Shown here in pieces: positions 1 to 64,000 of a stretch of DNA of 64,000 nucleotides. This stretch comes from Silvibacterium dinghuense. GTDB taxonomy: Bacteria; Acidobacteriota; Terriglobia; Terriglobales; Acidobacteriaceae. The notes below the pieces were generated by a model that searched no databases, had not been told where the DNA came from, and saw only the letters and a list, made by a program, of their open reading frames with translations. Position 1 is the stretch's first letter, and every line of letters starts with the position of its first letter. The stretch is taken from assembly GCF_004123295.1 (NCBI RefSeq), contig NZ_SDMK01000001.1, positions 2,108,001 to 2,172,000 of the forward strand, given 5' to 3'. A program made the translations under genes and the position numbers.

Positions 1-775
1 CGGGCGGCGGTTGAAAGGCTGCCTCGTTCACGGTGCCAATCAGGTTTCCTTCTTCAAGATGTGCGCTGGCGTAGCTCTTTTCCCCGTCCACAATCTGCAG
101 CTGGATGGGGACGGAGTGACCTGCAAGACTCCCTACCTGTTGATAGAGCGTGGTGTGGGTTCCGAAGGAGCCCACGGTGCGCAAGATCGGCTTGTTCTGC
201 TCGAAGCAGTAGACGGGGAAAAGGCCGAACGGAGGCCCTGCGAGAATGTGATCGAGATGGCCGGCCGTCTCGATGCAGACGAAGTGCTCGTGCGAGTACG
301 GGTTGTCCCTGTGTTGGATCGTGTATCCGGCGAGCTTGTCGGGCGGAGGTATCGGCTCGGTAATTCTACTCAGGAGCGTGAGTTCTGCAGCTGGTGGCAG
401 GGTCGGATCGCCGGAGCGGAAGTGCCCGCGCTCATTCTGATACTCCGTCTGGTTGAAGTGATCGCTGACCCATTCGCGCTTATACTTGTTCGGCGCGGCC
501 CACCACTCCTCGACCGTTCCCTGGTTTGCGGGCTTTCCGTCGCGGTCGAAGGTCTGGTAGCTGTATTTCGCATGCCAGGGCTTCATCTCGGCTGAGGTCA
601 GACCGCTGACTTCGCGCGCAAGGTCAAGGAGCGCCTTCGGATTATTCGGCATCGAAATATTAGATGTCGAAGCCCTGGGAGTGGAATTCTGTGCGAAGAG
701 AGCCGGAGCAGAGAGCAGGGCAACGCCCAGGAGCGCGGTGAGGGAGCGTATCCGTATGAGCATGGGTAGGCCCAT
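1..775 (-). CDS. Secreted TonB-family-type protein, partial (C-terminus outside window)
   Basis: An open frame runs from an ATG at 775 (or 763) leftwards off the window edge with no stop, about 258 codons. The N-terminus has a charged start, a hydrophobic core (LTALLGVALLSAPALF) and an AQ cleavage site, so it is exported. The following region carries the 'MKPWHAKYSYQTFD..G', 'EEWWAAPNKYKREW' and 'TEYQNERGHFRSGDP' blocks that I associate with acidobacterial secreted proteins often annotated as energy transducer TonB, whose TonB C-terminal domain would lie beyond the edge. Start 763 gives a cleaner signal peptide (MLIRIRSLTALL); neither start has a clear ribosome site. Its strand matches parAB, but nothing shows a functional link. 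The TonB assignment is inference from the N-terminal domain only. Confidence 0.7.
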   Translation of the reverse strand, partial: MGLPMLIRIRSLTALLGVALLSAPALFAQNSTPRASTSNISMPNNPKALLDLAREVSGLTSAEMKPWHAKYSYQTFDRDGKPANQGTVEEWWAAPNKYKREWVSDHFNQTEYQNERGHFRSGDPTLPPAAELTLLSRITEPIPPPDKLAGYTIQHRDNPYSHEHFVCIETAGHLDHILAGPPFGLFPVYCFEQNKPILRTVGSFGTHTTLYQQVGSLAGHSVPIQLQIVDGEKSYASAHLEEGNLIGTVNEAAFQPPP

Positions 776-810
776 GCTAGTGGAGGCGGCGCTCCCTTGC
801 CAGTGAAAAT

Positions 811-1743
811 CTAGCTGTCAAAGTGATCGAGAAGAGCGTCGAAATCTTCGAGGCGGGCGTATTCGATGATGACGCGGCCCCGGCCTTTCTTGTCTTCGAT
901 ACGCACTTTGAGCCCGAGAGCGCGCTGGATGCGGAGCTCGGCCTCGCGGACATTGGGATCGCCTGCCTGGCGATCCTCCTTTTCCTTGCCCTTTTCCTTC
1001 TTTTCCGGGTTCAGAATGCCCTGCACGTAGCTTTCGGTCTGTCGTACAGACATCGAAAGCGCGAGGACTTTCTGTGCCGCGGAGAGAATCGTTTCAGGAT
1101 TTTCCAGTGCCAGCAGGGCGCGGGCATGACCGAAGCTAAGTTCAGCGGCTTCCACCTTGGCCTGAATTGCTTCTGGAAGGCGGAGCAGCCGAAGGAAGTT
1201 CGAGACCGAGGCGCGATCCTTGCCCGTGCGCTTGGCCATCTGCTCCTGCGTCATCTTGAACTCGCCGGCAAGGCGGTTATAAGCGCGCGCCTGCTCCATC
1301 GGGTTCAGGTCTGTGCGCTGCAGGTTTTCGACGATGGTCATCTCCATCGCCAGCTCATCTGATACGGTCTTCAGGATGGCGGGGATGGTTTCCTTGCCTG
1401 CGCGCTGCGAGGCAAGCCAGCGGCGCTCGCCGGCAATCAGCTGAAAGCGTCCATTGGCCAGGGGGCGGACGAGAATCGGCTGCACCACTCCGGTGGCGGC
1501 GATCGAGGCTGCCAGCTCGTTGAGCTGCGTTTCGTCAAAGCGGGTACGAGTCTGATAAGGGTTCTTGTCGATCTCGCCAACCGGGATCTCGCGTGGGGTG
1601 CCTTCCAGGACCTGCGGCTTGGGTTCCGGCTCCGGCGCGGGCTTTGCCGGTGCGGGAGCTGCGGCGCGGGGCAGCAGCGTATCGAGTCCACGGCCGAGAG
1701 CGCGGCGCTTGGGTGCTTCTTTTGGGGAGGTGGCTGGCGGCAT
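811..1743 (-). CDS. parB: Chromosome partitioning protein ParB
   Basis: ParB/Spo0J/Noc family CTP-dependent DNA clamp that loads at parS and spreads to organise and segregate the origin region. 310 residues, normal for the family. The N-terminus has the 'RRALGRGLDTLL' box that contacts ParA, then a Pro/Ala-rich linker (about 28-48), the ParB N-terminal domain with 'NPYQTR' (61-66) and the catalytic/CTP box 'GERRWL' (105-110), then a KorB-type helix-turn-helix near 160-185 (MTQEQMAKRTGKDRASVSN), and a short C-terminal dimerisation domain. It lies directly downstream of parA on the same strand, 68 bases away, and four parS sites lie upstream of parA, so this is a complete parABS locus. Confidence 0.97.
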   Translation of the reverse strand: MPPATSPKEAPKRRALGRGLDTLLPRAAAPAPAKPAPEPEPKPQVLEGTPREIPVGEIDKNPYQTRTRFDETQLNELAASIAATGVVQPILVRPLANGRFQLIAGERRWLASQRAGKETIPAILKTVSDELAMEMTIVENLQRTDLNPMEQARAYNRLAGEFKMTQEQMAKRTGKDRASVSNFLRLLRLPEAIQAKVEAAELSFGHARALLALENPETILSAAQKVLALSMSVRQTESYVQGILNPEKKEKGKEKEDRQAGDPNVREAELRIQRALGLKVRIEDKKGRGRVIIEYARLEDFDALLDHFDS

Positions 1744-1811
1744 GGGCGAATCCTTCGAGCGGGAGAGTGATGTCAGGGTACAGGCGGAACAAGTGAGGCG
1801 AATCGGATGCC

Positions 1812-2681
1812 TCAGCCGTAAGGCCAGAAGCGAACCTTGGCTGCCGGTTTCGATGCCGCTGCAGCCTTGCGTTCCTTGGCTTTGGGGCTGACGCGCTTGT
1901 GGCGGCTGAGGAGCTCCTCAGCCAGCTCGGCATAGCTTTCCGCGCCACGCGAGCGCGGGTCATATAAAAGGACAGGCTTGCCATAGCTTGGCGCTTCGGC
2001 GAGGCGGATATTGCGCGGGATGCTGGTCTTGAGAAGCTTGTCCTTGAAGAACTCGCGCAGGTTTTCGGTCACCTGCTGGGCCAGGTTTGTCCGGTCGTCG
2101 TACATGGTGAGCAGGACGCCTTCGATCTGGAGGTCGGGGTTCAGGCTCTCCTGGACCCGCTCCAGGGTGTGCATGAGCTCGCTGATGCCTTCGAGAGCGA
2201 AGTACTCGGCCTGCATGGGCACGAGGAGGCCGCTGGCAGCCACCAGAGCATTCAGAGTCAGAAGATCGAGCGCCGGCGGGCAGTCGAGCAGGATGTAGTC
2301 GTAGTCGGCTCGGATGGTGTCGATGGCGTCGCGGAGGCGATAGGCGCGGCGATCATGCTCGATAAGCTCGACATTGGCGCCGATGAGGTGCTTGCTCGAA
2401 GGAACGAGCTTGAGAGTGTCGATCTCGGTCGGCTGAAGGGCCTCGGCAAGAGTAGCTTCTCCGACGAGGATGTCATAGGTGGATTTGCGCTGCTCGTCGC
2501 GCGGCAGACCATATCCCCCGGTGGAGTTGGCCTGGGGGTCGCAATCGATCAGGAGGACACGGAGTCCCTCCATGGCGAGCGCGGCCGAGAGGTTGATCGC
2601 GGTGGTGGATTTGCCGACGCCGCCTTTTTGATTGACGACAGCGAGAACGGTGTTTGTGCTGGATGCGGAGGCGTCTGCCAT
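1812..2681 (-). CDS. parA: Chromosome partitioning ATPase ParA (Soj)
   Basis: Walker-type ATPase that binds DNA nonspecifically and, with ParB-parS, moves sister origins apart. With the start at 2681 (MADASASS) it is 289 residues; the frame stays open upstream to 2858 but the extension is Pro/Ser-rich and unlike the family. The deviant Walker A motif [10 protein letters not shown] lies at about 17-26, followed by '[12 protein letters not shown]' (Walker A') and '[19 protein letters not shown]' (Walker B). The C-terminus carries a Lys/Ala-rich tail ([16 protein letters not shown]), possibly extra DNA binding. No strong Shine-Dalgarno sequence is visible. It lies upstream of parB and downstream of rsmG, the usual origin-proximal order. 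Confidence 0.96.
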
Positions 2682-2875
2682 GAAGAAAAAGGGTATCGAT
2701 GGGGCGGGGGAGGATGCAATGGGGATGGCTGTGCGAAAGTCGAGGAAAACTGTGGAAAGTTTTCGGGGCCGCATTGAGGGATGCGGGGGAATGCGCGTCT
2801 GGAGCGGGTTTGCGCAGGGTTCTCGGAACGGTGGGGTTGTGGGTAAGTATGCAGGCAACGGTGGAAATCGTGGAG

Positions 2876-2891
2876 TGTTCCACGTGGAACG
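2876..2891. promoter_or_regulatory. parS site 1 (ParB binding)
   Basis: TGTTCCACGTGGAACG, a palindrome around CACGTG very close to the classical parS TGTTTCACGTGAAACA. It lies in the intergenic region between parA and rsmG, on the parA side of the MITE-like element. Three further copies lie at 3194, 3362 and 3399. Confidence 0.92.
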
Positions 2892-2910
2892 CAGCGGCGC
2901 TATGGGCTAA

Positions 2911-3178
2911 GAGCCTGTTATGAACTTTCGCGTGAGCGGCGTTGCTGGGGAAAATCGGCCGAGACGAGACGGAGGCCGAAGGCATAGGCTATTCCTAGGC
3001 GAGGCCGACAACGAAGTATGGGCCGATTTTCCCCGCAACCCGAAGGGCTGGGGCCAATTTTCCCGATCTCTTCGTCGCTCGCTGCTCGGATATGGCCCGA
3101 TATCCGTCGCAACTCGCTCCTCGACCTCGAAAAAAATTGGCTCCCAGCGACCGCCGCGGGAAAGTTCATAACAGGCTC
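2911..3178 (+). mobile_element. 268-bp MITE-like element, copy 1
   Basis: Non-coding element with perfect 19-base terminal inverted repeats GAGCCTGTTATGAACTTTC, flanked by a TAA direct repeat (2908-2910 and 3179-3181) that looks like a target-site duplication. Inside are two long hairpins: 2941-2960 pairs with 3021-3039 (one bulge), and 3047-3061 pairs with 3133-3148, with a further GGATAT/ATATCC dyad in the second. A second copy, in inverted orientation and with the same ends and hairpins, lies at 34117-34383. Short reading frames across it are not conserved genes. The 3-bp duplication and GAGCC ends recall IS5-superfamily elements, but that parentage is inference. It separates parS site 1 from sites 2-4. 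Confidence 0.85.
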
Positions 3179-3193
3179 TAAGTGGCGAGGAAA

Positions 3194-3209
3194 TGTTCCA
3201 CGTGGAACA
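3194..3209. promoter_or_regulatory. parS site 2 (ParB binding)
   Basis: TGTTCCACGTGGAACA, a perfect 16-base palindrome, located 13 bases beyond the TAA repeat flanking the MITE-like element. Confidence 0.94.
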
Positions 3210-3361
3210 AGAGAAAGAAAGAGGTTCTTTCTCTCTGCATAAGCACGGGGAGAGAACCGAAGCCAGCTATCCGTGGAGCACAGGCTTGGGAATGGAGCCT
3301 TGAGTGCTTCCAGGCGATGTCGCAGGTGATATCGCGGGGATTTTTGAAGAGGAAGAGAAGA

Positions 3362-3377
3362 TGTTCCACGTGGAACA
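3362..3377. promoter_or_regulatory. parS site 3 (ParB binding)
   Basis: TGTTCCACGTGGAACA, identical to site 2, 168 bases further along and close to the 3' end of rsmG. Confidence 0.94.
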
Positions 3378-3398
3378 TGGAAACGCAGGAGATGGGCG

Positions 3399-3414
3399 CG
3401 TTCCACGTGGAACA
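3399..3414. promoter_or_regulatory. parS site 4 (ParB binding)
   Basis: CGTTCCACGTGGAACA, the same 14-base palindromic core, ending two bases before the rsmG stop codon region. Together sites 1-4 form a cluster spanning about 540 bases. Confidence 0.92.
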
Positions 3415-3415
3415 A

Positions 3416-4063
3416 TCAGGCTGGGAGGTGGCCGCGAAGCAGGAATCCATGCCCGCTGCTATGAAGGTTCCGTGGCGCATCCCATTGGAGGCCGGGTAGA
3501 ACGGGCGCAACGGCTTGTTCCACGGCTTCGCGAGTATTTTCTGTGGCGAAGAGAAGGAGATATCCCCCCTCCTGTACGCGCTCAGCGGCAAGGGCTGTCG
3601 CCTCAACCATCTTGTCCACCGCGCGCAGTGTCACGGTGCCAAAACGCTGGGGCAAGGGCATCGTCTCGATGCGTCCATCGAAGACCCGGGCTGATAAACC
3701 CAGGGTACGAACGGCTTCCCTGAGAAAAGAAGACTTCTTGGCCTGCGATTCCGCCAGGGTTACGACCAGCTCCGGGCGCAGAATGGCGACAGGAATTCCG
3801 GGAAAACCCGCCCCGGAGCCAAGATCGAGGACAGTTGAAGAGGGGAGTGCACCGGCATCAGGGATAGCGCGGGCGCATTCGATGGATTCGAGAAAGTGGC
3901 GGCGAAGGATTTCTTCAGGATTGCGGATGGCTGTGAGGTTCAGCCGGGCGTTCCACTTGAGGAGAAGCTCGAGGTAGGTTGCGAACTGGCCGGGAGCGCC
4001 TTCGGGAAGAGGATCGAGGCCGGCTTTGTCCACGGCCTCGAGGAGGAGATCGGCCGCATTCAT
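3416..4063 (-). CDS. rsmG: 16S rRNA (guanine527-N7)-methyltransferase RsmG (GidB)
   Basis: SAM-dependent methyltransferase that modifies G527 of 16S rRNA (E. coli numbering). 215 residues, normal length. The N-terminal part has 'LLKWNARLNLTAIRNPEEILRRHFLES', typical of GidB, and the SAM-binding motif I is 'VLDLGSGAGFPGIPVAIL' (about 78-95), followed by 'ESQAKKSSFLREAVRTLGL'. The start overlaps the upstream glutamine amidotransferase stop by four bases, so the two are probably co-translated. Position next to parA and parB is the conserved origin-region arrangement. Confidence 0.97.
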   Translation of the reverse strand: MNAADLLLEAVDKAGLDPLPEGAPGQFATYLELLLKWNARLNLTAIRNPEEILRRHFLESIECARAIPDAGALPSSTVLDLGSGAGFPGIPVAILRPELVVTLAESQAKKSSFLREAVRTLGLSARVFDGRIETMPLPQRFGTVTLRAVDKMVEATALAAERVQEGGYLLLFATENTREAVEQAVAPVLPGLQWDAPRNLHSSGHGFLLRGHLPA

Positions 4064-4848
4064 CGGGCAGCGTCCGCCGCGGTGCCGGAAACAGCGACAG
4101 ATTCGACGACGGAGCGCGGCTTCCAGGTCGAGGCGGCGGCGAGGAACGCGGCAAACAGGGCGCGGGAGGCTGGATCGGCGTCATAAGAGCGCTCGGGATG
4201 CCACTGTACGGCGAGAACAAAGGCCTCGCTCGTACCCTCGAGCGCCTCGATGATGCCGTCTTCACGGCTGCGGGCGGCGATGCGGAGCCGGTCTCCGGGC
4301 TGGTCGACGGCCTGGTGATGGCTGCTGTTTACCGGGAGCGGGTCTGCGGGCGTGTCGTGCCCCACAATCGCGGCCAGCCGCGTTCCGGGCTCGATAGTGA
4401 CGGAATGGGCATCCACGATGGTGCGTCCGGGAGCATGATTGACGCTCGTCGGGTGCTGGGTCGGGATGTCTTGGATGAGTGTGCCGCCGCGCCAGACGTT
4501 CCATGACTGGAAGCCGAAGCAGATGGCGAGCAGCGGTTTGTCGAGGTTTGCGGCATCCTGCATCAGCAACTCATCCACGGCTTCCCGGGCGGGATCGGTG
4601 GCATTGCAGGCCGGGATGCGGGGATGGCCGTACTTTTCCGGATCGACATCGGCTCCGCTTCCAGGGAGCAGCACGCCCTGGCAGGAAGCAGCCAGGCGGG
4701 CAACTTCGGCCGGCGATGCACTGAGAGGAACTTCGACCGGGATACCGCCGGCTGCTTCGATCGCATGGAGGTACTGCGGCAGGGAGCGGGCATTATAGGC
4801 AGCGTCGGTGCTGTGAGGAACAGGGATGGCGATGCGGGGTGCGCTCAT
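4060..4848 (-). CDS. Class I glutamine amidotransferase-like hydrolase (peptidase C26 / PuuD-like)
   Basis: Cytoplasmic gamma-glutamyl hydrolase family protein of 262 residues. The catalytic triad is visible: Cys110 in 'PLLAICFGFQSWNVWRGGTLIQD', and His217 and Glu219 in 'QWHPE'. The motif 'GVLLPGSGADVDPEKYG' near 58-73 is also typical. Relatives include gamma-glutamyl-GABA hydrolase PuuD of putrescine degradation, but no other polyamine gene is nearby, so the substrate is unknown. It lies in a minus-strand series folC, acyltransferase, this gene and rsmG, with a four-base overlap with rsmG. Confidence 0.85.
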   Translation of the reverse strand: MSAPRIAIPVPHSTDAAYNARSLPQYLHAIEAAGGIPVEVPLSASPAEVARLAASCQGVLLPGSGADVDPEKYGHPRIPACNATDPAREAVDELLMQDAANLDKPLLAICFGFQSWNVWRGGTLIQDIPTQHPTSVNHAPGRTIVDAHSVTIEPGTRLAAIVGHDTPADPLPVNSSHHQAVDQPGDRLRIAARSREDGIIEALEGTSEAFVLAVQWHPERSYDADPASRALFAAFLAAASTWKPRSVVESVAVSGTAADAAR

Positions 4849-4882
4849 GATTGTGCCTTCGATGGAACGGTCTCGAACACGC

Positions 4883-5665
4883 CTAAGTGCTCAGAACGGG
4901 CGGCTCGAGGTGAGAGTGTTGGTAGTAAAGACGGCTGATCTCGTCGCGTAGCCGGGCGGTGAGCTTGTCGAGATCGCGCATCGTATATCCGATGGTGTCG
5001 ATGGGCTCACCGACGGCAATCGTGACCGGTACGGGGTAAAAAACCGAGGTATGGATTGGGAGCAGCTCCCAGGTGCCGATCAGCGCAATGGGAACAAGGG
5101 GTACCTGGGCACGGACGGCCATAAACGCCGGTCCGTTCAGAAATTCGTCGGGGTGACCAGCGTCGGAACGGCCGCCTTCCGGGAAGATAAAGAGCGGAAG
5201 GCCGGATTTGAGTGTTCTCACGGCGGAGCTGAGGCTGCCGACCGAAGCGCGTGGGTTGCTGATATTGACCGGAACCTGGCCGGAGCGGGTGAGATGCCAG
5301 CCGATGAAAGGCAGGCTGAACAGCTCGTGGCGGGCCACGATGCGGAACTGGAACGGCAGCGCGCCAAAGATGACCGGCGTGTCCATATAGGACAAGTGGT
5401 TGGCGCAATACACGGCGACGCTGCCATTCAGGAACTGGGCATTGAGGACACGCACCCGGCTGCCGCTGATACGGGTAATGGTGCGTCCCCAGCGCTGGGC
5501 GATGGCATGTTGCTGGCGCCCGGATTTATCCCACAGGGATGCAATCAGAGACAGGCTGCCGAAGAATGCAGTGGTGAGAAAGAAGGCCGGAGCACGGAAA
5601 ACGTAATTAAAGAGCCACGTGCCGGCAGGAATGGGATTGGGACGGGGCTTGAGCGTGGGCTGCAT
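4883..5665 (-). CDS. 1-acyl-sn-glycerol-3-phosphate acyltransferase family protein (PlsC-like)
   Basis: Membrane-associated acyltransferase of 260 residues, probably making phosphatidic acid from lysophosphatidic acid. The hydrophobic segment near 22-44 anchors it. The family's catalytic H-X4-D motif is NHLSYMD (His90, Asp95), and the glycerol-phosphate binding motif is FPEGGRS (161-167). The later 'VPIALIGTWELLP' block is also typical. The start at 5665 lies 11 bases after the folC stop, and the gene is followed by the amidotransferase after 34 bases, which suggests one transcript. Exact acyl acceptor cannot be told from sequence. Confidence 0.9.
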   Translation of the reverse strand: MQPTLKPRPNPIPAGTWLFNYVFRAPAFFLTTAFFGSLSLIASLWDKSGRQQHAIAQRWGRTITRISGSRVRVLNAQFLNGSVAVYCANHLSYMDTPVIFGALPFQFRIVARHELFSLPFIGWHLTRSGQVPVNISNPRASVGSLSSAVRTLKSGLPLFIFPEGGRSDAGHPDEFLNGPAFMAVRAQVPLVPIALIGTWELLPIHTSVFYPVPVTIAVGEPIDTIGYTMRDLDKLTARLRDEISRLYYQHSHLEPPVLST

Positions 5666-5676
5666 GTCGTTTTCTT

Positions 5677-7023
5677 TCAGCGTGCCGGCTTCGTATTCAG
5701 GGTCTGGGCCATGGGACGGAGTTCTCCCACAAGGTAGACGCTGCCGGTGATGACGGTAAGGCCGGCTTCGCCGGTCAGTGCGCGGGCACGCTCGAGGGCT
5801 TCGCCCGGGCTGGCAGCAGTCTCAAAGCTCGTGCCGGTGGCGGCCATCGCGGTGGAGAGCTCCGCGAGCGTAGCCGTGCGCGGCGAGGGCACCTCGGTGA
5901 GGATAACCCTGTCGAAAAGAGGGAAAAGTATCTGCGTCATTTCGCCGATGGCTTTGTCGCGCAGACAGCCGAAGACGGCGATAAGGGGGCGCGGCTCGGG
6001 ATCGAGATGGGAAAGCGCGGCGCGCAGGGCCCAGGCTCCCGCGGGATTATGGGCGACGTCGAAGAGAATGCGGCCAATCTGCTCGAGGCGTCCGGGCCAG
6101 CGGGTGTTCCGGATGCCGGCGGCAATGGATGCCGGCGTTAATTTGTAACTGTCACTGATACGATTGCGGAGTGCCGTTGCCGCTGTGATCGCCAGGGCGA
6201 CATTGCGCTGCTGGTGCGCGCCGTGCAGAGGCGAGGCGATCTCGATGGCCTCGCCCAGCACGCGGATCGAATAGCTGTTGCTTTCCGTGGCGCGGGATGG
6301 GATGTAGTCCGCAGCATTGATGCCTTCGACGTGCAGCGCAACGGCGATCTCACCGATGGCCTGATTCGCTTCGGGATGCTGCGGAAGGGTTACGAGAACC
6401 CCATGTTCACGCAGGATGCCGGCCTTTTCGCGAGCAATGTCGGTGATGGTGAGCCCAAGCCATTCGGTGTGATCGAGCGAGATGTCGGTGATGACGGAGA
6501 CCAGCGGTTCGACGATATTGGTGGCGTCGAGACGTCCGCCCATGCCGACTTCGAGGACGGCGATATCCACACTTTCCTCGGCGAAGCTGAGGAAAGCGAG
6601 GGCGGTCATGGCCTCGAAGAAGCTGGGATGCCCAGGTAAGGAGCCTGCAGTGACGAGACGGCGGGCCATGTCATCGACCTGGAAGTACAGACGTGCGAAG
6701 GCATCGTCGCCGATTTCCCTGGGGGGATGGCCCGGGGCGAGGAACTGGATGCGCTCGTTGACGCGCGTGAGATGCGGCGAGGTATAGAGGCCGACGCGCA
6801 GACCGGAGGCCGCAAGGATGCTGGCAAGTGTGGAAGATGTGGATCCTTTGCCGTTTGTGCCCGCGACCAGCACCGAAGGGAATGCCTGCTGGGGATTGCC
6901 GAGAGCAGCGGCAAGAGCGCGCATCTGGCTGAGCTCGAACTTGCGGCGCGGCTGGCCGGGCGCAGGCGCATGAAGCTCTCCCGCGAGCGCATAAAGGCCC
7001 TCAATGGCTGCTGCGTAGGACAT
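5677..7023 (-). CDS. folC: Bifunctional dihydrofolate synthase / folylpolyglutamate synthase
   Basis: Mur-ligase-type ATP-dependent enzyme that adds glutamate to dihydropteroate and then to folates. 448 residues. The P-loop is GTNGKGSTS (about 55-63), followed by 'GLYTSPHLTRVNERIQF', the family signature. The central domain carries 'LEVGMGGRLDATNIVEPLVSVITDISLDHTEWLG' and the C-terminal domain has 'LFDVAHNPAGAWAL', which contains the conserved DxAHNP motif. The gene is the first of the minus-strand series running through the acyltransferase towards rsmG; a divergent cupin gene begins about 100 bases away. Confidence 0.96.
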   Translation of the reverse strand: MSYAAAIEGLYALAGELHAPAPGQPRRKFELSQMRALAAALGNPQQAFPSVLVAGTNGKGSTSSTLASILAASGLRVGLYTSPHLTRVNERIQFLAPGHPPREIGDDAFARLYFQVDDMARRLVTAGSLPGHPSFFEAMTALAFLSFAEESVDIAVLEVGMGGRLDATNIVEPLVSVITDISLDHTEWLGLTITDIAREKAGILREHGVLVTLPQHPEANQAIGEIAVALHVEGINAADYIPSRATESNSYSIRVLGEAIEIASPLHGAHQQRNVALAITAATALRNRISDSYKLTPASIAAGIRNTRWPGRLEQIGRILFDVAHNPAGAWALRAALSHLDPEPRPLIAVFGCLRDKAIGEMTQILFPLFDRVILTEVPSPRTATLAELSTAMAATGTSFETAASPGEALERARALTGEAGLTVITGSVYLVGELRPMAQTLNTKPAR

Positions 7024-7120
7024 AGCTCAATTTTAGTGGATGACGGGCTATTCAGACGCCCAGTCAGATCCTGTCGGATTCTGTGGCATCGCGCTGTTCT
7101 CCCAGGTCATCTCTAGAGGT

Positions 7121-7729
7121 ATGAGCATGACGCGGCGCAGGTTTGGACAGATGCTGACGGCGATGGGGCTCGCTCCCGTTGCAGGACGGATGGTTGCCGA
7201 AGGTGAGCTCTCTGCTACGAGCGGCGGCGCAGGAGATCCCCAGCTGCTGCGGCTCTCACGCAATGGATGGATGCCGAACAACGAGCATCTGCCGGTGTTG
7301 CTCTATCGCGGTGTGATTCCTGGCCATGGCGAAGATCCTGCGTCCCGTTTCGAGGCCGTCTTCGCACGGAATGGCTGGCCTCCGCAATGGCGCAATGGTG
7401 TCTACAGCTTTCATCACTATCACTCGACCGCGCACGAGGTGCTCGGCTTCGCTGCCGGACACGCGCGCATCCTGCTGGGCGGTGAGGGCGGACATGAGGT
7501 CGCCGTCGAAGCTGGGGATGTAGCCGTGTTGCCCACTGGCACGGGTCATTGCCGGCTGTCGGCCAGCGACGACTTTCTTGTCGTGGGTGCCTATCCTCCG
7601 GATCAGCAGTGGGACATCTGCCGCGCAGCGCCGGATGCAACAGCGATCGAACGCATGTCGCATCTTCCGTATCCGAAGAGTGATCCCGTTGCAGGCGCGA
7701 ATGGCGCTCTGCTGCGCACATGGAGCTGA
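7121..7729 (+). CDS. Cupin-domain protein with twin-arginine-like signal
   Basis: 202 residues from the ATG at 7121, which follows an AGAGG-like ribosome site; an upstream in-frame ATG at 7040 is less likely. The N-terminus ([19 protein letters not shown]) resembles a Tat signal. The central part is a small cupin barrel: '[23 protein letters not shown]' supplies the His-rich metal motif 1, and '[16 protein letters not shown]' the second. Homologues are loosely annotated as cupin proteins; the substrate is unknown. It lies on the same strand as, and 190 bases before, a Tat-type phosphoesterase. The intervening 190 bases show no clear gene or terminator. Confidence 0.75.
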
Positions 7730-7918
7730 AGGCATCGCAGGATCACGTTCGTTGCAAGCGAACCAGACGCGAGGCCAACCCAGGATGCGCGCGGCAGCGA
7801 GCCTTTTCACGGTTTTTTCAAGCGTTGTTGAGATGCACAGGGGCGCGGGACTTCTATAAGCATGGGCAGGTAGTGAAGACAGATTGCTGCCGGAATCAGC
7901 TTAACGGAGACCCCACCG

Positions 7919-9415
7919 ATGAGCGTAGACCGCAGATCCTTTCTGCGCAGCGCGGCAAGCCTGTCCGCTGCTGTCCTCGCCAGCACGGCAACCGATACAA
8001 AAGCGCAGACCGACATGCAGGCCGCAACGGCGCTGCTGCCATCACCCTCAAGCTCAGGGATCGAGCACATCGTTGTTGTCATGATGGAAAACCGCAGCTT
8101 CGATCATTTGCTGGGCTGGATGCCGAACGCAAATGGACGTCAGGCCGGGCTCACCTATCTGGACAACAATGGAAATCCGCAGGCGACGCACCGGCTCAAT
8201 TACTACGTGGGCTGTGAGCATCCCGACCCGGATCACTCCTATGCCGGCGGCCGCTCGGAGTACGACAACGGCAAGATGGACGGCTGGCTGCGCACGAGCA
8301 CCAACGACAGCTTCTGCATCGGCTACTACGAAGAGGCCGACCTTCCGCTTTTCGGCACTCTGGCGCGGAATTACACGACGCTGAACAACTACTTCGCGTC
8401 CATCCTCTCCTCTACGTTCCCGAACCGCGTCTTTCAGCATGCGGCGCAGACCGATCGCCTGAGCAATACGCTTGATCTCTCTTCGCTGCCGACAATATGG
8501 GACCGGCTGCAGGAAGCAGGTGTGAGCTGCCGCTACTACTACTCGAATGTCCCCTTCCTGGCCTTGTGGGGACTGAAGTATGCGGGCATCTCGAGCCTGT
8601 ATGCGCAGTTTCTTTCGGATGCAACATTGGGCAATCTGCCGGCCGTCTCTTTCGTCGATCCGTGGTTCACCATCCTCGATGATGGCCTCGGCAACGATGA
8701 CCATCCGCATGCCGACCTGCGCAAGGGTGAGATCTTTCTGCGCGAGATTGTGACGACGCTGGCGGCAAGTCCGCAGTGGAAGAATACGGTGCTGGTGATC
8801 AATCGCGACGAGTGGGGCGGGTTCTTCGATCATGTCGTGCCGCCGCGTGTGATTGCACCGAACACCGTGGATACAGATCTTGTGGACGGCAAGGCGCTGC
8901 TGGGCTGCCGCGTTCCCACGCTGGTGGTGTCGCCGTTTACGAAGGGCAATCCCGCCAAGCCGAGAATCAACTCTCTGCTCTACGACCACACTTCCGTGCT
9001 GAAGATGATCGAGTGGCGCTGGGGGCTGAGCCCGTTGACCTCACGCGATGCCTCGGATGAAGTGGCAAATCTCGCGCTGACGCTAAACTTCTCGTCGCAG
9101 GATACGAGCCTGCCCACGCTGCCCATCATCGCCGAACCACCGCTCCAGCCATGCACTCTGGACGATATCTTCGAGTCGCTCGACTCGACATCCAGCACGA
9201 GCAGCGCGGCGTCCACGACTATCGGCAGCACGGTCAGCGATGCGGCGGCACAGGTCAGTTCACCGCGCACCGTGGTGAATACACAAAAAGCCATGGCCGT
9301 TGCACAGAGCAAGCACAACAACGGTGAGGACAACGAGACGTACGACTTTTACCTGCTGCTGAAATCGGAGAACATGCAGGGCTGGACGCTGCCGGCAAAC
9401 CTGAAAGAGAAATAA
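7919..9415 (+). CDS. Secreted phospholipase C / acid phosphatase family phosphoesterase
   Basis: 498-residue member of the phosphoesterase (AcpA / non-specific phospholipase C) family of the alkaline phosphatase superfamily. A Tat signal is clear: MSVDRRSFLRSAASL, with an Ala-rich core. The catalytic metal motif is 'IEHIVVVMMENRSFDHLLGWMP' near 44-65, and 'INRDEWGGFFDHVVPPRV' plus the later 'LLYDHTSVLKMIEWRW' supply further family motifs. A GGAGA ribosome site precedes the ATG. The C-terminus after about 415 is Ser/Thr-rich and low complexity. It probably hydrolyses phospholipids or other phosphodiesters outside the cytoplasm; the true substrate is not visible. Confidence 0.92.
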   Translation: MSVDRRSFLRSAASLSAAVLASTATDTKAQTDMQAATALLPSPSSSGIEHIVVVMMENRSFDHLLGWMPNANGRQAGLTYLDNNGNPQATHRLNYYVGCEHPDPDHSYAGGRSEYDNGKMDGWLRTSTNDSFCIGYYEEADLPLFGTLARNYTTLNNYFASILSSTFPNRVFQHAAQTDRLSNTLDLSSLPTIWDRLQEAGVSCRYYYSNVPFLALWGLKYAGISSLYAQFLSDATLGNLPAVSFVDPWFTILDDGLGNDDHPHADLRKGEIFLREIVTTLAASPQWKNTVLVINRDEWGGFFDHVVPPRVIAPNTVDTDLVDGKALLGCRVPTLVVSPFTKGNPAKPRINSLLYDHTSVLKMIEWRWGLSPLTSRDASDEVANLALTLNFSSQDTSLPTLPIIAEPPLQPCTLDDIFESLDSTSSTSSAASTTIGSTVSDAAAQVSSPRTVVNTQKAMAVAQSKHNNGEDNETYDFYLLLKSENMQGWTLPANLKEK

Positions 9416-9490
9416 ATACGCAAGGCCGGTCTGAGCCGCATGACGCAGGCCGGCTTTACATCTTCTCTGACCGCAGGAGAGCGGGATCGG

Positions 9491-10381
9491 TCAGGTTGTG
9501 CCTTGATGGGGCAGCGTCCTCACGATCTCGACAAAGCGCTCCGCCAGCGGCCAGCGGTCTTTGCGCCAGGCGATACCGATGCGCCAGTACGCGCGCGGGT
9601 CGTCGAGGGAGCGATAGCGGATGCCGGGGACCCGCATGCGCTGGGTGCTGGCCGGCGCAAGACTGACGCCCATGCCGGCGCGCACCAGGTTCAGGCCGGT
9701 GAACCACTCGTTCACCTCCTGCACTACCTGCGGACTGAATCCGGCGGTATGGCAGAGGCGAAGAGCGTGCTCGTAATACGTGCTCGAGACCGAGCGTGAA
9801 ACGAGGACAAACGGGTCGTCGCGAAAGTCGCGAAGCTGAATCTTCGCGCTTGCGAGCCGCGGCTGTGCCGCAACCAGCAGCAGCTCTTCTTCGAGCACGG
9901 GAATGGCCTCGATATGCGCGGACGGACTGGGCAGGCGGATGAAGCCGACGTCGAGCGTGCCCTGAATCAGTTCTTCGATCTGGCGCGTGGTGCCGAGATC
10001 GCGAAGCTCCAGCAGAACATTCGGACAGGCCTTGCGGAATGCGAGAACCGCAGTGGGCAGGATTGCGCCGACAGCGGCGATGCCGAAGCCGACGCGCAGG
10101 CTGCCGGCTTCACCGCGTGCGGCCTGATACGCGAGAGCCTCAAATGCGGAGCCTTCGCGGACGAGGGCTCGAGCGCGTTCGAGCAGCGTTTCGCCTGCAG
10201 GCGAGAGGCGAACCATGCCGGTGGTGCGCTCAAAGAGGCGTCCCCCAATCTCGTCCTCGAGGCGCTGGATCTGGCGGGTCAGCGCGGGTTGCGAGAGGTG
10301 CAGCCGGATCGCTGCGCGGCCGTAATGGAGCTCCTCGGCGAGAACCGTGAAGGCCCGTAGCGCATCGAGTGAGAAACTCAT
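9491..10381 (-). CDS. LysR-family transcriptional regulator
   Basis: 296 residues. The winged helix-turn-helix is at the N-terminus (about 3-65): 'LDALRAFTVLAEELHYGRAA', then 'LSQPALTRQIQRLEDEIGGRLFER'. The rest is the two-lobed periplasmic-binding-like effector domain ('GFGIAAVGAILPTAVLAFRKACPNVLLELRDLG' begins it). It is divergent from the MFS transporter at 10452 with about 70 bases between starts, so control of that transporter and autoregulation are likely by the usual LysR arrangement. The effector is unknown. Confidence 0.94.
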   Translation of the reverse strand: MSFSLDALRAFTVLAEELHYGRAAIRLHLSQPALTRQIQRLEDEIGGRLFERTTGMVRLSPAGETLLERARALVREGSAFEALAYQAARGEAGSLRVGFGIAAVGAILPTAVLAFRKACPNVLLELRDLGTTRQIEELIQGTLDVGFIRLPSPSAHIEAIPVLEEELLLVAAQPRLASAKIQLRDFRDDPFVLVSRSVSSTYYEHALRLCHTAGFSPQVVQEVNEWFTGLNLVRAGMGVSLAPASTQRMRVPGIRYRSLDDPRAYWRIGIAWRKDRWPLAERFVEIVRTLPHQGTT

Positions 10382-10451
10382 GCAGAAAGGTTATCAAGAC
10401 CGCCATGGAAATTCATGATCCTGCACAGGTGGAATCGGCTCCAATAGATAT

Positions 10452-11630
10452 ATGCGGGAAAACGCAGCAAAGTGGGCGCTGGCAGCGCTGTTTCTCATCG
10501 ACGGCTTCGGCTTTGGGCTGTGGGCCGTGCACGTGCCGGTCTTCAAGCAGCGGCTGGCGCTGGGAAACGGCGAACTGAGCCTGGTGCTCTTCGGGCTGGT
10601 GCTCGGCTCGATTGTGAGCATGCCGCTGGTGGGGCAGTTGATTGCACGGATAGGCAGCCGGACGGTGGCGCGAGTGGTGGCGCTGAGCTACGGACTGATC
10701 CTGGCGGCGATGGGCATGGTGGACAGCTTCGTCATGCTGGTGGTGTGCGCTGTGCTGTATGGCGCGGCCAAGGGCGCCTTCGACGTGACCGTGAACACGC
10801 AGGCCATTGCCGTCGAACGCCACTTCGGCAAATCGATCATGAGCCCGCTGCAGGGCTGCTGGAGTCTCGGCGGACTCCTTGGCGCCGGTGCGTCGAGCCT
10901 TTCGCTGCGGCATGGTGCATCGCTGCTTCTCGATCTGGGCGGAGGGGGATTGCTGATGGTCGCAGCCACGCTGCTGGCTCTGCCGTGGCTGATCCAGGAG
11001 CCGGCAGAAGAGAGAGCAGCGGCTGCGAACGAGGGCCGTTTCCGGCTGCCGGATACAGGCACGCTGCGCCTTGCGGTGATTGCCTTCTTCGGGCTTTTTG
11101 CCGAGGGCGCGGTGGGCGACTGGGCGGCGGTCTTCCTGCGCTCGAACCTGGGTGTGAGCCTTTCGCTTGCGGCGGCAGGTTATGCAACCTATGCCGTCGC
11201 CATGGCAGGAGCACGTTTCAGTGGACATTGGCTGCTGCGCTGGCTCTCACCGGCACAGGCGCTGGCTGCGAGCGGTGGTTTGCTGGCGCTGGGCTTTGGC
11301 GCAACGGTGACGCTGCATCATTGGGCCGCTGCGCTGGTGGGTCTGGTGCTGACAGGGTTCGGTATGGCGAATATCGTGCCGGTGGTCTTCACCGCGGTGG
11401 CGCGGACGACGAAGATCGGCGCCGGTCCTGCGATCTCGGCCGTCTCCACGGTGGGATACTTCGGCTTTCTCGCCGGTCCGCCTCTGATCGGCTGGGTTGC
11501 GGTCCATATCGGTCTCGAAAAGGCACTGGGACTGGTGGTTCTTTCCGGCGTAGCGGTCGCCTTCGGCCCGTTGTTGATGGCGCGGCAGCCGGACCGCGAA
11601 CGCGAACAGGATGCGGTGCCGGTAGCCTGA
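10452..11630 (+). CDS. Major facilitator superfamily transporter (YbjJ-like)
   Basis: 392-residue inner-membrane protein with about twelve hydrophobic segments beginning at 'ALFLIDGFGFGLWAVHVPVF'. The first cytoplasmic loop has the MFS-type 'GQLIARIGSRTVARVV' between segments 2 and 3. The sequence 'TQAIAVERHFGKSIMSPLQGCWSLGGLLGAG' resembles the YbjJ/sugar-MFS subgroup. Divergent from a LysR regulator, which probably controls it. Substrate and direction of transport cannot be told from the sequence. Confidence 0.88.
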   Translation: MRENAAKWALAALFLIDGFGFGLWAVHVPVFKQRLALGNGELSLVLFGLVLGSIVSMPLVGQLIARIGSRTVARVVALSYGLILAAMGMVDSFVMLVVCAVLYGAAKGAFDVTVNTQAIAVERHFGKSIMSPLQGCWSLGGLLGAGASSLSLRHGASLLLDLGGGGLLMVAATLLALPWLIQEPAEERAAAANEGRFRLPDTGTLRLAVIAFFGLFAEGAVGDWAAVFLRSNLGVSLSLAAAGYATYAVAMAGARFSGHWLLRWLSPAQALAASGGLLALGFGATVTLHHWAAALVGLVLTGFGMANIVPVVFTAVARTTKIGAGPAISAVSTVGYFGFLAGPPLIGWVAVHIGLEKALGLVVLSGVAVAFGPLLMARQPDREREQDAVPVA

Positions 11631-11699
11631 GATCTCGCTCTTCCCTCGCGGTGGTACAAAAAAGGCACGGCGCCGGAGCAGATTCGGCATGGCGCCACG

Positions 11700-12119
11700 A
11701 TGGAGATCATGATGGTTTCAATTGCACTGGAGTACCAGGGACAGCTGCACTGCAAGGCCGTGCATGGCCCCAGCGGCACCGAACTCACGACGGACGCGCC
11801 AAAGGACAATCAGGGACGCGGCGAGAGCTTTTCGCCGACCGACCTGGTCGCGACGGCGCTGGGCAGCTGCATGCTGACGGTGATGGGCATCATGGCGCGG
11901 ACGCTCGAGGTGGATATCGCCGGCGCTACAGCGACCGTCGAAAAGAGCATGGCCACCGAGGGAATACGGCGGATTGGGCAGCTGGCGGTAAAGATCCGGG
12001 TTCCGGGCGAGTTTACCGAGGAACAGCGGGAGAAGCTGGAACGCGCCGCGCATACCTGCCCGGTGCACAAGAGCCTGCATCCGGATGTGCAGATGCCGAT
12101 TGAGTTTGTGTGGGGGTAG
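11700..12119 (+). CDS. OsmC-family peroxidase-like protein
   Basis: 139-residue cytoplasmic protein of the OsmC/Ohr superfamily, which reduces organic hydroperoxides through two cysteines. The two conserved Cys sites are present: 'ATALGSCMLTVMGIMA' and 'AAHTCPVHKSLHPD'. The N-terminal strand 'LEYQGQLHCKAVHGPSGTELTTDAP' is typical of the YhfA/OsmC subgroup. Several in-frame ATGs occur at the start (11700, 11709, 11712); a GGAG lies just before the second. It stands alone, 70 bases after the MFS gene. Confidence 0.9.
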   Translation: MEIMMVSIALEYQGQLHCKAVHGPSGTELTTDAPKDNQGRGESFSPTDLVATALGSCMLTVMGIMARTLEVDIAGATATVEKSMATEGIRRIGQLAVKIRVPGEFTEEQREKLERAAHTCPVHKSLHPDVQMPIEFVWG

Positions 12120-12124
12120 TGTTT

Positions 12125-12185
12125 TCTGGTCGCGCTCCGGTGGACGTGCAGCCGGGTGCCCCATGTCTCGATTTTGAGACGTGAG
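12125..12185 (+). repeat. Acidobacterial composite intergenic repeat, fragment 1
   Basis: Contains GGTCGCGCTCCGG and then GGGTGCCCCATGTCTCG followed by a short inverted arm (TTTTGAGACGT). The same modules recur in longer form at 31668-31845, 35070-35235, 40497-40700 and 44275-44440. No coding capacity that I trust. It lies between the convergent OsmC and GNAT genes. Confidence 0.65.
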
Positions 12186-12200
12186 AGGACGGTGGCTCAT

Positions 12201-12779
12201 TCAAGCCTGAAGTTGGCTTGAGTGGGGTAGCTCAGGGTTGAGCAGTACCCAGTGCTCGTGGTCGCGCCAGGCGCCATCTAGAAAGAGATAGCGGGGCGAG
12301 AAGCCCTCTTTTTGAAAACCGGCTCGCTGGGCGAGGCGGATAGAGGCCAGATTTTCTGGCTGGATATTTGCCTCGAGACGGTGCAGGCCGAGGTCGCGGA
12401 AGGCAAATGTGGCGGCGGCGCGCAGCGCCGCGGTCATGTAACCCTGGCCGCTCCAGCGCTCGTAACCGTAGTAGCCGACAAAGCAGCTGCGGAAAGCGCC
12501 CATCACAATTTCATTCAGATTCACAACGCCGATAAGCTCTCCGGAGCGCGGCTCCCGCGCGAGCAAAGAGACATTCGGTCCGGTGACGCAGCGCGCAAAC
12601 CACGCGTGGAAGCCGGCATCGTCGGTAAAAGGCCGCGCCCATGGCTCGTGATAGGGACGATTGGCGAGATTGGCCGCGATGAGCTCGGCCTTATCGCCAT
12701 GGGTCACGCGTTGGAGATCGACGCTCCGGCTGCGTTGCGGAGTGGTCTGTCCTGTCCTGAATGGTTTTGCCCTGGCCAC
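12201..12779 (-). CDS. GNAT-family N-acetyltransferase (RimJ-like)
   Basis: 192-residue acetyl-CoA-dependent acyltransferase related to RimJ/RimL, which acetylate N-terminal amines of ribosomal proteins. Motif A is 'GYYGYERWSGQGYMTAALRAAATFAFRDLGLHRLEANIQPEN', where the Q-G-x-M/A segment binds the CoA pyrophosphate, and 'LASIRLAQRAGFQKEGFSPRYL' is motif B. The target is not deducible. The neighbours are on the same strand but functionally unrelated. Confidence 0.88.
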   Translation of the reverse strand: MARAKPFRTGQTTPQRSRSVDLQRVTHGDKAELIAANLANRPYHEPWARPFTDDAGFHAWFARCVTGPNVSLLAREPRSGELIGVVNLNEIVMGAFRSCFVGYYGYERWSGQGYMTAALRAAATFAFRDLGLHRLEANIQPENLASIRLAQRAGFQKEGFSPRYLFLDGAWRDHEHWVLLNPELPHSSQLQA

Positions 12780-12847
12780 GTCTCCATGGTTTCATGCCGC
12801 GCAGGTTTCATGCAGCACGCCATTTCCACGCTACTGTCTATGCAAAT

Positions 12848-13648
12848 TCAGGCCGCAAAAAAGCGGCCCAGCTCGGTGGCGACCGCAGCCGGCTGGCAGA
12901 GCGGGATGAAGTGGCCGCATTCGAGCGTGAGCAGGCTGGCATTCGGCATCAGGCGTAAGGCGCGTTGGGCAAACTCGGCGGGGATGACCGGGTCGGCAGC
13001 TCCGTGAAAGAGGAGCGCGGGCATCGCAAGACGGGGAAGGATGGCGGGGACATCGGCGAGCAGGCGCTGCGGCTGGCCCCAGCGCACCAGACGCAGGAAG
13101 GCCATGGCTCCGGCTGGCCCGGCGAAGGGAGCATAGAAGTCACGGGCCAGACTCCGTCCGTCTTCCACCTCTTCGAGGGCGCGCTGCATGGCAATCTTCC
13201 AGAAGAGGGTACGGATCACCGGCGCGAGTAATTCTCCGACGACCGGCTTACGCAGCGGTTCGATCAGGAAATAGGGCTTGAGCTCGGGAAAGAGCGCGGG
13301 TGCGAGCAGGGCGAGATGATCCACGCGGCCGGAATAGAACTGCGCATAGTGGACGGCGATCACAGCGCCTGCGTCGTGGCCGACGACATGCCAGCGCTCG
13401 ATCCCCTGCCGGCGGCGAATCTGGTCGAGTTGATCGGCAATGGTGCGCAGATCGCCGAGCGAATGCGGCGCACGGGGCGAGCGGCCAAGGCCGGGCAGAT
13501 CGACAGTGATGCATCGGTATTGAGAGCAGAGGCGGGCGATCACCGCGTCCCAGAGGCGGCCGCTGGTCGGCATGCCGTGGAGGAAGAGCACCGGTGCGCC
13601 CTCTCCACAAGCCGAGACGTGCATGGGAGTGCTCAGGGAATGGTACAT
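12848..13648 (-). CDS. Alpha/beta hydrolase with Asp nucleophile (epoxide hydrolase/dehalogenase type)
   Basis: 266 residues. The oxyanion motif is HGMP ('VLFLHGMPTSGRLW'). The nucleophile elbow reads 'VVGHDAGAVIA', with Asp where serine esterases have Ser; this is the pattern of epoxide hydrolases and haloalkane dehalogenases. Acid and base are present near the C-terminus ('FHGAADPVIP' and 'ECGHFIPLCQP'). The start at 13648 overlaps the upstream flavoprotein stop by 16 bases; an alternative ATG at 13624 removes the overlap. Pairing with a halogenase/epoxidase-like flavoprotein suggests linked chemistry, which is inference. It could also be an ordinary promiscuous hydrolase. Confidence 0.85.
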   Translation of the reverse strand: MYHSLSTPMHVSACGEGAPVLFLHGMPTSGRLWDAVIARLCSQYRCITVDLPGLGRSPRAPHSLGDLRTIADQLDQIRRRQGIERWHVVGHDAGAVIAVHYAQFYSGRVDHLALLAPALFPELKPYFLIEPLRKPVVGELLAPVIRTLFWKIAMQRALEEVEDGRSLARDFYAPFAGPAGAMAFLRLVRWGQPQRLLADVPAILPRLAMPALLFHGAADPVIPAEFAQRALRLMPNASLLTLECGHFIPLCQPAAVATELGRFFAA

Positions 13649-15072
13649 ACAGCTTTGGCGGGTGCCTTCCTTTTCGAAAACCAGTAAAAAATGGCCAGTG
13701 TCCTGCGCATCAGCGCAGTGGCAGAGGTATAGAGCATCGTTTTGATTGGGCCAACCGGGCGCATACGGGCGTAGACCAGGTTCATGAGCCAGGCGGGGAT
13801 GGTATAGATATCGCCTGCGCGGGCGATGCCGACGCGGCGGCGGATGGGCCAGTCATAAATCACCTGCTCAATACCGCTATTGAAGAAGAGGCCGAGCGCG
13901 GCGATGCGCCGGCTGTAGAGCCATGTGCCGAGGCCGGGCAGCTCGTGGCGGTTTCGGGCACGAAGGATCAGGCTGGAGGCTTCGGCGGCATGGCGCAGTG
14001 CGGCGGTCACGCCATTCGAGGTCATGGGATCGACCATGGCGGCGGATTCGCCGACAATCAGCCAGTTGGGACCAGCGGACTCGCTGTGCACGCGGCAGCG
14101 GAAGGTGGTGGTGCGCAGCGTAGCCGGTTCTCCCCTTTGGCGCTGCTGTTTCCGGGCTTCGGCCAATTCAGGAAAGCAGGCCAACTGCCGATCGAAGATG
14201 GCTTCCAGGGATTCTCCGGCCCGGCGTTGCTCGCGGATGGTCTCCGCGCGTGCCACGTAGCCCACGCTGATGACTTGCGGATGGATGGGAATCTGCCAGA
14301 CCCATTCGAGGTAGGAGCAGTCGGGTTGATCGGCGTTCAGCGTGGTGCCTTCCAGCGACTTCGAGACCGTCAGGTAGTCCCAGAGGGCGACCTTCTGTGG
14401 GCCGAATTCGCGAAAGGGAAGACGGAAATGCCGGGGAAAGAGCGCGGCAGCCGAGCCCGAGGCATCGATGAACCACGGAGCCTCAAAGCGTTCCCCGGAG
14501 GTAGTGCACAGGGCCAGGATGCGCCGATCTGCGCTTTCCACGCGAGCGATCCGCGCGACGCGGGTATGGACCCCGGCCTGCGCTACGAGCTCATGCAGGA
14601 CGCGGTTGAGGCGCTGCCGATCGACGTGGATGGTAGCCAGGTTGACGTTCCAGGGGGAGCGGCCCAGCCATTCTCCAGGGACGTAATGTTGCTCGCGGCC
14701 GTCGGGCATGCGCAGGATCACGTGCCGCTTGTAGGTGGCGATGCCCTCACCGATCAGCTGATCCATAGGCAGGCCGAGCGCGGCGAGCAGGTCAGGAGAG
14801 GACCAATCCAGCGATTCTCCGACGGGGGAATCCGTGCCTGCATCGGCCTCGAGGGAGAGCACGCGCATGCCGCTGCGCGCCAGGTGCAGGCATGCCGCCA
14901 TGCCGGCAACACCGCTGCCCACCACAATGACGTCGTAAGTGCTCAAAGAGCCTGCTTTCAGTGAGTTCTGGACGAGGGAGGGGCGTCGCGCCACTGATAG
15001 TGCCTGAGCAGGGTGGTGATTCGGAACCATCGGTCGATGGAGTGGTAATTCCATCGAAAGAATGATTTTCAT
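13633..15072 (-). CDS. FAD-dependent oxidoreductase, halogenase/geranylgeranyl-reductase-like
   Basis: 479 residues. The FAD-binding Rossmann motif is 'DVIVVGSGVAGMAACLHLARSGMRVLSLE' near 45-73. 'VHRDRQRLN'-type sequence ('IHVDRQRLNRVLHELVAQAG'), 'WFIDASGSAAALFPRHF' and 'WLIVGESAAMVDPMTSNGVTAALRHA' are typical of the tryptophan-halogenase/geranylgeranyl-reductase group. The segment 'EWVWQIPIH' resembles the halogenase GWxWxIP motif but lacks the leading Gly, so true halogenase activity is uncertain; a monooxygenase or epoxidase role is equally possible. The first roughly 40 residues are an extra extension, and a later start is possible. Overlaps the hydrolase gene downstream. Confidence 0.82.
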   Translation of the reverse strand: MKIILSMELPLHRPMVPNHHPAQALSVARRPSLVQNSLKAGSLSTYDVIVVGSGVAGMAACLHLARSGMRVLSLEADAGTDSPVGESLDWSSPDLLAALGLPMDQLIGEGIATYKRHVILRMPDGREQHYVPGEWLGRSPWNVNLATIHVDRQRLNRVLHELVAQAGVHTRVARIARVESADRRILALCTTSGERFEAPWFIDASGSAAALFPRHFRLPFREFGPQKVALWDYLTVSKSLEGTTLNADQPDCSYLEWVWQIPIHPQVISVGYVARAETIREQRRAGESLEAIFDRQLACFPELAEARKQQRQRGEPATLRTTTFRCRVHSESAGPNWLIVGESAAMVDPMTSNGVTAALRHAAEASSLILRARNRHELPGLGTWLYSRRIAALGLFFNSGIEQVIYDWPIRRRVGIARAGDIYTIPAWLMNLVYARMRPVGPIKTMLYTSATALMRRTLAIFYWFSKRKAPAKAVCTIP

Positions 15073-15093
15073 GCGGGGAAGGCTTGGCGCAAA

Positions 15094-15127
15094 GAAAAGC
15101 GGCAGCCCCTCGCGAGGCTGCCGCTTC
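15094..15127 (-). terminator. Intrinsic terminator of accD
   Basis: Perfect 9-base stem GCGGCAGCC/GGCTGCCGC (15099-15107 and 15116-15124) followed on the minus strand by TTTTCTTTG. It lies just after the accD stop. Confidence 0.85.
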
Positions 15128-15140
15128 TCAGAGAGAACTC

Positions 15141-15983
15141 TCAGGCTGGCTGCATGAAGTCGAGAGCGCGGATGAGATAACTCTTAAGCTCCTTACGGCC
15201 GACGACGGCATCGAGGAAGCCGTGCTGGAGCAGGAACTCGGAGCGCTGGAAGCCCTCAGGGAGCTTCTGTCGGATGGTCTGCTCGATCACCCTTTGCCCG
15301 GCGAAGCCGATCAGCGCCCCGGGTTCTGCGATATTGAGGTCGCCCAGCATAGCGAATGAGGCGGTTACGCCGCCGTAGGTAGGATCGGTGAGCAGCGAAA
15401 TGTAGGGGATGCGGGCGTCGTCGAGGCGCGCGAGGCCGGCGGAGATCTTGGCCATCTGCATCAGGCTGACGATCCCTTCCATCATGCGGGCGCCGCCCGA
15501 TGCGGAGATAACAATCAGCGGATGGCGGGTCTCGAGCGAGCGGTCGATGGCCCGGGCAATAGTCTCGCCAACTACTGCTCCCATGCTGCCGCCGGCAAAG
15601 CTGAATTCCATGGCGCTGATAACCACCGGGTGCGGACCGAGGTTGCCGACCGCATTGACGATGGCGTCGTTGAGACCGGTATCGCGCTGGGCCTTGGCCA
15701 GGCGATCCTTATAAGGCTTGAGATCGGTGAAGTTCAGAGGATCGGTCGAGCGGAGCTCGAGGTCGACCAGCTCATAGCCAGGCTCGAGGAGCATCTCCAC
15801 ACGGGCGCGGGAGCCCATGCGGAAGTGAAAACCGCACTTGGGGCAGACGTGGAGGTTGGCATCCAGGTCGGCCTTCCAGATGACCTGGCCGCAGGAGTCG
15901 CATTTCACCCATAGGCCTTCCGTGCGGACGGTCTTCTCGCCGGTGTCTTCAATATTGTTATGTTCGCGACGAAACCAGGACAT
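15141..15983 (-). CDS. accD: Acetyl-CoA carboxylase carboxyltransferase subunit beta
   Basis: 280 residues, normal for AccD. It forms the carboxyltransferase with AccA and moves the carboxyl group from biotin to acetyl-CoA in the first step of fatty-acid synthesis. The N-terminal zinc ribbon is clear: CDSC (about 29-32) and CPKC (about 48-51). Later motifs are 'GGSMGAVVGE', 'LIVISASGGARMMEGIVSLMQMAKISA' (acyl-CoA pocket) and 'SLLTDPTYGGVTASFAMLGD'. accA is not in the window. A strong terminator follows. Confidence 0.97.
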   Translation of the reverse strand: MSWFRREHNNIEDTGEKTVRTEGLWVKCDSCGQVIWKADLDANLHVCPKCGFHFRMGSRARVEMLLEPGYELVDLELRSTDPLNFTDLKPYKDRLAKAQRDTGLNDAIVNAVGNLGPHPVVISAMEFSFAGGSMGAVVGETIARAIDRSLETRHPLIVISASGGARMMEGIVSLMQMAKISAGLARLDDARIPYISLLTDPTYGGVTASFAMLGDLNIAEPGALIGFAGQRVIEQTIRQKLPEGFQRSEFLLQHGFLDAVVGRKELKSYLIRALDFMQPA

Positions 15984-16146
15984 CGATTTCCTTTCTCTTC
16001 TCTGCGGCCGTGCCGATCCGTATGATCCTCGGCTGGCCCATCCTTATTTTAAGGATGCAGGCGAGGGAAAGGATAAGCACGCAGCCTGGGGAACCAGATT
16101 CTTCCATCGAATATTCGATGCTGCGCCAGACCTCAGGCCGTGGATC

Positions 16147-16584
16147 TTAATGGCCGGTGTGGTACGGATGCCCAGAGAGGATTGTAAATGCGCGATAAAC
16201 CTGCTCGCAGAGCAGGAGCCGCGCCAGTTCATGAGGCAGCGTCATGGGCCCCAGTGAGAGCAGGAGGCCGGCGCGTTTGCGTTCCTCTCCCGACCAGCCA
16301 TCCGCCGGTCCGATGGCAAAGGCGAGGCGTTGCTGACCTTCGTCACGCTGGCGGCCAAGCCAGGCAGCAAAGTCTTCCGACGAAAACTGGCGGCCTCGGC
16401 TATCGAGCAGCACCAGCAATGGCCGGGCTCGCTGGCGGTCGATGTTTTCCCAGAAGGCCGCGGCCGAGCGAAAGATGGGGGCATCGGTTTCGGCAAAGGG
16501 GGCAATGCGGCCGAGATACTGCTCGACGAGCGGATCGACCGGGGTGCGGGTGCGTACACCGATGGCGGCGAACTGAAGCTTCAC
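16147..16584 (-). CDS. rlmH: 23S rRNA (pseudouridine1915-N3)-methyltransferase RlmH
   Basis: SPOUT-class methyltransferase acting on pseudouridine 1915 of 23S rRNA in assembled ribosomes. The family begins 'MKLQFAAIG', which matches a GTG at 16584 (VKLQFAAIGVRTRTP), giving 145 residues; the frame is open to an ATG at 16713, but that extension is unlike the family. The C-terminus has the diagnostic knot, 'FAIGPADGWSGEERKRAGLLLSLGPMTLPHELARLLLCEQVYRAFTILSGHPYH', with the final PYHTGH. The middle is somewhat divergent (DSRGRQFSSEDFAAWL). Located upstream of accD on the same strand. Confidence 0.93.
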   Translation of the reverse strand: MKLQFAAIGVRTRTPVDPLVEQYLGRIAPFAETDAPIFRSAAAFWENIDRQRARPLLVLLDSRGRQFSSEDFAAWLGRQRDEGQQRLAFAIGPADGWSGEERKRAGLLLSLGPMTLPHELARLLLCEQVYRAFTILSGHPYHTGH

Positions 16585-16804
16585 AGGCTCTAGTGTATGA
16601 GGCGAAAGCGTCTCGGCGCCGGGAGAAACTTTCCCCTCCGCAGGAACGTATTTGTATGCAGACGCGCTCATCCTCTTTGCGGCGCGATGAATTCCGGAAG
16701 ACTTCCTGTCCATAAATATGGATTTGCGGAGGTTTTCCGATGGCCACCTCCCACAGCAAGACTGAATTCGTTACAGAAAAGTTACGGGTAGTGTTGCAGA
16801 TGAC

Positions 16805-16932
16805 GCGTAAGAAATATTTCTTATGCGCGGTATGTCCGTTATGGGACAGCGACGTGTCTCAATATGGACACGCTTGTGTTGTTAGCAAGAAATACAATTC
16901 AAGATTTTTATTTCTGTTACCAAACGTAACAG
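16805..16932 (+). promoter_or_regulatory. Dyad-rich regulatory region upstream of the first Oar-like receptor
   Basis: Four dyads within 130 bases: TAAGAAATATTTCTTA (16808-16823, perfect, with GCG/CGC outside); TGTCC/GGACA (16833-16837, 16844-16848); CGTGTC/GACACG (16853-16858, 16867-16872); CTGTTAC/GTAACAG (16914-16920, 16926-16932). The region is much more AT-rich than its surroundings and lies 100-230 bases before the receptor start at 17033. It is probably an operator/promoter area; no single sigma-70 promoter stands out. The remaining 16714-16804 shows no gene I trust. Confidence 0.6.
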
Positions 16933-17032
16933 GACAGTGAATTGCCTTTGCATGTGGCGAGGGAAGGAATGCCCAGGCGAATCAGCCTCCTTCACCTTGA
17001 ACGAAAAACCCACATTCTTCAGGCAGGTTCGG

Positions 17033-20000
17033 ATGCGTCGTTTCGACGGTTTTCATGCACGTTTGACGTGTGTTTCTCTGATGCTGTTGGTGCTATTGCT
17101 GGGAGGCGGGCTGCGCGCGGCCGGCCAGGGAATCACAACCGGTTCCATCGCGGGTGTCGTGATGGATGCTTCCGGCGCAGTCGTACAGAACGCGACGGTA
17201 ACGGCAACAAACGTAGGCACGAACTATCACTCCGTGCAGCAGACACGCGGCGACGGCTCCTTCTCGCTGGTTAATATGCCGGTTGGATCGTATTCGCTGA
17301 TCATTGAAGCACAGGGCTTCCAGAAGCTCAGCATTAGCCTGGTCAATGTGATCGTTGGCGAGACCAATATCGGTCCTCAGAAGCTCAGCGTTGGAAGCAC
17401 CTCGGTCGTCCAGGTCGAGGGCAATGCAACGCCACTGCTCGATACCTCGGAAGCCCAGGTCTCGAACACCATCGATTCGCAGATGCTGCAGACCCTGCCC
17501 TTCGGCGGCGGCTTCGATACGGCCGCTCTCCTAAGCCCGGGCGTCGTGATTACTCACGATCTCGCGTTCAGCAACAACAATGGCGCCTATGGCGGTTTCT
17601 CGTCGGAGGGTCAGAGCGGCCGCGCCAACAATTCGGAAATCGACGGCCAGTCGAATAACGACAACTCCGTGGGCGGCCCGCAGGTCTTCTTTTCGAATGA
17701 AGATGCTCTCGACAACGTACAGATCATCACCAATAACTTCAGCGCCCAGTATGGCCGCAACGCCGGCTCCGTTATCAACTATGTAACTCGCTCGGGCAGC
17801 AACCAGATCCACGGCACGGCGTTTTACAAATATGAGGGCAACTGGGGCGAGTCGTTCGCCCAAGGCCAGAAGAGTTCCTGGCAGGGATATTGCTTGCCCG
17901 GTCAGCAGCCCACCACTTCCAATGAGTGCGTTACGCCAACCCTGACCCGTTTCACCGATAACGTCGTCGGCGGCACGCTCGGTGGTCCGGTACTCAAGGA
18001 CAAGCTGTTTTTCTTCGGCAGTGCCCTATTTAACCGCAGCCATTATGGCGGTGGCGCCACTAATCTCACCTCGTCCATTACACCCACCCCCGCAGGTCTT
18101 TCGGACCTCACGTCGGCCTTCCCCAATGCTCCCGGTGTGGCCGCATTGGTCAACAACGGACCGTACTCGATCACGACCGGCAATCCGCAGGTTGCAGGCG
18201 TCACCTACCAGGTTCCGGTCACCTACAACGGTCAGACCATCACGATTCCCTTTGCCGGTGTTACCCGTTCGATCCCGGCGCAGTCCAACGACGAAGAAGT
18301 GATGGCGCGCCTGGACTATCAGCAGGGAAGGGAGCACTTCTTCCTTCGCTACTTCTACCAGGACGATCCGTATATCAACGCAAGCGGCGGCTCCAGCGTG
18401 CCGGAAGGTAATTGGTACAACGAGCCCGACCACGCCCAGTCGATCGGCGCAGACTGGGAACACACTTTCACTCCGAATCTTGTCAACCAACTCCGCTACT
18501 CTTTCCAGCAGACCTCGATCCTCTTCCAGGGCGGCGCGCAGCCGAACTGCACGGTAAACACACCTGACCAGTGCACAGCGAGCATCGGCTTTTCCGGCGA
18601 CGTGACACCGACCAGCGAAAGCGATGGTCAGACTCCGGGCAAGATCGGCATGATGGGCTTCGGCTATGCGGACAATCTTCCCCAGGGCCGTACCGTGAAG
18701 GTGACCCAGGTACAGGACAATGCCACCTGGACCAGTGGCAAGCAGACCATCCTCTTCGGTGGCGAGTGGAGCTATCAGAACTCGCCCAACCCCTTCCTGC
18801 CTTACTACGAAGGCGCGATGACCTTCTCGGGTTCTTCTACCGATCCCACCAACCCGGTGATGAACAACTTCCTCGATGGCACAACGAGCGCTTTTACGCT
18901 GGCCAACGGCACCTTCACCACCAAGTTCACCGAGCCCGACTACGCTGCCTATATCCAGGATGACTGGAAGGCCACGCCGAACCTTACTCTGAACCTTGGC
19001 CTGCGCTACGAGTTCTTCACCCAGGCCATCAACCTGCTCCACGACGAAACAGTGAAGCGGGAAGAAAATGCGGCAACTGCTTTCTGGGATCAGAGCTTGC
19101 CGCTCTCCGTGCGTACTTATCCCTATACCAAGCCGGAATACAAGAACTTCCAGCCGCGCCTCGGTTTTGCTTATAGCCCAGAGAGCCTCAAGGACAAGGT
19201 TGTCGTCCGTGGCGGCTTTGCCATCAACTTCAACCCGGCTTTCTATAACATGTTCATCAATGCGGCATCCTCGTCGCCGGTTGTGAACAACGGCAGCATC
19301 ACGGGTTGCGGCACCACCATCACCTGCTTGCCTTCCGGCGGCGTACTCGCATCTCAGGTCCGCGCACAGAATCTGCAGTACATTCCCACGGGTGGCAATC
19401 CCGGATCGCGTAACACCACCAACAACACCAGCGACTTCCGCAACCCCTACACGGAATCGTGGTATTTCGGTTTTGAGACTGCGCTCGGCAGCAGGGCTTC
19501 GCTCGATGTGAAGTATGTCGGCAACCATCAGGTCGCGAGCTTCCAGAGCATCGATGGCAATCCTTACCTGCTGGACATCAAGAACGAGTTTCCAGCGTAT
19601 GCGAACATCGACCTCTGCACGGATGACACCCAGCCCGGTTATGGCCGTCCGGATTGCACCCATGCCAACGTGCGTACCCGCGATAACGGCGGTTTCGCCC
19701 TCTATAACTCGCTCCAGTTCCAGTTGCAGACCCACAAGTGGCACGGCCTGACGACCATTACCAACTACAGCTATAGCCGGACGATCGACAACACCTCGGA
19801 TGTCTTCAGCACGTTTGCGGCCGGTAACTCGATCACCTTCTCTGAGAACCCGTTGAACCCGAACCAGCCGGAACGCGGCCTGAGCGGCGTATCGCTCAAG
19901 CACGTGGTATCGAGCGGCTTCCATTATGAACTGCCCTTCTTCGCGGAAGAGCATACTCTCGTGGCTAAGGCACTGGGTGGATGGATTCTGGGTGCCATCT

Positions 20001-20578
20001 ACACCTTCAACACCGGTCAGCCGGGTACGCCGTATCAGTATGGCTTCTTCGGCGATGGTGCCGGCTACCAGAGCTACACGGACGATACCTCTTTCATGAA
20101 CTGGCAGTTGAGTGGGTATGATGTGGCGCGTCCAGTGCTCTCAAACCCCAAGGCTCCCATCAACAAGGTCGGTATCTACGATGCGGATGGCTCGGTCTGC
20201 GGTGGCATCGGTTACTACAACTGGGCGGATTGCACGCCCGTCAGCTCGTCGCAGGTGCACTGGCTCCGCAATACGCAGGCGCTGGTGCAGCATCTCGGTG
20301 CGAAGTCTCCGTATATTGGCGTAGGCCGCAACACGGTCTTCTCCAAGGCGTGGTCGAACATGGACTTGAATCTCTTCAAGGAAGAGAAGGTGAACGAGAA
20401 GCTTCGCGTTCAGCTTCAGCTCATCATGTACAACGCACTTAACAACCAGAACCTCGGTACGCCGGATCTGGGCATCGACGACGTCAGCGATACCCCAAGC
20501 GGAAATACTTTCGAGGATTCCCGCTGGAGCTATGGTCACAACCGCAATACGCAGTTGGCGATCAAGTTCCTCTTCTAA
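17033..20578 (+). CDS. TonB-dependent receptor, Oar-like, with carboxypeptidase-regulatory domain
   Basis: 1,181 residues from ATG 17033; the frame is open to 16937, but the 17033 start (MRRFDGFHARLTC) gives the better signal peptide, ending AAGQG. Next comes a carboxypeptidase-regulatory-like beta sandwich ('GSIAGVVMDASGAVVQNATVTATN' onward), a plug-like region ('SNTIDSQMLQTLPFGG', 'NNSEIDGQSNNDN', 'QYGRNAGSVINYVTRSGSNQIHGTAF'), then a long outer-membrane barrel ending in the aromatic 'LAIKFLF'. Such proteins are numerous in Acidobacteria and are thought to import large or scarce substrates, often glycans, with TonB-ExbBD. No linked glycosidase shows the substrate. The upstream region is dyad-rich, so regulation is likely. 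Confidence 0.92.
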   Translation: MRRFDGFHARLTCVSLMLLVLLLGGGLRAAGQGITTGSIAGVVMDASGAVVQNATVTATNVGTNYHSVQQTRGDGSFSLVNMPVGSYSLIIEAQGFQKLSISLVNVIVGETNIGPQKLSVGSTSVVQVEGNATPLLDTSEAQVSNTIDSQMLQTLPFGGGFDTAALLSPGVVITHDLAFSNNNGAYGGFSSEGQSGRANNSEIDGQSNNDNSVGGPQVFFSNEDALDNVQIITNNFSAQYGRNAGSVINYVTRSGSNQIHGTAFYKYEGNWGESFAQGQKSSWQGYCLPGQQPTTSNECVTPTLTRFTDNVVGGTLGGPVLKDKLFFFGSALFNRSHYGGGATNLTSSITPTPAGLSDLTSAFPNAPGVAALVNNGPYSITTGNPQVAGVTYQVPVTYNGQTITIPFAGVTRSIPAQSNDEEVMARLDYQQGREHFFLRYFYQDDPYINASGGSSVPEGNWYNEPDHAQSIGADWEHTFTPNLVNQLRYSFQQTSILFQGGAQPNCTVNTPDQCTASIGFSGDVTPTSESDGQTPGKIGMMGFGYADNLPQGRTVKVTQVQDNATWTSGKQTILFGGEWSYQNSPNPFLPYYEGAMTFSGSSTDPTNPVMNNFLDGTTSAFTLANGTFTTKFTEPDYAAYIQDDWKATPNLTLNLGLRYEFFTQAINLLHDETVKREENAATAFWDQSLPLSVRTYPYTKPEYKNFQPRLGFAYSPESLKDKVVVRGGFAINFNPAFYNMFINAASSSPVVNNGSITGCGTTITCLPSGGVLASQVRAQNLQYIPTGGNPGSRNTTNNTSDFRNPYTESWYFGFETALGSRASLDVKYVGNHQVASFQSIDGNPYLLDIKNEFPAYANIDLCTDDTQPGYGRPDCTHANVRTRDNGGFALYNSLQFQLQTHKWHGLTTITNYSYSRTIDNTSDVFSTFAAGNSITFSENPLNPNQPERGLSGVSLKHVVSSGFHYELPFFAEEHTLVAKALGGWILGAIYTFNTGQPGTPYQYGFFGDGAGYQSYTDDTSFMNWQLSGYDVARPVLSNPKAPINKVGIYDADGSVCGGIGYYNWADCTPVSSSQVHWLRNTQALVQHLGAKSPYIGVGRNTVFSKAWSNMDLNLFKEEKVNEKLRVQLQLIMYNALNNQNLGTPDLGIDDVSDTPSGNTFEDSRWSYGHNRNTQLAIKFLF

Positions 20579-20600
20579 CCAGGAATGACCATCAGCACAG

Positions 20601-20640
20601 ACAGAGGAGCCGCGGCAAAATGCCGCGGCTCCTCTGTTTT
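20601..20640. terminator. Strong bidirectional terminator hairpin
   Basis: Perfect 17-base stem ACAGAGGAGCCGCGGCA / TGCCGCGGCTCCTCTGT (20601-20617, 20621-20637) with a 3-base loop and TTTT on the plus strand. It separates the receptor gene from the convergent aminotransferase. Confidence 0.92.
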
Positions 20641-20648
20641 CGGATGAA

Positions 20649-22010
20649 TCAAAGTGCCTGGTCTGCAATCGTCAACGCGCGATCGAAGACTTCCACTGCG
20701 GCATCAATCTGGCTCTTCTCGATGATGAGTGGCGGAGCGATGACAAAGTGGCTGATCCAGGCCTGCAGCGACACACCGTTCTTCATGCATTCCGCGGCAA
20801 CCTGATCGACGACGGTGGGCTTACCGTCGACCTTGTCCTGCTTGGTGTTGAAGGGTGTCTTCTTCTGCTGATCGCGGACGAGATCGACGGCCCAGAAGAG
20901 GCCGAGACCACGCACCTCTCCGATGGAGGGATGCTTTAGCTTAAGGGCATGCAGCTTCTCGCCTAAATATGCGCCCATTTCCTTTGCGCGTGCGACAAGC
21001 CCGAGCCGCTGCATTTCGCCGATAGCGGCGATCGCAGGACCGAGCGTGATGGGATGCGCCTCGTAGGTGTGGCCATGCGCGAAGAAGTGATCTTCGAAGT
21101 AGTCGGCGATGGTCTGCGTGGTGGCGCAGAGCCCGAGTGGCACATAGGCCGAGGTGATGCCCTTGGCGGTGACGAGAATATCCGGCTTAACGCCCCAGTG
21201 ATTGACCGCGAACCATTCGCCCGTGCGTCCCCAACCAGACATAACTTCATCAGCAATTAATAAGACACCATGACGGTTACATATTTCACGCAGACGCGGT
21301 AAATACTCTGGAGGTGGTACAAGCACGCCATTTGTCCCAACCACCGGCTCGACGAGTACTGCGGCGACGTCGCTCTCGTTTTCGATCATGTGCTCGAGGT
21401 AATCGGCACATGCAATGCCACAGCCCGGATATGTGTGCTTGATCGGGCACTTGTAGCAGTGCACCTCGGGGGCGAAGAGAAAGCCCTGACCTTTACCGCC
21501 CGGCTCCATGGCCCAGCGGCGAGGGTCGCCGGTGGCAGCGATCGAAGCCATGGTCGAACCATGATAAGAGCGATAGCGGGCGATGATCTTCGTCTTGCCC
21601 GTATACATGCGCGCGATTTTGAAGGCAGCCTCGTTTGCCTCTGTGCCTGATGTCGCGAAGAAGAACTTGGTCAGCCCATCGGGTAAGACATCGAGGAGCA
21701 GGCGGCTTAACTCGGCGCGTGCATCGGTGGCATAAGAGGGCATGATGTAGGCGAGCTTCTGCGCCTGCTCGCCGATGGCCCGGATTACGGCCTGATTCTT
21801 GTGGCCCAGGTTCGAGCACATGAGCTGTGCCGAGAAGTCGAGATACTGTTTGCCTGATGCATCGGTGAAGGTGCAGCCCTCGGCATCAACGATGTGCAGC
21901 GGCTTCCATGATTTCTGATAGCGCCATGTGCCGTAATTGTGTTGCCGCGTGAGAGTGACGACTTCGTCGCTGCTGAGTGAGTTGCGGGGATTGAAAACGG
22001 TATCGCTCAT
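20649..22010 (-). CDS. Class III PLP-dependent aminotransferase
   Basis: 453-residue cytoplasmic aminotransferase. The PLP lysine lies in 'DILVTAKGITSAYVPLGLC'; 'LIADEVMSGWGRTGEWFAVNHWG' gives the Asp that contacts the pyridine nitrogen; 'FFATSGTEANEAAFKIARMYTGKTKII' and 'YRSYHGSTMASIAATGD' bind the phosphate. An insertion with three cysteines ('HCYKCPIKHTYPGCGIAC', about 180-197) is notable and occurs in the omega-transaminase/aspartate-aminotransferase-family group. The amino donor is unknown. It is monocistronic, with strong terminators around it. Confidence 0.92.
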   Translation of the reverse strand: MSDTVFNPRNSLSSDEVVTLTRQHNYGTWRYQKSWKPLHIVDAEGCTFTDASGKQYLDFSAQLMCSNLGHKNQAVIRAIGEQAQKLAYIMPSYATDARAELSRLLLDVLPDGLTKFFFATSGTEANEAAFKIARMYTGKTKIIARYRSYHGSTMASIAATGDPRRWAMEPGGKGQGFLFAPEVHCYKCPIKHTYPGCGIACADYLEHMIENESDVAAVLVEPVVGTNGVLVPPPEYLPRLREICNRHGVLLIADEVMSGWGRTGEWFAVNHWGVKPDILVTAKGITSAYVPLGLCATTQTIADYFEDHFFAHGHTYEAHPITLGPAIAAIGEMQRLGLVARAKEMGAYLGEKLHALKLKHPSIGEVRGLGLFWAVDLVRDQQKKTPFNTKQDKVDGKPTVVDQVAAECMKNGVSLQAWISHFVIAPPLIIEKSQIDAAVEVFDRALTIADQAL

Positions 22011-22230
22011 GATGTCCGCCTTTGCCCTCTACTCTATCGCGGCAGGCGGATGTTCCGTCATCGGAGCGTCTTCTTGATGAAGTGGGATTCGCTGCTGCAG
22101 GCTTTGCTTTCGTTGGCGGCCTGGTTCTCGTAAATTTTCACAGCGCAACTTTGATGGATGCCTCGGGTCCATCCCCGTGTGGCTGAGAGTGCTGTCTGCA
22201 GGCAGTGGCTCCGTTACGAGGAGTGAAGCG

Positions 22231-22671
22231 ATGAACAAAGCAAAGTGGATCTTGAGCGCGGCAGCACTTTTCCTGCCGCTTGCAGCACAGGCGCAGTATG
22301 GAGGTTACGGTCCCAGACCCTACCCCCCTCCCTTTGCGCAACAGCGTCCGGAGATGGTCTTGGGCACCGCGCATGTGGATGGTCCGGTGGATCACGATGA
22401 TATCAAGGTCGATCGCTATGCGGGACGTTTTCATTTCGTGCTGCTGCAGGTGCACGATGCGCCGATTCGCTTCGACCACGTGGTGATTCATTATGCCGAT
22501 GGGGCTGCAGAGACACTGCCGGTGAGTACCTTCATCCCGCCGAGTGGCACCAGCCGTTGGATTGCGTTGCCTGGCGGCGAGCGCCGTATTCATAGTCTCG
22601 AGCTCTGGTATGCGCGGGCTGAGCCTGGCAACCCGATCCGTCCCGAGGTCGAACTCTTCGGCGCACCGTAA
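22231..22671 (+). CDS. Secreted DUF2541-like hypothetical protein
   Basis: 146 residues from ATG 22231, preceded by AGGAG at 22218-22222. An N-terminal signal (MNKAKWILSAAALFLPLAAQAQ) targets it to the periplasm or beyond; then a Gly/Pro/Tyr-rich stretch (YGGYGPRPYPPP), then a beta-rich domain with 'DHDDIKVDRYAGRFHFVLLQVHDAPIRFDHVVIHYADGAAETLPV' and 'SRWIALPGGERRIHSLELWYA', which resembles DUF2541. Function unknown. A REP-like terminator follows. The 220 bases before it hold no gene or motif I can support. Confidence 0.8.
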   Translation: MNKAKWILSAAALFLPLAAQAQYGGYGPRPYPPPFAQQRPEMVLGTAHVDGPVDHDDIKVDRYAGRFHFVLLQVHDAPIRFDHVVIHYADGAAETLPVSTFIPPSGTSRWIALPGGERRIHSLELWYARAEPGNPIRPEVELFGAP

Positions 22672-22696
22672 GCAGCGAGTCAGCAGGGGAGCAGCC

Positions 22697-22775
22697 AGCA
22701 GTCAGGCACAAAAGCGGCCAGCAGAAGCACCGCTCCTGCTGGCCGCTTTATCACTGACCGTACCTGCGCCTGACC
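22697..22775. repeat. REP-like terminator palindrome, copy A
   Basis: Nested inverted repeat: outer arms GTCAGGC/GCCTGAC (22701-22707, 22768-22774) and an inner perfect 14-base stem AAAGCGGCCAGCAG/CTGCTGGCCGCTTT (22711-22724, 22736-22749). Sits between convergent genes, so it can terminate both. Its flanks (AGGCACAAA..CGGCCAG; GGCCGCTTTATCACTG) recur around the four-helix-bundle gene at 28143-28611. Confidence 0.85.
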
Positions 22776-22785
22776 GCTGATTGCT

Positions 22786-24102
22786 TCAGCGTGCCTTGGC
22801 AGCCAGGGTCTCTGCTACCGATGCAAATGCTTTGCGCGAAGCTGCAATTGTCGCTTCAGCATCCGCGATGGAGTGGGCGATGCCGAGGAAGGCAGCCTCA
22901 TATTGCGAGCAGGGAAGCCAGATGCCCTGTTCCATCATGGCGCGATGGAAGACGGCAAAGGTTGCGGTGTCGGATTGTGCCGCGCTTGCGTAGTCGGTGA
23001 CCGGTGAGCCGGTGAAGAACCAGGTCCACATCGCCCCCACGCGATTCGTGGTCATTGCGATACCAGCCTTCGAGGCTTCCGCCGCGACACCATTTGCAAC
23101 GGTGTCTGTGACAGATTCAAGTTGCGCGTAGACCTCGACACGATGCTTTACGAGATATCCGACCGTCGCAATGCCTGCCGCCATGGCCAGAGGATTGCCG
23201 CTGAGCGTTCCGGCCTGATAGACGGGGCCGAGCGGCGCGAGCTGATTCATGATCTCGGCGCGTCCGCCGAAGGCCGCGCAGGGAAGGCCTCCGCCGACAA
23301 TCTTGCCGAGCGTGGTCAGATCGGGCTGGATGCGGTAGAGCTCCTGCGCGCCGCCGAGTGAGAGGCGGAAGCCGGTCATGACCTCGTCGAAGATCAGCAG
23401 TGCGCCCTCGACGGTTGTCAGGGCGCGAAGTGCTTCGAGGTAGCCATGGCCGGGCGGAATGGTGCCTGCGTTGCCGACCACCGGTTCGACGATAATCGCT
23501 GCGATTTGATCCTTATACGTAGCGAATGCTTTTTGTACCGCGTCGAGATCGTTGAAAGGCAGCGCCAGTGTCAGGTGCGCGATCTCATCGGGTACGCCGG
23601 CCGAGCCGGGGATGCTGAAGGTGGCGACGCCGGAGCCGGCCTTCACCAGCAGGCCGTCGGAGTGGCCGTGATAGCAGCCCTCGAACTTGATGATGTACTT
23701 GCGGCCGGTGAAGGCGCGCGCCAGGCGGATGGCCGACATCGTTGCCTCGGTGCCTGAGCTCACGAAGCGCAGTTTCTCGATCGAAGGGAAAGCCTTCACG
23801 ACCAGCTCGGCGAGATCGCCTTCGGCAGCGGTCGAAGCGCCGAAGCTGGCCGAGCGCGTGGCCGCGGCCTGGATGGCCTCGACGGCGGGCGGAAAGGCAT
23901 GGCCGAGGATCATCGGCCCCCAGGAGCCGAAGTAGTCGATGTAGCGGTTTCCGTCCTCATCCCAGAGATAGGCACCCTGGCCGCGGGTGACAAAAGGCGG
24001 ATGGCCGCCGACGGCGCGGAAGGCGCGGACAGGCGAGTCAACGCCGCCGGGCAAAAGGCTCTCGGCGCGCTGCTGGAGGGCGGCGGAACGGGCGTGGTTC
24101 AT
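22786..24102 (-). CDS. hemL: Glutamate-1-semialdehyde 2,1-aminomutase
   Basis: 438 residues. Converts glutamate-1-semialdehyde into 5-aminolevulinate, the C5 entry to haem and other tetrapyrroles. PLP lysine in '[24 protein letters not shown]'; '[22 protein letters not shown]', '[46 protein letters not shown]' and the N-terminal '[18 protein letters not shown]' are specific to HemL among class III enzymes. No other haem gene is near. A small gap separates it from the carbonic anhydrase gene on the same strand. Confidence 0.96.
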
Positions 24103-24124
24103 GCCTTCCAGTATAGAAGCGCTG

Positions 24125-24649
24125 CTACCGCCAGTTCTTTTGTTCTTCCAGGTAGATCTTTGTGTAGTCGAGGTAATTGCGCGCGTACTTGAGGATCATC
24201 TCGCGGTCGTCGGAGGTGAGCTCGCGGCGCACCTTGCCGGGCACGCCGGCCACCAGCGCTCGCGGCGGCACCTTCATGTTTTCGGGAATGAGCGCGCCGG
24301 CGGCGACGATCGAGCCCTCGCCGATGTGGGCGTTGTTCATGATGGTCGCCCCCATGCCGATGAGGCAGGCATCCTCGATGACGCAGCCGTGCACCGTGGC
24401 GTTGTGGCCGATGGTGACGTATTCGCCGACGATGACCGGGTACAGGTGCCGCATGCCGTGCAGCACGGCGCAGTCCTGCACGTTCGAGTGCGCGCCCAGG
24501 CGGATGGAGTGCACGTCGCCGCGGAGGACGGCGTTCATCCAGACGCTTGCGTGCTCGCCAAGCACCACGTCGCCGAGAATCTGCGCAGAGGCGTCGACAT
24601 AGCAGCTATCGGGAATGACGGGCGTGTGGCCCTGGTAGGTACGGATCAT
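24125..24649 (-). CDS. Gamma-class carbonic anhydrase family protein
   Basis: 174-residue left-handed beta-helix hexapeptide-repeat protein of the gamma carbonic anhydrase / PaaY / YrdA group. Repeats run from '[42 protein letters not shown]' to '[30 protein letters not shown]'. The three metal His positions are plausible in [12 protein letters not shown] and NNAHIG. It probably forms a trimer; true carbonic anhydrase activity is not certain. C-terminal helix '[18 protein letters not shown]' is typical. Confidence 0.92.
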
Positions 24650-24662
24650 GATGAATCTGATA

Positions 24663-25325
24663 TTAAGCTTGCGAGATGGAATATCCCATCCGGATATTCC
24701 ATGTGGGCTTCATGGTTTGAATCAAGGCAATCTCTAAGCCTGCCGCAGTGTTTACCGGGAGTCCATTCCATACAGTTGACTCAGGAGTTGCAGCCAAGAC
24801 CTCCACCTCAAAACCTTCTGCAATTGCAGCCTTAATTTGCTTATGAACTCGAGCACTTGTTCTCTGGCGCTCATGACCGCGACGGTACTGGTCCATACGA
24901 CCTCTCAGTCCCCGCAGAGATAAGCCTACATATACAACCGTGTCTTTGAGGACAAAAGCATAGACCCCGGGCTCAACTGGGCACGAACCCTCAAAGATAA
25001 ACGCATCGGGAGATATAAGAACCCACCTCCCAATGTGTCTGAATCCTGAGCGAATCAACATCGCGGGTTGGCCAGTTGGCAAATGCAAAGTTGCGGTCGA
25101 AATATGCGATTGAGAAACGTCTGCTTGCTGTGGCATGCTGCGGGATGCAGATATATTTCCAATCCCAGAGCGAACTAAAACATTGCGAACATGCTGATAT
25201 CGGATTGAGAGCAAATCCCTAATTTCGGTTCGCGAATACCCTGCTTGCGCTAACGCCCTAATCTTGTCGGCTGTCTTCACGAGCCCTCTGATTGAAGTTT
25301 TGGGTGATAAGCGTTCCAAATTCAT
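24663..25325 (-). CDS. Helix-turn-helix / GIY-YIG nuclease fusion
   Basis: 220 residues from ATG 25325, chosen because an AGGAG lies 6-7 bases before it. The N-terminal segment (about 12-50, 'KTADKIRALAQAGYSRTEIRDLLSIRYQHVRNVLVRSGI') reads as a recombinase-type helix-turn-helix; the C-terminal half is a GIY-YIG nuclease with 'GVYAFVLKDTVVYVGLSLRGLRGRMDQYRRG' and the later Glu-containing 'AAGLEIALIQTMKPTWN'. Its base composition is clearly lower in GC than its neighbours, which suggests recent acquisition. A site-specific or mobile-element-derived nuclease is possible; no repeats or partner genes are visible. Confidence 0.82.
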   Translation of the reverse strand: MNLERLSPKTSIRGLVKTADKIRALAQAGYSRTEIRDLLSIRYQHVRNVLVRSGIGNISASRSMPQQADVSQSHISTATLHLPTGQPAMLIRSGFRHIGRWVLISPDAFIFEGSCPVEPGVYAFVLKDTVVYVGLSLRGLRGRMDQYRRGHERQRTSARVHKQIKAAIAEGFEVEVLAATPESTVWNGLPVNTAAGLEIALIQTMKPTWNIRMGYSISQA

Positions 25326-25432
25326 CTCAACTCCTGCTCCAGGCATCGCAGTGTAGCAGCCTTTATCTGTACAGGAGGTCGTTGATCTAACATCAGAGAC
25401 TATTTCTTTGCAAGGCATCGGAACAGGTCTCT

Positions 25433-25864
25433 TTATTTGAGGATGTCAGCGCCGCATCCGCTCTGGGCCTGTTGCCAGGCACGGTCGGTGATCCATGGCG
25501 TGGTAACACCGTCGGCCGTGGCGCGGACATCGGCCGAAAAAGCCGAGACCGTCTGCATGGAAACATCGCGTCCGGCGCGGATGTAAACGGTGTGCTCCGT
25601 GCGCTGGGCCATCCGCTGCTTGATCGCCGCGAGCGCATCTTTGCGCGTGTAGGTCGAGGCGTCGATCTGCACCGCATCGTCTCCCTGCATGGTCAGGTAA
25701 AGGGCGTTGCATCGTTGAGCCGCGCTCATTTTATCTGGCTGGGCGAAGGTCACCACAGAGGCGCGAGGCTGCGCGGAGTGCCGGAAGAAAGCGATGCAGG
25801 AAACGACAATCAGGATGACGAAGAGGGCAAGCCTCAAAGCGCTACGCGGCGCGACAAACTTCAT
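25433..25864 (-). CDS. Single-pass membrane protein, possibly ExbD/TolR-like
   Basis: 143 residues. One hydrophobic segment near 10-27 (LRLALFVILIVVSCIAFF), then a small periplasmic domain: 'LTMQGDDAVQIDASTYTRKDALAAIKQRMAQRTEHTVYIRAGRDVSMQTVSAFSADVRATADG', whose pattern resembles the C-terminal domain of ExbD/TolR. The N-terminal ExbD Asp in the membrane segment is not obvious, and no exbB is adjacent, so it may be a stand-alone relative. Function is uncertain. Confidence 0.6.
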   Translation of the reverse strand: MKFVAPRSALRLALFVILIVVSCIAFFRHSAQPRASVVTFAQPDKMSAAQRCNALYLTMQGDDAVQIDASTYTRKDALAAIKQRMAQRTEHTVYIRAGRDVSMQTVSAFSADVRATADGVTTPWITDRAWQQAQSGCGADILK

Positions 25865-25942
25865 ATCCCTTTAGACGCCATTGAGCGTTGGGCTGTTCCC
25901 TGAACTGCTTGCATTCATACTGATTCCGAGGACCGTTTCTGT

Positions 25943-26398
25943 ATGCAGGTGATTGAAGCCACAACCATCCTTCAAGCCCCGATAGCCCGCTGTTTCGAGC
26001 TCTCGCTCAGCATCGACCTCGAGACAGAAGCCGGTCGAGCCCAGAAGCTCCGGGCGATTCGCGGCAGGACCTCGGGCATCATCGGCCCGAATGAGCAGGT
26101 GACGTGGCGAGCAAGGCAATTCGGCATCTGGGTAAGGCATACGAGCGTCATCAGCCAATATCGAGCGCCGGAGTTCTTTGAAGACAGCATGGTGCGCGGG
26201 GTCTTTCGGATTTTCCGGCACCAGCACTTCTTTCGGACGCTCACAGACGGAAGCACGGAGATGCGCGATCACCTCACCTTCGCGATGCCCTTCGGGGTGT
26301 TCGGACGAGCGGTTGAGGTTGCGCTTGTGCGGAGGCGGATGGAGGAGCTGCTATCCGCACGGAACAGGCAAATAAAGAGGGTAGCGGAAACCGGTTGA
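25943..26398 (+). CDS. SRPBCC (START-like) family protein
   Basis: 151-residue soluble protein. It begins with 'MQVIEATTILQAPIARCFELSLSIDLE', the standard first strand and helix of coenzyme Q-binding/cyclase-like SRPBCC proteins, and continues with 'ITGRTSGIIGPNEQVTWRARQFGIWVRHTSVIS'-type strands and 'MRDHLTFAMPFGVFGRAVEVALVRRRMEELL', the final long helix. It binds a hydrophobic ligand by analogy; none can be named. Its stop abuts the convergent YcxB-like gene. Confidence 0.82.
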   Translation: MQVIEATTILQAPIARCFELSLSIDLETEAGRAQKLRAIRGRTSGIIGPNEQVTWRARQFGIWVRHTSVISQYRAPEFFEDSMVRGVFRIFRHQHFFRTLTDGSTEMRDHLTFAMPFGVFGRAVEVALVRRRMEELLSARNRQIKRVAETG

Positions 26399-26968
26399 TC
26401 AGCGGCCTGATTCTACGGAAGCTAACAGCGAGCGCAGCTTTCCTCTAAGAGATTCCTGCTCAGAAAGCGACAGGCTGCTGATTGGCAGGATCTGGACCGT
26501 ATTTCCTGGAAGCATAAGAAGCTGCACCCTCTTGCCGTCCTTAACCGAGGAAAAGGCGCTCCATGGCTGAAAGCTATTGCCGCCCGTTTTTGATTGGGCA
26601 TGGAGTCCGTCTGCCTCAATGACGAAGTACTCCGGGCCTGTCGCGTTGTACTGAGCGATCTGTTTGCGGGTATTACGGCGAACACTCCAAATAGACCAGG
26701 CAAAAATAACGAGGATGGCCACCCAGATGATGCCTAGGCTTCGCCAATTGGGGATGGTGTGGTGGAGAAGCCCTGAGATTGTCCCCGCAGTCAGCGCGAT
26801 TAGAATTCCGGCACCGTAGAAATTGCGAAGGATGAATTTGGGCCAATAGGATTTGGATTGCAGGAGTCGCGCAGTCTCGGCGTACTCTTCAGGCGTCAGG
26901 CTTCCGCTTATTTTCATCGGGTTGAGGAAAGATGATCTGGCAGGATCATAGCAGGCTAGCCAGAGCAC
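26399..26968 (-). CDS. YcxB-family membrane protein
   Basis: 189 residues from a GTG at 26968, which has a perfect AGGAGG six bases upstream; an ATG at 26917 (MKISGSLTPEEY) is an alternative without a clear ribosome site. Two hydrophobic segments near 50-90 (ILIALTAGTISGLLHH, LGIIWVAILVIFAWSIW) are followed by a beta-rich domain 'YFVIEADGLHAQSKTGGNSFQPWSAFSSVKDGKRVQLLMLPGNTVQILP', the YcxB C-terminal-like domain. Function unknown. It is divergent from pheS with only 32 bases between the two starts if the GTG is right, so the pheS promoter would lie within it. Confidence 0.78.
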   Translation of the reverse strand: MLWLACYDPARSSFLNPMKISGSLTPEEYAETARLLQSKSYWPKFILRNFYGAGILIALTAGTISGLLHHTIPNWRSLGIIWVAILVIFAWSIWSVRRNTRKQIAQYNATGPEYFVIEADGLHAQSKTGGNSFQPWSAFSSVKDGKRVQLLMLPGNTVQILPISSLSLSEQESLRGKLRSLLASVESGR

Positions 26969-27000
26969 TTCTCCCCTCCTGATTTATCCTCAAAGAGACT

Positions 27001-28116
27001 ATGTCTCAGCACGAAACCGGGGATCAGATCCCCTCCTTATCCGGCTACAGCGAGGCCGAACTGGATCAGGCCTTCGCGGGCGTTCTGCGCGAGGTCGAGA
27101 CGTCGGCGGCTGCATTGGCCGACTCCGATGCGGTCGAGGCCTTCCGCCTCCAGTGGCTCGGCCGCAAGCAGGGCCGCCTCAAGGCCATCAGCGATGCCTG
27201 GCTGGCTCCGGCGCCTGTCGAGGCCAAGAAGCTGATCGGCCAGCGCTTCAATGTGCTCAAGTCGGCGATCGAAGAGCGCCTGGAGCGCGCCGGCAAGGCT
27301 ACGCACACGAACGCGCTCGAGGCTGAGCGCATCGACATCACGCTGCCCGGCACCCAGCCGCGCGTGGGAGCCGAGCATCCGCTCATCAAGACGCAGAACG
27401 AGTTGCTGGCCATCTTCGCGCGCATGGGTTACTCGGTCGGCGTGGGCCCCGAGGTCGAGACCGATTACTACAACTTCGAGTCGCTGAATTTCCCGCCGGG
27501 ACACCCGGCGCGTGACACCCAAGACACGCTGGTGGTTGCGAATCAGGACCGCAAGCCGCTGCGTGACCGCCTGCTGATGCGCACGCACACCTCGCCCGTA
27601 CAGATCCACACCATGGAGACGCAGGCACCGCCGGTGCGCATCGTGATCCCGGGCAAGGTTCACCGCAATGACGCGGCCGACGCGACGCATTCACCCATCT
27701 TCCATCAGCTCGAAGGCCTGTGCGTGGACACGAACATCACCTTCGCCGACCTGAAGGGCACACTCGACCACGCCATGAAGGAGCTCTTCGGCTCGAGCGT
27801 GAAGACGCGCTTCTTCCCCTCGTTCTTCCCCTTCACCGAGCCCTCGGCGGACGTGCAGATTTCGTGCCCCTTCTGCGGCGGCAAGGGCTGCCGCAAGTGC
27901 AAGCACTCGGGCTGGATCGAGCTGCTCGGCTGCGGCATGGTCGATCCCGCGGTGTTTGGCTTCGTGCAGCAGAAGCAGCCCGCGTATGACCCGAAGAAGA
28001 TCTCGGGCTTCGCCTTCGGTATGGGCATCGACCGCATCGCCATGATGAAGTACGGGATCAGTGACATTGGCCTGCTTTACTCGGGAGATCTGCGGTTTTT
28101 GGAGCAGTTTGGGTAG
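27001..28116 (+). CDS. pheS: Phenylalanine-tRNA ligase alpha subunit
   Basis: 371 residues; catalytic class II subunit of the alpha2-beta2 enzyme. N-terminal coiled coil (about 10-105) for tRNA binding, then motif 2 'VHRNDAADATHSPIFHQLEGLCVD' and motif 3 'ISGFAFGMGIDRIAMMKYGISDIG'. 'FPFTEPSADVQISCPFCGGKGCRKCKHSGWIELLGCGMVDP' is conserved, including the zinc-like CxxC cluster found in many bacteria. Its partner pheT is 515 bases downstream, separated by a four-helix-bundle gene lying between repeat arms, an unusual break in a normally tight operon. Confidence 0.97.
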   Translation: MSQHETGDQIPSLSGYSEAELDQAFAGVLREVETSAAALADSDAVEAFRLQWLGRKQGRLKAISDAWLAPAPVEAKKLIGQRFNVLKSAIEERLERAGKATHTNALEAERIDITLPGTQPRVGAEHPLIKTQNELLAIFARMGYSVGVGPEVETDYYNFESLNFPPGHPARDTQDTLVVANQDRKPLRDRLLMRTHTSPVQIHTMETQAPPVRIVIPGKVHRNDAADATHSPIFHQLEGLCVDTNITFADLKGTLDHAMKELFGSSVKTRFFPSFFPFTEPSADVQISCPFCGGKGCRKCKHSGWIELLGCGMVDPAVFGFVQQKQPAYDPKKISGFAFGMGIDRIAMMKYGISDIGLLYSGDLRFLEQFG

Positions 28117-28142
28117 GAGCGAGGACAAGACAGTTAGCAGTT

Positions 28143-28611
28143 AGGCACAAAGACGGCCAGGATTGAGTTGCGAAGTGCGAGCGGGAGTGCCCTATGCGCG
28201 TAAAGCAATTTCGCGATTTTGTCGTCTGGCAGCGTGGGATGGAGCTTGCCAGGGAAATTTACCGGCTGACGCGGAGCTTTCCGAAGGAAGAAGTATTCGG
28301 GCTGAGCAGTCAGATGAAACGGGCGGCAGTCTCAATCCCCAGCAATATCGCGGAAGGGCATGGTCGCTCAACGGATCGAGCTTTCGCAGTGTTTCTGGGA
28401 CATGCACGGGGCTCGCTTTTTGAGCTGGAAACACAGACGGAGCTTGCGGAAAGCCTGGGCTTCCTGTCGAAGGACGATGAGAAAAAAGTGCTGTCGTTGT
28501 GCGGAGAGATCGGCCGAATGCTTCACGGACTATTGAATTCGATGAAAGAGGAAACACGAAAGCAGGGGTAACTTTTACTGGCCGCTTTATCACTGGCCGT
28601 CTTTGTGCCTG
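28143..28611. mobile_element. Palindromic repeat arms enclosing the four-helix-bundle gene
   Basis: Perfect 18-base inverted repeat: AGGCACAAAGACGGCCAG at 28143-28160 and CTGGCCGTCTTTGTGCCT at 28594-28611. The sequences just inside and outside (left TTAGCAGT.AGGCACAAA; right ACTGGCCGCTTTATCACTGGCCG...GATTGCT) match the two halves of the terminator palindrome at 22697-22775, where the arms are only about ten bases apart. So the four-helix-bundle gene occupies the place of the hairpin loop. No transposase is encoded. Interpreted as a cargo insertion in a REP-like palindrome; mobility is inference. Confidence 0.7.
28194..28571 (+). CDS. Four-helix-bundle protein (S23 / 23S rRNA intervening-sequence protein family)
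   Basis: 125 residues, GGGAG eight bases before the ATG. The sequence is canonical for the family: 'FRDFVVWQRGMELAREIYRLTRSFPKEEVFGLSSQMKRAAVSIPSNIAEGHGR' and 'FLGHARGSLFELETQTELAESLGFL'. Family members form pentameric basic bundles, are encoded in 23S rRNA intervening sequences of some bacteria, and are related to the Avd accessory protein of diversity-generating retroelements; their role is unclear. Here it lies between pheS and pheT, inside an 18-base inverted repeat. No reverse transcriptase or template repeat is visible nearby. Confidence 0.93.
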   Translation: MRVKQFRDFVVWQRGMELAREIYRLTRSFPKEEVFGLSSQMKRAAVSIPSNIAEGHGRSTDRAFAVFLGHARGSLFELETQTELAESLGFLSKDDEKKVLSLCGEIGRMLHGLLNSMKEETRKQG

Positions 28612-28630
28612 ATTGCTCGAAAGTGCAGCT

Positions 28631-30709
28631 ATGAATATTCTCTCCAATTGGCTCCGTGACTATCTTCCCGGCCTCATCGCTACCGATCGCGAGCTTGCCG
28701 AAGACCTGACGCTGCGCGGCATCGCTGTCGAAGGCGTCTTCGATCTCGGTGAAGGCAAGGGCTCGCTCTTCGAGATGGACATCACCACCAACCGCGTGGA
28801 CGCGATGAACCACTACGGCATCGCGCGCGAGGCGGCGATCATTTATGGCCTTCTGCTGAAGCCCTTCGATCTCTCGCTGCCGGCGGCGAAGCCCGGCGCG
28901 GCGTATCCGATCGCGATTGAAGACCCGAAGCTCTGCGGACGCTTCACTGCCCGCGTGGTGCGCGGCGTGACGATTGCGTCCTCGACCGGCATCGTCGCCG
29001 AGCGCTTCGGACTGCTCGGGCAGAAGCTCATCTCGAACGCGGTCGACGCAAGCAACTACGTCATGTTCGCCATGGGCCAGCCCACGCACGCCTTCGACCT
29101 CGACAAGGTCGAGGGCACGGTCATTGTGAGGCGCGCGCGCAAGGGCGAGACCATCAAGCTGCTCGACGAGCTCGTGCACACGCTCGACCCTGAAGACCTC
29201 ATCGTTGCCGACGAGAAGAAGCCGCTGGGCCTCGCGGGCGTGATGGGCGGATGGGATTCGCGCATCACGCCCGAGACGAAGAACGTGCTCGTCGAGGCGG
29301 CGTGGTTTGACCAGGCCACCATCCGCCGCTCGTCGAAGCGGCACCTGCTGCACACCGATGCTTCGCATCGCTTCGAGCGCGGCGCGGATTACAACGCCGC
29401 CCCGGTCGCCTCGGCGCTGCTGACGCAGATCATTCTCGAGTCGGGCGGCGAGATTGTCGGCGACTTCGCCGATATCCAGATTCCCGAGGTCGAAGCCAAG
29501 ACTGTCAAGCGCAGCTGCATCGCCTTCAGCGCCAGCGAGATTACGCGCCTGCTGGGTGCGACCGAAGATCCCGAGGGAATCGGTGCGGTGCAGGCCGAGA
29601 CGATCCTCACCGGCCTCGGCTGCCAGCTTGAGACAAACCGCGAGGGGGAATACTCTGTCGCGCTGCCCAGCTGGCGACTCGATCTCGAGCGCGAGATCGA
29701 CCTGATCGAAGAGATCGCGCGCGTCTACGGCTACAACAAGTTCAAGAACACGCTGCCCAACTTCGCCGGCTCGGTCGTCGAGCTGCCCTGGGCTGAAAAA
29801 GAGCGCGTCGTTCGTGGCCAGCTTCTTTCCATGGGCTGGAATGAAGCCATCTCCTCGACCTTCTGCTCGGAGGCCGATGCAACGCTCTTCGCGCCTCAGC
29901 CTGCTTCATCGGTCGCTATGGGCAATCCGCTGAGCGAAGAGGCCGGCATGCTGCGCCCGTCGCTGCTGCCAGGCATGGCGACGATGCTGGCGCTCAATCT
30001 CAACCGCGACGTGGAAGATGTTGCACTTTTCGAAATCGGTACGGCCTTCAGCGGATCGACAGAAAAGGTAGAAGAACGGCCTGCGCTGTCGATTGGAGCC
30101 TCAGGCCGCGCTTTTGGCGCGGATGCCGTGACCTTCTACGACATGAAGGGTGCGGTCGAGGCGCTGCTGGGCAAGTTTGCAGCGCGCTCGGCCTATTACG
30201 ACGCGCTCTTGTTGCCGCCCTGGCTCCATCCGGGGCGTAGCGCGCGGGTGGTGCTTGAGGGCATGACCATCGGCTACTTCGGCCAGCTGCATCCGGAAGA
30301 AGCGGAGCGCCGCAAGCTCAAGCAAATCTGTTTCCTGGGTGAGATCTATCTCGACCGCCTCTATAAGCAGTCGCTGCGGGTACCGGTGATGCGCGAGCTC
30401 TCGAGATTCCAGGCGGTGCGCCGCGACTTCTCGCTGCTCTTCCCGGACGCGGTTCTGTATGGAGCGATCGATTCGGCACTGCGCGGCCTCGGCATCCCCG
30501 AGCTGAAGAGCTTCGAGGCGAAGGAGATCCTGCGCGGCACCGATTCTGCGGCCGCGGCGGGCAGACTCGCCCCGGTGGGGCAGTATTCGCTGCTGCTGCG
30601 CACGGTTTTCCAGTCGAATGAGCGCACGCTGCGCGACGAGGAGCTGCAGGAATTCTCGCAGAAAGTCATTGCTGCGCTGGCGACGCTCGGCGGCCAGCTG
30701 CGTGGTTAA
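28631..30709 (+). CDS. pheT: Phenylalanine-tRNA ligase beta subunit (short form)
   Basis: 692 residues from ATG 28631 (MNILSNWLRDYLPG). Partner of PheS. The B1 start is followed directly, at about 30-60, by 'FDLGEGKGSLFEMDITTNRVDAMNHYGIAREAAIIYG': the EMAP-type tRNA-binding OB-fold found at about 40-150 in the ~795-residue E. coli protein is missing. B3/B4 editing domain, B5 and the C-terminal ferredoxin-like anticodon-binding domain ('VMRELSRFQAVRRDFSLLFPDAV') are present. The start is only 20 bases after the right repeat arm, and no strong ribosome site is visible. Followed by zapB-like and zapA genes. Confidence 0.96.
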   Translation: MNILSNWLRDYLPGLIATDRELAEDLTLRGIAVEGVFDLGEGKGSLFEMDITTNRVDAMNHYGIAREAAIIYGLLLKPFDLSLPAAKPGAAYPIAIEDPKLCGRFTARVVRGVTIASSTGIVAERFGLLGQKLISNAVDASNYVMFAMGQPTHAFDLDKVEGTVIVRRARKGETIKLLDELVHTLDPEDLIVADEKKPLGLAGVMGGWDSRITPETKNVLVEAAWFDQATIRRSSKRHLLHTDASHRFERGADYNAAPVASALLTQIILESGGEIVGDFADIQIPEVEAKTVKRSCIAFSASEITRLLGATEDPEGIGAVQAETILTGLGCQLETNREGEYSVALPSWRLDLEREIDLIEEIARVYGYNKFKNTLPNFAGSVVELPWAEKERVVRGQLLSMGWNEAISSTFCSEADATLFAPQPASSVAMGNPLSEEAGMLRPSLLPGMATMLALNLNRDVEDVALFEIGTAFSGSTEKVEERPALSIGASGRAFGADAVTFYDMKGAVEALLGKFAARSAYYDALLLPPWLHPGRSARVVLEGMTIGYFGQLHPEEAERRKLKQICFLGEIYLDRLYKQSLRVPVMRELSRFQAVRRDFSLLFPDAVLYGAIDSALRGLGIPELKSFEAKEILRGTDSAAAAGRLAPVGQYSLLLRTVFQSNERTLRDEELQEFSQKVIAALATLGGQLRG

Positions 30710-30845
30710 GATTTGTGCGGGTATCGCCCGAGGCACGTCGGTGGAGGATGGGTTGGGGAATTTCCCGCATCCACCGAGGCCGCGGCGCTATACTGCGCGA
30801 AGATACGAAGAGAAGATTTTCTCCTAACGAAGAGGTATTTCGCTG

Positions 30846-31211
30846 ATGTCCACGCTCGCTCTTGAAGAAACCCAGCTTCCGCTGACCGCCGATGACTTCA
30901 ACGCACTGGAGCAGCGTGTGCTGCGCATGGTGGAACTGCTCCGGCAGGAGCGCGAGGCCCGTGGCGCGGCCGAGCAAAAGATCCAGTCGCTCGAAGCAAC
31001 GGTGCGGAGCCTCGAAGAGAGCGGGCTGAATGCGGAACAGCGCGCCGAAAACCTGCAGGAGCAGCTCACCGCCTCGCAGCGGCGCATCGAAGAGCTCGAT
31101 CAGCAGACGAATCATCAGACGCAGCAGATCGGCAATCTCGAAGGCGAGCGCGAGCACGTGCGCGGCCGCGTCGAGCGCCTGCTCAAGCAGCTCGAAGAGA
31201 TCCCGGCCTAA
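30846..31211 (+). CDS. ZapB-like coiled-coil protein
   Basis: 121 residues, almost entirely a predicted coiled coil from about 18 to 118, with heptads rich in Leu, Glu, Gln and Arg ('FNALEQRVLRMVELLRQEREARGAAEQKIQSLEATVRSLEES'). No catalytic motif. It directly precedes zapA, with 21 bases between them, so a cytoplasmic division-associated role like that of ZapB is plausible but rests on position and coiled-coil character only. Confidence 0.75.
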   Translation: MSTLALEETQLPLTADDFNALEQRVLRMVELLRQEREARGAAEQKIQSLEATVRSLEESGLNAEQRAENLQEQLTASQRRIEELDQQTNHQTQQIGNLEGEREHVRGRVERLLKQLEEIPA

Positions 31212-31232
31212 GAGCGCCGGCAAAGGAGTAGC

Positions 31233-31571
31233 GTGGCGATGTCATCCCCTCAGGATCCCCGGCACGACGAAGGGCAAATGGAAGCGATCACCGTCGATAT
31301 CTACGATCAGACCTACCACTTGCGGGGGCACGATCCCGAGTACCTGCGGCGGCTGGGTGAGATGGTCGACATGAAGATGCGCGCGGTCGCTTCGCGGGGC
31401 AAGACCGTCGATTCCCTGCGCGTCGCGGTGCTTGCGGCGCTGAATATCGCCGACGAGCTGGCCACACTGCAGGAACAGACCAGGAGCGGCAGCGGGCAGC
31501 TGCGCACGCGGACGAATTCGCTCGCCGGGCTGCTCGACGACGTGCTCGGCAGCGAGCGGAAGATCGGGTAA
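31233..31571 (+). CDS. zapA: Cell division protein ZapA
   Basis: 112 residues; promotes bundling of FtsZ filaments at midcell. The core 'ITVDIYDQTYHLRGHDPEYLRRLGEMVDMKMRAVASRGKTVDSLRVAVLAALNIADELATLQ' is the ZapA fold: small N-terminal beta domain and a C-terminal helix for tetramer formation. The pheT-zapB-like-zapA order is found in several phyla. An alternative start is the second ATG at 31239. A REP-like terminator follows within 45 bases, so it ends the pheST operon. Confidence 0.9.
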   Translation: MAMSSPQDPRHDEGQMEAITVDIYDQTYHLRGHDPEYLRRLGEMVDMKMRAVASRGKTVDSLRVAVLAALNIADELATLQEQTRSGSGQLRTRTNSLAGLLDDVLGSERKIG

Positions 31572-31574
31572 AGG

Positions 31575-31656
31575 CGGCAGCCAGCAGCCAGTCACAAGAA
31601 CGGCTAGTAGAGAAGCGGCCAGTGGGAGCATCGCTCCTGCTGGCCGCTTTTGTTTT
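31575..31656 (+). terminator. REP-like terminator palindrome, copy C (end of the phe-zap operon)
   Basis: AAGCGGCCAG..GGGAGC stem with GCTCC..CTGGCCGCTT (31613-31650), followed by TTTTGTTTT. A leading GCCAGCAGCCAGTCACAAG (31579-31597) matches the left arms of the other copies. Confidence 0.8.
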
Positions 31657-31667
31657 GCGAGAATTCC

Positions 31668-31845
31668 GGGTGCCCCACATCTCGTTCTTTCCGAGATGTG
31701 GGTTCGCAGAACGAACGCGCTACGAAGGTCTGTACCGTCCCACCCAGGCGGAGCTTGGATGGGACACCCGGGTCTTTAGCATTTCGGCAATGCCAGATTC
31801 GCGACCAGCGGGAGCGCGAGCCGAAGGCGATTGCCCCTGACGGCC
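31668..31845 (+). repeat. Acidobacterial composite intergenic repeat, copy 2
   Basis: Modules in order: GGGTGCCCCACATCTCG with inverted arm CGAGATGTGGG (31668-31693), CCCACCCAGGCGGAGCTTGG...GGACACCCGGG (31739-31771), and GCGACCAGCGGGAGCG with AGCCGAAGGCG (31801-31831). The 276-base gap between zapA and the M28 peptidase is fully occupied by copy C of the palindrome and this repeat. No gene seen. Confidence 0.7.
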
Positions 31846-31847
31846 AG

Positions 31848-33611
31848 TCAGGGCTTGGGGTTCGCCACAAACACCGGCGTCTTCGCGTCGCTGGCAAAGC
31901 GCCAGGCGCTCAGGTAGGCGAGATCGAGGATTTTCGTCATCTTCGGATAATCGATCTTCTCTGCCGTGTCGGTGATGTGGTGGTAATCGGGATGGAAGCC
32001 GGTGAACCACCAGAAGGCTGGGATGTTGTGCAGCACAAAGGGGAATTGGTCGGAGCGGAAGAAGACGTTGAGCGCACTCTCGTGGTCGAAGCGGTCGTCC
32101 AGGATGAGGCCGACATGCCCGTTCTCCTCCTTCACCACGGCGTCATAGCCGGGTGAGTAGAGCGCGCCGATCAGGTTCAGCCGGTTCGAGGTATCGGCCG
32201 GAATCTGGATGAGGCCGTCGGTCTGCGGGCTGGGCTTCTCGTCGCGGCCGATCATATCGAAGTTGATCTGCGCGCGGGTGGTGGCCAGCGGCCGCAGCGG
32301 GTGCTGTGCCAGGTAGTAGGCGCCAAGCAGGCCGCGCTCCTCGCCGGCGAAGACAACAAAGAGGATAGACCGTTTCGGATGCGTGCCGTTGGCGGCGAAG
32401 GCATGCGCCAGCTCGACCACGCCGACCGTGCCCGATCCGTTGTCGTCGGCGCCGTGCCAGATCTGCACGCAGTCCGGTCCGGCGGGAGTAGGTTGTCCAT
32501 GCTCGTCCACGCCGCCAGCGTTCGCCGGGCAGGGCGCGGCGCCGTCATGATCATGGTGCGCGGTGATCATGACTGTCTCTGTTTTGAGCTTCGGGTCTGA
32601 ACCCAGAAGCAGGCCGGCGACATTCCAGCTTGTGCCATCCTTCTCGGAGGTGTTGCGCAGGTGCAGGGTCAGCGTGGTGTCTGGCAGGTTGCGGCTCTGG
32701 TTGGAGAGGTCCTTGTCGATGGCCGCCTGCAGCGCCGAAGCCTCGGCCTTGCCTGAGGTGTTTTGGGTGGCAGCGAGCGTTGCAAAGAGCTGATCGGCCA
32801 CGTCGTCGAGCACCAGCACGCTGGGAATGTGCAGTTCATCGTCGGCGATGGCCTGGAGCGGCAGTGGCACGGCGCGGGTGATACTGCCGCCGATGCGGGC
32901 GGCGCGCTCGGCATTGGTCAGGTGCTTGCGATTCGGCTCGGCGACGACGACCAGCGCCACGGCGCCGTGGGCCTGTGCGTTCCATAATTTCACGCGCGTG
33001 GTGGCGTAGCGGGTATTGCCCGTGCCGTTGAAGATCGACTGCGGATCGTCCTCCTGCGGCTCATGGTCGAAGACGAAGACGATCTTGCCTTTGGCGTCGA
33101 TGCCCTTGTAGTCGTCATACCCGAGCTCGGGTGCGGTGATGCCATAGCCGGCGAAGACCACGGGCGCAGTGAGATCGACAGCCTTGCGATAAGCGCCGAA
33201 GGCCTGTGGCGCGTGCCAGACGGTCGTCTTCCCATCCTGGGTCAGGGTGACGCTCGAGGCGGCGCGGTCTGCGCGGTACTCCACCAGCGGGACAGCCTGC
33301 AGGTAGGAGGGCTTGCCTGACGCGTCCCTTGCCGCCGGAACCAGGCCGGCCTTGGCAAACTGGTCGGCGATCCAGTGAACGGCGACTTCGTCGCCGGGCT
33401 GGAGGCTCATGCGGCCTTCGAGCTTGTCGCTGGCGATGTAGGCGAGGTCACGGCGGAGATCGGACTCCTGAATGGCGGCGAAGCCCTTGGCTTCGCGGGC
33501 AGAGACAGGCGCCGGCGCACCGGCTTGCGCGCTCAGGAGGAGCGTGCCGGAAAGAGCGGCGACGCTGCCGAAGGCCAGGACAAGCATAGAGAGACGTGGC
33601 ATGGGAGACAT
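31848..33611 (-). CDS. Secreted M28-family metallopeptidase with PA domain
   Basis: 587 residues with a signal peptide (LSMLVLAFGSVAALSGTLLLSAQA). A PA-type inserted domain lies around 140-260 ('PVVFAGYGITAPELGYDDYKGIDAKGKIVFVFDHEP'). The catalytic zinc domain has 'TVMITAHHDHDGAAPCPANAGG' (first His), 'WHGADDNGSGTVGVVELAHAF' (bridging Asp), 'FVVFAGEERGLLGAYYLAQHPL' (catalytic Glu-Glu) and 'FDMIGRDEK' (Asp). It is an exo-aminopeptidase or related N-terminal hydrolase outside the cytoplasm, probably helping use peptides. The gene stands alone. Confidence 0.94.
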   Translation of the reverse strand: MSPMPRLSMLVLAFGSVAALSGTLLLSAQAGAPAPVSAREAKGFAAIQESDLRRDLAYIASDKLEGRMSLQPGDEVAVHWIADQFAKAGLVPAARDASGKPSYLQAVPLVEYRADRAASSVTLTQDGKTTVWHAPQAFGAYRKAVDLTAPVVFAGYGITAPELGYDDYKGIDAKGKIVFVFDHEPQEDDPQSIFNGTGNTRYATTRVKLWNAQAHGAVALVVVAEPNRKHLTNAERAARIGGSITRAVPLPLQAIADDELHIPSVLVLDDVADQLFATLAATQNTSGKAEASALQAAIDKDLSNQSRNLPDTTLTLHLRNTSEKDGTSWNVAGLLLGSDPKLKTETVMITAHHDHDGAAPCPANAGGVDEHGQPTPAGPDCVQIWHGADDNGSGTVGVVELAHAFAANGTHPKRSILFVVFAGEERGLLGAYYLAQHPLRPLATTRAQINFDMIGRDEKPSPQTDGLIQIPADTSNRLNLIGALYSPGYDAVVKEENGHVGLILDDRFDHESALNVFFRSDQFPFVLHNIPAFWWFTGFHPDYHHITDTAEKIDYPKMTKILDLAYLSAWRFASDAKTPVFVANPKP

Positions 33612-33772
33612 CCTAACCCAGCCGTACGGTAAGTGATCCCGAGAAATGCAGATAAATCACAGAAAAAAAGCCACTTGAGGGAAGCGCCTGAAAATTTACA
33701 CAGAAAAACGAAAACGGGAGCCAACAAAAAACGGGGCGGCCGTATCGTAATGTCCGGAGGATAAGCACTCTT

Positions 33773-34117
33773 ATGAAGCTGATTCGCAGAGCGGCAGCTG
33801 TGTCTACACTGGCTGCGATGTTGGCCGGTGGTGCGATGTTTGCCCAGCAACCGGGACCGGGCGGCCCAGGCGGTCCTGGTCCAGGTGGACCTGGTGGGCA
33901 CGACAATCACCAGTATGTGCGCCACAATGACTGGCGCAAGGGACGGCGCATGGCCCAGGGCGATTGGGCCCGTGGTGAGCGTGTCGATTACCAGCGCTAT
34001 CACCTGAAGCCCCCACCGCGCGGCTATGAGTGGCGCGAAGTCGACGGCAACTATGTGATGGCGGCTGTGGCCACGGGGCTCATCGCCTCGGTGATCGTAG
34101 CTTCCACCGTGCACTAG
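33773..34117 (+). CDS. RcnB-like periplasmic protein
   Basis: 114 residues. Signal peptide ending AMFAQQ, a Gly/Pro low-complexity stretch (PGPGGPGGPGPGGPGG), then 'YVRHNDWRKGRRMAQGDWARGERVDYQRYHLKPPPRGYEWREVDGNYVMAAVATGLIASVI', the RcnB/YohN-like fold with its 'LPPGYEWR..DGNYVLV..TG.I' signature. RcnB of E. coli is linked to nickel/cobalt homeostasis; no such transporter is near. The TAG stop (34115-34117) uses the first base of the MITE-like element, so the C-terminus or stop may have been altered by the insertion. Confidence 0.85.
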   Translation: MKLIRRAAAVSTLAAMLAGGAMFAQQPGPGGPGGPGPGGPGGHDNHQYVRHNDWRKGRRMAQGDWARGERVDYQRYHLKPPPRGYEWREVDGNYVMAAVATGLIASVIVASTVH

Positions 34118-34383
34118 AGCCTGTTATGAACTTTCCCGCGGCGGACGCTGGGAGCCAATTTTTCTGAGGTCGAGGAGCGAGTTGCGACGGATATCGGGTT
34201 ATCTCCGAGCGGCGAGCGACGAAGAGATCGGGAAAATTGGCCCCAGCCCTTCGGGTTGCGGGGAAAATCGGCCCATACTTCGTTGTCGGCCTCGCCTAGG
34301 AATAGCCAATGTCTTCGGCCTCCGCCTCGTCTCGGCCGATTTTCCCACGCAACGCCGCTCGCGCGAAAGTTCATAACAGGCTC
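34117..34383 (-). mobile_element. MITE-like element, copy 2
   Basis: 267 bases, the inverted-orientation relative of 2911-3178, with the same 19-base terminal inverted repeats and the same two internal hairpins, and only scattered differences. Flanks (CTA left, TCG right) do not form a clear target duplication. It begins inside the stop codon of the RcnB-like gene. Confidence 0.85.
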
Positions 34384-34451
34384 TCGACCACATCCCCAAC
34401 CCATCCCACGAGGCGAACGCCGGGCACTTGCCCGGCGTTCGTCATTTCCGA

Positions 34452-35060
34452 TCAGAATGAGTTGCGAGGCCCGCTGACGCAGGGGTTTCCGGCGATGAAA
34501 TAGCGGTGCGGCCAGTCGACGGCCTTACGGATGCCGATGCGCGGGGTCGCGAGGATAGAAGCGGGCTGGTAGCCGTCATCGTGAACAAAGAGTGACGATG
34601 CCGGGTTCGTGACATCGAGCCCGTTGTGTAGGGCGCGGGTAAGGCCGAGAGCCTGGCAGAGGCGTCCAGGGCCCGAGGTGAGGAGCGCCGGTTTTACGCC
34701 GGGGGTAAGACCGCGCAGCCGGGCCATGGTTTCCATGCCCTTTACGGGCTCCAGTGCGCGGATGAGGATACATCCCGCCTGTCCGGCCGGCTCGCAGGAG
34801 AAATTCAGGCAGTAGTACATGCCGTAAATGAAGTAGACATAGGCCTGTCCGGGCGGCCCGAAGAGGACGGCATTGCGGGCAGTCTTTCCGGTAAAGGCGT
34901 GGGCCGCCGGATCGTCCGCACCGAAATAAGCCTCGACTTCCACGATGCGGCCGGTAAGCTTTTCTCCCTCATCACGATGGGTGATGAGCTTGCCGAGCAG
35001 CGCCTGAGCGACGGTGTCGGGTGGCGGCAGATAAAAGGAACGAGGCAGCGGCTTCGGCAT
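34452..35060 (-). CDS. DNA-3-methyladenine glycosylase (AAG/MPG type)
   Basis: 202 residues from ATG 35060; the frame continues to 35183 through repeat-derived sequence that should not be counted. It excises alkylated purines to start base-excision repair. Motifs: 'GRIVEVEAYFGADDPAAHAFTGKTARNAVLFGPPGQAYVYFIYGMYYCLNF', which contains the catalytic Glu (EVEAYFG) and the inserting Tyr, and 'SGPGRLCQALGLTRALHNGLDV'. Upstream is a composite repeat, so its promoter may lie within repeat DNA. Confidence 0.94.
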   Translation of the reverse strand: MPKPLPRSFYLPPPDTVAQALLGKLITHRDEGEKLTGRIVEVEAYFGADDPAAHAFTGKTARNAVLFGPPGQAYVYFIYGMYYCLNFSCEPAGQAGCILIRALEPVKGMETMARLRGLTPGVKPALLTSGPGRLCQALGLTRALHNGLDVTNPASSLFVHDDGYQPASILATPRIGIRKAVDWPHRYFIAGNPCVSGPRNSF

Positions 35061-35069
35061 AAGAGAGAG

Positions 35070-35235
35070 ACTGTCATCCCGACCGAAGCGACCGCAAGGG
35101 AGCGCAGTGGAGGGACCTGCTGTTTTGTTGAGCCAAGTGCCCCACCCACGCCCGGGTTTGGCATGGGTGGGGCTCCAAACCACGTACTTCGCGACCAGCG
35201 GGAGCGGAGGCCGAAGGCGGATCGTCCTGCGCGAA
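35070..35235 (-). repeat. Acidobacterial composite intergenic repeat, copy 3
   Basis: Modules: GTCATCCCGACCGAAGCGAC...GGAGGGACCTGCTGTTTTG (35073-35127), GTGCCCCACCCACGCCCGGG with GGCATGGGTGGGGC (35139-35175), and GCGACCAGCGGGAGCGGAGG with CCGAAGGCGG (35191-35220). It fills the gap between the glycosylase and the Bcp peroxiredoxin. Confidence 0.72.
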
Positions 35236-35259
35236 GCAGCGGAGAAATGACAAAAATGT

Positions 35260-35724
35260 TTAGGAGACCTTGAGTTCTTTGATCGCGGCCAGCACTTCCT
35301 CGGCGTGGCCTTCGGGCTTCACCTTGGGGAAGATTTTGAGCAGGGTGAGATCCGGTCCAAAGAGATAGGTGGTGCGCTCGATGCCCTTCACCTTTTTGCC
35401 GTACATGTTCTTTTCTTTCAGTACGCCAAACAGATTGCAGATTTTTTCGTCTGAATCAGCGAGGAGCGGGTAATTGAGGTCGTACTTCTCCTTGAACTTC
35501 TTCTGCGCCCTTGGCGTGTCGCGCGAAATGCCGAGGACGACGGCGCCGGCTTTCTGCAGCTTGTCGAAGGTATCGCGGAAGCCGCAGGCCTCGATGGTGC
35601 AGCCTGGCGTATCGGCACGGGGGTAGAAGAAAAGGACGATGGGCTGGCCCTTGTAATCGCTCAGATGAACGGTTTCACCGTTTTCGTTCAGGACAGAGAA
35701 GTCGACTTTCTGATGCAGTTCCAT
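35260..35724 (-). CDS. bcp: Thioredoxin-dependent peroxiredoxin Bcp
   Basis: 154 residues, normal. Reduces hydroperoxides in the cytoplasm. The peroxidatic and resolving cysteines are five residues apart in 'FYPRADTPGCTIEACGFRDTF', the atypical two-Cys Bcp/PrxQ pattern. Other family blocks: 'VVLGISRDTPRAQKKFKEKYDLNYPLLADSDEKICNLFGV' and 'GIERTTYLFGPDLTLLKIFPKVKPEGHAEEVL'. Monocistronic. Confidence 0.95.
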   Translation of the reverse strand: MELHQKVDFSVLNENGETVHLSDYKGQPIVLFFYPRADTPGCTIEACGFRDTFDKLQKAGAVVLGISRDTPRAQKKFKEKYDLNYPLLADSDEKICNLFGVLKEKNMYGKKVKGIERTTYLFGPDLTLLKIFPKVKPEGHAEEVLAAIKELKVS

Positions 35725-35822
35725 GAATCTCCTCGAGCGAGCCAGTCGCGACCGGTCTCGCGTCTTATATAGCTTATAGAGAGTTGCGGGTGGGAGCGAT
35801 GCGAGGAGTCGGGCTGGACGGA

Positions 35823-37451
35823 ATGAAAACGCGGGCGTGCTGGCTGGTGGCAGGAGGAATGCTCATCTCCGGCGCCGTGGTCTCCCAGGCGCAGTACGTG
35901 GGCCGCGTAGATACGGCCAAGGCCGAAAAGGCGCAGACGCTGCGGGCGACCGCTGTGCTCGAGTACACCGGCGACTACACCAAACCGATTGCCAGCCGCC
36001 TGATTCCGCTTGCCGTGTGGGATGGGACGACCTATCAGCCGGCCGGGCTTTATCTGGCGCAGCCGGTGCCGCTGGCGGTTGAATCCGGCACGCAGTATCA
36101 GCTGGAAGAAAGCGGGTTGGCCAAGGGCTTTTTCGATGTCAAAGCAGCAGCGAATATCGGCGGCCCGGGCGGTTCATGGGTCGCGATCGGCGGCTATCAG
36201 AAGCCGATTTCCCCCGCACAGGCAAGGCTGAAGGCCTCGAAGCATATTCCGAAGATCGACGGCTGGGGTGATGACGACGATCAGCCGCACTTTGCGCACC
36301 GTCCTTCGGACAGCAGTAACGGCTCCAGCAAGGACAGCGGGAATGCTCCGGCAAAGGATCCTGATCGTCCGACGCTGAATCGCCGGACGGGCGACAACAG
36401 CAGCAGTTCTTCGCCGGACAGCGGGACGGGAAGCAGTTCGAGTAGCGGTACAGGGAACAGCACCTCCGGGAATAATTCCGGGAGCACGAGCTCCGGAAGC
36501 GGGTCTTCGTCAGATCCCGACCGCCCGACATTGCACCGGAAGACAGAGGACTCGGGCAGCAGCTCCGGAGGCAGTTCGACAGGCAGCTCCGGTTCGGGAA
36601 CCACCGCAGGCAGTGGCACCGGGCCGGTCGATCCGGATCGTCCGACGATGCACCGCAGGACTCCGTCGAGTGGAGATGGCTCACCGGTCACAGCGACGAC
36701 CGATATCGATCCGAACCGTCCGCGCCTCAGGCATGGACGGCCCGAGGAGCAGGAAAAACTGGATGTGCCGTCCGATGTTGAGATTGCTAAGCTGAGCGGG
36801 CATCCGGAGAACCTGGAGCAGATGGTTGCTGTCTCCGATGTCGCCACTCATTCCTCGGAAAACTGGCGTTACTCCTGGGCCGATCCGGCGGACGCGAAGT
36901 CATTGCAGACGCAGCTCGAAGGCATGGCGCAGAACCTGTTTGCCGGCAAGCCGATGGTAGCTCCGATCGGAGGCGGATTTGGCAGTGGTACGACGGCCTC
37001 TTCCACGACGAGTGGAGCAGCGGCAAAGAGCTCAGCCGTAACAGGTACGCACACGACCGCAATCCGGAATGCACATCGCAAGGCGGCGCTGTCCTCGCTG
37101 CCGGTGCTGGCCGATGAGCAGTTCCACGCCTATGCGCTGACCTTTGGCGGCGGGGCGACGCTGGTCTTTTCGGCGAAGACCACACTGGCCGACGGCAAGG
37201 TGAAATACGTGACACTGATCGCGCAGCCCGACTTCAGCGGGCAGGCGCGAGTGCTCTTCCACCAGATGACGAGCGACGATCAGCTTGACCAGACGCCGCG
37301 CATGCTGGTCGTCGACGCGCTCGATACCGATGGCGACGGTCGTGCAGAGCTGATCTTCGAGCTCGCCGGAAGGACCGACCGGCAGTATGCCATCTACCGC
37401 GTGGGGAACGGCGAAGTGGAACAGGTGTTCTCGACAGCCGGAGCGAGCTAG
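35823..37451 (+). CDS. Secreted protein with Ser/Gly linker and repeated DPDRPT motifs
   Basis: About 542 residues from ATG 35823 (MKTRACWLVAGGMLISGAVVSQAQ, a signal peptide); the frame opens at 35784. The N-terminal 115 residues form a folded part ('YVGRVDTAKAEKAQTLRATAVLEYTGDYTKPIASRLIPLAVWDG'). Next is a low-complexity Ser/Gly/Asn region of roughly 150 residues in which DPDRPTLNRRT, DPDRPTLHRKT, DPDRPTMHRRT and DPNRPRLRHGR occur about equally spaced. The C-terminal part ends with 'DALDTDGDGRAELIFELAG', a calcium-binding-like DxDGDG loop. No enzymatic motif. Function unknown. Ends four bases into the convergent miaA gene. Confidence 0.85.
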   Translation: MKTRACWLVAGGMLISGAVVSQAQYVGRVDTAKAEKAQTLRATAVLEYTGDYTKPIASRLIPLAVWDGTTYQPAGLYLAQPVPLAVESGTQYQLEESGLAKGFFDVKAAANIGGPGGSWVAIGGYQKPISPAQARLKASKHIPKIDGWGDDDDQPHFAHRPSDSSNGSSKDSGNAPAKDPDRPTLNRRTGDNSSSSSPDSGTGSSSSSGTGNSTSGNNSGSTSSGSGSSSDPDRPTLHRKTEDSGSSSGGSSTGSSGSGTTAGSGTGPVDPDRPTMHRRTPSSGDGSPVTATTDIDPNRPRLRHGRPEEQEKLDVPSDVEIAKLSGHPENLEQMVAVSDVATHSSENWRYSWADPADAKSLQTQLEGMAQNLFAGKPMVAPIGGGFGSGTTASSTTSGAAAKSSAVTGTHTTAIRNAHRKAALSSLPVLADEQFHAYALTFGGGATLVFSAKTTLADGKVKYVTLIAQPDFSGQARVLFHQMTSDDQLDQTPRMLVVDALDTDGDGRAELIFELAGRTDRQYAIYRVGNGEVEQVFSTAGAS

Positions 37452-38464
37452 AACTTGCTGCGGAGCTCCCGGTTAACAAGTTCAGTGGCCTGAGCTTCGA
37501 TTTCCGGATCGTCGCCAAAGCCCGGCAGCCAGCGCACCTCCGGCTCGCGGCGAAACCAGGTGAGTTGGCGCTTGGCGTAGTTGCGATGGCCCTGCTGGGC
37601 GGCGGTAATGGCTTCCGCTTCGGTCGATTCGCTGCGTAGCAGCGCACGGGCCTGCCGGTAACCGAGGGCATCCATGGGGCCTCGGGAGACGCGGTCTTCA
37701 CTCTCAACCGGGCTGCCAGCTCCGGGAAACTCACCGTATTTCGCGATCAGAGCGCGGGTCTCCTCCACCAGTCCATCGCTAAACATCTGTGCGGCGCGGC
37801 GATTGATACGCTCGTAAAGTGCCTTGCGCTCCGGATCGAGGCCGATACGCAGGATGCGATAGCCGGTGAGCCGGTCGCGTCCCTGCTCCAGCCAGGCCTC
37901 TGTCATGGGCTGGCGGGCGGCGATGCAGACCTCGATGGCGCGGATGAGCTTGGGGGTGTCATTGGCGTGGATGGTGGCCGCTGCAGCCGGATCGAGCCGC
38001 TGCAAAATGCGGCTGAGCCAGCCGGAACCGAAGCGCAGATGGCTGCGCTCGAGGTGCATGCGCAGCTCCTGCGATCGCTGCGGTCCGGCAAAGAGGCCAT
38101 CCACCAGCGCGCGCAGGTAGAGTCCGGTGCCTCCGGTGACGATCGGCAGGCCTCCGCGCGCTGTGATGTCGGCGATCGCGGCGCGGGCAAGGCGGGCATA
38201 GTCGCCTGCGGTGCACTGTTCGTCGGGAGCGAAGACATCGATCAGGTGGTGCGGCGCGCGGCTGCGTTCCTCGAGCGACGGCTTGGCTGAGCCGATCTCC
38301 ATCTCGCGGTAGACGGCCACCGAGTCGCAGCTTACGATCTCGCCGCCGAAGCGTTCGGCGAGCGCGAGCGAGAGCGCCGTCTTGCCGCTGGCAGTGGGGC
38401 CGAGCAGGACGACAAGCAGAGGATCGGTATTGGGCGCGGACACGGTTACCAGAAGCGCCACCAT
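37448..38464 (-). CDS. miaA: tRNA dimethylallyltransferase
   Basis: 338 residues from 38464, or 331 if the GTG at 38443 (VSAPNTDPLL) is used, which would clear the overlap with the small upstream gene. Adds the isopentenyl group to A37 of tRNAs that read UNN codons. P-loop 'LLGPTASGKTALSLALAERFGGEIVSCDSVAVYREMEIGSAKPS', 'PHHLIDV', 'IVTGGTGLYLRALVDGL' and the C-terminal 'RGPMDALGYRQA' and 'NYAKRQLTWFRREP' are diagnostic. It reads towards the secreted protein, with a four-base convergent overlap of stops. Confidence 0.96.
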   Translation of the reverse strand: MVALLVTVSAPNTDPLLVVLLGPTASGKTALSLALAERFGGEIVSCDSVAVYREMEIGSAKPSLEERSRAPHHLIDVFAPDEQCTAGDYARLARAAIADITARGGLPIVTGGTGLYLRALVDGLFAGPQRSQELRMHLERSHLRFGSGWLSRILQRLDPAAAATIHANDTPKLIRAIEVCIAARQPMTEAWLEQGRDRLTGYRILRIGLDPERKALYERINRRAAQMFSDGLVEETRALIAKYGEFPGAGSPVESEDRVSRGPMDALGYRQARALLRSESTEAEAITAAQQGHRNYAKRQLTWFRREPEVRWLPGFGDDPEIEAQATELVNRELRSKF

Positions 38465-38607
38465 CCCGCCGGGAAAACGGTGTGGGGCTGGGCTCGCAAC
38501 AGGGTGAAGATGGCCAGGACGGCAGCAAGGATCAGCAGGCCGCCAATCTGGTTGCGCTGGGTGTGGTGGCGCGGAGTCTGGCGTCGTTGTGCGAGGCGTG
38601 GATTCAC
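38446..38607 (-). CDS. Small hypothetical membrane protein
   Basis: 53 residues from GTG 38607 (VNPRLAQRRQTPRHH). Basic N-terminus, one hydrophobic helix (IGGLLILAAVLAIFTLLRA) and a short aromatic tail (FPAGWWRFW). The frame is open to 38715, but a terminator hairpin at 38655-38680 lies inside that longer version, so I prefer the short form. It overlaps the miaA start region and would be co-transcribed with miaA. Not recognised; moderate confidence only. Confidence 0.45.
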   Translation of the reverse strand: MNPRLAQRRQTPRHHTQRNQIGGLLILAAVLAIFTLLRAQPHTVFPAGWWRFW

Positions 38608-38654
38608 AGGGGCTGTTTCCAGTGTAGGCCGGGTGGTCTTTGCCGGAAAAGGAT

Positions 38655-38680
38655 GCGGGCGGCCGTTTGGCCGCCCTCGC
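38655..38680 (-). terminator. Terminator hairpin after the DUF6580 gene
   Basis: GCGGGCGGCC / GGCCGCCCTCGC (38655-38664, 38669-38680), with ATCCTTTTCC following on the minus strand. Confidence 0.65.
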
Positions 38681-38701
38681 ATGTCTTTGGTGACCTGCGC
38701 G

Positions 38702-39235
38702 CTATGCCCCGGCAATGCGGTTGTGCGGAGTGGAGAGTTGACGGGCCAGCACCGGGATTCCGAAGGCCAGTCCGGCGACGGCAGCGGTCGAGATCAGGTC
38801 ATTGCGATAAAACGGCAGTCCAGCCACGTAGGACATGCCCAATCCGGCCAGGCTGCGCGGATAAAGCGTCGGGTTCGCGATCCATGCCGCGAAGTTGGTG
38901 ATGAGAAAGAAGGATGTGGGGGTGATGACGACTCCTGCGGCCACACGCGCGGCCGTGATCTTTTTCGCCAGCAGGAAATGGGCGAAGACGATGACGGCTG
39001 CATGCCAGGCCCAGGTCAGCAGATAGTCCGAGACGTGGAAGGGATAGCGATAAAAGAAGGCCGTCAGGTAGTAGTCCGTGATGGCCAGTGCGGCTACCGG
39101 CAGCCAGATCTGGCGCAGCGGACGGCGCGCGCCGAAAAAGAGCAGCGATCCACCCACGGCGGTGAAGTTCAGCCAGTCCGGATGGGGAACGACGCGGCTG
39201 ATGATGGCCAGGAGCAGCAGGAAATAGGCGGACAT
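38702..39235 (-). CDS. DUF6580-type integral membrane protein
   Basis: 177 residues, five or six hydrophobic segments covering nearly the whole length ('YFLLLLAIISRVVPHPDWLNFTAVGGSLLFFGARRP', 'VAALAITDYYLTAFFY', 'VIVFAHFLLAKKI', 'GVVITPTSFFLITNFAAWI'). The 'PHPWNFTPVGALALFGG'-like start and 'TNFAVWAF...YPRTLAGL..CY.AALPFFRN' end match the family known as DUF6580, sometimes called a putative transport protein (ECF-type S component-like). The substrate is unknown. A terminator hairpin follows. Confidence 0.82.
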   Translation of the reverse strand: MSAYFLLLLAIISRVVPHPDWLNFTAVGGSLLFFGARRPLRQIWLPVAALAITDYYLTAFFYRYPFHVSDYLLTWAWHAAVIVFAHFLLAKKITAARVAAGVVITPTSFFLITNFAAWIANPTLYPRSLAGLGMSYVAGLPFYRNDLISTAAVAGLAFGIPVLARQLSTPHNRIAGA

Positions 39236-39354
39236 ACATCCTCACAGGGGAAACAAAGTCGGCACTTCTTATTGTCGGAAGTGCCAGGAGCAGGCGCAAG
39301 GGGAAAGTCGACCGGCAAAGCGGTATTCCCGGGGAATGGGGCAACGGATCGGCG

Positions 39355-40437
39355 CTATTTTTGCTTCTTGCCGCTCATGTACATGCCCTCGATCTGGTTG
39401 GCCGGATTGATGTATGCCCATGCGGTAAGAGGAATCTTGCCGCGCGCGTCGGAGCTGAGACCGGCAAGCCCGAAGCCGGAATAAGCAAAGCGCAGGTCCT
39501 CAAACTGCACCGTATGCCATCCGGGTTGGGGCTGTGGTGCGGTGTCGTACGGAATCGGATCATTGCCGAGATCGGTGGTCACCGGAAACTGCGACCAGTC
39601 GAGATAGACCCGGCCAAGGTACGACTGTTTGGCGGCAGCGACTGCCGGGGTGACCGGCGGTTTATAGAAAATATCGGAGCCATCCAGGCTGCGGGCCTCG
39701 ATACGGTCGTGAAGCGTACGCACCTCGGCGGTCTGGTAATAATCGGGCGTCTCAGCAAGCACATGCCAGGCGAAGGGATCGAGCATATAGGGCTCGGCTG
39801 CGATGCGGGTCACCGGGGCATCGATCGTGCCGGCATTGCGGACGAGTGCGAGGGCATGGCTCTGCTCGGCGTTGCGCAGCGACCACCAGAGGACGATGAA
39901 GACGAGAGCCGCAATCGACCAGCCCCGGCCACGGAAGGGCGTGCGACGTGCGCCGATCTCACTGTCTGCCAGGCCGAAGAGCCATGGAAGGACGAGCGAG
40001 GCCAGCAGGGCGAGAAAGATCCATGGATCGAAGATGAAGACGATGCTCCAGGCATGCCAGTGTGCGTCGAAGGGAAACAACGGGCGCACGCCGTAGTTGT
40101 TGGTGTAGTCGAGCAGGATGTGGCTGAGGTCGGCAAGGAGCGCGAAGCACCAGAGCAGTCCCCAGCGAATCGGCGCGGCCGTGGGCTTCTTGCGCCATCG
40201 ATGAACGAGCCACGCAAGTCCCACAGCGGCCAGCGCGATGACCGGCGCGGCAAGAAAGGTGTGGGTAATGCCGCGATGGTGTTCGAAGCCCGTGACCGGG
40301 CCGAGTCTGCCCCACACGATATCGAGGTCCGGAGCCTCCGCGGCCAGCGTCATGGCCAGCGTGGCGTAGGCTGCCTTGCGGTTGAAGCCGGAGCGGGCGA
40401 GGACGGCTCCGGTGAGGAAGTGAGTGACAGGCTCCAT
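39355..40437 (-). CDS. Membrane-bound metal-dependent hydrolase (YdjM/YfhO-like)
   Basis: 360 residues from ATG 40437 (MEPVTHFLTGAVLARSGFNRKAAYATLAMTLAAEAPDLDIVW). The frame runs further upstream into repeat-derived sequence, which I exclude. His5, the 'APDLD' Asp cluster and 'FEHHRGITHTF' are the metal-binding pattern of the LexA-binding, membrane-bound metal-dependent hydrolase family. Several membrane segments are in the first 200 residues, followed by a soluble C-terminal part. Natural substrate unknown. Upstream lies a composite repeat. Confidence 0.88.
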   Translation of the reverse strand: MEPVTHFLTGAVLARSGFNRKAAYATLAMTLAAEAPDLDIVWGRLGPVTGFEHHRGITHTFLAAPVIALAAVGLAWLVHRWRKKPTAAPIRWGLLWCFALLADLSHILLDYTNNYGVRPLFPFDAHWHAWSIVFIFDPWIFLALLASLVLPWLFGLADSEIGARRTPFRGRGWSIAALVFIVLWWSLRNAEQSHALALVRNAGTIDAPVTRIAAEPYMLDPFAWHVLAETPDYYQTAEVRTLHDRIEARSLDGSDIFYKPPVTPAVAAAKQSYLGRVYLDWSQFPVTTDLGNDPIPYDTAPQPQPGWHTVQFEDLRFAYSGFGLAGLSSDARGKIPLTAWAYINPANQIEGMYMSGKKQK

Positions 40438-40496
40438 GGAGGAAGAGTAGCAAGTGGACTGGCCGTCCAGGCCTTTCGCCTTCGGTTGCTTCGCGC

Positions 40497-40700
40497 AGGG
40501 CGAATAGCCTTTGGCCTCCGCTCTCGTTGGTCGCGCTCCGGGGCCAGCTTTCTCTGTAACGGCAAAAAAAGGGGTGCCCCGTCCAAGCTCCGCTTGGGCG
40601 GGAGGCAAAAACAGCAGGTCCCTCTATTACGCAAGACAAAGCCGTCTCGCTGCGGTCGAGATGACAATCTCTCTCTTCTCCAGGCGCGGGCTACGGCCTA
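40497..40700 (+). repeat. Acidobacterial composite intergenic repeat, copy 4
   Basis: Modules: CCTTTGGCCTCCGCTCTCG + TTGGTCGCGCTCCGG (40508-40541), GGGGTGCCCCGTCCAAGC with GCTTGGGCGGG (40572-40602), and AAAACAGCAGGTCCCTC...GGTCGAGATGACAATCTCTC (40608-40675). Same modules as copy 3 in the opposite orientation. Fills the 300 bases between the metal-dependent hydrolase and a small gene. Confidence 0.72.
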
Positions 40701-40743
40701 TATGCCGATAGCCCCTGATGGGCTCGGCGCGATTGCGGCAAGC

Positions 40744-43095
<2,352 letters not shown>

Positions 43096-43109
43096 AGAGC
43101 CAGCCATCG

Positions 43110-43158
43110 CTGCAAACAGCAAGAGCCGGGTGGGATACCCGGCTCTTGCTGTTTGCAG
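43110..43158. terminator. Strong bidirectional terminator
   Basis: Long perfect stem: 43110-43131 pairs with 43136-43158 (CTGCAAACAGCAAGAGCC.../...GGCTCTTGCTGTTTGCAG) around a short loop. It lies between the convergent ligA and VWA genes. No long U-run, but the stem is exceptional. Confidence 0.85.
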
Positions 43159-43169
43159 TGGCACTGCGA

Positions 43170-44204
43170 TTATTTCGGCGCGAAGTATCCCTTGCGCACG
43201 CGGACCGAGTAACGGCGGTCGAGGCAGAAAAGGTAGATGGGGCGGAAAGCGCCATCGGCCTTGAAGTCGGCAGGCTTGTAGACCAGCGCATACTGGCTGC
43301 GCAGCTCGTCCTGGATGGCTTCGAAGCTGATCGGCATGTCCGAGATGTTCTTCGGGAAGAATGCCCGGCCGCCGGTCTCTTCGGCGATCTTCTGGAGCAC
43401 GTCGTCGCCGCGGTCGCGGCTGGGGCTCACGTTGGTGCTGATGGCGTAGACGATGGTCTCCGCCCGCTGGCACTCTTTGATAGCGTCGTCGAGATAGGCG
43501 TGGCTCTGGTTATCGTCGCCGTCCGAGATGAGCACCATGGCCTTGCGGACCGGTTCCTGGCCGCGCGAGGCAAGCAGGCGGTCGCGGCAGGCCGAGTAGA
43601 CCGCATCGAACAACGCAGTGCCGCCACCGGGGCGCAGCGAATCGATGCCGGTCGAGAGGGTGTCGAGGTTGTTCGACCACGCCGTCTTGTAGTCCGGCGT
43701 CACGTCGAAGCCCATGACGAAGGCCTTGTCCGAGGCCGGCTTCAGAATCTGGAGCAGGAACTCCTTGGCCGCCTGCTGCTCGAAGGCGAAGCGGGTATGG
43801 ATCGAGGTGCTGGTATCGATCAGCACGCCAAGCCGCAGAGGCAGATTCGTCTGCTGGGTGAAGCTGTAAACGCGCTCCGGCGCTTTCTGGTCATCGAGCA
43901 GGGCAAAGTCGCTTTGTTTCAGGTCGCGAATAAAGCGGCCATGCCGGTCGGTAACCGTAAAGACCAGGTCGACTTCGTTTACCTGCTGGGTGATGGTGTA
44001 CTGCGAGTTGTCCTGGGCCTGATTCTGGGGCGGATTCTGGGCCGCCGGAGTGGCATCGGCAGGAGTCTGAGCGGGCTGAGCCTGCTGCGGCTGAGCGGGC
44101 GCTGTGGTGGCAGGGGATGTCTGTGCCTGGAGCGGAGCCGCGAGCGGGAGGGCGAGCAGGACGGCAGAGAGACAGAGGAAAGGCTTAAAACCGGCGCGGG
44201 TCAT
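43170..44204 (-). CDS. VWFA-related acidobacterial-type secreted protein
   Basis: 344 residues from ATG 44204 (MTRAGFKPFLCLSAVLLALPLAAPLQAQ, a signal peptide); frame open upstream through repeat DNA. Then an Ala/Gln/Pro-rich linker (about 30-65), a short beta domain ('VNEVDLVFTVTDRHGRFIRDLKQSDFALLDDQKAPERVYSF') and a von Willebrand A domain with the MIDAS 'GVLIDTSTSIHTRF' (DTSTS) and 'AMVLISDGDDNQSHAYLDD'. This arrangement is the acidobacterial VWFA-related family. Probably adhesion or protein-protein interaction outside the cytoplasm; specific role unknown. Confidence 0.9.
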   Translation of the reverse strand: MTRAGFKPFLCLSAVLLALPLAAPLQAQTSPATTAPAQPQQAQPAQTPADATPAAQNPPQNQAQDNSQYTITQQVNEVDLVFTVTDRHGRFIRDLKQSDFALLDDQKAPERVYSFTQQTNLPLRLGVLIDTSTSIHTRFAFEQQAAKEFLLQILKPASDKAFVMGFDVTPDYKTAWSNNLDTLSTGIDSLRPGGGTALFDAVYSACRDRLLASRGQEPVRKAMVLISDGDDNQSHAYLDDAIKECQRAETIVYAISTNVSPSRDRGDDVLQKIAEETGGRAFFPKNISDMPISFEAIQDELRSQYALVYKPADFKADGAFRPIYLFCLDRRYSVRVRKGYFAPK

Positions 44205-44274
44205 TTTGCTGTGGCCATTGTACATGCGCGACTCCGCATCGAGCGGCTCACCGGTTGCGCGCAGAGCGAGTTGC

Positions 44275-44440
44275 TTCGTATGGCGCTCCCGTTGATCGCC
44301 ATCCGGGATCGCTGCAGGAAAGACGGAAATGGGTGCCCCGTCCAAGCTGCGCTTGGGCGGGAGGGTACGAGCCCGTTCTGTGTCCCCCACCCAGGCAGCA
44401 CCGGCTTGGGTGGGTCGCCCGTTTTCGTTCTGCGGCATGA
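44275..44440 (+). repeat. Acidobacterial composite intergenic repeat, copy 5
   Basis: Modules: GGGTGCCCCGTCCAAGC with GCTTGGGCGGG (44334-44363) and CCCACCCAGGCAGCACCGG with CTTGGGTGGGTCGCCC (44388-44420), with a degenerate GGCGCTCCCGTTGATCG before. Fills the gap between the VWA gene and the ADOP permease. Confidence 0.68.
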
Positions 44441-44449
44441 GGTGGCGTG

Positions 44450-46888
44450 TTACTCCGCCCGCAGCGCGGCCACTGGGTCGAGCTGCGAGGCGCGCCAGGC
44501 CGGCAGCAGGCAGGCCAGCGCGGCCACGGCGATGAGCGCAAAGGAAACCAGAACGAAGACCAGCGGATCGAGCGGCTGGGTGCCGTAGAGCAGGGACGCA
44601 ACCAGCCGCGTGAGCCCGGCCGAGGCGGCGATGCCCAGCACCAGTCCGATCACCGCCGGGCGGAGACCATCAGCCAGCAGCAGGCGAAGAACGTGTTCCC
44701 GTTGCGCGCCCAGCGCCATCCGCACCCCGATCTCCGCTGTGCGTTGGGAAACCAGGAACGATAGCACTCCGAAAAGCCCGACCGCAGCCAGGACCAGCGA
44801 CAGTCCGGCGAAGACCGAGAGCAGGGTGGCGTTGAAGCTGGCCTCGGCCGTGTTTTTGCCAACCAGGTCGTCATAGGTGAGGAGGTCCGTGACCGCGACC
44901 GAGCGGTCGATGCCGGCGACCACCTTCTGCACCGTTGTGGCCATGGCCAGCGGGTCGCCGGTGGTGCGCAGGAAGAGCGTCGGTCCGCTGCGAACACCGG
45001 TCCAGAGTGGGAAGTAAACGATCGGCTCAATGGGGCTGGCCGGTGCCGAGCGTACGTCGCCTACCACGCCGACGATCTCGTTCTTCGGGTCGGTGGTGCC
45101 CTCAGGGCCGGTGTTCAGGTCGTTCACATGCAGGCCGATCGGATCGCGGCTCTTGAGGTATTGCCGTACGAAGGCCTGATTGACGATGGCCAGCCGGCCG
45201 TGCTCGAGCCGGTCGTCGGCGGTGAAGGTGCGGCCGTGCAGCAGCGGGATGCCGAGGCTGCGGAAGAAGTCCGGCGAGACGTAGCGCACCTGTATGTCGA
45301 GCATCGTGCCCTTGGGCATGGGGATCTCGGCAATGGTCTCGCCGTCATCGGTGCCTTCTCCCTGGCCGGGGAGCCGGTCGGCGAGGCCGGCGGCCTGCAC
45401 GCCGGGTAGCGCCTGCACGCGGGTCAGCAGGTCCTCAAAAAATCCCGTAATTCGGGCTTCTTTCTCGTACTGCGGCGCGTAGGGTAGGTTGATCCCCATG
45501 GTGAGTGTCCGGGCGGTCGAGACACCGAGCTCGGCCGAGTGCATGTTCTGGTAGCTGCGCAGGAAGAGCCCCGCGCCAACCAGCAGTACCACGGTGAGTG
45601 CAACCTCGACGGCCAGCAGGGCGCGGCGGAAGCGGAGGCTCTGGCGGCTGCCGCTCACCGCGCGGGACTGGTCCTGGAGCGCATTTAGCAGCTGGTCGTG
45701 GCGGTCGGCGAAGGCCGGAGCGAGGCCGGCGATTAGCCCGCAGGCCAGTGCCGTCCCCAGGGCAAAGCCGATCGCTGTCCCGTCCAGGTGGACGCTCGCC
45801 GCCCGGGGCAGGTCGGCACGCCGGGAGAGCAGCCACTGGAGCGCGAGTTGCGCGATGAGGATGCCGAAGGCGCCTCCTGCCGTGCAGAGCACCAGGCTCT
45901 CAAGCAGGCGGTCGCGGAGGAGCCGGCCGCGCGAGCCACCGAGAGCGGAGCGGATGGCTGCCTCCCGACGTCGCGAAGCCGAGCGAGCGACCAGCAGGTT
46001 CGCCACATTCAGGCAGGCGATCAGCAGTAGGCAGCCAGTCGCGGCAAAGAGGATGTTGAGCAGCGTGCGGACCTTATAGGTATCGGCGTCGAGCAGGCCG
46101 ACGACGTGTGCGGCGTCATCGATGAAATCGTTCGGAGGCCGCTGCTCGGCGCGCAACCGGGAGATGCGGCTGAGGTCTTCCTGCGCCGTGGCAATCGAGA
46201 CACCGGGTTTCAGCCGCCCGATGACAGTGAAGTTGTGCGAGTCATGCGAGTCCCAGGCGCGTGGCGGGAAGAGCGGCGAGATCGCGATCCAGAGCTGGGT
46301 GTGCGCGTCGGGGTACTGGAACCACTTCGGCAACACGCCGATGACGGTGTATGGCTGGGTATCGAGCAGCAGCTTGCGGCCTACTATGCCCGGATCGGCG
46401 CCGAAGCGCCGCTGCCAGAGGCTCCAGCTGAGGACCACAGTTTTGTCGGCGCCCCAGGTGTCGTCCGCCTGGGTGAAGAAGCGCCCGAGCGCGGGCTTGA
46501 CGCCCAGCAGGCCAAGCGTCTGCCAGGTGGCGGCCTCGGCGTCCAGGTGCTCGGGCAGCTGGCCCTCGGCGCCGGCCAGATTCAGCTCCCACGGGTCGGC
46601 AACGCCGAGCTGCGCGAAGCTCCGGTTCTGGTCGTGCCAGATGCGCCAGGTCCCCCCGGCCGCGGCGGTGTGCGAGTAGCCGTGCTCCGGGCTGGCCTCC
46701 CAGGCCCGCACCAGCCGGTCGGAATCCGGCAGCGGCAGCGGCTTGAGCAATACCGAGTTCACCACCGTGAACAGCGCCGCCGTGGCGCCGATGCCGAGAG
46801 CCATCACCAGTACGACGGTGAGCGAAAACCCCGGCGTGCGGGCAAGGTTGCGCAGGGTCTGGCGAAGATCGCGAAAGAGGATGTCCAC
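44450..46888 (-). CDS. ADOP-type ABC permease (MacB/FtsX fold)
   Basis: 812-residue inner-membrane protein made of two MacB-like halves. A hydrophobic helix follows 'LRQTLRNLARTPGFSLTVVLVMALGIGATAALFTVVNSVLLKPLPLP' (the conserved acidobacterial ADOP start), then the first MacB periplasmic core (about 50-250), FtsX membrane domain (about 290-410), a second periplasmic core ('RSYQNMHSAELGVSTARTLTMGINLP' onward) and the last FtsX domain ending 'LLPAWRASQLDPVAALRAE'. Such proteins pair with a MacB-type ATPase; none is adjacent. Substrate unknown. Expanded widely in this phylum. Confidence 0.93.
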   Translation of the reverse strand: MDILFRDLRQTLRNLARTPGFSLTVVLVMALGIGATAALFTVVNSVLLKPLPLPDSDRLVRAWEASPEHGYSHTAAAGGTWRIWHDQNRSFAQLGVADPWELNLAGAEGQLPEHLDAEAATWQTLGLLGVKPALGRFFTQADDTWGADKTVVLSWSLWQRRFGADPGIVGRKLLLDTQPYTVIGVLPKWFQYPDAHTQLWIAISPLFPPRAWDSHDSHNFTVIGRLKPGVSIATAQEDLSRISRLRAEQRPPNDFIDDAAHVVGLLDADTYKVRTLLNILFAATGCLLLIACLNVANLLVARSASRRREAAIRSALGGSRGRLLRDRLLESLVLCTAGGAFGILIAQLALQWLLSRRADLPRAASVHLDGTAIGFALGTALACGLIAGLAPAFADRHDQLLNALQDQSRAVSGSRQSLRFRRALLAVEVALTVVLLVGAGLFLRSYQNMHSAELGVSTARTLTMGINLPYAPQYEKEARITGFFEDLLTRVQALPGVQAAGLADRLPGQGEGTDDGETIAEIPMPKGTMLDIQVRYVSPDFFRSLGIPLLHGRTFTADDRLEHGRLAIVNQAFVRQYLKSRDPIGLHVNDLNTGPEGTTDPKNEIVGVVGDVRSAPASPIEPIVYFPLWTGVRSGPTLFLRTTGDPLAMATTVQKVVAGIDRSVAVTDLLTYDDLVGKNTAEASFNATLLSVFAGLSLVLAAVGLFGVLSFLVSQRTAEIGVRMALGAQREHVLRLLLADGLRPAVIGLVLGIAASAGLTRLVASLLYGTQPLDPLVFVLVSFALIAVAALACLLPAWRASQLDPVAALRAE

Positions 46889-47132
46889 GGGCAGGCTCCG
46901 GCACTCGGATTGGGTGCAGGAGAAAGTGCATGCGACGGGCCAGCTATAACCAGGCTAAGTCGTAGAAAACAAAAATGCCACCCTCGCGCTTCTGGTCGAT
47001 TTTAGAAACCGGTGTCCAAATGCGGACGACAGAGGAAACGGCAATTTTGATAGAGACTATCAGACAATAATTATTCTTGTTTGGGCTGAAATGAGGGTGG
47101 GAGACGAGGCTCTCAGCCAGCCAGGAAACCCC

Positions 47133-48167
47133 TCAGCGAATCCTGTCCAGAAACCCTGTCAGCTCCGCCGGCAGCGGCGCTTCGAGCGTGAGGATCTTAT
47201 TCGTCCTCGGATGGGCGAACTCGAGCCGCGCGGCATGGAGAAAATTGCGGTCGAGCTGCGTGGTCTCGGCCGCAACGGCTGCCTTTTTCTTTGTTCCAGG
47301 CTTGCCCTTCGCCGCCTCGACCACGGGGATGATTGCGGGCGCGCCGTAAAGCGTATCGCCCACCACGGGGTGCCCGATGGACGACATGTGCACACGGATC
47401 TGGTGCGTGCGCCCGGTTTCGATCTTCACCGAAACCAGTGCGAACTTCCCGAATCGTGTATCCAGCCGTTCGAGCACCGTGTAATGCGAGATGGCCGCGC
47501 GCGCACCCTCGGAGCGTTTGGTGGTCATGCGGGTACGCCGGATCAGGTCGCGGCCGATCGCGGCGTTGATGGTGCCCGTGTCCTTCTTTGGATGGCCGTG
47601 GACCAGGGCAAGGTAGGTTTTGTGCACCTCGCGCGAGGAGAACATCTCTGCCAGCCGCAGATGCGCGGCATCATTGCGGGCGACGATGATCAGGCCGCTG
47701 GTCTGCTTGTCGAGCCGATGGACGATGCCCGGGCGCAGCGCGCCGCCGGTCGTCGAGAGCTGGCTGTAGTGGCCGAGCAGGGCATTGACCAGCGTGCCGC
47801 GATTGCGCTCGTCGAGCGCCGGGTCTTCATGCGTGGCGCCTGCCCCGGCGTGGACCATCATGCCGGCAGGTTTGTTGATGACCGAGAGATCGTCATCTTC
47901 ATAGACGATGTCGAGCGGGATCATCTCCGGCGTGGCACGCAGCGGTGGCGGCTCGGGCGGCCCGAGGACGGCAACGGTTTCGCCGCCGCGCAGCTTGAGC
48001 GAGGCCTTGGCCAGGGTGCCGTCGACCGTAACCTTGCCCTCGGAGACGAGTAGCTGGACCCGGGCGCGGCTGACGCCCTCGAACTGCGCGGCGAGCCATG
48101 CGGCCAGCCAGGCATCGAGTCGCTGGCCGGCCGCTTCAGCGGGGACGGTGTAATTGCCGGTGCTCAC
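47133..48167 (-). CDS. RluA-family pseudouridine synthase (RluD-like)
   Basis: 344 residues. S4 RNA-binding domain at about 15-75 ('RLDAWLAAWLAAQFEGVSRARVQLLVSEGKVTVDGTLAKASLKLRGGETV'), then the catalytic domain with 'DDLSVINKPAGMMVHAGAG' and the signature 'GIVHRLDKQTSGLIIVARNDAAH' with the catalytic Asp. 'TGRTHQIRVHMSSIGHPVVGDTLYG' is motif III. Length and S4 domain fit RluD, which modifies helix 69 of 23S rRNA; assignment to RluD rather than RluC is tentative. It is seven bases from the start of the esterase gene's stop, same strand. Confidence 0.92.
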   Translation of the reverse strand: MSTGNYTVPAEAAGQRLDAWLAAWLAAQFEGVSRARVQLLVSEGKVTVDGTLAKASLKLRGGETVAVLGPPEPPPLRATPEMIPLDIVYEDDDLSVINKPAGMMVHAGAGATHEDPALDERNRGTLVNALLGHYSQLSTTGGALRPGIVHRLDKQTSGLIIVARNDAAHLRLAEMFSSREVHKTYLALVHGHPKKDTGTINAAIGRDLIRRTRMTTKRSEGARAAISHYTVLERLDTRFGKFALVSVKIETGRTHQIRVHMSSIGHPVVGDTLYGAPAIIPVVEAAKGKPGTKKKAAVAAETTQLDRNFLHAARLEFAHPRTNKILTLEAPLPAELTGFLDRIR

Positions 48168-48174
48168 TTCTCGT

Positions 48175-49227
48175 TCACTTCTCCGTTACTTCGCCAGGAC
48201 CATGCAGGCCGGGGATCCACGAGGGAAGATTGGGCTGGGGCAGCGGCAGTGGCGGCGCATTGGGTGGAATGATGCTGTGCTGAATCATCCAGTTGCGGAG
48301 CAGCGCGGGCCAGGTTGAGAGCGGAATGATGGTGCCGCACAGCCCGCAGCCGTGGTTCGCATAGTCGTAGATATGGATCTCTGCCGGGACGTGGTTGCGT
48401 TCGAGGGCGCGGTAGTAGTCGAGCGCGTTTTCGATCGGCACGGCGGGATCGCGGGTGGTTGCGAAGAGGAAGGTCGGGGGCGTCGTCGCGGTGACGGCAT
48501 TCTCATTCGAGTAGTCGTGGACCAGCTTCGGATCGGGATCGGGACCGAGCAGGTTCAGCACCGATCCGGCGTGGCTCTTCGTCTTGTCCATGCTGATGAC
48601 CGGGTACTCGAGGACTGCAAAATCCGGCTTGCAGGAGACCTGGTCGGTCGCGTCGGCATTAGCCGGGGGCAGATCCGTCGGCTCGCAGTGCGTGGAGAGA
48701 GAAGAGGCGAGGTGACCGCCCGCCGAAGAGCCCCATACGCCGATGCGGTTCGGATCGATGCCATACTCGTCAGCGTGCTGGCGGATGAGCCGCATGGCGC
48801 GCCGTCCGTCGTTGATTTCGACGGGATAGCGATAGGGTCCGACGCGGTAATCGAGCACAAAGGCCGGGACACCCTGCGCATTCAGCCAGAGCGCGATCTG
48901 GATACCCTCATGGCCGATGGCAACATGCTGGTAGCCACCGCCGGGAACAACCAGGAAGGCGGCGCTGGTCGAGCGCTTCTTGGGTAGAAAAACATACATG
49001 CGCGGGCGATCCGCCTCGCCGTTCCCAAGCGCGCCCGGGGCGCTGCCGGAATAGAGGAAAATAGGCGCGGGCATGCCGGGGGCTGAAGCCGGAGGCGTCC
49101 ACTGCGCAGTCTGGGCCGGAACAGCCGGCGGATTGGACTGCGCGGCGAAGGCGGAGACGGCGGTTCCTGCGAGCACAGTGGCTGCGAGCAGGGCAGCAAA
49201 AAGGGAGCGAAGTCGGCCGGGATTCAT
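48175..49227 (-). CDS. Secreted alpha/beta hydrolase (acetyl-xylan-esterase-like)
   Basis: 350 residues with a signal peptide (LRSLFAALLAATVLAGTAVSAFA). 'FLVVPGGGYQHVAIGHEG' is the oxyanion HGG-like motif, 'IGVWGSSAGGHLASSLS' holds the Ser nucleophile (GSSAGG), and 'TRDPAVPIENALDYYRAL' with 'YDYANHGCGL' supply Asp and His. This pattern is found in BD-FAE-like carbohydrate esterases that deacylate plant polysaccharides. Substrate is not provable. The following RluD-like gene may be co-transcribed. Confidence 0.87.
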   Translation of the reverse strand: MNPGRLRSLFAALLAATVLAGTAVSAFAAQSNPPAVPAQTAQWTPPASAPGMPAPIFLYSGSAPGALGNGEADRPRMYVFLPKKRSTSAAFLVVPGGGYQHVAIGHEGIQIALWLNAQGVPAFVLDYRVGPYRYPVEINDGRRAMRLIRQHADEYGIDPNRIGVWGSSAGGHLASSLSTHCEPTDLPPANADATDQVSCKPDFAVLEYPVISMDKTKSHAGSVLNLLGPDPDPKLVHDYSNENAVTATTPPTFLFATTRDPAVPIENALDYYRALERNHVPAEIHIYDYANHGCGLCGTIIPLSTWPALLRNWMIQHSIIPPNAPPLPLPQPNLPSWIPGLHGPGEVTEK

Positions 49228-49266
49228 CGAGTGAAAGTATACCGATTAGAAAACAGGGAGGCGGAA

Positions 49267-49680
49267 ATGGCGGAGCAGGGCATACAGGGAAACGAGTGGG
49301 GCAGCGGACTGGCGAGCATCGAAAGCCGTCATTCGGTGGATGAGACGGTAACGCGGATCGAGGAGATTTTGCGGGCGAAGCAGGTGAAGCTCTTTGCGTT
49401 GATCGATCACAGCGGCGAGGCTGCGGCGGCCGGGCTCAGCATGCCGCCGACAAAGGTGGTGATCTTCGGCAATCCGAAGGGCGGGACGCCCTTGATGCTG
49501 GCCGCGCCGACGACGGCGATCGACCTGCCGCTGAAGCTGCTGGTGGCAGAAGACGCGCAAGGCGTAGTGCGGATTACCTGGAATACGCCGGAATATCTCC
49601 TACAAAGGCACGGCTTCCCGAATGAGCTGATGGCAAATATCGCCGTGATCGCTGGAATCGCCAAGGCAGCGGCGGAATAG
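49267..49680 (+). CDS. DUF302 domain protein
   Basis: 137 residues from ATG 49267, with GGGAGG nine bases upstream; an in-frame GTG at 49231 is less likely. The sequence 'SIESRHSVDETVTRIEEILRAKQVKLFALIDHSGEAAAAGLSMPPTKVVIFGNPKGGTPLMLAAPTTAIDLPLKLLVAEDAQGVVRITWN' is the DUF302 fold. Cytoplasmic. The role is unknown; relatives bind small ligands. Convergent with lgt at one base. Confidence 0.92.
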   Translation: MAEQGIQGNEWGSGLASIESRHSVDETVTRIEEILRAKQVKLFALIDHSGEAAAAGLSMPPTKVVIFGNPKGGTPLMLAAPTTAIDLPLKLLVAEDAQGVVRITWNTPEYLLQRHGFPNELMANIAVIAGIAKAAAE

Positions 49681-49681
49681 C

Positions 49682-50458
49682 TCAGACAGGGGTGGGGAGG
49701 GATGCCGTCGTCGGCCGGCGGCGCAGCCATAGAGCGCCGCCGGCGATGACCGCGGCAGCGGCGATGGGCAGGCTGAGCGCAGGATCGGCCGCGGCCCGGA
49801 AGGGCAGGAAGACTGCGGCAGCGAAGCCGGTGAGGAAGAGCCACGCGCCGGCGAGCTCGCCTGGCTGGGTGCGCCTGGGCAGCCAGTAGAGCAGCAGCGC
49901 AAGCGTGATCAGCGCCGCTGCGGCGTCGTAGAGCTGGACCGGGTGCAGCTTCTGGTATGCCGGGGTGCCATACCAGAGAACAGAGAGCCGCCGATCGTAG
50001 GTTACGGCCCACGCAAGGTTGGCGGGTGTACCCCAGTCGAGCCCGGCGAAAAATGCTCCGATGCGGTTGAGGATCATGGCCAGTGCGGCGGCAGGCGCCA
50101 GCGTGTCGAGCACGGCGAGCAGCGGCAGGCCTTCGGCAAGGGAGTAGAGCAGCGCGGAGGCGATGCCCGCGACAGTGGCCATGGCGAGAATCCACGGCGT
50201 GTGGACCTGCGTAAGGCCGAGTACCCAGACCGGATGCTCACGGAAAGCGTGGAAGTAGACAAGAACAAGGAGCAGCCGCGCGCCGATCAGGGTCGTCAGC
50301 GTGCCCAGCAGGCAGAGCGACCAGACCCTGTCGGGATCGAGTGCGAAGCGGCGGGCAAGCCGGACGGCAAGTACCAGGGCTGCAACCAGGCCAAGGGCGG
50401 TCAGCGCACCGTAGGTGGGAATGGCGATCTGGCCGAACTGGAAGAGGCGGGGATACAC
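49682..50458 (-). CDS. lgt: Prolipoprotein diacylglyceryl transferase-like protein
   Basis: 258-residue inner-membrane protein with about seven hydrophobic segments. Lgt adds diacylglycerol to the lipobox Cys of prelipoproteins. Matches: start 'MYPRLFQFGQIAIPTYGALTALGLVAALVLAVRLAR', central 'GSRIGNF'-like 'MILNRIGAFFAGLDWGTPANLAWAVTY' and 'HPVQLYDAAAALITLALLLYWLPRR', which corresponds to the YPxQLYE motif. Several invariant positions are altered, e.g. IGAFFAG for IGNFING, so it may be a divergent paralogue. Its 5' region is the candidate 6S RNA, on the same strand. Confidence 0.82.
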   Translation of the reverse strand: MYPRLFQFGQIAIPTYGALTALGLVAALVLAVRLARRFALDPDRVWSLCLLGTLTTLIGARLLLVLVYFHAFREHPVWVLGLTQVHTPWILAMATVAGIASALLYSLAEGLPLLAVLDTLAPAAALAMILNRIGAFFAGLDWGTPANLAWAVTYDRRLSVLWYGTPAYQKLHPVQLYDAAAALITLALLLYWLPRRTQPGELAGAWLFLTGFAAAVFLPFRAAADPALSLPIAAAAVIAGGALWLRRRPTTASLPTPV

Positions 50459-50475
50459 GCGCGCGAGGGCTTAGA

Positions 50476-50620
50476 AGATGAGACAAGACCGACCCACTGG
50501 GCCGTGAGTGATGCGCCGGTGAACCCGTCCTAAGACGGTGGGAACTCGCCGTGGCTCTTTAGGCATTCCGGACTGGCGGACACTGCACACCGAGCCAATA
50601 TGTCGAGTCAAGCTCCCTGT
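50476..50620 (-). ncRNA. Candidate 6S RNA (ssrS-like) rod-shaped RNA
   Basis: Read on the minus strand, a long imperfect rod can form: GAG/CTC, GAC/GTC, CGAC/GTCG and TGG/CCA pair the ends (about 50600-50617 with 50480-50500). Further GTG/CAC pairs, a large central bubble, and a 3' apical hairpin CCGTC-TTAG-GACGG follow, the hairpin being directly succeeded by GGGTTCACC. A hairpin followed by GGGUUCA near the 3' side is a hallmark of 6S RNA, which binds RNA polymerase sigma-70 holoenzyme. A TTTAAT -10-like box lies just upstream (about 50630). No coding frame fits. It could instead be a leader of lgt. Confidence 0.45.
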
Positions 50621-50719
50621 TCAATGATTAAAGGTTCAACCGGCGTTGATCCCCGCACCTGCTTTGCAGGCCGGTCTCTGTGATGGATGCTAACGGCGAC
50701 CCGGGGGGAATGCAAGTCT

Positions 50720-50743
50720 CGGGCAGCAGGCGGGTGCTGCCCG
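50720..50743 (-). terminator. Hairpin after the TonB gene
   Basis: Perfect 9-base stem CGGGCAGCA/TGCTGCCCG (50720-50728, 50735-50743) 14 bases past the TonB stop; the following T-run is poor. The stretch 50621-50719 holds nothing else I recognise. Confidence 0.6.
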
Positions 50744-50756
50744 AAAGAGAAGCTGC

Positions 50757-51830
50757 TTATTGCTGCTGGTTGGGGTCGATGTTGTAGAGGAACCAGAAGC
50801 GCAGCTCGAGGTAGGGTCCCTTGAAGTTCTTGGGCAGATTCGGATAGGGCGAAGCGCCGGTGATGCCGCCCCAGGCCGCGCGATCGAGCGAGACGTCGCC
50901 GGACGGCCCCTCGAGCACCATGTCCTTCACCGATCCATCCGGCAGAATCTTGAAGCGGATCGCCACGCGGCCCTGCTTGTTGAGCGGCGGCTGGGCGACT
51001 TCAGGAATGATCGGATACCAGGCACGCTTGGTGTCATAGACCACGCGCTGGATGTAGGGCCCGAAGTCGACACCCATGGTGTCGCTGAGGATCTTCACCG
51101 CGCCCTGCATCCCGCCCTGCTCATCCGGGGCGTTGGTGGTTGCGCCGCCGCCGTATTCTCCGCCGCGCGGACGGGCGCCGCGTGCCAGATCCTGCATCTG
51201 CTGGCTGATCGATCCCTGGCTGGTTGAGAAATTAGGCTTGGGCTGCGGAGCCGCAGGCGCTTCATTCTTCGCCTGCTGGTTGGGCAGCGGTTGAGCGGGC
51301 AGCGTGGGCTGCGGCTTCGGCTGGTTTTCCGCCTGCTGCTGCGGCTGTGGCTGGGCCTGCTGCGGAGCTGGCTGTGGCGCGGGCTGCGGAGCAGGCGGCT
51401 CTGCCCTGTGCATCTGCTGGAGTTCGCGCAGGAGCTTCTTGTCGACCGTCGGGTGCGGGGACTGCTGGATGTGATCCTTGTCCGAGATCTTATTGGTGTC
51501 CTTTGGTCTCTGCTGCTTCAGCAGGTCCTTCGGCATCTCAAGATAGGTCATCTGTTTTTCGCGGTCGCGCAGCACCACCGAGGGGTCTTTCACGTGGACA
51601 TTGAAGAGATACCGCGGTCCATAGGCCATGAACCAGAAAATGACCATGTGGACAATGAGCGCGATCCAGATCTTTTCGCGCAGTGCCGCCCAGTTCCGGT
51701 CGCCTTCGAGTTCTTCGATGACGCCAAGGAGCTCATGGGTATCGAGGTTCTCGTAGTTGCGGGAACGGCGGGAGCGAGGCGGTTCGGGCGGCGCGCCAGC
51801 GGGGCTGTTTGGCACTTCAGTGATCGGCAT
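50757..51830 (-). CDS. TonB-family energy transducer
   Basis: 357 residues. Cytoplasmic N-terminus of about 50, a single transmembrane helix ('IWIALIVHMVIFWFMAYGPRYLF', about 53-75), a long periplasmic Pro/Gln/Ala-rich spacer (roughly 145-205, PAPQPAPQPAPQQ...), and a C-terminal TonB-like domain: 'QGRVAIRFKILPDGSVKDMVLEGPSGDVSLDRAAWGGITGASPYPNLPKNFKGPYLELRFWFLYN'. It couples the proton gradient via ExbBD to TonB-dependent receptors; two such receptors are in the window but neither is adjacent. Confidence 0.9.
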   Translation of the reverse strand: MPITEVPNSPAGAPPEPPRSRRSRNYENLDTHELLGVIEELEGDRNWAALREKIWIALIVHMVIFWFMAYGPRYLFNVHVKDPSVVLRDREKQMTYLEMPKDLLKQQRPKDTNKISDKDHIQQSPHPTVDKKLLRELQQMHRAEPPAPQPAPQPAPQQAQPQPQQQAENQPKPQPTLPAQPLPNQQAKNEAPAAPQPKPNFSTSQGSISQQMQDLARGARPRGGEYGGGATTNAPDEQGGMQGAVKILSDTMGVDFGPYIQRVVYDTKRAWYPIIPEVAQPPLNKQGRVAIRFKILPDGSVKDMVLEGPSGDVSLDRAAWGGITGASPYPNLPKNFKGPYLELRFWFLYNIDPNQQQ

Positions 51831-51985
51831 TCTATGTCTGAGACTCTGCTATGCCTTTCGGCTTGCGCAGAGATGATGGCGTAGCCCAGCCGGAGCGCAG
51901 GATGTCTTGCGCTGAGACCTCATCCTATTCTCTCACTCTTTACCGGGTTTTCGCAGCGCCGTTTTATCCCCGTACAATCAGGGGG

Positions 51986-52549
51986 ATGAAGAGCGCGGCG
52001 GTGATTACGGTGAGCGATTCCTGTTGGCAAGGACAGCGGGAAGACCTTTCCGGGCCTGCGGCGGCGGCAGAGCTGGCAATACATGGGTTTGACGTCAAAC
52101 TCCGTCTTTCCGTACCAGACGAAAAAAAAGCCATCGAAGACGCACTGTTGCAGGCAGCCGGCGAAGTTTCTCTGGTTGTGACCACCGGTGGGACAGGCAT
52201 TTCTCTCCGGGATGTGACGCCGGAGGCGACGCGAGCCGTCTGCGCGCGCCTGCTCGAGGGAATTCCCGAGGTGATGCGCGCCGAAGGCCGGCGGGAGACA
52301 CCGCTGGCGGCGCTGTCCCGGGCTGTTTGCGGCACCATCCGCACGAACAAGGCCGATACGCCCCAGCCCGAAGCACTTGTCCTGAACCTGCCGGGCAGCC
52401 CCCGCGGAGCCGTTTCATCCCTCCGTGCGGTCATGCCCCTGCTCCAGCACGCGCTGGACCTGCTTCAGGGCCGGACGGAACATACACAGGCTGGGGACGC
52501 GCCTCATCCCGATCTCAAGACCGCCGGAGTGGCGCACGGAAGAAACTGA
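51986..52549 (+). CDS. MogA/MoaB-family molybdopterin adenylyltransferase
   Basis: 187 residues from ATG 51986 ([30 protein letters not shown]); the frame is open further upstream. It adenylylates molybdopterin before molybdenum insertion. Motifs: '[36 protein letters not shown]' (the GGTG loop) and '[31 protein letters not shown]'. MogA and MoaB cannot be told apart here. No other Moco gene is adjacent. Confidence 0.92.
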
Positions 52550-52591
52550 TCTTCCTGTCCCATATCCGGTTCAAATTGCTGACCAAATCGA

Positions 52592-53215
52592 ATGAAGAAA
52601 CTGATTTTTCTATCCAATAAATATCGCGGCCTTCTGCTGGCCTTTTTGAAGCCTCTCGGATTCTGGGGAGCGGGCCTGGTCGCGCTGCTCGACTCCAGCT
52701 CCATCCCGGTCCCCATGGACCCGCTGATCGCGCTTTACGCCTGGAACAACCGCCATACCTTCCTGCTCTATGTGCTGGCGGCGTCTGTCGGCTCGGCGAT
52801 CGGCGGACTGGTGCCCTATTTCATCGGTCGCGCCGGCGGTGAGCTCTTCCTGCTGAAGCGGGTAGACCGGGTCAAGTACGAACAGCTGCGGGACCGCTTC
52901 GAGAAGCAGGAATTTCTGGCGCTGCTGATTCCCTCCATGCTGCCTCCGCCGACGCCATGGAAGCTCTTCGTCTTCGCTGCCGGCGTCTTCGAGATGAAGG
53001 TGTGGAACTTTATGCTGGCGGTTTTTGTAGGCAGGATGCTCCGCTTCACCGCGGTCAGCCTCCTCACCATCCGCTACGGTCCGCAGATGGTGCACGAGGT
53101 TGGCGCGCTGGTGCAGCAGCATGCGGTGGCCGTGCTGGCCGGACTCGGGGTGATCTTCGCTCTGCTGGCGCTGGTAGCGGTGCGCAAGAGTCTGCGCAAG
53201 AAGGCGACGGCGTAG
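52592..53215 (+). CDS. DedA-type (VTT domain) membrane protein
   Basis: 207 residues with four or five hydrophobic segments. 'PLGFWGAGLVALLDSSSIPVPMDPLIALYAWNNRHTFLLYVLAASVGSAIGGLVPYFIGRAGGE' and 'FLALLIPSMLPPPTPWKLFVFAAGVFEMKVWNFMLAVFVGRMLRF' are the YqaA/DedA-like pattern, including the re-entrant PPP/TPWK and GRxxRF parts. Some DedA proteins act in undecaprenyl-phosphate or phospholipid flipping. Probably its own transcript, ended by REP-like copy D. Confidence 0.88.
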   Translation: MKKLIFLSNKYRGLLLAFLKPLGFWGAGLVALLDSSSIPVPMDPLIALYAWNNRHTFLLYVLAASVGSAIGGLVPYFIGRAGGELFLLKRVDRVKYEQLRDRFEKQEFLALLIPSMLPPPTPWKLFVFAAGVFEMKVWNFMLAVFVGRMLRFTAVSLLTIRYGPQMVHEVGALVQQHAVAVLAGLGVIFALLALVAVRKSLRKKATA

Positions 53216-53261
53216 GGCGAGCGAGCCGGCAAGTCAGCGGTCCGTGTTCGGCAAATAGCCG

Positions 53262-53320
53262 CCAGCAGTCAGGCGCAAAAACGGCCAGCGGGACACTCGT
53301 CCTGCTGGCCGTCTTCTTTT
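53262..53320 (+). terminator. REP-like terminator palindrome, copy D
   Basis: GCCAGCAGTCAGGCGCAAAA (53262-53280) then ACGGCCAGCGGGAC / GTCCTGCTGGCCGT (53281-53294, 53299-53312; 13 of 14 pairs) followed by CTTCTTTTC. Same architecture and left arm as copies A and C. Confidence 0.85.
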
Positions 53321-53376
53321 CTCGCGAGGTTTTGGGGCCTGGTGTTTTGCTACACCCTATTCCCTACACCCTGCCT

Positions 53377-56300
53377 TTAAAACAACAGCTTCAATCCGAA
53401 CTGAATCTGCCGTGAGGTCGATGCCGTGGCTGTAATGACGCCCGCCGTCGGGGAAGGCGTATCGCCGGCAGCGGTGTAGACCACCTCGTTCGGTGTGCCG
53501 AAGTTGGTGTGGTTCAGCACGTTGAAAAACTCGGCGCGAAACTGCGCGCGGAGATTTTCGAAGAGCTGCGTCTCTTTGCGTGCCGAGACATCGAGGTTGG
53601 CGAAGCCGGGGCCGACCAGCGAATTACGCCCCGCATTGCCGTATGTTCCGCTGACCGGGTTCGAGAAGGCAGCCGGGTTGAAGTACTGGGTCGGCCCACC
53701 CTGGATCACTTTGCCGTGGAAGTCAGGATTCACGTTGGGGCGGATGGGATCGCGGCTGTCGCCATTGTTCGTCGGGTTGTAGCCGAGCTGCGCAGTAAAG
53801 GGAAAGCCGGATTGCAGTGTGGCAATGCCGCTCAGGCTCCAGCCGTGAACAATATTCCGCTGCCAGGCGCTGCCGCCCGCGTGACCAAAAGGCAGGTCCC
53901 AGGTTCCGTTGATCACGGCGAGATTGCGGATGTCGGTCGAGGCCGGTCCCCAGTCGAGCTTGGGCCGGTTGGGGAACATGACGAAGGCCGGGGCATTTGC
54001 GCCGACGCTGGTATTCCATGCCGTGCCGTCGTCGAGGTTCTTCGACCACGTATACACGCCGCGCAGCTGGAAGCCATGGTCGAAGCGGTGATTCACGTCG
54101 ACCTCGAGACCGTGATACGCGGCGACACCCTCAGAGATCCAGGTGGTGGTATTCGAGAGCTTGGGGTTTGCGTAGGCTGCGCCCGAGGGGTAGTAGACCG
54201 TGCCGTTCGCCAGTGTCGAGGGGCACGGCGACGCCGGGCAGATCGTCGGGATCGGCTCGTTCACATCCTCGGAGAGCATGTTGTGGTAGCCGTGCGAGCC
54301 GACATAGCCAAGCGTCAGCGATGTATTCGGCGCAATCTTCTGCTCGACGCTCAGGGACCATGAGAGCACCGTCGGCGTATAGGCGTCGGGATTGACGCCG
54401 CTGGGCGAAACCTTGCTGCCCGAGGGCGGTGTGTCGCCGGGGGTGATCGAGAGCGAGCTCAGAGCGACGCTCTTGAGCGTGTTCGTGGTGTTGTAGGGCG
54501 CAGTCTGGTCGAGCCGGTAGTCGAGGTTGTCGAGCAGCGCGCGATAGATGCCGAAGCCGGTATGCACGATGGTATTGCCGTGGCCGGAGGGGTCCCAGGC
54601 CAGGCCCACGCGCGGCTCAGGCAGGAACGTTGCGCGGTTCTTCGAGAGCGCAGAGTGGCCGATGGTGGGATCGGTGTTGATCACGCCGTCGGTGAAGCCG
54701 TAATTCGAGGCGCGGTCATGCGCCTCATTCCATCCATTCGTCGACTCGAAGCGGAAACCGGCACGCAGCTCGAGATTGGGCCGCAGCTTGATCGTGTCCT
54801 GCACGAAGCCTGCGGCCTCGAGCGAGCGCCAGTTCAGCTCGGTCGGTGAAGGCACGGAGGTGAAGGTGGCAACTGTGCCCTCAAGGAACGTCGTCAGCGT
54901 GGTGAACGAAGCCTGCCCGTACTGGTCCTGCGCCATGTTGTCGTTCGACTGGATCTGCTGCAGCCATCCGCCGATCTCGATCTGGTGGCGGCCGCGTGTC
55001 CAGTAGACGTGGTCGTCATAGGTATACAGGTTGCGCGCCGTGCTCAGGTTGCTGCCGGCATTGGTGCCCGCGCCGGTGATCGTCGAAGCGCCATTGAGCG
55101 CCGTGCCGCCGCCGATCACGATTGCGCCGATCGGTCGCCCGGTGATCCAGCCGGGAAGATCGACCGGCGTAATCCCGGTAAACGCATAGGCTGCGCGCGA
55201 GAAGCCGAAGCGTGCGGTGTTGAGCAGTGTCGGCGAGAAGACATGCTGCTCCTGCACACTCGCTACCTGCTCGCGCAGGGCTTCCACATCCGAGCTGTAA
55301 GGATTCGCGGTCGGCGTGTTGGCGTCGCTGTCATCCACCGTGTAGACGCCGAAGAGCAGGTCCTTGTCGGAGATATTCCAGTCCGCGCGGGAGGTGCCGA
55401 AGTCCTCGCGGATGGTCTGCAGTGGGCTGCTATACGCCTCGCCGATGCCGCTGCCGAGGTCCGGTCCGTTCTGCACCGGCCACAGCGCGAGCAGCGGCTT
55501 GGTGGCTGCATTGACGCCGACATAGGTTTCCGTCCCGCTCGAATTGGGCAGGTATCCCAGGCGAGCCTCGTTATCCGGCACGAGCGTCACGTCGCTCAGG
55601 TGCAGGTTCTGCCGGAAGCCCTCGTAGTTGCCGAAGAGGAAGACTCTGTTTTTCCGGATGGGGCCGCCGAGCGAGCCGCCGAACTGATTGCGCTGGAACT
55701 CGGGAATATCGGTCTGGTCGAAGTAGTTGCGCGCATCGAACGCCGAGTTGCGCAGGAACTCGAAGACCGAGCCGTGCAGGCTATTTGTGCCTGACGCGGT
55801 GACAATACTCACCTGCGCGCCGGTGCGCTTGCCATACTCCGCACCGTAATCGTCGGTGACCACGTTGAACTCGCGCACGGCATCGACGCCGAGCAGCTGG
55901 CCGCTGGTGCCGCCGGGCGTCACATTGATCTCCGACGCTCCCGTGTACTCGATGCCGTTGAGCAGGAAAATATTGTCCTGCGGGCGATGGCCGCTGACCG
56001 CGAACATGTTGCCCACCGCAGAATTCGAGGTGCCGATGCTGCCCGAGCGCTGGTTCGAGTAATTCACGATCGCCGGATTCAGCGTCATCAGCTCGTCATA
56101 GCTGCGGCCGTTGAGCGGCATCTCCTTCACCTGGCGCTCGTCCACAAGCCCGCGTGTCTGCTGCGTGGAGAGCTCGACGGCCTGCGGCGCGGCGGCGACG
56201 GTGACCTGCTGCTGCACCTGGCCGACCGAGAGCGCGAAGTCGAGAACGGCCGACTGGCCGATCACCAGGCGCAGGCCATTCTGTGTGCTGGTAGTGAATC

Positions 56301-56568
56301 CGTCGCGTGAAACGGTGATGGCATAGGGGCCGACGGGCACTGACGGCGCGACATACCGGCCGGCCGCATCGGTGACGACTTCGCGCGTTACCCCCGTCTC
56401 TGTATTCCGCACCTCCACATGAGCCCCCGGAATAGCCGCACCGGTTGCATCATGCACGGTGCCGGTGATGGAGCCGCCGACCACCTGCGCGCCGAGTGGT
56501 GCGGCAGCGATGGAAAGAACGAGTGCGGCGACAGAAGAACTCAAGAGAAGGCGAAAACGAGCGGACAC
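53377..56568 (-). CDS. TonB-dependent receptor, Oar-like, preceded by a Cys-leader attenuator
   Basis: 1,063 residues from a GTG at 56568 with AGGAG six bases upstream (VSARFRLLLSSSVAALVLSIAAAPLGAQ, a signal peptide); the frame is open to 56670 but that part is untypical. Then the carboxypeptidase-regulatory domain ('GGSITGTVHDATGAAIPGAHVEVRNTETG'), plug-like region ('MPLNGRSYDELMTLNPAIVNY', 'YGAEYGKRTGAQVSIVTASGTNSLHGSVFEFLRNSAFDARNYFD') and the outer-membrane barrel ending 'QIQFGLKLLF'. The transported substrate is unknown, but the ~295-base leader carries a Cys-rich ORF and terminator, which suggests induction when cysteine is short, hence a sulfur source. It is divergent from cysDNH. Confidence 0.93.
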   Translation of the reverse strand: MSARFRLLLSSSVAALVLSIAAAPLGAQVVGGSITGTVHDATGAAIPGAHVEVRNTETGVTREVVTDAAGRYVAPSVPVGPYAITVSRDGFTTSTQNGLRLVIGQSAVLDFALSVGQVQQQVTVAAAPQAVELSTQQTRGLVDERQVKEMPLNGRSYDELMTLNPAIVNYSNQRSGSIGTSNSAVGNMFAVSGHRPQDNIFLLNGIEYTGASEINVTPGGTSGQLLGVDAVREFNVVTDDYGAEYGKRTGAQVSIVTASGTNSLHGSVFEFLRNSAFDARNYFDQTDIPEFQRNQFGGSLGGPIRKNRVFLFGNYEGFRQNLHLSDVTLVPDNEARLGYLPNSSGTETYVGVNAATKPLLALWPVQNGPDLGSGIGEAYSSPLQTIREDFGTSRADWNISDKDLLFGVYTVDDSDANTPTANPYSSDVEALREQVASVQEQHVFSPTLLNTARFGFSRAAYAFTGITPVDLPGWITGRPIGAIVIGGGTALNGASTITGAGTNAGSNLSTARNLYTYDDHVYWTRGRHQIEIGGWLQQIQSNDNMAQDQYGQASFTTLTTFLEGTVATFTSVPSPTELNWRSLEAAGFVQDTIKLRPNLELRAGFRFESTNGWNEAHDRASNYGFTDGVINTDPTIGHSALSKNRATFLPEPRVGLAWDPSGHGNTIVHTGFGIYRALLDNLDYRLDQTAPYNTTNTLKSVALSSLSITPGDTPPSGSKVSPSGVNPDAYTPTVLSWSLSVEQKIAPNTSLTLGYVGSHGYHNMLSEDVNEPIPTICPASPCPSTLANGTVYYPSGAAYANPKLSNTTTWISEGVAAYHGLEVDVNHRFDHGFQLRGVYTWSKNLDDGTAWNTSVGANAPAFVMFPNRPKLDWGPASTDIRNLAVINGTWDLPFGHAGGSAWQRNIVHGWSLSGIATLQSGFPFTAQLGYNPTNNGDSRDPIRPNVNPDFHGKVIQGGPTQYFNPAAFSNPVSGTYGNAGRNSLVGPGFANLDVSARKETQLFENLRAQFRAEFFNVLNHTNFGTPNEVVYTAAGDTPSPTAGVITATASTSRQIQFGLKLLF

Positions 56569-56719
56569 AATAGGCTCCTGGTACGAAGGGAAAGAGGGGA
56601 AGCGAAAGGCGCAGCAAGGGAAGGAAGGCGCAGGCGGAGGCTGGAGCCTCAACAACAGCCGCGGCGACAACAGGTTAAGAAGGTACGGAAGAAAGACATA
56701 AGCAGCTCGCAGGAAAATG

Positions 56720-56747
56720 AAAAAGCCGGGACAGGAGCGTCACCGGC
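56720..56747 (-). terminator. Intrinsic terminator (attenuator) in the receptor leader
   Basis: On the minus strand: GCCGG-T-GAC-(loop GCTCCT)-GTC-CCGGC, then TTTTT (56720-56724). Two stem segments 5+3 pairs with one bulge. Lies 28 bases after the Cys-leader stop and 150 bases before the receptor start, so it would stop transcription before the receptor. Its 5' arm can pair instead with 56790-56797 (CGCCGGAC on the plus strand), which lies inside the leader ORF. Confidence 0.82.
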
Positions 56748-56774
56748 GGGGTCGAGGGAGGCTGAGCGGATCAG

Positions 56775-56864
56775 CTAGAAGAGCATGTGCGCCGGACACG
56801 AGGAGGCATGAAGCTGGACTCGACAGGAGCAGAGTCGACAAGCCATGCTGGCAGCGCGAAACAT
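56775..56864 (-). CDS. Cys-rich leader peptide of the TonB-dependent receptor gene
   Basis: 29-codon ORF from ATG 56864. Begins MFRAASMACRLCSC and continues with RVQLHASSCPAHMLF: four Cys codons, three within six residues. The ATG lies exactly where transcription from the 56871-56899 promoter should start (seventh base after the -10 box), so it is probably leaderless; no Shine-Dalgarno is seen. A shorter start at 56846 keeps all Cys. The codons for Ser-Cys-Pro-Ala (TGTCCGGCG) complement the 5' arm of the terminator after the stop. A ribosome stalled at the early Cys codons would free that segment, form an antiterminator and let the receptor gene be transcribed. Not seen as a family; mechanism is inference from sequence. 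Confidence 0.62.
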   Translation of the reverse strand: MFRAASMACRLCSCRVQLHASSCPAHMLF

Positions 56865-56870
56865 AGGCTG

Positions 56871-56899
56871 ACTATAAGGTGGGCGGACCGGGGCGTCAA
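56871..56899 (-). promoter_or_regulatory. Sigma-70-type promoter of the receptor leader
   Basis: On the minus strand: -35 TTGACG (complement of 56894-56899), 17-base spacer, -10 TATAGT (complement of 56871-56876). The start point falls at about 56864, on the leader ATG. Confidence 0.72.
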
Positions 56900-56910
56900 G
56901 ATCGAAGCAA

Positions 56911-56939
56911 TTGACAATCCCCGCCCACTGCGCGACCCT
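56911..56939 (+). promoter_or_regulatory. Promoter of the cysDNH leader
   Basis: -35 TTGACA (56911-56916) is perfect; 17 bases further, GACCCT (56934-56939) keeps only the A2 and T6 positions of the -10 consensus, so it is a weak match and may need an activator. Eight bases later lies the leader ATG at 56947. The two -35 boxes of this divergent pair are only 11 bases apart (56900-56910), a site where a shared regulator could sit. Confidence 0.45.
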
Positions 56940-56946
56940 GAAAGAG

Positions 56947-57039
56947 ATGCGTTTTGCTCCAGCTGCGACCGTATTTGTGATGCACGCCTGTTGTTGTGCG
57001 TGTTGTCCCCGCACGGCCGTGTGCTCCGTGAACGCATGA
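56947..57039 (+). CDS. Poly-cysteine leader peptide of the cysDNH operon
   Basis: 30-codon ORF from ATG 56947 (alternative ATG 56980). The C-terminal part reads [19 protein letters not shown]: five of the six residues after His-Ala are Cys (TGT TGT TGT GCG TGT TGT), and a sixth Cys (TGC) follows. No Shine-Dalgarno; the ATG falls close to the expected start point, so leaderless translation is plausible. The segment GGCCGTGTGCTC (57015-57026), inside the ORF, can pair with GAGCCCACCGCC (57074-57085), the 5' arm of the next terminator. Stalling at the Cys run when charged tRNA-Cys is scarce would favour this and allow read-through into cysD. Same logic as trp/his-type attenuators; Cys leaders of this sort are known from mycobacteria. 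Confidence 0.7.
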
Positions 57040-57073
57040 TCGCATCGTAAGACCGCACTTCGATCTGTACTCC

Positions 57074-57116
57074 GAGCCCACCGCCTCCTACTACGGCGAG
57101 TGGGTTTTTGCTTTTT
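57074..57116 (+). terminator. Intrinsic terminator (attenuator) in the cysDNH leader
   Basis: CCCAC-CGCC (57077-57085) pairs with GGCG-A-GTGGG (57095-57104, one bulged A), loop of 9, followed by TTTTTGCTTTTT (57105-57116). It lies 38 bases after the Cys-leader stop and 69 bases before cysD. A classic rho-independent terminator. Confidence 0.88.
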
Positions 57117-57184
57117 CGGGCCAGGTGCAACTCGCAGCAGCCCGCGCCGTCAGTGAAGAAGAGATCAATGCAGGACGTATCCTT

Positions 57185-58120
57185 ATGACTACCGCAGTTG
57201 CCGACATCGCCGAATCGCCCGCCTCGCGGCTGAGCCATCTCAAGCTGCTCGAGGCCGAGAGCATTCATATCTTCCGCGAGGTTGCGTCGGAGTTCGAGAA
57301 GCCGGTGATGCTCTACTCCATCGGCAAGGATTCATCGGTGATGCTGCGCCTGGCGCAGAAGGCGTTTTATCCGGGGCCGATCCCGTTTCCGCTGCTGCAC
57401 GTGGACACGGGCTACAAATTCCGCGAGATGATCGAGTTTCGCGACAACTACACGCGGGAGCTGGGGCTCGACCTGCTCGTGTGGCGCAATGAAGAGGCGC
57501 TCGCCAACGGTGCGAATCCGGTTGATCTGGGCACGCAGCGCTGCTGCGGCCTGCTCAAGACCACTGCGCTGCTCGACGGTCTGCGCTACTACGGCTTCGA
57601 CGCGGCCTTCGGCGGTGCGCGCCGCGACGAAGAGAAGTCACGCGCGAAAGAACGCATCTACTCCTTCCGCGACAAGGCCGGCCAGTGGGACCCTAAGGCA
57701 CAGCGGCCCGAGTTGTGGAACCTCTACAACTCGCGCGTCGGCCCTGGCGAGAGCATCCGCGTCTTCCCACTCTCCAACTGGACTGAGCTCGACATCTGGC
57801 ATTACATCCATCTCGAAAACATTCCCATCGTGCCGCTCTATTTCGCGAAGGAGCGCAGGATGCTGGTGCGCGGCGAGAGCCTCATCCCTGTCGAGCAGCC
57901 CTTTATCCAGGGCCTGCCCGGTGAAGAGCAGCTGGTGCGCTGCCGCCTGCGTTCGCTCGGCTGCAGTCCCTGCACCGGAGCCATCCGTTCTGACGCCGAC
58001 ACCATTCCGAAGATCATTGCCGAGCTGGTGTCCTTCCGCAGCTCCGAGCGCGCCAACCGCATCATCGATCACGACCAGGAAGGCTCGATGGAGATCAAGA
58101 AGCGCGAGGGGTATTTCTAA
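57185..58120 (+). CDS. cysD: Sulfate adenylyltransferase subunit 2 (CysD)
   Basis: 311 residues from ATG 57185 ([37 protein letters not shown]); a GTG at 57125 opens the frame earlier. Small subunit of ATP sulfurylase, forming adenosine-5'-phosphosulfate from ATP and sulfate. PP-loop '[25 protein letters not shown]' (SxGKDS), '[19 protein letters not shown]', '[20 protein letters not shown]' and '[23 protein letters not shown]' are diagnostic. First structural gene of the operon, after a Cys-leader attenuator. Stop and cysN start share one base (TAATG). Confidence 0.97.
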
Positions 58121-59736
58121 TGAGTGCAACGCCCCTTACAGAAGTGCAGGGAGAAGAACAGCTGGAGACCTTCTCGATCGAAGACTTCCTCGAGGTGGAG
58201 CAGGCCAAGGACCTGCTGCGCTTTACGACCGCAGGCAGTGTGGATGACGGCAAGTCGACGCTGATCGGCCGCCTGCTCTACGACTCGAAGAACGTCTATG
58301 AGGATCACGTCCGCTCGGTCACGCGCGTGCAGACCACGACCTCGGGCGCGAGCGCCCCGGCCATCGACTTCGCGCTGCTCACGGACGGCCTGCGCGCAGA
58401 GCGCGAGCAGGGCATCACCATCGATGTGGCCTACCGCTACTTCTCCACGCAGCGGCGCAAGTTCATCATCGCCGATACGCCGGGCCACGAGCAGTACACG
58501 CGCAACATGGCCACTGGCGCTTCGACTGCCGACCTCGCCATCATCCTCATCGACGCGCGCAAGGGCCTGCTGAACCAGTCGCGCCGTCACGCGTACATCT
58601 CGGCGCTGCTGGGCATTCCCCGCGTGGTCGCGGCCATCAACAAGATGGACCTCGTCGACTATTCGGAAGAAGTATTCAAGACGTTGTCGCGCGACTTTGC
58701 CGAGCTCGCCTCGCGCGTCGGCCTGCGCCATGTGCAGGCGATTCCGATCAGCGCGCTTGCGGGTGACAACGTGGTGCATCACGGCGACAACACGCCCTGG
58801 TACACCGGTCCCACGCTGCTCGACTACCTCGAGCATGTGCCGGTCGAGCGCAACAACTCTGCATTGTCGTTCCGTATGCCGGTGCAGCGCGTCATTCGTC
58901 CCAACCAGGATTTTCGCGGCTTCGCCGGACAGATCGCCGCAGGCACCATCCGTCGCGGCGACCGCATTGTTTCGCTGCCTTCCGGCCAGACAAGCCGCGT
59001 CGAAAAGATCGTCACCTTCGATGGCGAGCTCGAAGAAGCGAGCGCACCGCTCTCTATCACGCTCACGCTCGAAGACGAGCGCGATATCAGCCGCGGCGAT
59101 CTGATCGCGGCAGTCGATGGCGCGCCGAAAGTGGCCAATCACTTCGAAGCGTCGGTGGTGTGGCTCAACGAGCAGCCCCTCAAGGTGAATCACCGCTATC
59201 TGCTCAAGCACACTAGCCACCTGGTGCCGGCGCGGGTGCGGTCTATCCGCCATCGCATCGATATTCAAACGCTGAAGCCGCAGGCCGCGGCGGAGCTTGA
59301 TCTGAACGCGATCGGGTTGATTGAAGTTACGACCGATCGGCCGATCCTCGCCGATCTCTACCATGCGAATCGCGCCACCGGCAGCTTCATCCTCGTCGAT
59401 CCGCAGAACAATGCAACGGTAGGCGCCGGCATGATCCGGCATATTCTCACTGCGACAGTTACAAATTCCACGCTGCCGGGCATTCTTGCCGGCAACGAGG
59501 CGAGGCTCGTCGAAATCGAGAGCCTCCTGCTTGAGCGTGAAGTCGCGGTGGTGCGCACCAAGGTCGAGGACCGCGAAATCTGGCGCGCGCTCCAGCATGT
59601 AGGCGTGGTGGTGCTCGTCGAAACGCATGCAGCCGCGCTGACACGCGTGCTGGCCGATGGCTCAACGGAAGATGTTACCGCAACGGATGCGGAGTCGCTC
59701 GCGAACCTGTTGAGCGGCGAAAGCAAAGAGGAATAA
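58120..59736 (+). CDS. cysN: Sulfate adenylyltransferase subunit 1, GTPase (CysN), with C-terminal extension
   Basis: 538 residues. EF-Tu-like GTPase that energises CysD. G1 'TAGSVDDGKSTLIGRLLYD', G3 'IADTPGHEQYTRNMATGAS', G4 'AINKMDLVDYSE'; domains 2 and 3 follow ('RVIRPNQDFRGFAGQIAAGTIRRGDRI'; 'HLVPARVRSIRHRIDIQTL'). E. coli CysN has 475 residues; here about 60 extra follow the 'VGAGMIRHIL' end: 'LLEREVAVVRTKVEDREIWRALQHVGVVVLVETHAAALTRV'. This is not the APS kinase (CysC) domain found in fused CysNC, as no P-loop is present. Translationally coupled to cysD. Confidence 0.95.
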   Translation: MSATPLTEVQGEEQLETFSIEDFLEVEQAKDLLRFTTAGSVDDGKSTLIGRLLYDSKNVYEDHVRSVTRVQTTTSGASAPAIDFALLTDGLRAEREQGITIDVAYRYFSTQRRKFIIADTPGHEQYTRNMATGASTADLAIILIDARKGLLNQSRRHAYISALLGIPRVVAAINKMDLVDYSEEVFKTLSRDFAELASRVGLRHVQAIPISALAGDNVVHHGDNTPWYTGPTLLDYLEHVPVERNNSALSFRMPVQRVIRPNQDFRGFAGQIAAGTIRRGDRIVSLPSGQTSRVEKIVTFDGELEEASAPLSITLTLEDERDISRGDLIAAVDGAPKVANHFEASVVWLNEQPLKVNHRYLLKHTSHLVPARVRSIRHRIDIQTLKPQAAAELDLNAIGLIEVTTDRPILADLYHANRATGSFILVDPQNNATVGAGMIRHILTATVTNSTLPGILAGNEARLVEIESLLLEREVAVVRTKVEDREIWRALQHVGVVVLVETHAAALTRVLADGSTEDVTATDAESLANLLSGESKEE

Positions 59737-59738
59737 AC

Positions 59739-60473
59739 ATGACAACGACGGCAGAAGTAGTCATCCCCGGGCTCGCAGAGAAGATCGCAGAGGCCCAGCG
59801 CTTTGTGCGCGCGGAGCTCGCAGGCCGCGAGGCCGAAGCAGCGGTCACCAGCAGCTTCCAGGCCGAAGACATGGTCGTCGTCGATCTCGTGCGCCAGGTG
59901 CTGCCCCATGTGCCGGTGCTGTTCCTCGATACCGGCTATCACTTCCGCGCGACCTACGAGTATCGCGATCAGATGGCGCAGGCGTGGAACCTCAATCTCG
60001 TGAATGTTCTGCCGGAAAAGACCGTCGCCGAGCAGGAGGCCGAGTTCGGCATCCTCAACCAGATCGCGCCCGACAAGTGCTGTGGCCTGCGCAAGGTGGG
60101 GCCGTTGTTCAAGTCGCTCGATCCCTATGGCCTGTGGTTCACGGGCCTGCGCCGCGAGCAGGCCAAGACGCGCGCCAACCTGCAGGTCGCGGAGTTTTTC
60201 TCGCTGCCTACCGGCAAGCAGCTACGCAAGCTGAGCCCGCTGGCGGACTGGACGACGCGCGAGGTCTGGTACTACGCACAGCAGCGTGAGATTCCCTTGC
60301 TGCCGCTCTATGATCTCGGCTATTCGAGCATCGGCTGCGAACCCTGCACCAGCCTTCCGCTTAGCTCGGACGATCCGCGCTCGGGTCGCTGGGGCGGCCA
60401 TAAGGTCGAGTGCGGCATCCATATTCAGCCGGCTGCTCCTGTTGCGGGCCCAGGTACGGGCGTGGAGAAGTAG
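59739..60473 (+). CDS. cysH: Adenylyl-sulfate (APS) reductase, CysH family
   Basis: 244 residues. Reduces APS to sulfite with thioredoxin electrons. 'TSSFQAEDMVVVDLV' and 'VLFLDTGYHFRATYEYRDQM' bind the nucleotide. The Cys pair motif 'DKCCGLRKVGPL' and 'SIGCEPCTSL' supply the [4Fe-4S] ligands that mark APS-using rather than PAPS-using enzymes, and the C-terminal catalytic Cys lies in 'HKVECGIHI'. This fits the lack of any cysC nearby. Starts two bases after cysN and is followed three bases later by a TauE/SafE gene. Sulfite reductase is not in the window. Confidence 0.95.
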   Translation: MTTTAEVVIPGLAEKIAEAQRFVRAELAGREAEAAVTSSFQAEDMVVVDLVRQVLPHVPVLFLDTGYHFRATYEYRDQMAQAWNLNLVNVLPEKTVAEQEAEFGILNQIAPDKCCGLRKVGPLFKSLDPYGLWFTGLRREQAKTRANLQVAEFFSLPTGKQLRKLSPLADWTTREVWYYAQQREIPLLPLYDLGYSSIGCEPCTSLPLSSDDPRSGRWGGHKVECGIHIQPAAPVAGPGTGVEK

Positions 60474-60476
60474 CAC

Positions 60477-61316
60477 ATGGAATTCGGACTGGGCTTTCTC
60501 ATCGCGTTCATCATTGCCATTACCGGCGTAGGCGCGGGCACCATCACCGCGCCGCTGCTGATCCTGGTGCTGCATGTGCCGATCGCGGTCAGCGTGGGCA
60601 CGGCGCTGGCGTATTCGACCGCGGTGAAAGCTGTTGTCGTGCCCTTGCAGGTGATGCGCAAGCAGATCAACTGGAAGGTGCTGGCTGTCATGCTGGCAGG
60701 AGGACTCCCCGGCGTCATCGTGGGCACGCTGCTCTTCAAGCGCTTCGGCGCACTCAAGGGGCATGCCTTCTTCTTTGGCGCGCTCGGCACGGTCATCGTC
60801 TTTTCGTCGGCGTGGCATCTCTTCCGGCACTTCCGTCCGAATGCCATCTCCGGCCATCGTCCTGCACGGATGAAGACGATCGGCGCGCTGATGTTCCCCA
60901 TCGCCGCCGAGGTCGGCTTCTCGTCCTCCGGCGCAGGAGCGCTCGGATCGCTGGCGCTCATGAGCCTTTCGCCATTGAGCGCTGCGCAGGTGGTTGGCAC
61001 CGATCTGGCCTTCGCCTTTTGCGTAACGCTGTTGGGCAGTGGTCTGCACTTTGCCGACGGCAGCATTGATAAAGCGCTGCTGGTGAAGCTGGTGATCGGT
61101 GGACTGGTGGGCGCGCTGGCGGGGTCGGCCGTTGCGCCGCGTGTGCCGAACAAGCAGCTTCGGCTGGCGCTGTCGGTGGTGTTGCTGGCGCTGGGATTGC
61201 AGTTCTGCTACCAGGCTGTAGCCAAGCAACTCAGCACGCACAGCTCAAATGGCCGCTCGGCTGCGGTGCATGGCGCGGAGCCGCATGCGCTGGCGCTGGC
61301 GCATCCGCAGCAATAA
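60477..61316 (+). CDS. TauE/SafE family sulfite exporter-like permease
   Basis: 279-residue inner-membrane protein with about eight hydrophobic segments, TauE/SafE (DUF81) type: 'GLGFLIAFIIAITGVGAGTITAPLLILVLHVPIAVSVGTALAYSTAVKAVVVPLQV', then a second repeat 'VGFSSSGAGALGSLALMSLSPLSAAQVVGTDLAFAFCVTLLGSGLHF'. In an operon with APS reductase it probably moves sulfite or a related anion, either exporting excess sulfite or importing a sulfur source; direction is not visible. Three bases separate it from cysH, so it is the last gene of the cys operon. The C-terminus is a soluble tail (after about 255). Confidence 0.9.
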   Translation: MEFGLGFLIAFIIAITGVGAGTITAPLLILVLHVPIAVSVGTALAYSTAVKAVVVPLQVMRKQINWKVLAVMLAGGLPGVIVGTLLFKRFGALKGHAFFFGALGTVIVFSSAWHLFRHFRPNAISGHRPARMKTIGALMFPIAAEVGFSSSGAGALGSLALMSLSPLSAAQVVGTDLAFAFCVTLLGSGLHFADGSIDKALLVKLVIGGLVGALAGSAVAPRVPNKQLRLALSVVLLALGLQFCYQAVAKQLSTHSSNGRSAAVHGAEPHALALAHPQQ

Positions 61317-61331
61317 CTTCGATCCTTTCCG

Positions 61332-62630
61332 TTATCGCTTATAGATCACGCCGCCTTTCATCACGAAGGTGACATGCTGCGTGACGCCGATGTCGTCCAG
61401 GGGATTTCCCGGTACGGCGATGACGTCAGCGAAGTAGCCCGCCTTCAGTTCGCCGATCGTTCCTTCCCAGCCGAGCAGCTTCGCGCCGTTGATCAGGTCC
61501 GCGCGGAGCACATCCGCCGTGCTCATGCCGTATTGGTGCATGAGCACCAGCTCGCGTGCCTGCGTGCCATGCGGAAAGGGGCCGACATCGGACCCCACAG
61601 CGAAGGAGATGCCGGCGGCCATCTGCTTCTTGAAGCTTTCCGCGTGATAGTCCAGCATGGCGCGTTCGCGCTTCGCCGCTTCAGGGGTGGCGGCGTGATC
61701 GGCAAAGTATTCCATGATCGCGAAGGTGGGCACGGCGGGAATGTGCTTCTCGCGCATGATGCGCATGGTCTCGGGACTGAGATCGAAAGCGTGGTCCATC
61801 GATGCGACGCCTGCTTCGGCGGCATAGCGTACGCCTGGTTCGCCTGTCGCGTGGACGGCAACCACTCTGCCGGTGCGTGCTGCTTCGTCGACCGCGGCCT
61901 TTAGCTCTGCTTCTGTGTATTGGTAAGGCGTCGAGAAGATGCCGTTCGTAATCGAATCGTGGCCGGTCTCGTACATCTTTACGAAGTCCGAACCGTCCTT
62001 CACCTGTTCCCGAATAACAGAAACGATCTCGTCAATGTTGTTGGCGCGGTCGGCGTTGGAGAGCACGTGTTGAGCAGGGTTGTAATGATTGGCATCTTCA
62101 TGTCCACCGAGGATGTCGATCGCATTGCCGCTGATGCGCAGACGCGGGCCGGGAATGAGCCCCTGGTTGATGGCATTGCGTACGGCAGTATCTGCTGAGC
62201 CTGCGCCTTCCGTGCCCATGTCGCGCTCCGCGGTAAAGCCGGCCATCAGATCGTCTCTCGCCGCGAGCGTCGCGAGGATTGTTCGCTGTGGCACAGATTC
62301 TTCTACCGTCTGCAGGTCTTCTGCGCTTGGATGCAGAAACAGGTGCACATGCGCGTCGATAAGTCCCGGCATCAGTGTTGAGTCGCCAAGGTCGATCACG
62401 CGGGCTCCGGCTGGATGAGCGACAGAGGCGCCTGCGGCGGTGATGTGTTCGCCTTCGATAAGAAGCTCGCCGGGCATCACCACACGGCCTGCGGCGACAT
62501 CGAGCAGCCGCGCCGCATGGAGCACGATGGGCGCGCCAGCGGTCTGCGCAGCTTGCTGTGCGGACGCGGACAGACCGGCAAGGAGGATGGAAACAGCGAG
62601 GACGAAGAAGGCGGTGCAGCTGCGGCGCAT
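61332..62630 (-). CDS. Secreted amidohydrolase (imidazolonepropionase-like/prolidase-like)
   Basis: 432 residues with a signal peptide (CTAFFVLAVSILLAGLSASA). Metal-dependent TIM-barrel hydrolase: 'LMPGLIDAHVHLFLHPSAEDL' (HxH), 'FVKMYETGHDSITNGI' (carbamylated Lys region), 'VAVHATGEPGVRYAAEAGVASMDHAFDL' (two His) and 'SFAVGSDVGPFPHGTQ' (Asp). Related proteins cleave Xaa-Pro dipeptides or other amides. Extracytoplasmic; substrate unknown. It converges on the end of the cys operon with a 15-base gap, no obvious terminator between. Confidence 0.9.
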   Translation of the reverse strand: MRRSCTAFFVLAVSILLAGLSASAQQAAQTAGAPIVLHAARLLDVAAGRVVMPGELLIEGEHITAAGASVAHPAGARVIDLGDSTLMPGLIDAHVHLFLHPSAEDLQTVEESVPQRTILATLAARDDLMAGFTAERDMGTEGAGSADTAVRNAINQGLIPGPRLRISGNAIDILGGHEDANHYNPAQHVLSNADRANNIDEIVSVIREQVKDGSDFVKMYETGHDSITNGIFSTPYQYTEAELKAAVDEAARTGRVVAVHATGEPGVRYAAEAGVASMDHAFDLSPETMRIMREKHIPAVPTFAIMEYFADHAATPEAAKRERAMLDYHAESFKKQMAAGISFAVGSDVGPFPHGTQARELVLMHQYGMSTADVLRADLINGAKLLGWEGTIGELKAGYFADVIAVPGNPLDDIGVTQHVTFVMKGGVIYKR

Positions 62631-62771
62631 GAAAACTCCTCGGCAAAACGGAAAGATCGGCAGCGGATGACTGCGATCTTAAAACGCCGGGAGCGGTTTG
62701 CGCAGAGCAGAAGAGAGGGATGGGCCTCTCATCTGCTCAAATGCGTGCATCCGCAGGGGAACAGAGTGTTG

Positions 62772-63353
62772 TTATTCTGCGCCGGAGACCGTCTGGCTGG
62801 GAGCCTGATCGAGGGCGACGAGGAACTGTGTGCCCTCGGGCAGCTTGATATCACCGCGCTTGCTGGTGAGGGTTCCCGACGTGTCATCCTTGACGGCGCT
62901 GTGCAGGGCCGTGTCTCCGATTGCACCTGCGACCTGGTCAAAGACGCCATCGGCGCTGACCGGAAGCGGAAGCTCCGCCGGATCGTTCGCCGAGGAGAAG
63001 CTGACCAGCGTGGCCTTGACGGGCAGGGTTTTGCCGTCCTTGAGGCGCGCCTGCGAGAAGGTCAGAGTCAGTTTGGCAGGGCCACGATCTTTTGCTGCTT
63101 CCACGGTATCGATCTTGCCCAGCAGCTGTGTACCGTGCGGCAGCTCCACGCCTTCGGGGGTGCGGATGCTATCTGTAAGTTGCACAGTTACAATTTGTCC
63201 CGGTGCGGCAGATTTTGTATTCAGCGCATGGATAAGGGTGGCATCGCTGGACATCAGCGTGGCGCCGGAGGTGGAATTCTGAGCGAGGGCTGCGCCGGTG
63301 ATAAGGGCAGCGGCGGCAAAAAGCGCAAAGGGGCGTGCAGCAACGTTTTTCAT
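62772..63353 (-). CDS. Secreted hypothetical protein (TrbI-like beta domain)
   Basis: 193 residues from ATG 63353, GGAG eight bases upstream; the longer frame to 63521 is not credible. Signal peptide (MKNVAARPFALFAAAALITGAALAQ), then two similar blocks: 'PGQIVTVQLTDSIRTPEGVELPHGTQLLGKIDTVEAA' and 'KRGDIKLPEGTQFLVALDQ', a beta-sandwich pattern of the kind seen in TrbI-like domains, which form assembled surface or secretion parts. No enzyme motif. The 254 bases up to 63607 contain no other gene I can support. Confidence 0.78.
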   Translation of the reverse strand: MKNVAARPFALFAAAALITGAALAQNSTSGATLMSSDATLIHALNTKSAAPGQIVTVQLTDSIRTPEGVELPHGTQLLGKIDTVEAAKDRGPAKLTLTFSQARLKDGKTLPVKATLVSFSSANDPAELPLPVSADGVFDQVAGAIGDTALHSAVKDDTSGTLTSKRGDIKLPEGTQFLVALDQAPSQTVSGAE

Positions 63354-63607
63354 AAACGTCTCCGTTTTCAGATGAAATGATTGCCCGCGGAAGAACCCTC
63401 TTCCGAGCACGATGGATCCTGGCGGGGGCCGATGCGGGCGGGCACAAGCAGGGCTTGAGATTCCATGCCGGGTGGGATGATCGACTCCACCGCGGCCCTG
63501 TCCGCATAATTTACTGCTCACTTAATCAGACGCGCATTTGAGGGAAAAGTCGCAGAGAGTGCAATGCTGCAATCGATCGAGAATACGCTTGCTGCGCAGA
63601 GAGCGCG

Positions 63608-63844
63608 TCACATGACCAGCGCGACGCGCTCCAGTTCCTTCTGCATGCAGTCGAGAGAGCAGCCGTTGTTTTCGATGCGCAGGACCGCGTCGCGGGCCTG
63701 ATCGGTGCCGACGCCGTAGCCGCGCATGGCGAGGAATGCTGCGAGAATCTGGGCAGCCTGGAAGGAATCGATGCCGGCATTCAACAGCTCGTTGCGGAGG
63801 CTGGACAGATCGCTGTTTTCGAACTTTTCAACTTTGCTGATCAT
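63608..63844 (-). CDS. Small conserved-looking hypothetical protein
   Basis: 78 residues from ATG 63844, AAGGAG eight bases upstream (a GTG at 63853 is in frame). Helical and soluble: 'MISKVEKFENSDLSSLRNELLNAGIDSFQAAQILAAFLAMRGYGV' and 'ARDAVLRIENNGCSLDCMQKELERVAL', with Cys at two nearby sites (NNGCSLDC). Not recognised. The final 150 bases of the window show an AAGGAG near 63981 but no start codon before the edge. Confidence 0.65.
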   Translation of the reverse strand: MISKVEKFENSDLSSLRNELLNAGIDSFQAAQILAAFLAMRGYGVGTDQARDAVLRIENNGCSLDCMQKELERVALVM

Positions 63845-64000
63845 GGACTTCACTCCTTCGCGAGATTGCAGCTCTATCCGGTTTAGACACCGCTATCTGT
63901 TTCGGGTTGCTGGCAAAAGCGCTTTCCCTGTAGCAGTACGCAGGCAAACCGGACATAGTTTGATGTGGAAGGAAGAATTTTTAGAAGGAGCGAACTCTTT

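Follow-up and report, generated by a model that had tools for sequence, protein, structure and literature searches.

Cysteine-codon-rich leaders as predicted attenuators of sulfate-assimilation and outer-membrane receptor genes in an acidobacterium

The cysD gene and a divergently oriented TonB-type receptor gene of a soil acidobacterium are very probably each preceded by a cysteine-responsive, ribosome-mediated attenuator, and the bacterium appears to turn on sulfate assimilation together with this outer-membrane receptor at cysteine shortage. On both strands of the window (the whole stretch of DNA analysed, 64,000 nucleotides), a Cys-rich short ORF, an intrinsic terminator and a gene follow one another, as a sequence-only reading had pointed out, and comparative tests place this arrangement far above chance. 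The attenuation logic advanced in that reading is supported by conserved Cys ORFs, covarying terminators and matched antiterminators. Its count of one leader per strand holds for cysD; the receptor is preceded by a tandem pair of Cys ORFs, of which the second (ORF2, 56699–56649, minus strand) had been overlooked. Beyond the features then listed, promoter-like −35 and −10 elements lie directly 5′ of both leader ATGs.

Organization of the divergent locus

On the plus strand, the cysD leader is a 30-residue ORF (56947–57039) containing a CCCACC run, the proposed stall site. Its start at ATG 56947 is favoured by homology and promoter spacing, with an alternative in-frame ATG at 56980. The putative promoter (56911–56939) comprises TTGACA (56911–56916), a 17-nt spacer and a poor −10 element, GACCCT (56934–56939), 7 nt from the leader ATG; TTGACA, and an ATG 5–12 nt past a −10-like box, are repeated 5′ of orthologous cysD leaders. 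Folding with the ribosome at different positions defines an antiterminator segment within the leader (57015–57026), 3′ of its Cys cluster, and the stem of an intrinsic terminator, GAGCCCACCGCC...GGCGAGTGGGTTTTT (57074–57108; −19 kcal/mol, z −4.2, with covariation), begins 34 nt after the leader stop codon. Four closely packed plus-strand genes follow: cysD, encoding sulfate adenylyltransferase subunit 2 with a PAPS_reduct domain (57185–58120), cysN, encoding the GTP-binding sulfate adenylyltransferase subunit (58120–59736), a gene for a cysH-type PAPS/APS reductase (59739–60473) and, as the final gene of the apparent operon, one for a TauE/SafE sulfite-exporter-family protein (60477–61316).

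On the minus strand, a putative promoter (56871–56899) made up of TTGACG, 17 nt and TATAGT, matching at 10 of 12 positions, ends 6 nt before the ATG of ORF1, a box-to-ATG spacing found again in orthologues. ORF1, identified by translation and orthologue comparison, encodes MFRAASMACRLCSCRVQLHASSCPAHMLF (56775–56864) and includes a candidate antiterminator segment (56790–56797), supported by folding and matched duplexes, able to form a duplex with the 5′ arm of the intrinsic terminator GCCGGTGACGCTCCTGTCCCGGCTTTTT (56720–56747; −14 kcal/mol, z −4.1), located 27 nt past the ORF1 stop codon. Beyond this terminator, orthologue comparison defines ORF2 (56649–56699), which encodes MSFFRTFLTCCRRGCC and whose run of Cys codons borders the stop codon, and base composition marks the C-rich, G-poor spacer that follows (56581–56648) as a candidate Rho-binding region. 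The receptor gene itself (53377–56568) has a GTG start at 56568 preceded by AGGAG (56579–56575), and encodes a TonB-dependent-receptor-like protein (CarboxypepD_reg and OMP_b-brl_4).

In the proposed mechanism, a near-leaderless mRNA would start at a short ORF bearing a run of Cys codons. When Cys-tRNA is plentiful, the ribosome would reach the stop codon and mask the antiterminator segment, allowing the terminator to fold and RNA polymerase to halt before cysD or the receptor gene. With scarce Cys-tRNA, the ribosome would stall on the Cys run and the downstream leader segment would capture the 5′ arm of the terminator, giving read-through. The receptor transcript would face a second checkpoint past the terminator, where the ribosome on ORF2 would have to be slowed too and, once stalled, would probably shield the C-rich Rho-loading spacer in a tnaC-like manner. 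We infer from sequence comparison that the leaders function in sulfur regulation, and with this the transcription starts, the translation of the ORFs, Cys-tRNA as the signal, a role for Rho and the uptake of sulfur compounds by the receptor.

Terminators and antiterminators

Terminators with ΔG < −12 follow 28 of the 50 cysD leaders, compared with 7.5% of shuffles, and about 22 of the 50 have no intrinsic terminator. Eight receptor orthologues, the window counted, carry a terminator after ORF1; beyond the closest clade, the majority of receptor leaders lack an intrinsic one. The outer six base pairs of the terminator are paired in 97% of cases, as against at most 50% when the arms are slid, and contain 13 two-sided changes, as against 4.0 in shuffled and at most 3 in slid versions. 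The intrinsic terminator thus stands as the earlier proposed switch for the window and its closest clade, in which both terminators and covariation are kept along with the Cys codons, and is absent from many orthologues, which probably use Rho or another route.

The predicted pairing of 57015–57026 with 57074–57085 on the plus strand is present, with 2 mismatches in 12 positions, and that of 56797–56790 with the 5′ arm of the minus-strand terminator exists as well. In a folding test comparing the RNA left free by a ribosome at a Cys codon with that left free by one at the stop codon, the mean probability that the terminator 5′ arm is captured by the upstream leader was 0.77 with the ribosome waiting at whichever Cys codon was best placed and 0.24 at the stop. 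With a fixed stall site, the stalled-minus-stop difference was 0.52, compared with 0.15 after shuffling of the intervening sequence (Fisher p = 4 × 10−11 over 34 loci, an optimistic value, the loci being related). At the window cysD, the 5′ arm is paired upstream with a probability of 0.80 with the ribosome at Cys and 0.04 at the stop; with a fixed stall site, the difference at this locus taken alone amounts to 0.75 (p = 0.05 against shuffles). The window receptor antiterminator is weak on its own (ΔP 0.23, p = 0.46); that of receptor ORF1 is strong in L101, L104, L108 and L109. Duplexes between the leader stretch 3′ of the first Cys cluster and the terminator arm of the same locus are more stable than those with the arms of other loci by 2.4 kcal/mol (permutation p < 1/5,000, again among related loci). 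An antiterminator that depends on ribosome position and excludes the terminator was thus predicted for the locus set taken together, the window cysD included. Searches of Rfam up to an E value of 10 gave no match for a known riboswitch or T-box, and NCBIfam leader-peptide models gave none.

ORF2 and a second leader architecture

The Cys cluster of ORF2 lies 0–3 residues from the stop codon in 24 of 24 orthologues, with no terminator downstream, and ORF1 leaders with a terminator have 6–19 residues between their Cys cluster and their end. Among cysD leaders, Cys-to-stop distance was not significantly related to terminator absence (p = 0.056). The spacer after ORF2 has C and G fractions of 0.36 and 0.20 across the clade, compared with 0.28 and 0.27 in paralogues (p = 1.8 × 10−5); because it is C-rich, Rho control of ORF2 is plausible, with Rho acting on this spacer. 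In the Escherichia coli tnaC leader, a Rho-dependent attenuator, stalling takes place where a short ORF ends, and a C-rich region lies past the stop codon. ORF2 has the same geometry, although its proposed stall would arise from hungry Cys codons, whereas that of tnaC arises from tryptophan binding.

Leaders with Cys at the stop, which mycobacteria have likewise, would also suit translational attenuation, in which a hairpin hides the downstream ribosome-binding site until a stalled ribosome frees it, as is reportedly the case in Mycobacterium smegmatis. In the window, GGAGCCT at the receptor SD has a potential pairing partner in AGGCTCC, past ORF2. Across the clade, however, predicted SD pairing was 0.76 in the absence of a stalled ribosome and 0.70 in its presence, with no systematic change, and this pairing was dropped as a sequestration candidate, not being general across the clade. 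Sequestration of the ribosome site, freed by a stalled ribosome, was therefore not encountered after ORF2, in which these leaders differ from the mycobacterial ribulon, and terminators, where present, account for the data. We consider translational attenuation an unlikely general explanation, although it may hold for terminator-less leaders.

There are several genomes in which ORF2 occurs alone, overlapping or trailing the end of a YeiH-type gene (PF03601), 5′ of the receptor. At L281–L284 the PF03601 gene is followed by a receptor orthologue with ORF2, and a GTP-type PEP carboxykinase gene lies ahead of the YeiH gene in L281 and probably in L282.

Conservation and codon usage of the leaders

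A search of 150 genomes of the same family located CysD in 63 of them, and 66 loci were compared. An ORF of at most 50 residues with three or more Cys within 8 codons, in the 280 nt upstream, precedes cysD at 50 of the 66 loci, compared with 8.8% of dinucleotide shuffles; stricter ORFs, with four or more Cys, occur in 36 cases, as against 0.9% in shuffles. By the same measure, the opposite strand has such an ORF at only 2 of 66 loci and the region farther upstream at only 3 of 64; 16 of the 66 cysD loci have no leader. In one cysD group (L023–L042, approximately 73–81% identity), Cys leaders are often kept and intrinsic terminators mostly missing. Outside the family, cysD genes of other acidobacterial families have Cys-rich leader ORFs at L183, L184 and L189, and a weaker one at L186.

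Cys-dense ORFs precede 27 of about 30 receptor orthologues, mostly two in tandem, with only 2 of 30 on the opposite strand and just 1 of 18 in a paralogous receptor clade (approximately 50–57% identity). Among 30 other receptors of the same genome, 4 have any candidate leader, one of them convincing. The back-to-back layout that had been emphasized earlier is kept in about 10 genomes; receptor leaders also persist where cysD is located elsewhere and can thus do without cysD as a neighbour.

The ratio of TGT to TGC codons is 227:86 in cysD leaders and 165:44 in receptor leaders, as against 19:266 in cysD genes, which corresponds to a TGT share of 73–79% in leaders and 7% in cysD genes. Within one group of leaders that align without gaps, 87% of comparisons agree in Cys columns and 57% at other residues, and codon differences comprise 107 nonsynonymous and 29 synonymous changes. 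Because Cys is kept while other residues change freely, the codon rather than the peptide would seem to matter; this pattern suits sensing at the level of codons and speaks against a conserved peptide that binds metal or causes arrest. Control of the receptor and cys genes by Cys-rich nascent peptides that sense metal or redox state, and not Cys-tRNA, has a model in the CruR uORF, which senses copper through CXXC and combines this motif with Rho termination 5′ of a TonB transporter (PMC9426467), and the excess of C over G in the spacer after ORF2 would be in keeping with it. The acidobacterial leader peptides, however, are short (about 13–50 residues), lack conserved Cys spacing and diverge freely at non-Cys positions; their strong TGT bias indicates selection at the codon level, and the controlled genes are sulfur genes. 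No RAPP-type arrest motif was found in the leader translations, and the combination of CXXC and C-terminal RAPP that characterizes DUF2946 uORFs was not seen; peptide sensing of this kind is highly improbable here. That GC-rich sequence produced the Cys runs by chance, with hairpins that terminate upstream genes in the usual way, is scarcely credible: short ORFs abound and GC-rich DNA readily forms structure, but control strands, control regions, paralogous receptors and shuffles were all negative, leader codon bias is opposite to that of genes, terminators covary and exceed those in shuffles, and the flanking genes in the window diverge, leaving no upstream transcript to terminate there.

In most leaders, a TATAGT-like box ends 5–12 nt 5′ of the ATG; given this proximity, the leader mRNA probably begins at or beside the start codon, with leaderless translation as in mycobacteria.

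Relation to known attenuators

Cysteine attenuation is already known from actinobacteria. Mycobacterial Cys leaders were predicted by Seliverstov et al. (2005), who proposed Rho for those of ORF2 shape and found no conserved terminator (PMC1262725), and poly-Cys leaderless short ORFs 5′ of mycobacterial cysteine and sulfur operons are attributed to Canestrari et al. (2020) as cited in PMC13236596. The acidobacterial leaders resemble these in their putatively near-leaderless Cys-run ORFs ahead of sulfur or cysteine operons, in the several loci per genome that would respond jointly, and in the many leaders with a Cys run close to the stop codon. They differ in that many have intrinsic terminators and antiterminators, in targets that include outer-membrane receptors and sulfatases, and in the use of two leaders in tandem. 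With the trp and his attenuators they share a leader peptide rich in the regulated amino acid, an antiterminator and an intrinsic terminator, and they depart from them in the proposed cysteine signal, the apparent leaderless start and targets beyond biosynthesis.

A back-to-back pair of such switches, one of them governing the receptor, had been put forward as new. An upstream ORF controlling a TonB-dependent transporter gene has a precedent in the CruR/DUF2946 copper uORF ahead of bfrG in Bordetella (PMC9426467), which, unlike the present leaders, is a longer exported protein with CXXC and RAPP that responds to copper; what is novel is the proposed sensing of cysteine ahead of a receptor, together with the tandem arrangement and the connection to sulfatases. 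In the literature searched, which had little subscription coverage, no description of cysteine-tRNA attenuation of TonB-type receptors or sulfatases was found. Relative to the actinobacterial cases, novelty lies in the phylum, in the form with an intrinsic terminator, in receptors and sulfatases as targets, and in the placing of two leaders in tandem on one mRNA. These findings extend cysteine-tRNA attenuation to a large soil phylum and provide a natural set of two architectures, one with an intrinsic terminator and an internal Cys cluster and the other with stop-proximal Cys and no terminator, sometimes placed in series on one mRNA, which raises the question of why both evolved.

Further leaders and a wider regulon

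The genome containing the window was searched with the patterns TGTTGTTGT and TGTTGT-N-TGTTGT, an incomplete search that catches only TGT-rich leaders. Two additional TGT-rich poly-Cys leaders were found, each heading a receptor and sulfatase operon. The first, MSCCRKSCCCRASRRAGSRGVSFSASL (contig 4, 404499, minus strand), has promoter-like boxes and a strong terminator and lies 5′ of two same-strand genes, one for a sulfatase and one for an OMP_b-brl_4 receptor (L297, about 6418–11500). The second, MVFQTSTCCCHSSQACPVGSSDRVSVCCL (contig 6, 37370, minus strand), with 6 TGT and 0 TGC codons, lies 5′ of genes for a receptor, a class I/II aminotransferase and a sulfatase (L298, about 973–7371). A further candidate, L177, proved to be a chance frame within a gene.

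Sulfur loci with poly-Cys leaders in this one genome thus comprise cysD, the window receptor and the two receptor–sulfatase operons. A broader proposition, on which we are evenly divided, is that Acidobacteria possess a cysteine-supply regulon free of regulator proteins, in which independent poly-Cys leaders would jointly control sulfate assimilation along with several outer-membrane receptors and sulfatases; the cys-linked receptor would pass two different checkpoints in turn, an intrinsic terminator followed by a leader with Cys close to its stop that acts on Rho, and be made only under sustained cysteine shortage. Poly-Cys leaders could be used for predicting sulfur-responsive genes, and they hint at a function, namely the scavenging of sulfur, in branches of the OMP_b-brl_4 receptor family, which has about 65 members in this 5.1-Mb genome.

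In two genomes of another genus, homologous sulfatases have 34-residue leaders (L275 and L276) that end in PPCCCCR or AFCCCR directly before the stop codon and lie at −290 to −183 relative to the sulfatase.
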